A stretch of DNA of 24,835 bases, taken from the IMG/VR virus record IMGVR_UViG_3300025264_000106, positions 1 to 24,835 of that record; one strand, written 5' to 3'. The stretch is from a virus. Each line of letters begins with the position of its first letter. The first letter of the stretch is position 1. The position numbers and the translations under genes are program-made. Shown one piece after another: positions 1 to 24,835 of the stretch. The notes beneath the pieces were generated by a model. It was not told the origin of the DNA, made no database searches, and saw nothing but the letters and a program-made list of their open reading frames with translations.

Positions 1-1
1 A

Positions 2-169
2 TCGATAGAACTATTTAAACTAGATCCAAACAACGAACATCTTAACAGGTTTATGAGTATGAAAACTGAAGAAGGTTATCATATAACTAAAACAATCAAT
101 GCGTTTAAGAAAACTAATGAGCTACCAACAGGATACAATACTGATGGTTCTTGGAAAGAAAGTTGTTGA
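2..169 (+). CDS. 3' end of an unidentified gene (partial)
   Basis: An open frame enters from the left edge and ends at TGA 167-169, giving 55 visible C-terminal residues. The visible part is mixed and hydrophilic, with the final residues GSWKESC, and has no motif I recognise. It lies directly upstream of the replication genes and runs the same way. Its stop codon overlaps the -35 box of the next promoter, so the following genes may be both read through and started afresh. Given its neighbours it may belong to DNA metabolism, for example a primase or helicase, but nothing in the visible residues proves this. Confidence 0.6.
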   Translation, partial: SIELFKLDPNNEHLNRFMSMKTEEGYHITKTINAFKKTNELPTGYNTDGSWKESC

Positions 170-194
170 CGGATTGATATTAATTTGTTATAAT
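166..194 (+). promoter_or_regulatory. sigma70-type promoter for the replication operon
   Basis: TTGACG (166-171) and a perfect TATAAT (189-194) are separated by exactly 17 bp. A start near 201 would give a leader of about 13 nt carrying AGGAG (203-207) before the ATG at 214. The -35 overlaps the stop codon of the upstream gene. The ATG at 193 lies inside the -10 box, which argues against it as the translation start. Confidence 0.8.
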
Positions 195-213
195 GCAAAC
201 ACAGGAGATAAAT

Positions 214-1008
214 ATGGCAAGCATTAAAGAACATGCATCAACAGATGTAACTAAACTATTACTGGTAGGCGATAGTGGATCTGGTAAGACTGCGGCACTA
301 GCTTCATTAGCTAATGCTGGGAAGAATCTTCGTATACTTGATTACGATGATGGTCTTTCTATATTACCAGACCTGCTAACTCCAGAAGGAGTCAGTCGTG
401 TATCGTATGTAACCCTTAAAGATCCAATCGGTAAGGCGGAAGCCTTTCGTAAGGGGGCAAATTTAATTGCTAATTGGAAAGATGGAGACGAAGACTTTGG
501 TTCAGTAAAGACTTGGACTAAGGACGATGTACTTGTAATCGATAGTCTCACTCTTATGGGTGAGTCAGCATTGCGTAGTGCATTAGTATTCAACAATAAG
601 AAACCAACCGAACAACCATCTCAACCAGAGTGGGGAACAGCGGCACGAGATGTGCAACACCTCATACAATATATAACTGGTTCAGAAGTTCCGTGTAATG
701 TAGTGGTGACAACGCACATGCAATACATGGAAGGGGATTTGGGTGTGAGTAAATCATATCCAACTAGTGTCGGCTCAAAGCTATCTACAAAATTGGGTCG
801 ATACTTTAACTGTGTTTGTAGAGTGGACACTAAGAGTTCAAGCAAAGGCACAGAACGTTCTCTAAGAACTGTATCAGATCATCGAATGGATCTTAAAGTT
901 CCTGCGTTAGATATATTAGAACCTAACACAGAGCTTGATCTTGCGAAATTGTTTGATGCAATTCAAGGGAATGCGAAGAAGAAGTTGTCAAAACCAATGT
1001 CAAAATAG
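214..1008 (+). CDS. Sak4-like / AAA_24 RecA-fold ATPase
   Basis: A 264-aa P-loop ATPase of the phage Sak4 (AAA_24) type. In that family these are RecA-fold proteins thought to load onto single-stranded DNA and promote annealing or recombination during phage replication. Visible motifs are Walker A GDSGSGKT (residues 19-26), Walker B VLVID ending at D110, and a VVVTTH strand near residues 163-168 that resembles the sensor region. The start at 214 is chosen because AGGAG lies 6 nt upstream and the earlier in-frame ATG at 193 falls in the -10 box. The next gene is DUF669-like, a common neighbour of Sak4 that supports a recombination pair. The ATPase fold is clear; the exact recombinase role is inferred. 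Confidence 0.8.
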   Translation: MASIKEHASTDVTKLLLVGDSGSGKTAALASLANAGKNLRILDYDDGLSILPDLLTPEGVSRVSYVTLKDPIGKAEAFRKGANLIANWKDGDEDFGSVKTWTKDDVLVIDSLTLMGESALRSALVFNNKKPTEQPSQPEWGTAARDVQHLIQYITGSEVPCNVVVTTHMQYMEGDLGVSKSYPTSVGSKLSTKLGRYFNCVCRVDTKSSSKGTERSLRTVSDHRMDLKVPALDILEPNTELDLAKLFDAIQGNAKKKLSKPMSK

Positions 1009-1020
1009 GAGGTATATACC

Positions 1021-1464
1021 ATGACAGGATCAGACGTGGGTGACTTTTTAAGTATGTCACCAAATGAAGTACCACAAACGGTTACTTTACCAGAGGGTAG
1101 TTACGATTTTGTAATTACTAGCTATCGTTCAGACAGAGTAGGTGAGAACCAAACTCCGTTAGTGAAGATAAATGTAAAAGCTACAGGAGTTATTCAATCA
1201 GATTTGGATGCGGCTGATATAGCTAATGCAGAACCAACAAGACTAGAGTATTGGGCAACACCTAATGCTATGAAACAAAAGAATCCAGCGATGTCTTTGA
1301 AGAGCTTCTTAACAGATGCTTTAGAGATGGACCAGGATCAATCTTTTGGAGAGTTGCTTGAACAAGCAATCGGCCAGTCTTTTTCTGGTGTTGTGAAACA
1401 CGAGATGGTTGGTAAGAACAAAGACATATTACAAGCTTCTATTAAAAAGATTATTAATAAGTAG
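1021..1464 (+). CDS. DUF669-like putative ssDNA-binding protein
   Basis: A 147-aa protein resembling phage DUF669 proteins, which often sit next to Sak-type recombinases and are suspected to be OB-fold single-stranded DNA-binding proteins. The N-terminal half is beta-rich (LPEGSYDFVITSYRS followed by a PLVKINVKATG strand). A central YWATPNAMKQKNP segment and a basic C-terminal end (KKIINK) follow. A perfect AGGAGG (1007-1012), overlapping the stop of the upstream ATPase, sits 8 nt before the ATG, so strong coupled expression is expected. High expression would suit an SSB that acts stoichiometrically. The family call rests on pattern memory and context, without a catalytic motif. Confidence 0.55.
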   Translation: MTGSDVGDFLSMSPNEVPQTVTLPEGSYDFVITSYRSDRVGENQTPLVKINVKATGVIQSDLDAADIANAEPTRLEYWATPNAMKQKNPAMSLKSFLTDALEMDQDQSFGELLEQAIGQSFSGVVKHEMVGKNKDILQASIKKIINK

Positions 1465-1475
1465 TTTGTGATAGC

Positions 1476-2579
1476 ATGAGTGAGTACGCAGTACATAAGC
1501 GGGTTGAGTCACAGATTCCAGATTCTGGGAATTCTATTTGCATAGTTTTAGAATATCCTACGACTACCGAATCTAGACTTAACAAAATAAATACAGGAGG
1601 CATACAGCAAGTATTGAATCCCATGTGCGCACTCGCAGGCATAGACGCACAATCTGTTATGCTCACTCATGCATTTCAACTGAAGCCAGCACAAGAAAAT
1701 GCTCAGTTCTTTTTCCATAAGAGGAATGAGTATAAGGCTATCAAGAAAGAAGGGGAGTGGCAGTCAAACTATTCTCCTTCTCAATACGGATTTTTAAAAC
1801 AAGACTATGAACAAGATATTAAAAGACTATACAAAGAGATCAACGACTTCAATCCTAATATTATAATTACTATGGGAGGCTTGGGTCTGTGGGCATTAAC
1901 AAACATAGATAAGATAGGATCTTATAGAGGAGCATTAACATATTCAAACGTAGGTAACTTGCACAGACCATACAAGATCATGCCAACATACAGTCCGTTT
2001 GCAGTTCTTAAAAACTATTCATTCAGACCTACAGTAGTAAGTGATTTAAAGAAAGCAGTACAAGAATCTACAACCAGGGATATAGAAAATACTGAAAGAG
2101 AGATATACATAGAGCCTACTTACGAAGAGGTTGTGCAATTCTTTAAAGAATGCAGAGAAGAAAACAGTGAGGACAATCCTTTATCATTTGATATTGAGAC
2201 AGCGAGTGGTGAGATAACTTGCATAGGATTTGCACCATCACCTAAACGATCAATGGTTGTACCATTCAGAGACATTACAAAAAAGTCTCAAGCATTCTAC
2301 GATTACACTACAGAGATAACTATCTGGAAAGAGATAGCTAGCTTATTACAAGATGAAAAGATAACTAAGGTAGCACAGAATCAAACTTATGATGTGTCTT
2401 GGTTGAGTTATAAATACGGAATAGATGTAGCAGGAACTGTACATGACACCATGCATGCACAACATTCTCTCCAGCCAGAAATGGAAAAAGGATTAGGGTT
2501 CTTGGGATCTATCTACACTAATGAGGGAGCATGGAAAAACCTTACAAGTTTTTCTAAGAGTACCAAAGCAGAGGAATAA
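1476..2579 (+). CDS. DNA polymerase A, N-terminal part: UDG-like domain plus proofreading Exo I and Exo II
   Basis: A 367-aa protein holding the first part of a family A DNA polymerase. Residues about 20-200 resemble the uracil-DNA glycosylase superfamily fold seen at the N-terminus of some phage polymerases: IIITMGGLGLWAL near 128-140, then MPTYSPFAVLK at 169-179. The usual catalytic and iron-sulfur residues are not visible, and the conserved His of the TFHP-like motif is Ser173, so this domain is probably inactive. Residues about 230-360 are a DnaQ-like 3'-5' exonuclease with Exo I FDIET (D239, E241) and Exo II NQTYD (N302, D306). Exo III is absent and is found at the start of the gene at 3125. 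The protein ends in a family-typical YTNEGAWK stretch and a short unrelated tail. No strong ribosome binding site precedes the ATG, so translational coupling is likely. Confidence 0.82.
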   Translation: MSEYAVHKRVESQIPDSGNSICIVLEYPTTTESRLNKINTGGIQQVLNPMCALAGIDAQSVMLTHAFQLKPAQENAQFFFHKRNEYKAIKKEGEWQSNYSPSQYGFLKQDYEQDIKRLYKEINDFNPNIIITMGGLGLWALTNIDKIGSYRGALTYSNVGNLHRPYKIMPTYSPFAVLKNYSFRPTVVSDLKKAVQESTTRDIENTEREIYIEPTYEEVVQFFKECREENSEDNPLSFDIETASGEITCIGFAPSPKRSMVVPFRDITKKSQAFYDYTTEITIWKEIASLLQDEKITKVAQNQTYDVSWLSYKYGIDVAGTVHDTMHAQHSLQPEMEKGLGFLGSIYTNEGAWKNLTSFSKSTKAEE

Positions 2580-2585
2580 ACTTTT

Positions 2586-2879
2586 ATGAAACGTCCCCAA
2601 TACTTTGCGGCAAAGCCGTTAGAGGAAGAGTACATTCCGATAGAGAATGAAGTAGTATTGTGGCGTTCAGTACTTGATCAAGCTATGCAAGACATTGCGT
2701 ACACTGGTGTAGATAAAGAGTATATAAAGTTTAGAGAAGACGCAATCGAGTGGTTGTTTAATGATGAAGAAGATTTTGAATTAATATGTGACTTTGCTAT
2801 GTTAGATGCAAAGAAATCGAGAGAAGAATTTTTTTATATAATGGGGGTATCAAATGACAAGCGTAAAAGAAATGACTAA
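2586..2879 (+). CDS. small conserved-looking phage protein of unknown function
   Basis: A 97-aa acidic protein. The pattern, a central WRSVLDQAMQDIAY helix followed by EDAIEWLFNDEEDFELICDF, is one I associate with small phage proteins near replication genes, but I know no function for it. It has no homing-endonuclease, HNH or GIY-YIG signature. AGAGGAA at 2570-2576, overlapping the end of polymerase part 1, serves as the ribosome binding site. The 3' end overlaps the next gene by 26 nt. Its position is what stands out: it is the first of two genes separating the halves of the polymerase. Confidence 0.75.
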   Translation: MKRPQYFAAKPLEEEYIPIENEVVLWRSVLDQAMQDIAYTGVDKEYIKFREDAIEWLFNDEEDFELICDFAMLDAKKSREEFFYIMGVSNDKRKRND

Positions 2880-3174
2880 ACTAGTTAAAAAGATAAAAGC
2901 AAAAAGAAACGAAGACCCAGTAAACTTTCCGTCTCATTACAACAAGGGAGACATAGGTTGCATCGATGCAATTAAGGCTTGTCAAGGAGATGGATTTAAA
3001 TATTACTTACAAGGATCAGCCATGAAATACTTATGGCGTTATGAACACAAGAAGAAACCAATACAAGATTTAGAAAAAGCTAAATGGTTTATTAACAAAC
3101 TTATTGAAACCACACAGGAGAGGGATGATGAGGATAATCAAGAACACGGAGATAGCAACTCAAGAGTTAAATAA
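2854..3174 (+). CDS. DUF3310 family protein
   Basis: A 106-aa protein matching the DUF3310 phage family. After an N-terminal basic stretch it has PVNFPSHYNKGDIGCIDAIKAC, then AMKYLWRYEHKKKPIQDLEKA and WFINKLIE. These are the family's PxHYxxG and KYxWRxxxKxxxxDLxKA signatures. DUF3310 proteins are common in tailed phages and are sometimes labelled nucleotide-kinase-like, but no activity is established. A GGGGG-containing ribosome binding site (2843-2847) lies 6 nt before the ATG. The gene overlaps both neighbours, and its last 50 bases carry the ribosome binding site and start of polymerase part 2. The coding call is firm; the function is unknown. Confidence 0.85.
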   Translation: MTSVKEMTKLVKKIKAKRNEDPVNFPSHYNKGDIGCIDAIKACQGDGFKYYLQGSAMKYLWRYEHKKKPIQDLEKAKWFINKLIETTQERDDEDNQEHGDSNSRVK

Positions 3175-4672
3175 GGAACAAACTCTTTGGGTATATTGCG
3201 GACTAGACTGCTCACTCACTAGTGAGATATGGTCAAAGCTATCAAAAGAATTAGACGATACAACTAAGAATACATATCAGTTCGAACTTAACAGTTTAAA
3301 GCCTGCACTCAGTATGATGTTGCGTGGACTAAAGGTTGATGAGATGAAGGCAGGAGTAATCCGCGCCCCCCTTGTCAAGAATAGAGTTATGGTTGAGCGC
3401 ATGTTAAACTTATTTGCTAATGCAGTATGGGATAAAGATCTTAATCACAATAGTCCTGTACAATTAAAAAGTTTTTTATATGAGTGGCTTAACTTACCAC
3501 CAGTAATTGCATACACTAAAGGTAAACAAAAAGTATCAACAGATAAGGAAGCACTAGAACATTTACGTAAAGAATATCCACGTGCTCGTCCTTTCTGTAA
3601 TGCTATCTTATCTTTAAGAGATATAGATAAACAATTAAATATTCTAAACTGTGATCGAGATGATGATGGCAGATTGCGTACATCATTTAAAGTCGCAGGC
3701 ACAGAGACAGGTAGATGGGCAAGTTCAGAAAGTCCTTGGGGTACAGGAACTAATCTACAGAATATTACAAAAGATATGCGCGAAATATTTGTACCCGATG
3801 AAGGCAATGTATTATTTTATGCTGACTTAGAACAGGCGGAGTCTAGGGTTACAGCTTACGTTGCTGGAGATGAGGGATACATTAATGCGTGTGAAGGTGA
3901 GGACTTACATACCCAAGTAGTTAAAATGGTATGGCCTAATATGGGTTGGTCTTCTGATCTTGCACAGAACAGAGAGCTAGCAGATCGTCCTTACATTGGA
4001 CACTTTAGCTACAGAGATATGTGTAAGCGAGCAGGTCATGGAACTAACTATGGTCTATCAGCTACATCTTTAGGTAGACATCTAAAGATAAAGATCTCAC
4101 ACGCAACGAGGTTTCAATTACTTTACTATGGTGGAGTGATTGCGTTGTCATCACTGGAGAGATGGCACAAACAAGATAAGGAAGGTGGTTTCCAAGAACT
4201 AATTGATGGGGGCACGATTATAGGGACTGGCCCATCTTCCTTAGTCAGAATACAAGGAGCGTTTCCAGGCATACGTAAGTGGCATGATGAGACTGCGAAG
4301 CAGTTGCAATTAGAGGGCACACTTACAACTCCATTAGGTAGACGTAGACAATTTTGGGGCAGACTAGATGATGCCACAACATTACGTAAAGCTATTGCGT
4401 ATGTACCACAGTCTACCATTGGGGATTTATTAAACATAGGATTGTATCGTGTGTGGAATGAATTAAAAGATGAAGGCGTTGAAGTATTAGGACAAGTACA
4501 TGATGCTATTTTGGGGCAGTTTCCTATTGGCACAGAAGCTGATATCATTCCTAAGATATTAGAGCGCATGAAAAATCCCATGCAAGTAGGCGGCAGAGAA
4601 ATGATAATTCCTTCTGATTGTGAGACAGGTCTCGATTGGAAGAACATGAAGAAATGGAAACCACATGAGTAG
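3125..4672 (+). CDS. DNA polymerase A, C-terminal part: Exo III plus polymerase domain
   Basis: A 515-aa protein that begins in the last part of the 3'-5' exonuclease domain and carries the whole family A polymerase domain. Exo III is YCGLD (Y24, D28). TETGRWAS and NLQNI precede motif A (ADLEQAESR, D234). Motif B is RDMCKRAGHGTNYG (R297, K301, Y309), and motif C is VHDAI (H459, D460). The residue equivalent to Phe762 of E. coli Pol I (Tyr526 of T7) is His305. About 42 residues (338-379) are inserted between motif B and FPGIRKWH. AGGAG at 3116-3120 lies just before ATG-ATG (3125 or 3128), so this half has its own translation start. It must pair with the product of 1476-2579 to form a complete proofreading domain. 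The stop overlaps the helicase start. Confidence 0.9.
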   Translation: MMRIIKNTEIATQELNKEQTLWVYCGLDCSLTSEIWSKLSKELDDTTKNTYQFELNSLKPALSMMLRGLKVDEMKAGVIRAPLVKNRVMVERMLNLFANAVWDKDLNHNSPVQLKSFLYEWLNLPPVIAYTKGKQKVSTDKEALEHLRKEYPRARPFCNAILSLRDIDKQLNILNCDRDDDGRLRTSFKVAGTETGRWASSESPWGTGTNLQNITKDMREIFVPDEGNVLFYADLEQAESRVTAYVAGDEGYINACEGEDLHTQVVKMVWPNMGWSSDLAQNRELADRPYIGHFSYRDMCKRAGHGTNYGLSATSLGRHLKIKISHATRFQLLYYGGVIALSSLERWHKQDKEGGFQELIDGGTIIGTGPSSLVRIQGAFPGIRKWHDETAKQLQLEGTLTTPLGRRRQFWGRLDDATTLRKAIAYVPQSTIGDLLNIGLYRVWNELKDEGVEVLGQVHDAILGQFPIGTEADIIPKILERMKNPMQVGGREMIIPSDCETGLDWKNMKKWKPHE

Positions 4673-5930
4673 AAACTATACAGACTTTATACAAGCATCA
4701 GCAGATGCTATCAAAGGCAGTCCAATACCTAAACCTTTTGCACAGTGGAGTGCATTGAGTGCTGTAGCTGGAGCCATGGGTAGACGTGTGTGGTACTCAA
4801 TGGCTAACTATGATATTAGATCTAATAACTTTATAGTTTTAATTGCACCACCTGGTAGAAACAAGTCAGTAAGTTTGATTTTACCATTCACAAAAGTATT
4901 CAGCAGACTAACGACACCAGTAGGTACTACTGAAGATGATCAGAACTTTAACTCTGGATTAGATCAGTATGGCTTACGTAATTATCCTTTGTATGTAGTA
5001 CAAGATAGAATCACACCAGAAAAATTAGCAGTAGACATGACTAAGATTACTAGATTGGATCTGCGTCTATCTACTCCTGCAATGGATGAGTTCTATGATT
5101 CATCTGTGACTTTAGTAACATCAGAGTTTGGTACATTTATGGGCAGACATGAAAGATATCTGCAAATGTTTATGACAGATATGTGGGATTCTAAGGCTGA
5201 GTACAGCCACAAGACTAAGACATCTGGCGAATACATAATTAAAGGGCCTTGTCTTAATTGGCTAGCTTGTGCTACACCAGAACAATTTGTAGATAATTTA
5301 CCAGAAGATGCACGATCTCAAGGACTGTTATCTCGTATGTTGCCTATCTATTATGATGGTGATCGCATACCTCAATCATTAGTACAAGAAAGAGTTAGCG
5401 ACAATACAGTCAATAATTTGCGTGAGGATTTAGCAGACATAGCTAAGATGTATGGGCCAATGACTTTTGATGAAGATGCATTTAAGATTGTTGATGAAGA
5501 CATCAAGGCTGGTATACCACCAGAGCCTACTGATAATCATCTATCAGAGTATGTGCAACGTAGAGTATCTCACTTCATTAAGATTGCTATTGCAGTATCT
5601 GCTTCACGTAGAAGCACTCGTAAGATTATGTTAGAAGACTGGGAGTTTACAAAAGAATTATTATTTGCGGCAGAGAAACAAATGCCTAAAGCTTTAGAAG
5701 GTTTTGGTATGGGAAGAACAGGCCGTATTGCACATGATATGGTAACGTGGTTACATGGTACACTATTTAATAATGGCAGAAGTCATATGCTTTTGAAATT
5801 ATTTAAAAGAGAATTGCTACGAAAGATTCCAAATCCTGGTGAGTTAGAACAAACCATCAAGGCTATGGAAGATTCTGGTTATATAAAAGTCGAAGGGAAT
5901 GTGGTTTTTCCATGTCGAAAAGACGCTTAG
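4665..5930 (+). CDS. DUF3987-like replicative helicase / ATPase
   Basis: A 421-aa ATPase resembling the phage DUF3987 helicase group, which unwinds DNA ahead of the phage polymerase. Visible features are an N-terminal helical segment with WSALSAVAGAMGRRVWY, a Walker A-like APPGRNKS (residues 61-68) in which the first Gly is replaced by Ala, a Walker B-like VTSEFG with E154, the sensor-like LACATPEQF around 200-208, and GLLSRMLPIYYD around 220-231, whose R224 may be an arginine finger. The C-terminal 80 residues look like a winged-helix region. No primase motifs are visible, so primase is either elsewhere or absent. The start overlaps the polymerase stop by 8 nt, a sign of coupling. Confidence 0.75.
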   Translation: MSRNYTDFIQASADAIKGSPIPKPFAQWSALSAVAGAMGRRVWYSMANYDIRSNNFIVLIAPPGRNKSVSLILPFTKVFSRLTTPVGTTEDDQNFNSGLDQYGLRNYPLYVVQDRITPEKLAVDMTKITRLDLRLSTPAMDEFYDSSVTLVTSEFGTFMGRHERYLQMFMTDMWDSKAEYSHKTKTSGEYIIKGPCLNWLACATPEQFVDNLPEDARSQGLLSRMLPIYYDGDRIPQSLVQERVSDNTVNNLREDLADIAKMYGPMTFDEDAFKIVDEDIKAGIPPEPTDNHLSEYVQRRVSHFIKIAIAVSASRRSTRKIMLEDWEFTKELLFAAEKQMPKALEGFGMGRTGRIAHDMVTWLHGTLFNNGRSHMLLKLFKRELLRKIPNPGELEQTIKAMEDSGYIKVEGNVVFPCRKDA

Positions 5931-6394
5931 TAATCAGTAAGTTGCGATGGGCGAAAGCTCTCGATGAACGTCCTGTGTTCATACCCTCTCCAAGGTTAAC
6001 AGGCGTGAAGAGAGCTGGCGTACTTTATGAAAACAGAGTAGCTAACTATATGAAAGCTATCTATGGTGCGGAGAATGTATTGCATGGACAATGGTATCAG
6101 TATGAAGACAGAAGAGGAGTAGGTTACTGCCAATCTGACATATTAATTTTACCACATGGAGATGTAAAGGATTTGATTATATTAGAATGTAAATTAAAAT
6201 CTAGAAAAGTAGCAGAGGTACAGCTTCGTTATCTATATAGGCCTATAGTACAACACCTATATCCAGATACTAATATAATAATGGTACAAGTATGTAAGTT
6301 TTTAAATCCTAAAACAAAAGGAGTTATTATAGATGAGCTAGATGACATCTATAAGCAAGACTTATCTACATTATATTTAAGGACATTTGCATAA
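5912..6394 (+). CDS. PD-(D/E)XK nuclease
   Basis: A 160-aa nuclease-like protein. The core is a beta-strand with SDILIL (D76), followed 16 residues later by LIILECKLK (E92, K94), which gives the D-x(n)-ExK signature of the PD-(D/E)XK fold. A conserved helix (VQLRYLYRPIVQHLYP) and a strand (NIIMVQVCKF) follow. RecB-like nucleases, VRR-NUC proteins and Holliday-junction resolvases share this core. In a phage replication operon, processing of recombination or replication intermediates is the most likely role. It overlaps the helicase gene by 19 nt and has only a weak ribosome binding site, so it is probably translated by coupling. The subfamily cannot be assigned from sequence alone. Confidence 0.75.
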   Translation: MSKRRLVISKLRWAKALDERPVFIPSPRLTGVKRAGVLYENRVANYMKAIYGAENVLHGQWYQYEDRRGVGYCQSDILILPHGDVKDLIILECKLKSRKVAEVQLRYLYRPIVQHLYPDTNIIMVQVCKFLNPKTKGVIIDELDDIYKQDLSTLYLRTFA

Positions 6395-6399
6395 TGTTG

Positions 6400-6428
6400 T
6401 GGACAGATCTTCACCAATATGTTATAAT
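6400..6428 (+). promoter_or_regulatory. sigma70-type promoter for the ribonucleotide reductase gene
   Basis: TGGACA (6400-6405) and a perfect TATAAT (6423-6428) with a 17-bp spacer lie in the 76-bp gap before the reductase gene. The 10 bp TGTTATAATG around the -10 is identical to that of the promoter at 166-194. The expected leader is about 36 nt and ends in AGAGGAA (6459-6465) before ATG 6471. Confidence 0.75.
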
Positions 6429-6470
6429 GTACTTTCATCACATTAACACAATCTAACTAGAGGAACTCTA

Positions 6471-8393
6471 ATGACCAATAATTATCTGCCTACTGAATAC
6501 CAACAATTTATACATACCTCTAGGTATGCACGTTTTATAGATGATGAAAAGAGAAGAGAGTCGTGGCCAGAAACTGTGACTCGTTATGTAGATTTTGTAG
6601 CAGATAACTTAGACAATAACTTTAAGTATAAATTAAATTCTAAAATAAAATCAGAACTAACCAACTCCATATTATCATTACAAGTCATGCCGTCAATGAG
6701 AGCATTGATGACTGCTGGGCCTGCATTAGATAGAGACCACACTGCTGGATATAATTGTAGTTACATTCCAATAGATCATGTTAGATCTTTTGATGAAGTT
6801 ATGTATATTCTTTTATGTGGTACAGGTGTAGGCTTTTCAGTAGAGCGTAGCAACATAGAGAAGTTGCCCACTATTGCAGAAGAGTTTGAAGAGAGTGATA
6901 CAATAATTGTAGTACAAGATAGTAAAGCAGGTTGGGCAAGATCGTTTAGAGAACTGATTGCTATGTTATACTCTGGACAAATTCCAAAGATAGATGTATC
7001 TCGTGTACGCCCTGCTGGTTCTAGACTAAAAACTTTTGGGGGCAGAGCTAGTGGTCCTCAACCTTTAATAAATTTATTTGAGTTTACAATTAAAACATTT
7101 AAGAATGCAATAGGTAGAAGACTTAACTCTTTAGAATGTCATGATGTTGTTTGTAAGGTAGGTGAGGTTGTAGTAGTAGGGGGCGTAAGAAGATCTGCTT
7201 TAATATCTCTTAGTAACTTACAAGATGATCGAATGCGCGGAGCTAAGACTGGTCAATGGTGGATAGATGAAGGCCAACGTGCCCTCTCTAATAACTCAGC
7301 GGCCTATACTTCTAAGCCAGATATGTCAGTATTTATTAATGAGTGGAAGAGTTTATATGATTCTAAGTCTGGTGAGCGGGGCATTTTTAATAGGCAAGCC
7401 GCCAAAAATAAAGCATCTGAGAATGGTAGAAGAGATATTGAATGGGACTTTGGTACTAACCCTTGCTCAGAAATTATACTACGACCATATCAATTCTGTA
7501 ATCTTACAGAGGTAGTTATCCGTGCAACTGATAGTGAGAAAGATCTCTTAGCTAAAGTAAGAGCCGCAACTATACTTGGCACATTTCAATCTACCTTTAC
7601 TGATTTTAAATATCTACGTAAACAATGGATACAGAATACAGAGGAAGAAAGATTGTTAGGTGTATCACTAACAGGTATTATGGACAATCAACTTACTAGT
7701 AATCCTAAGAAAGAATTCTTGATGCGTCTACGCAAAGAAGCAGTTGATACTAATAAAGAGTTTGCTAAGAAGTTAGGCATACCACAATCTACAGCCATCA
7801 CTTGTGTTAAACCATCTGGTACTGTTAGTCAATTAGTTGATAGTGCTTCTGGTATTCATAGCAGACACAGTCAATACTATATACGTACAGTACGTGGCGA
7901 TAAGAAAGATCCTTTAACAACCTTAATGATTGAGAAAGGTATGCCACATGAACCAGATATAACTAAACCAGATTCAGTAGTTGTGTTTTCTTTTCCTATG
8001 AAAGCACCAGATGGTTGTATAACTAGAAATGATTTAACAGCTATCGATCAATTAGAAACGTGGCTAATGTATCAAAGATATTGGTGTGAACACAAACCTT
8101 CGTGCACAGTATCAGTGAGAGAACATGAGTGGTTAGATGTAGGCGCTTGGGTATACAAATATTTTGATGAGATATCTGGTGTTAGTTTCTTGCCACATTC
8201 TGAACACGTTTATCAACAAGCACCATACCAAGATATTAATAGAGAGGAATATCTTGAAGCAATTAAATCGATGCCACAAAATATAGATTGGGCAGAACTA
8301 AGCAACTATGAAGAGGAAGACAATACAACGGGATCACAGGAGTTAGCCTGCAGTTCTGGAGTATGTGAAATAGTTGACATATCGTCAAATTAA
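6471..8393 (+). CDS. class II (adenosylcobalamin-dependent) ribonucleotide reductase
   Basis: A 640-aa monomeric class II ribonucleotide reductase, which reduces ribonucleotides to deoxyribonucleotides using adenosylcobalamin as the radical source. All five key cysteines of the Lactobacillus leichmannii enzyme have counterparts: NCSY (C96, for C119), NPCSE (C332 and E334, for C408 and E410), QFC (C343, with the same 11-residue spacing as C408-C419), and the C-terminal CSSGVC pair (C627, C632, for C731 and C736). GTGVGFSVE and TCVKPSGTVSQL are further family signatures. It is about 100 residues shorter than the 739-aa reference, typical of compact phage versions. It has its own promoter and ribosome binding site, so it can be expressed apart from the replication operon. 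A host able to make or import B12 is implied. Confidence 0.93.
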   Translation: MTNNYLPTEYQQFIHTSRYARFIDDEKRRESWPETVTRYVDFVADNLDNNFKYKLNSKIKSELTNSILSLQVMPSMRALMTAGPALDRDHTAGYNCSYIPIDHVRSFDEVMYILLCGTGVGFSVERSNIEKLPTIAEEFEESDTIIVVQDSKAGWARSFRELIAMLYSGQIPKIDVSRVRPAGSRLKTFGGRASGPQPLINLFEFTIKTFKNAIGRRLNSLECHDVVCKVGEVVVVGGVRRSALISLSNLQDDRMRGAKTGQWWIDEGQRALSNNSAAYTSKPDMSVFINEWKSLYDSKSGERGIFNRQAAKNKASENGRRDIEWDFGTNPCSEIILRPYQFCNLTEVVIRATDSEKDLLAKVRAATILGTFQSTFTDFKYLRKQWIQNTEEERLLGVSLTGIMDNQLTSNPKKEFLMRLRKEAVDTNKEFAKKLGIPQSTAITCVKPSGTVSQLVDSASGIHSRHSQYYIRTVRGDKKDPLTTLMIEKGMPHEPDITKPDSVVVFSFPMKAPDGCITRNDLTAIDQLETWLMYQRYWCEHKPSCTVSVREHEWLDVGAWVYKYFDEISGVSFLPHSEHVYQQAPYQDINREEYLEAIKSMPQNIDWAELSNYEEEDNTTGSQELACSSGVCEIVDISSN

Positions 8394-8396
8394 CCC

Positions 8397-8425
8397 TTGA
8401 CTTAACGCCCCTCCTAGTGTATAAT
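8397..8425 (+). promoter_or_regulatory. sigma70-type promoter with a C-run in the spacer
   Basis: TTGACT (8397-8402) and a perfect TATAAT (8420-8425) with a 17-bp spacer begin directly after the reductase stop. CCCC occupies spacer positions 6-9. CGCCCCT (8406-8412) has an exact inverted copy, AGGGGCG, at 8445-8451, and GGGGGGC (8435-8441) is a second near-complement. This suggests an operator-like or structured element around the promoter. Transcription should start near 8432. Confidence 0.75.
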
Positions 8426-8431
8426 ATGCAA

Positions 8432-8501
8432 TTAGGGGGGCACAAGGGGCGAATTGAAATGTAATAATTTTGGTTTGCCCCTAGCTTTTACAGGAGAACA
8501 T
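8432..8501 (+). promoter_or_regulatory. structured 5' leader with competing G-rich and C-rich arms
   Basis: The roughly 70-nt leader before ATG 8502 carries two G-runs, GGGGGGC (8435-8441) and AGGGGC (8445-8450), and a single C-run GCCCCT (8477-8482). AGGGGC and GCCCCT are perfectly complementary with a 26-nt AU-rich loop. The first G-run can compete for the same C arm. The ribosome binding site AGGAG (8492-8496) lies 9 nt past the C arm, so folding could affect translation. The pairing is visible in the sequence; the regulatory role is inferred. Confidence 0.4.
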
Positions 8502-8885
8502 ATGAAGTACCACCCGAACTACCCATCATCAAGTAAGCCGCCAGAAAAAGTGGATCAAGAAACATTGGACAAATGGAAGAAGGATAAAACAGAAGCTATG
8601 TCTGTTGCTTACAGGTTGTCACGCAGGTTAGGACAGAGAGACAAAGATCACGCACAACATTATAGAACTTACTTAGATGCGAAGAGCGATCTAGCTGAGA
8701 TAAGACGCTACGAAAGAACTGGAGAATGGTCTGGTGTATTTATACCATCTGACCCTCCACAAGAAATGGTATACAGAGTTATAGCACCTGCGTATCATGA
8801 AGACGGAACTTTAAAAAGTGCACCAGAAGGTGCGGTTGTAGATTGTTTCGACAGAATAGTAAATGATTCTGATGCTAAAAAATAA
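8502..8885 (+). CDS. hypothetical protein
   Basis: A 127-aa soluble, charged protein that I do not recognise. It starts with a proline/serine-rich segment (KYHPNYPSSSKPPEK). A helical stretch follows in the middle (TEAMSVAYRLSRRLGQRDKDHAQHY, extended by YLDAKSDLAEIRRYE), and the C-terminal part is acidic with WSGVFIPSDPPQEMVYRV. The start is set by AGGAGAAC 5 nt before ATG 8502; an upstream in-frame TTG at 8454 has no ribosome binding site. It is the first gene after its promoter and is followed 15 bp later by the phosphoesterase, whose start region has almost the same AGGAGAACATAT sequence. Confidence 0.75.
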   Translation: MKYHPNYPSSSKPPEKVDQETLDKWKKDKTEAMSVAYRLSRRLGQRDKDHAQHYRTYLDAKSDLAEIRRYERTGEWSGVFIPSDPPQEMVYRVIAPAYHEDGTLKSAPEGAVVDCFDRIVNDSDAKK

Positions 8886-8900
8886 TATAGGAGAACATAT

Positions 8901-10130
8901 ATGATAGACAAAATACAAGAAGCAGTTAATGCAGTAGTGCTAGCCAAAGGTAATAAAGCAGAAGCGGCAAAGAACTTAGGCATACCACGTACTACATTAC
9001 TAGGCAGATTAGATACAGCAGAACGAGAAGGCATTGCACCAAATGTAAATGCCCCCGATACTGCGGCGGCCTTAGTAGAGCAAAAGATTCTATATGATAT
9101 GCAAATATCAGAGCTAAAGAAACAAGTAAAAGAACTGGCTTTAGATAATATTACAGCAGAACAAATAAGAAAGACAGTATTTAAACTACACAATCGTAAT
9201 GCTAAACCACCTAAGTGGTTAAAGAAAAGTTCTCCAGCACACGGAGCACCTGGTGTACCTACATTATTCTTATCTGATTTACATTGGGGTGAGGTAGTTA
9301 ATCCAGATGAGGTTAACAATTTAAACTCATACGATAGAGCTATAGCTAAGGCTAGACTTAAATCTACTATAGAATCTACTATAGATTTATGTACTAATCA
9401 CATGGTCAATCCTAAGTATCCTGGCATTGTTCTATGTTTAGGTGGAGACATGATATCTGGACACATACACGAAGAACTTGCAGAAACGAATGATGGTACT
9501 AACATTGAGCACGTATTAGAATTGTTCGATCATCTAACATGGGCAATCAATTCATTAGCAGATACTTTTGGTAGAGTATTTGTACCTTGTGCTTTTGGTA
9601 ATCACGGCAGAATGTTTAGACAATATAGACACAAACAAGCAGCGGCTACTAGCTTTGACTGGATGCTATACACTATGCTTGAGAAACATTACACTAATGC
9701 TAAAGACAATAGAGTACAATTTCAAATACCTTTTGGCTTTGATGCTTACTACAAAATATATGATGTTAATTATTTATTAACACATGGTGATAGGCTAGGA
9801 GTTAAGGGGGGCAGTGGAGTAGTTGGCATGTTAGGACCGATTGCTAGAGGAGTTGCTAAGGTAAAGAACGAATATGCTACACACAAGAAGCCGATTGATT
9901 ATGTTATCATGGGACATTGGCATCAGTATTTATCTTTAAAAGGTATCATCGTTAATGGATCTCTTAAAGGTTATGATGAGTATGCAATGAGTAACAGGTT
10001 TTCTTTTGAAGAGCCACGCCAAGCCTTATGGTTTACACACCCTAAGTATGGTATAACTTTCCAATTACCTGTAATTTCTGAACAAACACTAGCAAAAAAG
10101 CCAAAATCTGAGTGGGTACAATGGAACTAA
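8901..10130 (+). CDS. metallophosphoesterase with N-terminal helix-turn-helix
   Basis: A 409-aa calcineurin-like metallophosphoesterase. The full metal-binding set is visible: SDLHWGE (D126, H128), GGD (D183), GNH (N234, H235), THGD (H295) and GHWHQ (H339, H341). Residues about 6-38 resemble a Fis-type helix-turn-helix (AAKNLGIPRTTLLGRL). A short coiled coil (about 50-100) links the two, and a basic stretch precedes the catalytic core. Related phage proteins are annotated as phosphoesterases or DNA repair exonucleases, but the substrate is unknown. The DNA-binding N-terminus suggests a nucleic acid target or a regulatory role. AGGAGAAC lies close upstream of ATG 8901. The gene follows the 127-aa gene and probably shares its promoter. 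Confidence 0.88.
   Translation: MIDKIQEAVNAVVLAKGNKAEAAKNLGIPRTTLLGRLDTAEREGIAPNVNAPDTAAALVEQKILYDMQISELKKQVKELALDNITAEQIRKTVFKLHNRNAKPPKWLKKSSPAHGAPGVPTLFLSDLHWGEVVNPDEVNNLNSYDRAIAKARLKSTIESTIDLCTNHMVNPKYPGIVLCLGGDMISGHIHEELAETNDGTNIEHVLELFDHLTWAINSLADTFGRVFVPCAFGNHGRMFRQYRHKQAAATSFDWMLYTMLEKHYTNAKDNRVQFQIPFGFDAYYKIYDVNYLLTHGDRLGVKGGSGVVGMLGPIARGVAKVKNEYATHKKPIDYVIMGHWHQYLSLKGIIVNGSLKGYDEYAMSNRFSFEEPRQALWFTHPKYGITFQLPVISEQTLAKKPKSEWVQWN
9361..9384 (+). repeat. 12-bp perfect tandem duplication inside the phosphoesterase gene
   Basis: AATCTACTATAG occurs twice with no gap (9361-9372, 9373-9384). The length is a multiple of 3, so the reading frame is kept and the protein gains a repeated STIE/STID segment. 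This fits a slippage duplication in a helical linker before the GGD motif. Confidence 0.8.
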
Positions 10131-10134
10131 TACC

Positions 10135-10163
10135 TTGTAAGTGCCCCTTTTATTTGGTATAAT
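10135..10163 (+). promoter_or_regulatory. sigma70-type promoter before the small-gene cluster
   Basis: TTGTAA (10135-10140) and a perfect TATAAT (10158-10163) with a 17-bp spacer overlap a stretch just past the phosphoesterase stop. CCCC occupies spacer positions 4-7. The usual start, 7 nt past the -10, falls at about 10170, leaving only about 4 nt before ATG 10174. The AGGAG at 10164-10168 would then be outside this transcript and would work only on read-through mRNA. Confidence 0.65.
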
Positions 10164-10173
10164 AGGAGACTTT

Positions 10174-10332
10174 ATGAAAGACAACGAACAGACAGAAATA
10201 AAAAAAGGGTTTGATATTCCCTATCCAGAGTTTGATGCACCATCTGTAACAATAGGTGGCGATGCAGTAAAACTACCGGAAACAATAAAGAAACCCAAAG
10301 ACAACTGGGACAGTTCATACAATGATGATTAA
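10174..10332 (+). CDS. 52-aa hypothetical protein
   Basis: A 52-aa hydrophilic protein, rich in Lys, Asp and Pro, with no motif I recognise; it contains the segment GFDIPYPEFDAPSVTIGGD. The ATG at 10174 is preferred because AGGAG lies at 10164-10168, 5 nt upstream, and a -10 box abuts it. An in-frame GTG at 10141 lies upstream of the -10 box and is unlikely to be used. It is the first of a series of very short genes leading to the holin-like gene. Confidence 0.6.
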   Translation: MKDNEQTEIKKGFDIPYPEFDAPSVTIGGDAVKLPETIKKPKDNWDSSYNDD

Positions 10333-10343
10333 GAATAAATAAT

Positions 10344-10475
10344 ATGAGTCAATGTAAAAATTGTCAACACGGTTGTCATTGCTCGAACGGCTCAAGCTGT
10401 TCTAGTTGTGGCTGTCATAATTGTCAACATGAAGATAAAGAAGAATCTTTAACTGATAGTTGGAAAAAGATTTAA
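10344..10475 (+). CDS. 43-aa Cys/His-rich, metallothionein-like protein
   Basis: ATG 10344 to TAA 10473-10475 encodes 43 residues with 8 Cys (4, 7, 11, 13, 19, 22, 24, 27) and 4 His (9, 12, 25, 29) packed into residues 4-29. The Cys form CxxC (4-7, 19-22, 24-27) and CxC (11-13, 22-24) pairs, with NCQH repeated at 6-9 and 26-29. The C-terminal 14 residues are charged and Cys-free (EDKEESLTDSWKKI). Such density is typical of metallothioneins and small zinc-binding proteins, so metal binding is likely. The purpose is unknown: zinc or copper buffering, redox protection or partner binding are all possible. The ribosome binding site is weak. It lies 11 nt after the 52-aa gene and shares its transcript. 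Confidence 0.65.
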   Translation: MSQCKNCQHGCHCSNGSSCSSCGCHNCQHEDKEESLTDSWKKI

Positions 10476-10500
10476 CTAAGCAAGGACTAATCAACAATCA

Positions 10501-10614
10501 ATGTCAAAAGAAAAAAGTATAAGTTTTGCAGAATTAGCAAAGATGCTTAACAATAAAACTATTGGCGTTGTTAAAAAGAAAAGGAAAGCAAATGGAAAAA
10601 ATAAATCTAATTAA
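10501..10614 (+). CDS. 37-aa basic hypothetical protein
   Basis: ATG 10501 to TAA 10612-10614 encodes 37 residues. The N-terminal half could form a helix (ISFAELAKMLNNKT), and the C-terminal half is strongly basic (VVKKKRKANGKNKSN), which suggests binding to nucleic acid or membrane phosphates. The ribosome binding site AAGGA is distant (13 nt or more). The basic C-terminal coding bases also contain the ribosome binding site and start of the next gene, so part of the composition may reflect that overlap. Coding is plausible but not certain. Confidence 0.45.
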   Translation: MSKEKSISFAELAKMLNNKTIGVVKKKRKANGKNKSN

Positions 10615-10699
10615 AGACTGGTTTAATGGTCTTGATAAGAAAGTTAAAATTATAATTGCAGTAGGTATTGTGGTTATTATAGGAATCATTATAAACTAA
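10592..10699 (+). CDS. 35-aa single-pass membrane protein
   Basis: ATG 10592 to TAA 10697-10699 encodes 35 residues. After an N-terminal amphipathic segment (INLIKDWFNGLDKKVK), residues 20-34 are nearly all Ile/Val/Gly, forming one membrane span that ends at the C-terminus. AAGGA at 10580-10584 is well placed before the ATG. The stop overlaps the next ATG as TAATG (10697-10701), so translation is coupled to the holin-like gene. Its place suggests a lysis accessory or membrane-anchor role, though nothing in the sequence proves it. Confidence 0.65.
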   Translation: MEKINLIKDWFNGLDKKVKIIIAVGIVVIIGIIIN

Positions 10700-11136
10700 T
10701 GGGCATTCCATTCGAAATGATTACCATGCTTGGCTCCACTGTTCTCGGTGGAGTCATGAGCATATGGTCTCAAAACATAAAAGCTAAACAAGCTGAACAA
10801 AAAATGCTTTTAGCTAGATCTAAAATACAGACTGAGGCATTTAAAGAAGCAAGAGAATATGAGAACGTAGGATTCCAATGGACTAGAAGAATCATAGCAC
10901 TAACTGCTATCTTTGCTATCATAGTTCTCCCAAAAATATTACCACTAATAGACCCACAAGCACAAGTAATCGTAGGTTATCTAGAATTTAAACCTGGCTT
11001 TTTATTCCTTGAAGGCAAGGATGTTATGCAGTGGGTACCTATGGCTCATAGAGGTATAGTTATTACACCACTCGATACTAATTTAGTGGCGGCAATTACT
11101 GGTCTATACTTTGGTGGATCATTAGTAAAGAAATAA
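10699..11136 (+). CDS. holin-like membrane protein (putative 3-TM holin)
   Basis: A 145-aa protein with hydrophobic segments at about residues 6-24 (ITMLGSTVLGGVMSIW), 62-84 (WTRRIIALTAIFAIIVLPKIL) and 128-143 (LVAAITGLYFGGSLV). A charged helix (about 27-55) joins the first two. The WTRRIIAL boundary and the C-terminal GLYFGGSLVKK recall the three-span holin-like proteins of marine phages and gene transfer agents. Such proteins open the inner membrane at lysis. It directly follows a small membrane-protein gene (1-nt overlap) and precedes a coiled-coil gene. I see no separate endolysin in the window; the only peptidoglycan-lytic candidate is the N-terminus of the giant virion protein. The membrane topology is clear, the holin role inferred. 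Confidence 0.6.
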   Translation: MGIPFEMITMLGSTVLGGVMSIWSQNIKAKQAEQKMLLARSKIQTEAFKEAREYENVGFQWTRRIIALTAIFAIIVLPKILPLIDPQAQVIVGYLEFKPGFLFLEGKDVMQWVPMAHRGIVITPLDTNLVAAITGLYFGGSLVKK

Positions 11137-11163
11137 TTTTTAACAACCAACCAGGAGACTAAC

Positions 11164-11349
11164 ATGGAAGAAAAAATAACAGAAGAACAAATAGTTATGC
11201 AGGATTTAATTAATCAGCTTGCTGATAAAGATAGATCTATAGTAAACTACAGAGTTATTATTACACAGTTGAGAGCGCAACTAGCTGCACTACAAGCAGA
11301 AGACAAAGAGGTCGAAACTGTAGAAGATAAAAAGAAAAAAGAATCTTAA
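11164..11349 (+). CDS. 61-aa coiled-coil protein
   Basis: A 61-aa protein, mostly one amphipathic helix with heptad-like spacing (MQDLINQLADKDRSIVNYR, then ITQLRAQLAALQAEDKE), ending in a highly charged Lys/Glu tail. It has no signal or membrane segment. AGGAG at 11153-11157 lies 6 nt before the ATG. A soluble coiled-coil protein right after a holin-like gene could control lysis or join a virion complex, but neither is shown. Its stop (11347-11349) shares the TTAA with the stop of the opposing giant gene, and its 3' end forms one arm of a possible terminator. Confidence 0.75.
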   Translation: MEEKITEEQIVMQDLINQLADKDRSIVNYRVIITQLRAQLAALQAEDKEVETVEDKKKKES

Positions 11350-11378
11350 GAACCTAATCCAAGAGATTCTCTGTTTTT
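11331..11378. terminator. possible bidirectional terminator across the convergent gene ends
   Basis: AGAATCT (11340-11346) and AGATTCT (11364-11370) form a perfect 7-bp stem with a 17-nt loop. On the plus strand the stem is followed by CTG and TTTTT (11374-11378). On the minus strand it is followed by a run of T that corresponds to AAAAAA at 11335-11340. The flanking A and T runs can extend the stem imperfectly. The stem is weak in GC, so efficiency is uncertain, but the symmetry and location suit ending transcripts from both sides. Confidence 0.4.
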
Positions 11379-14300
11379 CATTTTCTCTTTTATATTTAAT
11401 TTATCTGAGCTATATATCCTTGCTTTAGGATTAGCTTGTTGTCTACCTTCTTCGAACAGTCTAGCTGTGTCAGGACGGTAGGCATACTTTCCATCCATCT
11501 TAGTATTAAACTTAATAACGTCTAAATTAATTTCACGTATTCTTTTATATGCATCTGCTGTTAAAGTAGGATCAAATGTAATATTCTCTGCCATATATAA
11601 ATCTCTGTATGCTTCTTTATATCTAGCATTAAATTGACGGTGTGCTTTTTCATGTTTCGTATCAATCATTCTTTCTCTGAATAAAGCTTCTCTTTCTTTA
11701 GCTACTTTATTAGAAGCAAAACCTAACGACTGTGCGATTAACTCTGGCACAGTTAAGTCTGCTGTTAGTAATGTACCTTTCCTAGTATCCGCATATCCTT
11801 CAGTCGGATATTTATATGCCCCTCTATAAAAGTTTTTAATAAACGAAGGAGCAGCTGCCATATAAAAATCTAAATCTTTTACTGCTTGTCCAAATCCTTG
11901 TTGACCTATCTTTTGAATCATCTGTTGTGGTATACCAATAGCAATAGCACCAGGAGCTCCAAATAATTCGTAAGGTTTAGCACCTGTTGGCATTCCTACA
12001 GTGCCTAGTATAGACCAGACTTGTTGCATACCAGGTAAATTTCCTAAAGTTATTCTTTGCTGTACAGATACTCCCATGTATGCTTCGAACATTCCATTCA
12101 TTATAAAGTCAGTAGTTTTAGGTCCTGTCACTTCTGTTAACATGTTTCTCATTTCAGTTCTTATATCTGTATTAAATCCTGCAAGTCTTAATAAAAATGC
12201 ACTAGCTCTGTCAAGATCATCACCACCTGGTATACCTAATACACCGCCAGTTAAAAACATCATTAACATTACTTTAGCAAATATAGCTCCGCCTGTTTTT
12301 CGGTTACCTTTAACAAATAAACTGTGTAACAATCCAAGCATTAGATTAACATAAGTTTGGAATAAGAAAGCTATTGAACCATATCCTCTCATAATTTTAG
12401 GACGATTAGTTTTGCTGTAGTTACCAAATGTTTCATCAATCATTAAGTCAGCAAACATAGCAGCTGTTGCAATACCACCTTCTCTAGCTTTTCTAGCATT
12501 CCAAATTTCATTGTATCCACTATAATATTCATCAGCTTTTCTTAGCATCTCTGGATCTGATGCTAATCTATATGAAGCAATCCAAGCAGCAGTACGTGAA
12601 AAAGTTTCAAAAGTATTAAAGACACCACTCATAATTCCTTGTTCAAATACTCTCCCTGCTTTTCTTACCGCACCACGTTTGCCTGGTATAATAGAAGCAT
12701 TAGGTGCTTGCCCTTTTTCTAAACCAGCTTGTCCAGGTCTAAGTGTTCCATTATTAAATCGTTCCTGTATTAATGCTTGCAAGTCTTTAGGAGCATTGCT
12801 TACATTCATAAACGTGTCACCATAATCTGACTCAACAATAGTCATCATCTTACGAGCCTCATGAAATGCTTTAGTTAATTGTACTGACGTTTTATAAGTT
12901 CCTGCAAATTGTGATAATATCGGACCAGTAAATTGTATTGCACTCATAGTCTGTAAAATACCAGAAGAGAAATTGCCCCCTAAAAACCACCAGAAACCCA
13001 TACGTCTTATACCAGAAAACTCATAGTTGTGGGCATCAGCTACACCGTAATCATACATACCTGTAATAGCTGCTCTTAATTTTGGTTTAGGACTTCTAGG
13101 ATTATCAGCATAATCTTTTGCCTTACCATAGTTTTTTGCAACCTCTTTAGACATACCATTACGTGCGGCAAAATCAGAAGCCATCAATCCGAACGCCATA
13201 ATACCATTCATGAAGTCACCGCTGTATCCATCTACACCACCTACTTCTCTTCTTGGAGTAATAAATTGATTAAAGCCTACAATTCTGCCCTCACTTACTG
13301 AAGAGTTTAATTCTTTAAGAAGTTCTTGAAACATCTTTCCTTTGTTGTCAGACATTCTAGCTGCTACTGCTTCTAATGCAGAAAAATCTTTAGGTGCTTC
13401 ATCATTAAACTTTTTAATAATGTCTTCGTTTAATTTAACTGTTGTTATTTCATACTTAGGATCAGCATATTTATCAGCAAACTTTCTTTCTATCTGTCTT
13501 ATTAAACCTGCAGTAGTATATCCTCTAAGTCTGTCCTCTGTTAATGGTGGCTCAACTAGTTCGTATGCAACTACTCGATCTTTACTAGTACGAGGTTTCG
13601 TAGTATCAACTACAGTAACTGCATTGTTTCCATATCTCATTAACGGTATGTAATCAAATCTTGTAAACTCAGCAGTTTGTTTAGCAACTTTTAAAGCATC
13701 GCTTAATCTTGTCTCTGCCCCTACAGTATCGTTACCAAGTAGTGCTTGTATTCTACCAGATGATTCTAAAGTCTCATCAAATACAGTTAACTCATTAAAA
13801 TTAAAGTTTAATACTTTAAGAGAATCATATATTTTTTGTATCTGTGGATACTCTAAGTTCATGATTTGATCTGGAGTTAAAGGAACTGCTGGATCAAAAC
13901 CTAAATCAGTTAAACTTTCTGGATAAGCAGTTGCTAACAAAGAAAGAGCTTGTTGAAAATCATCCATATGATGACCACTAATAGTCATCATTAAATTCTT
14001 TTTCATTACATCAACATTAGCTTTTATTATATCTTCATAAGCTTTGGCCGCATCTCCTTGTAAAGTTATAACCTCACCTTTTTGTATAGTATAACTATCA
14101 CCGTTTCTTCTATGTAATGTCTTAGATTCAGGAGCAACAAATGTTATGTTACCATTAGCGTCAGGACGATATTGTCCTGGAGAAGATTGTGAAATAGAAA
14201 ATGCTTTGTCTAAAAATACAGCGTCTTCACCTAGTAATTCATATATCATGAAAGCATCTTTAGTAGCTATTGCAAATTCAGATTGAAATTTTTGTGCAAG

Positions 14301-17300
14301 TTTTTGCATAAAATCTATACTGTTCCACATAGTAGAAACCACACCATACTTACGAGCAATAGTACTTAAGTTTGAAAACCATTTACCTAAATAACTTATG
14401 TCAGTTAAACTTATCTCACCTTCCATAGCAGAAAACTTTTCAGTAGCTTTAATAACTTTATCCATGTTTCTATTGTGCTCATTAAAATCTTGTCTGCTCA
14501 TTTTTTCATTGGTGCTTAAGAAATCATCCGCTATTGCTATCTCGATTGGCCCATCTGCTGATGCATTATAATTTATATCACGCATGTCTGGATTGCCATT
14601 GCCATCAACTTGTTGCCATTGATTATTATTCCACACAATGTAAGAATCTTTTCTAGGATCGTGCCCTTCTATGCCTTCATAATTATTACGGTACACTATT
14701 CCGTCATAACCTTTTGCATTTATTAATACTTTAAGATACTCGTTAAACGCAATATCTCTTTCTTTTAAAGGCTTATCTTCAGTTTGTTTGTTTATTAAGT
14801 TACGAATAGCAGATGCTTCTTCTTTAGTAAATATTTGATCAACAAATAAACCAGGCCCGAAATCACCGTACTCCATTTTATCTGTTTTAATTGTTAAAGC
14901 ATTAAGCAATTTATCTGTGCCCCAATCATCTCCTAAGTCTCTCATTCTAAGAGGATTCTTCACATACAATACAGCAGCTATAGTATCCATGCCACCACCA
15001 AGTTCGTCATTAACTGTATCTGCACGTTCGTCTGCTTGAATAAATGAACCAAAATGATAACCAAAAGAATCATACGGTACACTTAGAGTGTTTCCTGCTA
15101 TTCCTATATATTTTTTAGAAGCTACTCTAAATCCTTTTCGTCTTATATTAGCAGCACTTGGAGAGTTGGTACCGTGATAAACAATGGCTGGACTACCTGC
15201 TACAGTTAAATCAGATTCAAGTGGTATGCTTGCACGTATACGCGCTAGTCTATTTCTGTAAAGTGCAATCGGTTGTATATCCAACTGCCCCCCTGCTTTC
15301 AACAGTAAGTTTCTAAACAATCTAGATGTTTCTATTTGAGCATTTGTTTGACTTGCTATTGCATATGATTGAGTGAAGTTCTCTAAAATTGTAGTTAAAT
15401 TTAAAACAGGAAAACTTTCGCCAGGACTTCTTTGTAAACTTTCTTGTATAGTGCTTTCATTGTTTTGCATGTAAGCAAAGATAGTATTTAAGGTTCTATC
15501 ATCTATATTTTCTAATTGTTGTAAGTAAGATTCTACTACTTCTAGATTTGGAATACCACTTACATTAGTTAATCCTTTAAATAAACCTGATATTTTTTGT
15601 AACATATCTTTTACTAGTGCACCTTCTTCACCTCTATAAGTATCTAAAGATCGCTCTCTTCTAAACAATTTATCGTCAACATACTCTTCCCATGCTTTGT
15701 ATAAGGCTTTGTTTTGTACAATATCACCACCTGTTTTACTACCAACTACAACTGTAGTTGATCCTTCTTTTCTATTTAAAAAATTAATAGCATCTTGTTC
15801 TGATATGTTAGCAGCTCGTGCTAAGTTAAGCGGTCCAAGTTTCATCAAATCTGCTTGATCTATTATTTCTTTTCTAGCTTTTAAAACACCATTGTCAAAA
15901 GATTCAAATATCTTATTGCTTTCTGTAAATCCATTAAAGCCTAAAGCATTAGCCAGCATTTTTAAATAAGTAGCAATACGTGCAAAGACTTTTCCCATAA
16001 CACCCTTAGGCTGAAACAGTGCGCCGTTTCTTGTAACAGTCATATACTCAGCAAACATATCTGCTATAGCTTCTTCCAACATGCCTTGTTCAGTCATGCC
16101 AGGTAAATCTGCGTAACGTTTCTTAATGTTATATCTTTTTACTCCAACTTCTCTTGCCACTTTAAGTAATGCTTGTTTTTCTTTTTGTGTCATTAAGTTA
16201 TCTAGAATGTAGTGCATTGATTCATGATACATGACAAAATTTCTAGAATATGCAGGATCAACTTTTCTGCCAGCTACCATAGGATTAGCATTGAGTGCAA
16301 CTTGAATTGCATTAGCACCTACTATAAATTTACCGTTTAATTGTGCGCCTTCTGCATTAAGAACTTTACTAAATAAATCAACAGACAAAGCATCTAGACC
16401 TAAACTATTTAATTCATTTTGCATTTGTTGTCTAATGATAGGTAAAGCATCTAACATCTCTTGAGTTAATGTGCCCCTGTCTATTGAGTTAGGATTTTCG
16501 TCCACACTCCAATAAGTTATTGTTTTCTTTTCTCTTACCTTTTCTTCATAACCAAATAACTTTTTACTAATTTTATTTATCTCTGGTGTAGTAGGTTTGC
16601 CTTTGTACCTATCCCAAAAAGTTATAGGCTCTACATCAAAACTTGCTAGCAATTCATTTAGTTCTGTACGTGCATCTTGTATTTCATCCAACATACTTTC
16701 AAAGTTTCTCACTTGTCTTACTGATTCCCTGTACTCACGTCTAGCGTTTTCTGGTAAAGATCTGTACTCACTTAAAGAAAGTTCAGGTTGCTGTATCTCA
16801 GATATAAATGCTTCTATCTGTTTTATAGCTGCAGAAGTGTAATTAAAATAAAAACCAGTGCCGCGCATTCTATTATCCGGAACTACATGTTCTCTTGAAG
16901 GTTTGTATGTTCTGATTAAAGTTTCGTATGCAGCTATTGCTGTAGCATCTTTTTCTTGTTTAGCAACCTTTAATCCATACTTATAGAAAGGTAGCATATT
17001 TCTTTTAAAACCATTGTTATCCATTCTATCTACAAGTTTTCTAATTCGTAATATTCTTGATAGAGGATGTGAAGAACTTCTAGCTCTTTCATACTTAGTT
17101 ATTTGTAAGTTTCTTATTCTTCTGTTTAAATTAATAACATCTTGTCTGTATGTTTCACTTGCAGGATCTAATTCTTTTTTATTTTCTTTAAGGGCAGCAA
17201 TCTCTTCATTACTTTTATCAAGATCAAATTTAAATAGCTTTTGTTCTTGAGTTAATGCTTCAGCTTCAGCAACTTTTCTTGGATCATTAGATCTTGCTAA

Positions 17301-20111
17301 CCCTTCAATTTGTTCGGTCCCTACAACCTCTGACGTTGTTCTTGTTTGGGGGGCTTGGTATTGGAAATCTTGTTCTAACCCTGTAAGTGTTGCTTCAGCA
17401 GCAGTAGGTGGTAGAGTTGTTGATCTTACAGCATTAGGTTCGTGTCTTACCCCGTTTTTAATTATTTCTTTTATACGAATTAGGCCGTTAGTTTCTTTGT
17501 TGCCCTTTTCAATATTAACATCTTTTTTTAATTGCTCAATAGTTGAAGCACCTATAGCTGGACTGCCATCTTCGTTTTCATTGAACCAACCTAGCTTTTC
17601 TAAAGCAGTTTCTTGTCGTTCAGTTAATGTGTTTTGATTACCTTCATTTTGTGAGAAATCATATATTTCAAAAGCATTGTTTCTTTTTAATATAGTTGCT
17701 GCTCTTTCTTTAAGCATCTCATCATTTAAAGTTTCTCCTTTGGAATTTTCAAACACTTTGTATTCATAAGGAATAACTTCATTGTCAGCTTTATAACTCT
17801 TGTAGTCATCTATCAATGCATCAATAGCAGTTTGTCCTGTCTCTAAGCCAAGATAAGTTTCTATGTTTTTAAAACCACGTTGCTTTAATTTCTTTGCTAT
17901 AGACTTTACATCTGGTTGACGTGCAGTATCTCTCTCAGTAGGTTTAGTAAATCTATTATCTATATCTTCTTTTGAAGCTCCTGCTGCTTCTTCTACAACC
18001 ATTTGTAATTTTGGTAAATGCTCTATAGGTATAAGAACACTAGCTATAAATGGTTTACCTTCTGTTTCAGTTTCATAAATCAATTGAACTGCTTTAGCTC
18101 CAGTGTCTTGTATTACTGTACCAGCAATAGTAAATTGTGTGGGAACTCTGTCACCTAGTGCAGTAGTATATGTTTCTAAACCAGTCTTTAATACTCGGTC
18201 ACCCATTTTAAAACCAGCTTTAGCTAGCTCTGGATCTTCAGTATTAAGTTTTGCTCCTGAAATAATAGCACCATCTACTGCTTTTGCTCGTTTAGCATTA
18301 CCAAAATAAGTAGCTGGACCAGTTATGACCCCACCTATTGCACCCCCAGCCATAGCACCAGCAGCTGCTGACTCACCTAATTCTTTTATAAATTCTTTAG
18401 AAGTATATAAATCCGATATTGATTCACCATCATTAAGCTGTGCTGCTGTTGAAGTAAGTGCAGTTTGTATGGCCTCTGTGACACCTTCTGAGCCTGCAGA
18501 CTTAGCAAAGCCTTTTGTTAATTCTTTTACTAAAGAGGGTTTAGTTACTCCTTGTTTAACTTTAGTTTTAGTTATGCCTTTTAGTACTTCTTTAGTAACT
18601 GCTTTTCCATACGTCTTGTTAAACGCATCAAACATAATACGGGGAGCACCTAAGTAGGATTCCACTGCACCATATGCAAGACCAGTAGTAAGTGACAACG
18701 CTGCATTAGCATCTCCATCTCTTGCAAAACCTTGGCTAGTTAACTGTTCCATCTGGGTTTCTCCTATTCCCATAGAAGTACCAACTAAAAATATACCTGG
18801 TATAGGTGTACCAGTGGTAACTGTAGATGCAACACCAGCAAGGATTGCCGGTATCATAGTAGCAGCACCTGAGCCTGTAGTATTACCAGCCCATTCTAAG
18901 AAAGCAGACAGCTTGTTTTCATCTGCTAACATTTGTTCTAATGTGACTACTCGTTCTTCTAATGGCGCGTCTGTAGTCTCCCCGTATTTAAATCTGTAAG
19001 CAGATTGATCTAAGTTGTATTGGTCAATTAATGTTTTAGTATATTGATCTAATTGTTCATTACCAAATGTATCTGCTGCTGCGTTTATCAAACCAGCTCC
19101 CATGCTTTTTACACTAGTTATGCCTTTCTTAAATCCAGAAGTAAGAGCCCAGTCATCTAAGTTATCAGGATCTTTAGCATTGACTGGTTCCAATCCGTAG
19201 GTATAGTAGTAACCTTTATTAGCCATTTGCATGGCCGCATCTTGAGATTTTAAATATTCTCTAGTTTGATCATCATTAAATTCTGCAGGTACTTCTATTA
19301 AAGGAGTATTAGCATCTTTAAAAGATATGTATTTTACTTTACGTTTTTCTTTTGGTTCTATCAGTTGGCTGATGTCATAACCAAATGGTCCTTGGGATTG
19401 GACTGGTTGCTGTGAAGAAGGTGGTGCTTCGCTCATTGCTTTAAGTCTGGCAGCAGCCTCTTCAGCTCTTTCACTTAAGTTTAAAAATTGTCCATCATCT
19501 CCAAGTAAACTATTAGGAATGACAGTACCGCTTTGTTCAGGTACTATTATCTCAGGACCATCTTCGCCCACAAGATAAGGTTTGCCAGACAAAACCGGCC
19601 CCCCTTCTTGACGTGCTTCAATACCAAATATATTAGAAATACGTTTATCTTTAGTGATGTCTTTAGATGTGTGATGAAATTGTTCATATAGTTGTGCTGC
19701 AGATTTTTCGTTGCCTTCTAAGACTCCTTTAAAATATTTATCGGTTCCAACTTGTTGATACAAATTAGCCAACATAACATCTTCTTGTTGTTTAGGTGTC
19801 AATTTATTAGGGTCGTTGTGTTTCTTAGCTTTTACAACCCAATCAGGTATAGAACCCATTCTATTATACATAGTAGCTGTTCTATTTAACCCTGTTTGAA
19901 ATGCATTCCCTTCACCTTTGGTTAGGAATTGATAGATACCTCGAGCAGAACTTATATCACTCACAATGTTTTTACCACCAGAGCTTTCTACTTGTGCTAC
20001 ATCTTTTATAAATTTATCTAAATTGGAAAGATTGCGAGCATTGTATATTGCTCCCAACATTGTGCGAATATCTTTTGGCCTTTTCATAGGCGTCTTTTTG
20101 GCATCAGCCAT
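11346..20111 (-). CDS. giant polyvalent virion protein (transglycosylase-like, zincin, ADP-ribosyltransferase-like, PLxRFG-type)
   Basis: A 2921-aa protein, the longest by far in the window. Residues 38-165 look like a lytic transglycosylase: QVESSGG (candidate catalytic E42) and SARGIYQF (55-62). GGPVLSGKPYLVGEDGPE at 170-187 is a motif of tape-measure and related phage proteins. Gly/Ala-rich hydrophobic stretches lie near 405-445 and 580-602. HESMH (1296-1300) with EEAIAD (1346-1351) is an HExxH zincin signature. VYHGT (H1646), GYHFGS and GYDGIVY...SYIVW (1801-1827) fit an ADP-ribosyltransferase fold. YIPLMRYG (P2156-G2161) matches the PLxRFG motif of giant phage polyvalent proteins. More hydrophobic segments lie near 2369-2400, 2574-2600 and 2605-2629. 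By analogy with T7 gp16 it is probably stored in the virion and ejected with DNA, making the cell-wall passage and modifying host targets. AAGGA precedes the ATG. Confidence 0.85.
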   Translation of the reverse strand: MADAKKTPMKRPKDIRTMLGAIYNARNLSNLDKFIKDVAQVESSGGKNIVSDISSARGIYQFLTKGEGNAFQTGLNRTATMYNRMGSIPDWVVKAKKHNDPNKLTPKQQEDVMLANLYQQVGTDKYFKGVLEGNEKSAAQLYEQFHHTSKDITKDKRISNIFGIEARQEGGPVLSGKPYLVGEDGPEIIVPEQSGTVIPNSLLGDDGQFLNLSERAEEAAARLKAMSEAPPSSQQPVQSQGPFGYDISQLIEPKEKRKVKYISFKDANTPLIEVPAEFNDDQTREYLKSQDAAMQMANKGYYYTYGLEPVNAKDPDNLDDWALTSGFKKGITSVKSMGAGLINAAADTFGNEQLDQYTKTLIDQYNLDQSAYRFKYGETTDAPLEERVVTLEQMLADENKLSAFLEWAGNTTGSGAATMIPAILAGVASTVTTGTPIPGIFLVGTSMGIGETQMEQLTSQGFARDGDANAALSLTTGLAYGAVESYLGAPRIMFDAFNKTYGKAVTKEVLKGITKTKVKQGVTKPSLVKELTKGFAKSAGSEGVTEAIQTALTSTAAQLNDGESISDLYTSKEFIKELGESAAAGAMAGGAIGGVITGPATYFGNAKRAKAVDGAIISGAKLNTEDPELAKAGFKMGDRVLKTGLETYTTALGDRVPTQFTIAGTVIQDTGAKAVQLIYETETEGKPFIASVLIPIEHLPKLQMVVEEAAGASKEDIDNRFTKPTERDTARQPDVKSIAKKLKQRGFKNIETYLGLETGQTAIDALIDDYKSYKADNEVIPYEYKVFENSKGETLNDEMLKERAATILKRNNAFEIYDFSQNEGNQNTLTERQETALEKLGWFNENEDGSPAIGASTIEQLKKDVNIEKGNKETNGLIRIKEIIKNGVRHEPNAVRSTTLPPTAAEATLTGLEQDFQYQAPQTRTTSEVVGTEQIEGLARSNDPRKVAEAEALTQEQKLFKFDLDKSNEEIAALKENKKELDPASETYRQDVINLNRRIRNLQITKYERARSSSHPLSRILRIRKLVDRMDNNGFKRNMLPFYKYGLKVAKQEKDATAIAAYETLIRTYKPSREHVVPDNRMRGTGFYFNYTSAAIKQIEAFISEIQQPELSLSEYRSLPENARREYRESVRQVRNFESMLDEIQDARTELNELLASFDVEPITFWDRYKGKPTTPEINKISKKLFGYEEKVREKKTITYWSVDENPNSIDRGTLTQEMLDALPIIRQQMQNELNSLGLDALSVDLFSKVLNAEGAQLNGKFIVGANAIQVALNANPMVAGRKVDPAYSRNFVMYHESMHYILDNLMTQKEKQALLKVAREVGVKRYNIKKRYADLPGMTEQGMLEEAIADMFAEYMTVTRNGALFQPKGVMGKVFARIATYLKMLANALGFNGFTESNKIFESFDNGVLKARKEIIDQADLMKLGPLNLARAANISEQDAINFLNRKEGSTTVVVGSKTGGDIVQNKALYKAWEEYVDDKLFRRERSLDTYRGEEGALVKDMLQKISGLFKGLTNVSGIPNLEVVESYLQQLENIDDRTLNTIFAYMQNNESTIQESLQRSPGESFPVLNLTTILENFTQSYAIASQTNAQIETSRLFRNLLLKAGGQLDIQPIALYRNRLARIRASIPLESDLTVAGSPAIVYHGTNSPSAANIRRKGFRVASKKYIGIAGNTLSVPYDSFGYHFGSFIQADERADTVNDELGGGMDTIAAVLYVKNPLRMRDLGDDWGTDKLLNALTIKTDKMEYGDFGPGLFVDQIFTKEEASAIRNLINKQTEDKPLKERDIAFNEYLKVLINAKGYDGIVYRNNYEGIEGHDPRKDSYIVWNNNQWQQVDGNGNPDMRDINYNASADGPIEIAIADDFLSTNEKMSRQDFNEHNRNMDKVIKATEKFSAMEGEISLTDISYLGKWFSNLSTIARKYGVVSTMWNSIDFMQKLAQKFQSEFAIATKDAFMIYELLGEDAVFLDKAFSISQSSPGQYRPDANGNITFVAPESKTLHRRNGDSYTIQKGEVITLQGDAAKAYEDIIKANVDVMKKNLMMTISGHHMDDFQQALSLLATAYPESLTDLGFDPAVPLTPDQIMNLEYPQIQKIYDSLKVLNFNFNELTVFDETLESSGRIQALLGNDTVGAETRLSDALKVAKQTAEFTRFDYIPLMRYGNNAVTVVDTTKPRTSKDRVVAYELVEPPLTEDRLRGYTTAGLIRQIERKFADKYADPKYEITTVKLNEDIIKKFNDEAPKDFSALEAVAARMSDNKGKMFQELLKELNSSVSEGRIVGFNQFITPRREVGGVDGYSGDFMNGIMAFGLMASDFAARNGMSKEVAKNYGKAKDYADNPRSPKPKLRAAITGMYDYGVADAHNYEFSGIRRMGFWWFLGGNFSSGILQTMSAIQFTGPILSQFAGTYKTSVQLTKAFHEARKMMTIVESDYGDTFMNVSNAPKDLQALIQERFNNGTLRPGQAGLEKGQAPNASIIPGKRGAVRKAGRVFEQGIMSGVFNTFETFSRTAAWIASYRLASDPEMLRKADEYYSGYNEIWNARKAREGGIATAAMFADLMIDETFGNYSKTNRPKIMRGYGSIAFLFQTYVNLMLGLLHSLFVKGNRKTGGAIFAKVMLMMFLTGGVLGIPGGDDLDRASAFLLRLAGFNTDIRTEMRNMLTEVTGPKTTDFIMNGMFEAYMGVSVQQRITLGNLPGMQQVWSILGTVGMPTGAKPYELFGAPGAIAIGIPQQMIQKIGQQGFGQAVKDLDFYMAAAPSFIKNFYRGAYKYPTEGYADTRKGTLLTADLTVPELIAQSLGFASNKVAKEREALFRERMIDTKHEKAHRQFNARYKEAYRDLYMAENITFDPTLTADAYKRIREINLDVIKFNTKMDGKYAYRPDTARLFEEGRQQANPKARIYSSDKLNIKEKMKNRESLGLGS

Positions 20112-20137
20112 TGTTAGTTTCCTTACTTATAGTATTC

Positions 20138-20153
20138 AGAGAGCGGACTCTCT
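20138..20153 (-). promoter_or_regulatory. UNCG-loop hairpin in the leader of the giant gene
   Basis: In the 53-bp gap before the giant gene, AGAGAG and CTCTCT form a perfect 6-bp stem closing a four-base loop that reads UCCG in the mRNA (UNCG type). It sits about 15-20 nt upstream of the AAGGA ribosome binding site. No T-run follows, so it is not a classic terminator. A role in mRNA processing or stability is possible; no promoter is evident in the gap. Confidence 0.45.
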
Positions 20154-20164
20154 TAGTTATGTTG

Positions 20165-21229
20165 TTAACCTTTTAACAATTCTTCTTGTGATTGTACGTC
20201 TTTTCCTTCTGCCATATCTTCTAGTCCAGGAAGATACTGTCCATAAAGTTGCAGCATTCTTAAAGCACGATCATACGCAGGAGTTCCAGGAGTTTCTGTT
20301 CTTAAAGAATCTAAAGCTTTAGTATATTCAGGACCTATGTTATCTAAAATTTCAACACTTTGTTGTTTTTTCATATTCTCAAGAAGTTTCTTTTGGAACG
20401 TTGCAGTGCCAATATTCTCTGTGCCCAATTCAGCAAGAGTTTGATAGTAAGCAAATTTAGTATCAGAATCCATATTCTCAGTGTTAATGCCTGCGTTTTG
20501 TAATGCTGTGTCAGCTATTACTTTTTGAATATCTGCTTCACCTTTTCTGTACTTTTGATCTGTTAAAATATTCTCGAGATTCTTAGCACGAGCTGCAGAT
20601 TCTAAAGATTCTATCTCAGTCATTCCTTCTCTTATACCACCACTTGGTCCTAAGATTCTACTCAGAGTATCAGTACCTTCTTTACCACCAACTAAACGAC
20701 GCTCCAATAAATTGTCACTAATGCTTCTAAGCATAGCTGAAGCTTTATCTGCGTTAGATATATCTTCACCTGGTTTAACTCTTTTGTCAAATATTCTACC
20801 AAGCAAAGTATCTCTAGGTACAAACTCTTCTTTTTTATTTTCTTTTTTATATTTTTTTTCTAAGTCTGCATTGTATTTAGCAACTTTCTTTATCATATCT
20901 AAATCTTTATTTAGTGCTTCGTTCTTTTTATTCTGTCTATTTTTTAAAAGTATACTTTTAATTTGTGCATCGCCAAAAGAATAATCTGTAGACTCAGGAG
21001 AATAATTAGGATTTTTTGCAAATTGTTCTAAAACAGGAACAGGTGCTGTGTCAGGGTCTATAAATTTACTTAGTTGTTTGTCATTAACAAAATATGATTT
21101 ATCATTGTTTTTTAATTTATTATCAATAATTTTTTTATTGCTTTCTAAGTATGTAGCAAAATCAGATCCAGGCGCATAAGCATCCTTGTCATCTGTTGCC
21201 ATCATTAATAATTCTTCCATCGTTGCCAT
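20165..21229 (-). CDS. putative internal virion / ejection protein
   Basis: A 354-aa highly charged protein with mostly helical composition and a lysine-rich middle (NADLEKKYKKENKKEEF near 115-130). A Gly-containing segment (RILGPSGGIREGMTEIESLE) lies mid-protein, and long helices make up the C-terminal half. It has no catalytic motif, signal peptide or membrane span that I can see. AAAGGA lies before its ATG, and the same TAAATTATGGCAAC start context occurs at the 433-aa gene. It sits between the Gly/Ala-rich protein and the giant transglycosylase-bearing protein, the place of gp15 in the T7 gp14-15-16 set. The virion role is inferred from this context. Confidence 0.65.
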   Translation of the reverse strand: MATMEELLMMATDDKDAYAPGSDFATYLESNKKIIDNKLKNNDKSYFVNDKQLSKFIDPDTAPVPVLEQFAKNPNYSPESTDYSFGDAQIKSILLKNRQNKKNEALNKDLDMIKKVAKYNADLEKKYKKENKKEEFVPRDTLLGRIFDKRVKPGEDISNADKASAMLRSISDNLLERRLVGGKEGTDTLSRILGPSGGIREGMTEIESLESAARAKNLENILTDQKYRKGEADIQKVIADTALQNAGINTENMDSDTKFAYYQTLAELGTENIGTATFQKKLLENMKKQQSVEILDNIGPEYTKALDSLRTETPGTPAYDRALRMLQLYGQYLPGLEDMAEGKDVQSQEELLKG

Positions 21230-21239
21230 AATTTATCCT

Positions 21240-22541
21240 TTACTTTCCAAACATGTTGTAGATATCTGCTATTTGACTAGCGTATCCTAAATATTTAGAG
21301 GTCTTACTTGGACTATCATATACTTCTGGTCTTGTGCTGTAACCACTATAAGGTTGTTGTGATATGACTCCACTTAAGAAGTTGAGTTGTTCTTTAGGAT
21401 AGTTTTGTTCTCTTAAGAAGTCAGCATAAGCTACATCCATAGCTTTTTGATCTATACCTTGTTGTAATCCAGCCACACCTAATTGACCAGCAACATCTGC
21501 TTGTCCAATTGCCTGTCTTCTTTGCGCTGCTGTAATTTGATCCATACCAAGTCCTCTTTGAGAATCTCCCAACATCCTAGTTGAATCCATTAACTGTCTT
21601 TGTTGTCCGCCTAGTTGACCTTGCAATGCCCCTAGTTGTCTCATCTCGCCAGTTGCTGATCTTGCTAAATTACCAGCTGCAGTTGTTTGTCCTGCTGCTT
21701 GTATTCTTGCTAGAGTTGCTTGGTTAGCTAAACCACCTGCTTGCGTTTGTGCTTGTGCTCCTTGAATTTGACGCTTACGTCCTTCTTGAGCTGCAGATAA
21801 TGCAGACTCATAAGCACTTGATAATCCTTTAGAATATAGATCGCCAATACCTTCTGTTTGTGTTCTTTGTTGCATGCCAGATAATATAGCAGAACGACTG
21901 CCACCAAAGCCACCAGACATAGCAGCTTTTGCTCCTAAATTAGTTTGTTGTCTAGCACCTTCTTCTCTAAATTTTCTAGCCGCTGCATCAATAACGTTAG
22001 TTGCATATGGATTCATAAAGCCTTGAATCTCAGCACCAGTAATGCCTTTTGCCCCTTGACCAGCTAAACCATAAGCTCCGCCAGCCATATTCATTGTACC
22101 TTGGGTAGCATCATAACCACCTTGAGCCATAGCTCTAGATCTTTGCGCCGCATCAAATGATGAGCCTAAAGTTCCAAGTGCCCCTGCTGCAGTTCCCATA
22201 CCTGCGCCTATATAACCTCCAGCTGTGCCTCCAAGTTGTCCAGCTGTTCCGTACATGCCACCTGCTTGACCTAATGTACCAATACCTACGTTAGCTCCAG
22301 CAACACCTTGTCCTGCATAACCTTGTTGTTGAGCTATTGCACGTTGTTGTGCCTCGCTTAGGCCTGCTACTCTTGGTCCGCCGTATGCTGTGTAATCTTC
22401 TGACGCTATACCTTTGGCTGCTTCAATTGCCCTAGCTGATGCATCAGTAATGTATTCAGGCATTGGAGACTCAGCGGTTTGTGTTTGACCTAAAGTCTGA
22501 TCACCACCGGAGCCTACTAAATAATCCCATATTGTTGCCAT
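21240..22541 (-). CDS. Gly/Ala/Gln-rich virion protein (putative ejection protein)
   Basis: A 433-aa protein of low complexity. Residues about 65-170 are mostly Gly, Ala, Thr and Gln with short repeating units (GTAGQLGGTAGGYIGAGMG). Residues 170-350 form long Ala/Gln/Arg-rich helices (IQGAQAQTQAGGLANQ). The C-terminal part has DFLREQNYPKEQLNFLSGVI and ends in a hydrophobic-aromatic segment (YASQIADIYNMFGK). I associate the FLREQNYPKEQL pattern with marine phage virion proteins. Its place ahead of the 354-aa and 2921-aa genes matches the gp14-like ejection protein in T7. AAGGA precedes the ATG. No enzyme motif is present. Confidence 0.65.
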   Translation of the reverse strand: MATIWDYLVGSGGDQTLGQTQTAESPMPEYITDASARAIEAAKGIASEDYTAYGGPRVAGLSEAQQRAIAQQQGYAGQGVAGANVGIGTLGQAGGMYGTAGQLGGTAGGYIGAGMGTAAGALGTLGSSFDAAQRSRAMAQGGYDATQGTMNMAGGAYGLAGQGAKGITGAEIQGFMNPYATNVIDAAARKFREEGARQQTNLGAKAAMSGGFGGSRSAILSGMQQRTQTEGIGDLYSKGLSSAYESALSAAQEGRKRQIQGAQAQTQAGGLANQATLARIQAAGQTTAAGNLARSATGEMRQLGALQGQLGGQQRQLMDSTRMLGDSQRGLGMDQITAAQRRQAIGQADVAGQLGVAGLQQGIDQKAMDVAYADFLREQNYPKEQLNFLSGVISQQPYSGYSTRPEVYDSPSKTSKYLGYASQIADIYNMFGK

Positions 22542-22551
22542 AATTTATTCC

Positions 22552-24150
22552 TTAAACTGTTTCTTTTTCTCTACCATAGAATGGTGTTAATTGGCTGTAT
22601 CCGCCGTCTGTTATTGCATACTTTCTTACTTCGTCTAGACTTGCTGGACCAACAAAATATCTGTTAGCAAAAGATCTTTCAAACCTATCTCTTTCACGAT
22701 TGTTCTCTGCTTCTTCCTCTGCTCTTCTTCTCGCCTCTTCTTCAGCCGCTCTTCTTGCAGCTTCTTCCTGAGCTCTTCTGTCTCCACCTTGTCCTCTGTC
22801 CTCACCTTGTATTCCAAAGCCTTTGTAAGTAGATGGTAGTGTACTAGCTAAAGCTTTTTTTTCTTTACCAGTTAATTTTTTTAATTGATTTTCAATTGTG
22901 GTACGTAAACTTGTGGTAGGTTCTTTACTAAACATTTTCATCATATTGTTTAAACCCATAATACTTTTTACAATTCCAGGAGCAAATCCTACCAAAGCTG
23001 CAGCACCTAAAACTGGCGCGGCTTTAGTTAGATCTTCCTTAAATTTTGGATTGGTAAATTGATACTCTAATGATTCTACTATACCCATACCTGTAGTTGG
23101 ATTTTTACCAAAGAATTTATTAAGATCTGCTAACTTATTTAAATCTTCGTTACTTATGTCATTAGCCTGAGCTGCATTTGTTAGTCTTTCAAGTTCATCT
23201 CGCATTCTGTTTTCTTCATTTACTACTCCTTCATAACTAAGTACAGGATCTCCTAATTCATTTAATGTTGAAAATTGAGGTGTTCCAAATCTTTGATCAA
23301 ATGTTTCTCCTTCGTATGCATCATAGTAATCTTGTGCAAATTTATCTTGTATATATTTTTGTCTCGTTTTTTCATCTTCACGCTCTTGCATTTCTCTGTC
23401 AAATATTGACTTTGAAAATACATCACCCTCACTACTAGTAACAGTTTTACCATCTCCATATCTTACAGTTGCTTTCTCCATTGCTTCTGCTTTTGCGGCT
23501 TGGTCTTTGAGTGATTCTAAAGTCTTTCGATCTACTATTGCTTCATGAGCCTCTTTAACACTTTCTCTGTAATCTTCCTTGTCAGTATCTGGACTATAAT
23601 CTTTTTTAGATCCATCATCTTTATCTTCTTTACCACCTAGGTCTGGGCTTGTAGTACCACTATCAATATTTGAACTACCTTGTGGATTACTAGGATCTCT
23701 AGGTCTATCTGAGCCACCAGCACCTTCACTAGGACTACTATGAGTACCTCCACCTCCTGCACCGTATTGTCCCTGAGGTGGAAATGCAGGAATACCTGCT
23801 GAAGTTATTTCACCAGTACCTCCGAGTAGTTTTAAAATGCCTGCTTCGTCAGGTGTAATAAAAGCTAGCATGTGATTAGGAGGAGCTGATGCTGCCTCAA
23901 CTGTACTAGCCATTTGTGTTAGCTGATTATTTAAATTCTGTTGAGAAACATTCATAAATTCCGGAGTAGGTTCGTTACCACTAGGTAATTGATAAATGCC
24001 TTGTACGCCTCTCTGTGCCCCTTTACGAGCTGATTTCATAGCTAAACTTGCAATACCAGGGATAGTTGTACCTATCTCAGAAGCACGCATAACTATATCA
24101 TTTGCTTGTACTGGTCCTGTTAGACCCATCTGATTTGGAGGTGTAGCCAT
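22552..24150 (-). CDS. 532-aa virion-associated protein of unknown function
   Basis: A 532-aa protein I do not recognise. It has an N-terminal Ala/Met-rich region and then a disordered, Gly/Ser/Pro/Asp-rich segment (about 130-190). Charged helices follow, with one hydrophobic stretch near residues 378-400 (APVLGAAALVGFAPGIVKSI). Next comes an Arg/Glu/Ala-rich coiled coil (about 455-490, EEAARRAAEEEARRRAEEE) and an ordered C-terminal tail ending near GYSQLTPFYGREKETV. It has no Shine-Dalgarno sequence. Its ATG lies exactly where transcription should start from the promoter at 24158-24186, so it is probably read from a leaderless mRNA. It is the first gene after that promoter and heads the ejection-protein set, which supports a structural role. 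Confidence 0.7.
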   Translation of the reverse strand: MATPPNQMGLTGPVQANDIVMRASEIGTTIPGIASLAMKSARKGAQRGVQGIYQLPSGNEPTPEFMNVSQQNLNNQLTQMASTVEAASAPPNHMLAFITPDEAGILKLLGGTGEITSAGIPAFPPQGQYGAGGGGTHSSPSEGAGGSDRPRDPSNPQGSSNIDSGTTSPDLGGKEDKDDGSKKDYSPDTDKEDYRESVKEAHEAIVDRKTLESLKDQAAKAEAMEKATVRYGDGKTVTSSEGDVFSKSIFDREMQEREDEKTRQKYIQDKFAQDYYDAYEGETFDQRFGTPQFSTLNELGDPVLSYEGVVNEENRMRDELERLTNAAQANDISNEDLNKLADLNKFFGKNPTTGMGIVESLEYQFTNPKFKEDLTKAAPVLGAAALVGFAPGIVKSIMGLNNMMKMFSKEPTTSLRTTIENQLKKLTGKEKKALASTLPSTYKGFGIQGEDRGQGGDRRAQEEAARRAAEEEARRRAEEEAENNRERDRFERSFANRYFVGPASLDEVRKYAITDGGYSQLTPFYGREKETV

Positions 24151-24157
24151 TGTGTAT

Positions 24158-24186
24158 ATTATACCTTAATTTCTCCCCATATTCAA
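24158..24186 (-). promoter_or_regulatory. sigma70-type late promoter giving a leaderless mRNA
   Basis: On the minus strand TTGAAT (24186-24181) and a perfect TATAAT (24163-24158) have a 17-bp spacer. Only 7 nt (ATACACA) separate the -10 from ATG 24150, so the mRNA should begin at or within a base of the start codon. CCCC and GGGG (24187-24190 and 24175-24178 on the plus strand, as complements) flank the -35 symmetrically with an 8-nt centre, a possible operator. Confidence 0.7.
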
Positions 24187-24199
24187 GGGGGCACATGAA

Positions 24200-24550
24200 T
24201 TACTTAATGATGTCATCTGTTACCTCCATAATGCTTGATACCACATGAATTTGATTACCGGCGGAAGCTTGTACCTTAAGTATCTCGCCAGCTGTTAAGA
24301 TCAGTGGTTGGGTTAATAGTTCTGTTGTACCATTAGCTGTTAGTGCTTTGGTTTTAAATAAGTTAAATGTTGCTGGTGTATCTGCAGCATCTACGATAGT
24401 TATGGTTATAGTTGGAGTAGAGCCAGAGTCTTCTGATATTATAAATGATTTAACTATGGATGTAGTTGCAGGTGTAGCAGGTGCAGTATACAGAGTAGTT
24501 AGGTCTGTATTTGTTAAGTCTTGTTTTGCGTTTACGTATTTAATTGCCAT
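24200..24550 (-). CDS. beta-rich small virion protein
   Basis: A 116-aa protein, Thr/Ala/Ile-rich with alternating strands (TTSIVKSFIISED, then TPTITITIVDAADTPATFNLF, then LILTAGEILKVQAS). It looks like a compact beta-sandwich of the type used for decoration, fibre or head-tail proteins in marine phages. The start at 24550 is chosen because its ATG overlaps the upstream stop as TAATG, a coupled junction; a TTG 15 nt upstream is unsupported. The exact role cannot be told: decoration protein and tail or fibre accessory are both possible. Confidence 0.65.
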   Translation of the reverse strand: MAIKYVNAKQDLTNTDLTTLYTAPATPATTSIVKSFIISEDSGSTPTITITIVDAADTPATFNLFKTKALTANGTTELLTQPLILTAGEILKVQASAGNQIHVVSSIMEVTDDIIK

Positions 24551-24738
24551 TAGCTTATAAACCAATTCATTGATCTTTGTTCATCTTCACTAGCTACTCG
24601 ACTAGGCATTTTACCTATTGCTATGTCTCTAAGTGCTAATGATAATATTAAAGCGTTGTAAGTTTTAGTGTTAATTAATCCTGTTTGTCTTTCTGCGTAA
24701 GAAAGTGATGGGTATATTATTCTTTTATATAAACTCAT
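24550..24738 (-). CDS. 62-aa hypothetical protein in the structural operon
   Basis: A 62-aa protein with a basic N-terminus (MSLYKRIIYPSLSYAERQTG) and a mid-protein helix (TYNALILSLALRDIAIGK), followed by a charged tail ending in MNWFIS. I do not recognise it. Its start overlaps the stop of the upstream gene as TAATG (24740-24736) and its own stop overlaps the next start in the same way, so the three genes are translated as a coupled set. A small virion or assembly role is likely from context only. Confidence 0.65.
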   Translation of the reverse strand: MSLYKRIIYPSLSYAERQTGLINTKTYNALILSLALRDIAIGKMPSRVASEDEQRSMNWFIS

Positions 24739-24833
24739 TATCTAGACCCGTCTGCTTGAGCTTGTGCACGCCAGGTGCCTAAACGCCATTGTGTATCTTT
24801 TGCATCACTAAAGTATTTAGCTTGAAAAGATCT
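24738..24833 (-). CDS. 3' end of an unidentified structural-operon gene (partial)
   Basis: An open frame enters from the right edge and ends at TAA 24740-24738, giving 31 C-terminal residues. They are hydrophilic and contain YFSDAKDTQWRLGTW and AQAQADGSR. The stop overlaps the next start as TAATG, the same coupling seen between the following two genes, which supports that it is coding. Too little is visible to assign a product. Confidence 0.6.
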   Translation of the reverse strand, partial: RSFQAKYFSDAKDTQWRLGTWRAQAQADGSR

Positions 24834-24835
24834 AC

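Follow-up and report, generated by a model that had tools for sequence, protein, structure and literature searches.

The window analysed here, a virus record of 24,835 bases (IMGVR_UViG_3300025264_000106, positions 1-24,835), contains an open reading frame of 2921 codons on the minus strand (11346-20111, -), with AAGGAAACTAACA directly ahead of its ATG, and the question raised by this locus is what such a protein carries and which of its parts are exchanged between related phages. Full-length orthologues with 36-86% identity were found in independent contigs, and dN/dS was well below 1 in the alignable regions of divergent orthologue pairs; the reading frame, proposed in the original prediction as a single 2921-aa polypeptide, is thus a real gene. 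The closest relative was a longer contig (L001) with a copy 100% identical to that of the window. Contig L002 encodes a protein 83% identical overall and 86% identical outside the N-terminal cassette described below, partial copies were also among the nearest relatives, and the other full-length orthologues showed about 36-42% identity. An SLT-like region, a zincin-like module, an ADP-ribosyltransferase (ART) and a PLxRFG domain occur in this one polypeptide, which is the multi-domain make-up of phage-type polyvalent proteins. We regard the product, with good though not full confidence, as a polyvalent ejection protein in which a stable chassis carries replaceable entry and payload modules, and its source as a tailed marine phage. 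A polyvalent protein with wall-lysis, zincin and ART modules, as originally predicted, is the best reading, and its catalytic residues are kept in homologues.

The gene is the last in a virion block. Upstream of it lie a 354-aa gene, to which no function was assigned, and a 433-aa gene (21240-22541, -) resembling DNA ejection proteins (phrog_4287, E = 9.5e-6), and in L001 a tail spike gene and virion structural genes were found further upstream. The 2921-aa protein is therefore encoded among virion (late) genes. The podovirus portal (PF12236, P22_portal) and P22 coat families gave no match in the related contigs, and the PF12236 control was equally silent.

The main feature of the protein, on which the original prediction was silent, is the exchange of its N-terminal wall hydrolase (aa 1-169; 19605-20111, -). 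In the window this cassette matched Pfam SLT (PF01464) with E = 0.0069 (16.4 bits against a gathering cut-off of 21.3) and in L034 with E = 0.0017 (18.3 bits); because the score stays under the cut-off in both, the N-terminus is called SLT-like only. Residues E42, S43, G58, Q61 and F62 were invariant in seven relatives, and four of them (E42, S43, G58 and Q61) supply the catalytic Glu and the ES...GxxQ pattern of SLT transglycosylases, E42 being the likely catalytic acid. The cassette is also 44% identical to the C-terminus of HTVC203P gp47. The transglycosylase-like N-terminus named in the original prediction thus holds in its invariant residues, with a weak family match.

The SLT-like cassette is present in the window, L025, L034 and L036. 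L033 and L039 carry a GH24 phage lysozyme (E = 5e-14 for L033), and L038, whose start codon precedes the first ATG, carries a pesticin-type lysozyme (E = 1e-50). The cassette of L002, for which we coined the label P5-like, matches Gp29 of PDB 9vvp (E = 2e-11) and phrog_873, and the PHROGs matched by it are named endolysin and tail injection transglycosylase. Outside the cassette, L036 and L039 are 94% identical, L025 and L038 89%, and the window and L002 86%, and in each of these pairs the cassettes are unrelated; pairs with unrelated cassettes span 82-94% identity across the remainder of the protein. The reverse pattern was seen between the window and L025 (85% in the cassette, 40% elsewhere), and the GH24 cassettes of L033 and L039 are 87% identical against 46% elsewhere in the protein. 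The wall hydrolase is a swappable cassette, exchanged for unrelated hydrolases at the GGPV joint that follows it. In a more distant branch (L041, L043, L044, L045, L050 and L052) the cassette is absent, the protein starting at about the position that corresponds to residue 245-270; the wall step is therefore either dispensable in this protein or done by another. The principle of domain movement was already known, as the hydrolase domain moves between podophage ejection proteins (PMC8954989); what is new is that a single joint of one orthologous protein accommodates four hydrolases unrelated to one another. Exchange of unrelated hydrolases at a fixed joint is not described for polyvalent proteins in the available text of Iyer et al. 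(PMC5512222).

The joint (aa 170-203; 19503-19604, -), with the pattern GGPV..PYLVGE.GPE..GTVIPN and the sequence GGPVLSGKPYLVGEDGPE at aa 170-187, was identified as the site of cassette exchange from the shift in DNA identity in five pairs. When identity was followed in 15-base bins, it jumped at the GGP codon in pairs with unrelated cassettes; in pairs with a shared cassette, it persisted some 60-105 bases past the GGP codon and then fell. This gives the shared joint a length of about 30 codons and makes it the likely recombination site. This motif had been described as tape-measure-type. It is indeed present, but it is not specific to tape measures: the tape-measure match (phrog_5062) was weak and confined to residues 157-203, and the motif is shared by many large but unrelated phage ORFs (L110-L145), often near the C-terminus, as the element ARA.GGPV.AG.PYLVGE.GPE..P..SG.V.PN (at 744-751 in ORFs of about 920 aa). 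A tape-measure identity was rejected on these grounds. The recurrent element has the look of a joint, tag or processing site of general use in phage virion proteins. As a tentative extension that we hold to be rather doubtful, the GGPV joint could be a general docking and recombination element at which a conserved ejection chassis swaps unrelated hydrolases and, separately, a zincin-transferase payload; entry and takeover functions would then evolve as plug-in modules. The pairs described here are a natural case in which a wall-cutting part has been swapped for unrelated ones at one exact joint, with the remainder up to 94% identical, and they allow one to ask what cassette choice follows (for example, host wall chemistry) and what the GGPV joint does.

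Behind the joint, aa 260-640 (18192-19334, -) form a Gly/Ala-rich, weakly hydrophobic region (Kyte-Doolittle peak at 413-431) that is conserved across relatives, shows weak similarity to aa 95-328 of the 8P protein (E = 0.002) and is possibly a channel or scaffold part. The following region, aa 641-1214 (16470-18191, -), has no known domain and is kept in length, and partly in sequence, across relatives. It has a beta-rich start and then long helices (about aa 944-1160), which form a long bundle in the AF2 model (pLDDT near 90); no family match and no PDB fold match were obtained for it, and from the model it looks structural. Between the zincin and the ART, aa 1426-1632 (15216-15836, -) also have no known domain, and the second half diverges fast (53% aligned identity with L002 over 1551-1632). 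Residues 620-1290 and 1400-1640 had been singled out as possible sites of further effectors. None was recognised in 641-1214 or 1426-1632, and the interval 620-1290 takes in the N-terminal part of the zincin (about 1215-1425).

The zincin-like metallopeptidase module spans aa 1215-1425 (15837-16469, -). Its predicted zinc-binding and catalytic motif, HESMH (aa 1296-1300; 16212-16226, -), reads HE-x-M-H in 17 orthologues, and the likely third zinc ligand lies in the EE pair at aa 1346-1347 (16071-16076, -), of which E1347 is invariant and E1346 nearly so in the same 17 orthologues. In the 786-aa AF2 model (pTM 0.38) both motifs fall within predicted helices, so that the zincin arrangement of HExxH (H1296-E-x-x-H1300) followed by a downstream Glu in a second helix (E1346/E1347) was found; the sheet was of low confidence and was not built, and the zincin-containing model gave no PDB fold match. 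A profile of aa 1215-1425 matched the HExxH regions of proteins in L053, L105, L069 and L108 with E values of 3e-12 to 1.5e-31, as compared with a best E of 0.048 in shuffled controls (all > 0.04). As the L105 protein has helicase and methylase domains and the L069 protein has ART-PolyVal and LPD38, the module is part of the polyvalent network. The HExxH zincin of the original prediction accordingly stands by its conserved residues and shared profiles, and its fold was not confirmed by the model. The L053 protein (9857-17305, +) is a more distant relative, 20% identical overall, with zincin and PLxRFG parts. InPase and MuF_C Pfam matches among the set of relatives are probably those of L053 and suggest that other payload domains occur in the family.

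The ART (aa 1633-1850; 14562-15215, -) matched Pfam ART-PolyVal (PF18760) over aa 1639-1838 with E = 1.9e-4 and 22.6 bits, under the cut-off of 31.2 in the window. The family was present in all eight contigs searched, exceeded the Pfam cut-off in six of eight relatives' genomes, and was found in 14 of 18 homologues. H1646 of the YHGT motif (15174-15176, -) and H1686 of the G-x-H-F-G motif (15054-15056, -) were invariant in 17 orthologues, H1686 being common to other ART-PolyVal-type proteins as well. D1822 of the DSY motif (14646-14648, -), the likely catalytic acid, was D or E in the same 17, and Y1685 varied among orthologues, unlike the neighbouring H1686. The polyvalent proteins of Iyer et al. 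2017 (PMC5512222) are likewise giant and, in the available text, combine lysozyme-type, zincin and Tox-ART-HYD2-like ART domains, with a family active site of H in strand 1, Y in strand 2 and D in strand 5. The window protein has His rather than Tyr in strand 2, which reads as a variant of the published H-Y-D set with the signature H1646-H1686-D/E1822. The H-Y-E class originally assigned to this transferase was rejected, since the conserved set is H1646, H1686 and D/E1822 and Y1685 varies; the ART itself is borne out by the ART-PolyVal match and the modelled fold, with an H-H-D class. Dozens of other large ORFs in phage contigs show the YH[GSA]T / GxHFG / DSYI pattern; because these ORFs were retrieved by the GYDGIVY part of the pattern, that part does not count as independent evidence, whereas the two histidine motifs do.

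The AF2 model of aa 1630-1860 (pTM 0.71) has an ART-like fold, in that its Foldseek matches, though weak (E > 0.001, TM about 0.3), were mostly ART proteins, namely PARP-type ARTs and Tpt1, together with an ejectosome protein. That last protein was the top match: 9k3a_B from the pre-ejectosome of cyanophage A4 (E = 8e-3, probability 0.90), identified by sequence search as A-4L ORF27, with YHGT at 1425-1428 followed by GSGTYFSKSSQA. The likeness to this ejectosome protein consists of the fold match and the YHGT motif; no sequence-profile match to the window ART was found, and the strand-2 motif is GTYF rather than GxHFG. Through cyanophage A4, such an ART-like fold is tied to a solved ejectosome. 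In the Anabaena phage A-4L record (L109; 20116-25269, -), ORF27 is annotated as 'tail protein', the YHGT...GTYF region at aa 1425-1600 is unannotated, and Pfam sees no ART in the protein. A tblastn search with the ART region alone against phage records gave no match, and PDB sequence profiles gave no significant match for the ART, zincin, SLT or PLxRFG regions, AcrIF11 included in the case of the ART.

A protein that is mainly structural, or of a tape-measure or ejection type, and that keeps its zincin and ART folds for shape as inactive domains would agree with the weak phrog_5062 match of the GGPV motif, with the long helical regions of the model and with an ejectosome protein as the best fold match of the ART. 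We consider this quite improbable, as H1646, H1686, D/E1822, H1296, E1297 and H1300 are kept while the whole ART drops to 26-42% identity. The check for catalytic-residue loss proposed with the original prediction came out the same way, these residues being kept across homologues of 27-42% identity. Active modules on an ejection chassis remain the preferred reading.

The zincin and ART may also share an evolutionary history within the protein. Between the window and L002, dS was 0.6-1.8 (mostly > 0.9) over residues 1080-1850, and about 1-1.7 over most of 1080-1870, as against 0.05-0.5 in most flanking bins and 0.5-0.86 in neighbouring genes; because the flanks are closer than the neighbouring genes, either the central block or the flanks have been exchanged. 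In this one comparison the zincin-ART block (about 1080-1870) differs in ancestry from its flanks, and it appears to have been exchanged; the pair L024-L029 showed no rise in dS over the central block. The ART and the segment ahead of it are the least conserved parts, with dN/dS of 0.22-0.38 in divergent pairs, and the ART (0.22-0.29) evolves faster than the zincin (0.05-0.11), which is among the slowest-evolving parts of the protein. Positive selection on the ART was rejected, as dN/dS stayed below 0.4 in divergent pairs, the unalignable cassette being excluded.

These rates bear on what the two enzymes may do. The original prediction suggested that the zincin could disable host proteins, and an injected zincin that cleaves them would form a two-enzyme payload with the transferase. 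Its place in the same block as the ART, with dS departing from the flanks, would suit that role, and Iyer et al. allow an effector function in the available text (PMC5512222). We nevertheless judge it unlikely, given that the zincin is in the slowest-evolving class and the ART evolves faster, and that self-processing, the function favoured for such zincin domains in that text, is better precedented, as in phage P1 DdrB. Cutting of its own polypeptide is thus more likely than attack on the host. The transferase, in turn, might be an anti-defence enzyme that modifies a host immune protein in the manner of AcrIF11. Its H..H..D set is similar to the H-F-H-D residues described in AcrIF11Pae1 (PMC12421852), and exchange with faster divergence is compatible with an arms race; AcrIF11 is, however, a single-domain anti-CRISPR to which no homology of the window ART was detected, no PDB chain was matched in sequence, and positive selection is not indicated by the dN/dS of 0.22-0.29 in divergent pairs. 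An anti-defence role consequently seems improbable to us.

The C-terminal part of the protein (aa 2154-2837; 11601-13652, -) is a PLxRFG (tail-700) domain, matched by NCBIfam NF032893 with E = 2.3e-46 and 158.6 bits, above the curated cut-off of 100, and likewise in 18 of 18 homologues. The predicted PLxRFG-type motif was confirmed as PLMRYG (aa 2156-2161) at the start of this match. Of the several hydrophobic segments originally predicted, hydropathy analysis supported one as strong (2609-2627, inside this domain), and three further ones (413-431, 688-706 and 2577-2595) were weak. The PLxRFG block is homologous to that of giant 'DarB-like' or 'structural' proteins in F116/Hollowayvirus-type phages (H66 gp60, Epa33, 8P, Shewanella Y11 and Pseudoalteromonas Y7), which are often annotated as DarB-like antirestriction proteins and whose genes stand just before the holin and lysozyme genes; in both groups the gene is the last virion gene before the lysis genes. 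The F116-type proteins are larger, from 3372 aa in Y11 to 5145 aa in 8P. In Y11 and Y7, which were scanned with Pfam, ART-PolyVal lies about 300 residues ahead of the PLxRFG block; both carry ddrB-ParB and Y7 also a methylase and a helicase, domains that the window protein does not have. The N-terminal SLT cassette had no match in the F116-type PLxRFG proteins.

In the record of phage H66, the PLxRFG homologue is noted as 'verified by mass spectrometry' as a virion part. No other evidence for packaging is as strong, though it bears on a homologue and not on the window protein itself; the transferase domains thereby belong to a family of which one member is on record as a virion component. From this note and the gene position we infer that the protein is delivered into the host with the DNA. 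Wall hydrolases are common on tails, and NCBI names the PLxRFG model tail-700, as would be expected if the protein stayed tail-bound as a local wall-opening device, was not injected and had its C-terminal domains act at assembly. This seems very unlikely to us, as it is hard to see what an NAD-using domain would do outside the cell, and the P5-like cassette has Gp29 (9vvp) and a head-and-packaging PHROG among its relatives. Injection is therefore retained as the preferred reading.

In the mechanism we propose, synthesis of the protein would take place late, together with the virion proteins; the protein would be packaged into the particle and enter the cell along with the DNA. The N-terminal hydrolase cassette would open the peptidoglycan, and the conserved middle helices, hydrophobic stretches and PLxRFG region would make up the chassis that is packaged and translocated. 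Cleavage of the chain by the zincin probably frees domains, and ADP-ribosylation of host proteins by the transferase probably takes place within the first minutes; whether zincin processing of the protein sets the transferase free can now be asked. Recombination at the GGPV joint exchanges the wall-cutting cassette between related phages, and the block of zincin and transferase has apparently been exchanged too. T7 gp16 has an N-terminal transglycosylase of ~156 residues, an extended stretch and a large membrane/DNA-channel part (PMC8954989), and the window protein likewise starts with a transglycosylase-like domain followed by an extended stretch. No zincin or ART belongs to gp16 in that account, gp16-like proteins have 609-1337 aa as against 2921, and no sequence match between T7 gp16 and the window protein was found.

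Some other genes of the window were also inspected. After the polyvalent gene, on the opposite strand, lies a 145-aa gene (10699-11136, +) that matched only phrog_38283 (unknown function) and looks holin-like by sequence. The replication genes (193-8393, +) encode a Sak4-like annealing protein, SSB, primase and ribonucleotide reductase. The DNA polymerase is apparently split (1476-4672, +) into a 367-aa ORF, small ORFs and then a 522-aa polymerase; the latter matches phrog_17 only from about position 798, and the second half of the 367-aa ORF, read from its sequence alone, is exonuclease-like. A scan of genome contigs seeking a host returned four loci, all of them other polyvalent-type proteins, and gave no host assignment. 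The polymerase is nearest to that of Caulobacter phage Kuura, at 35%, a weak hint at an alphaproteobacterial host.
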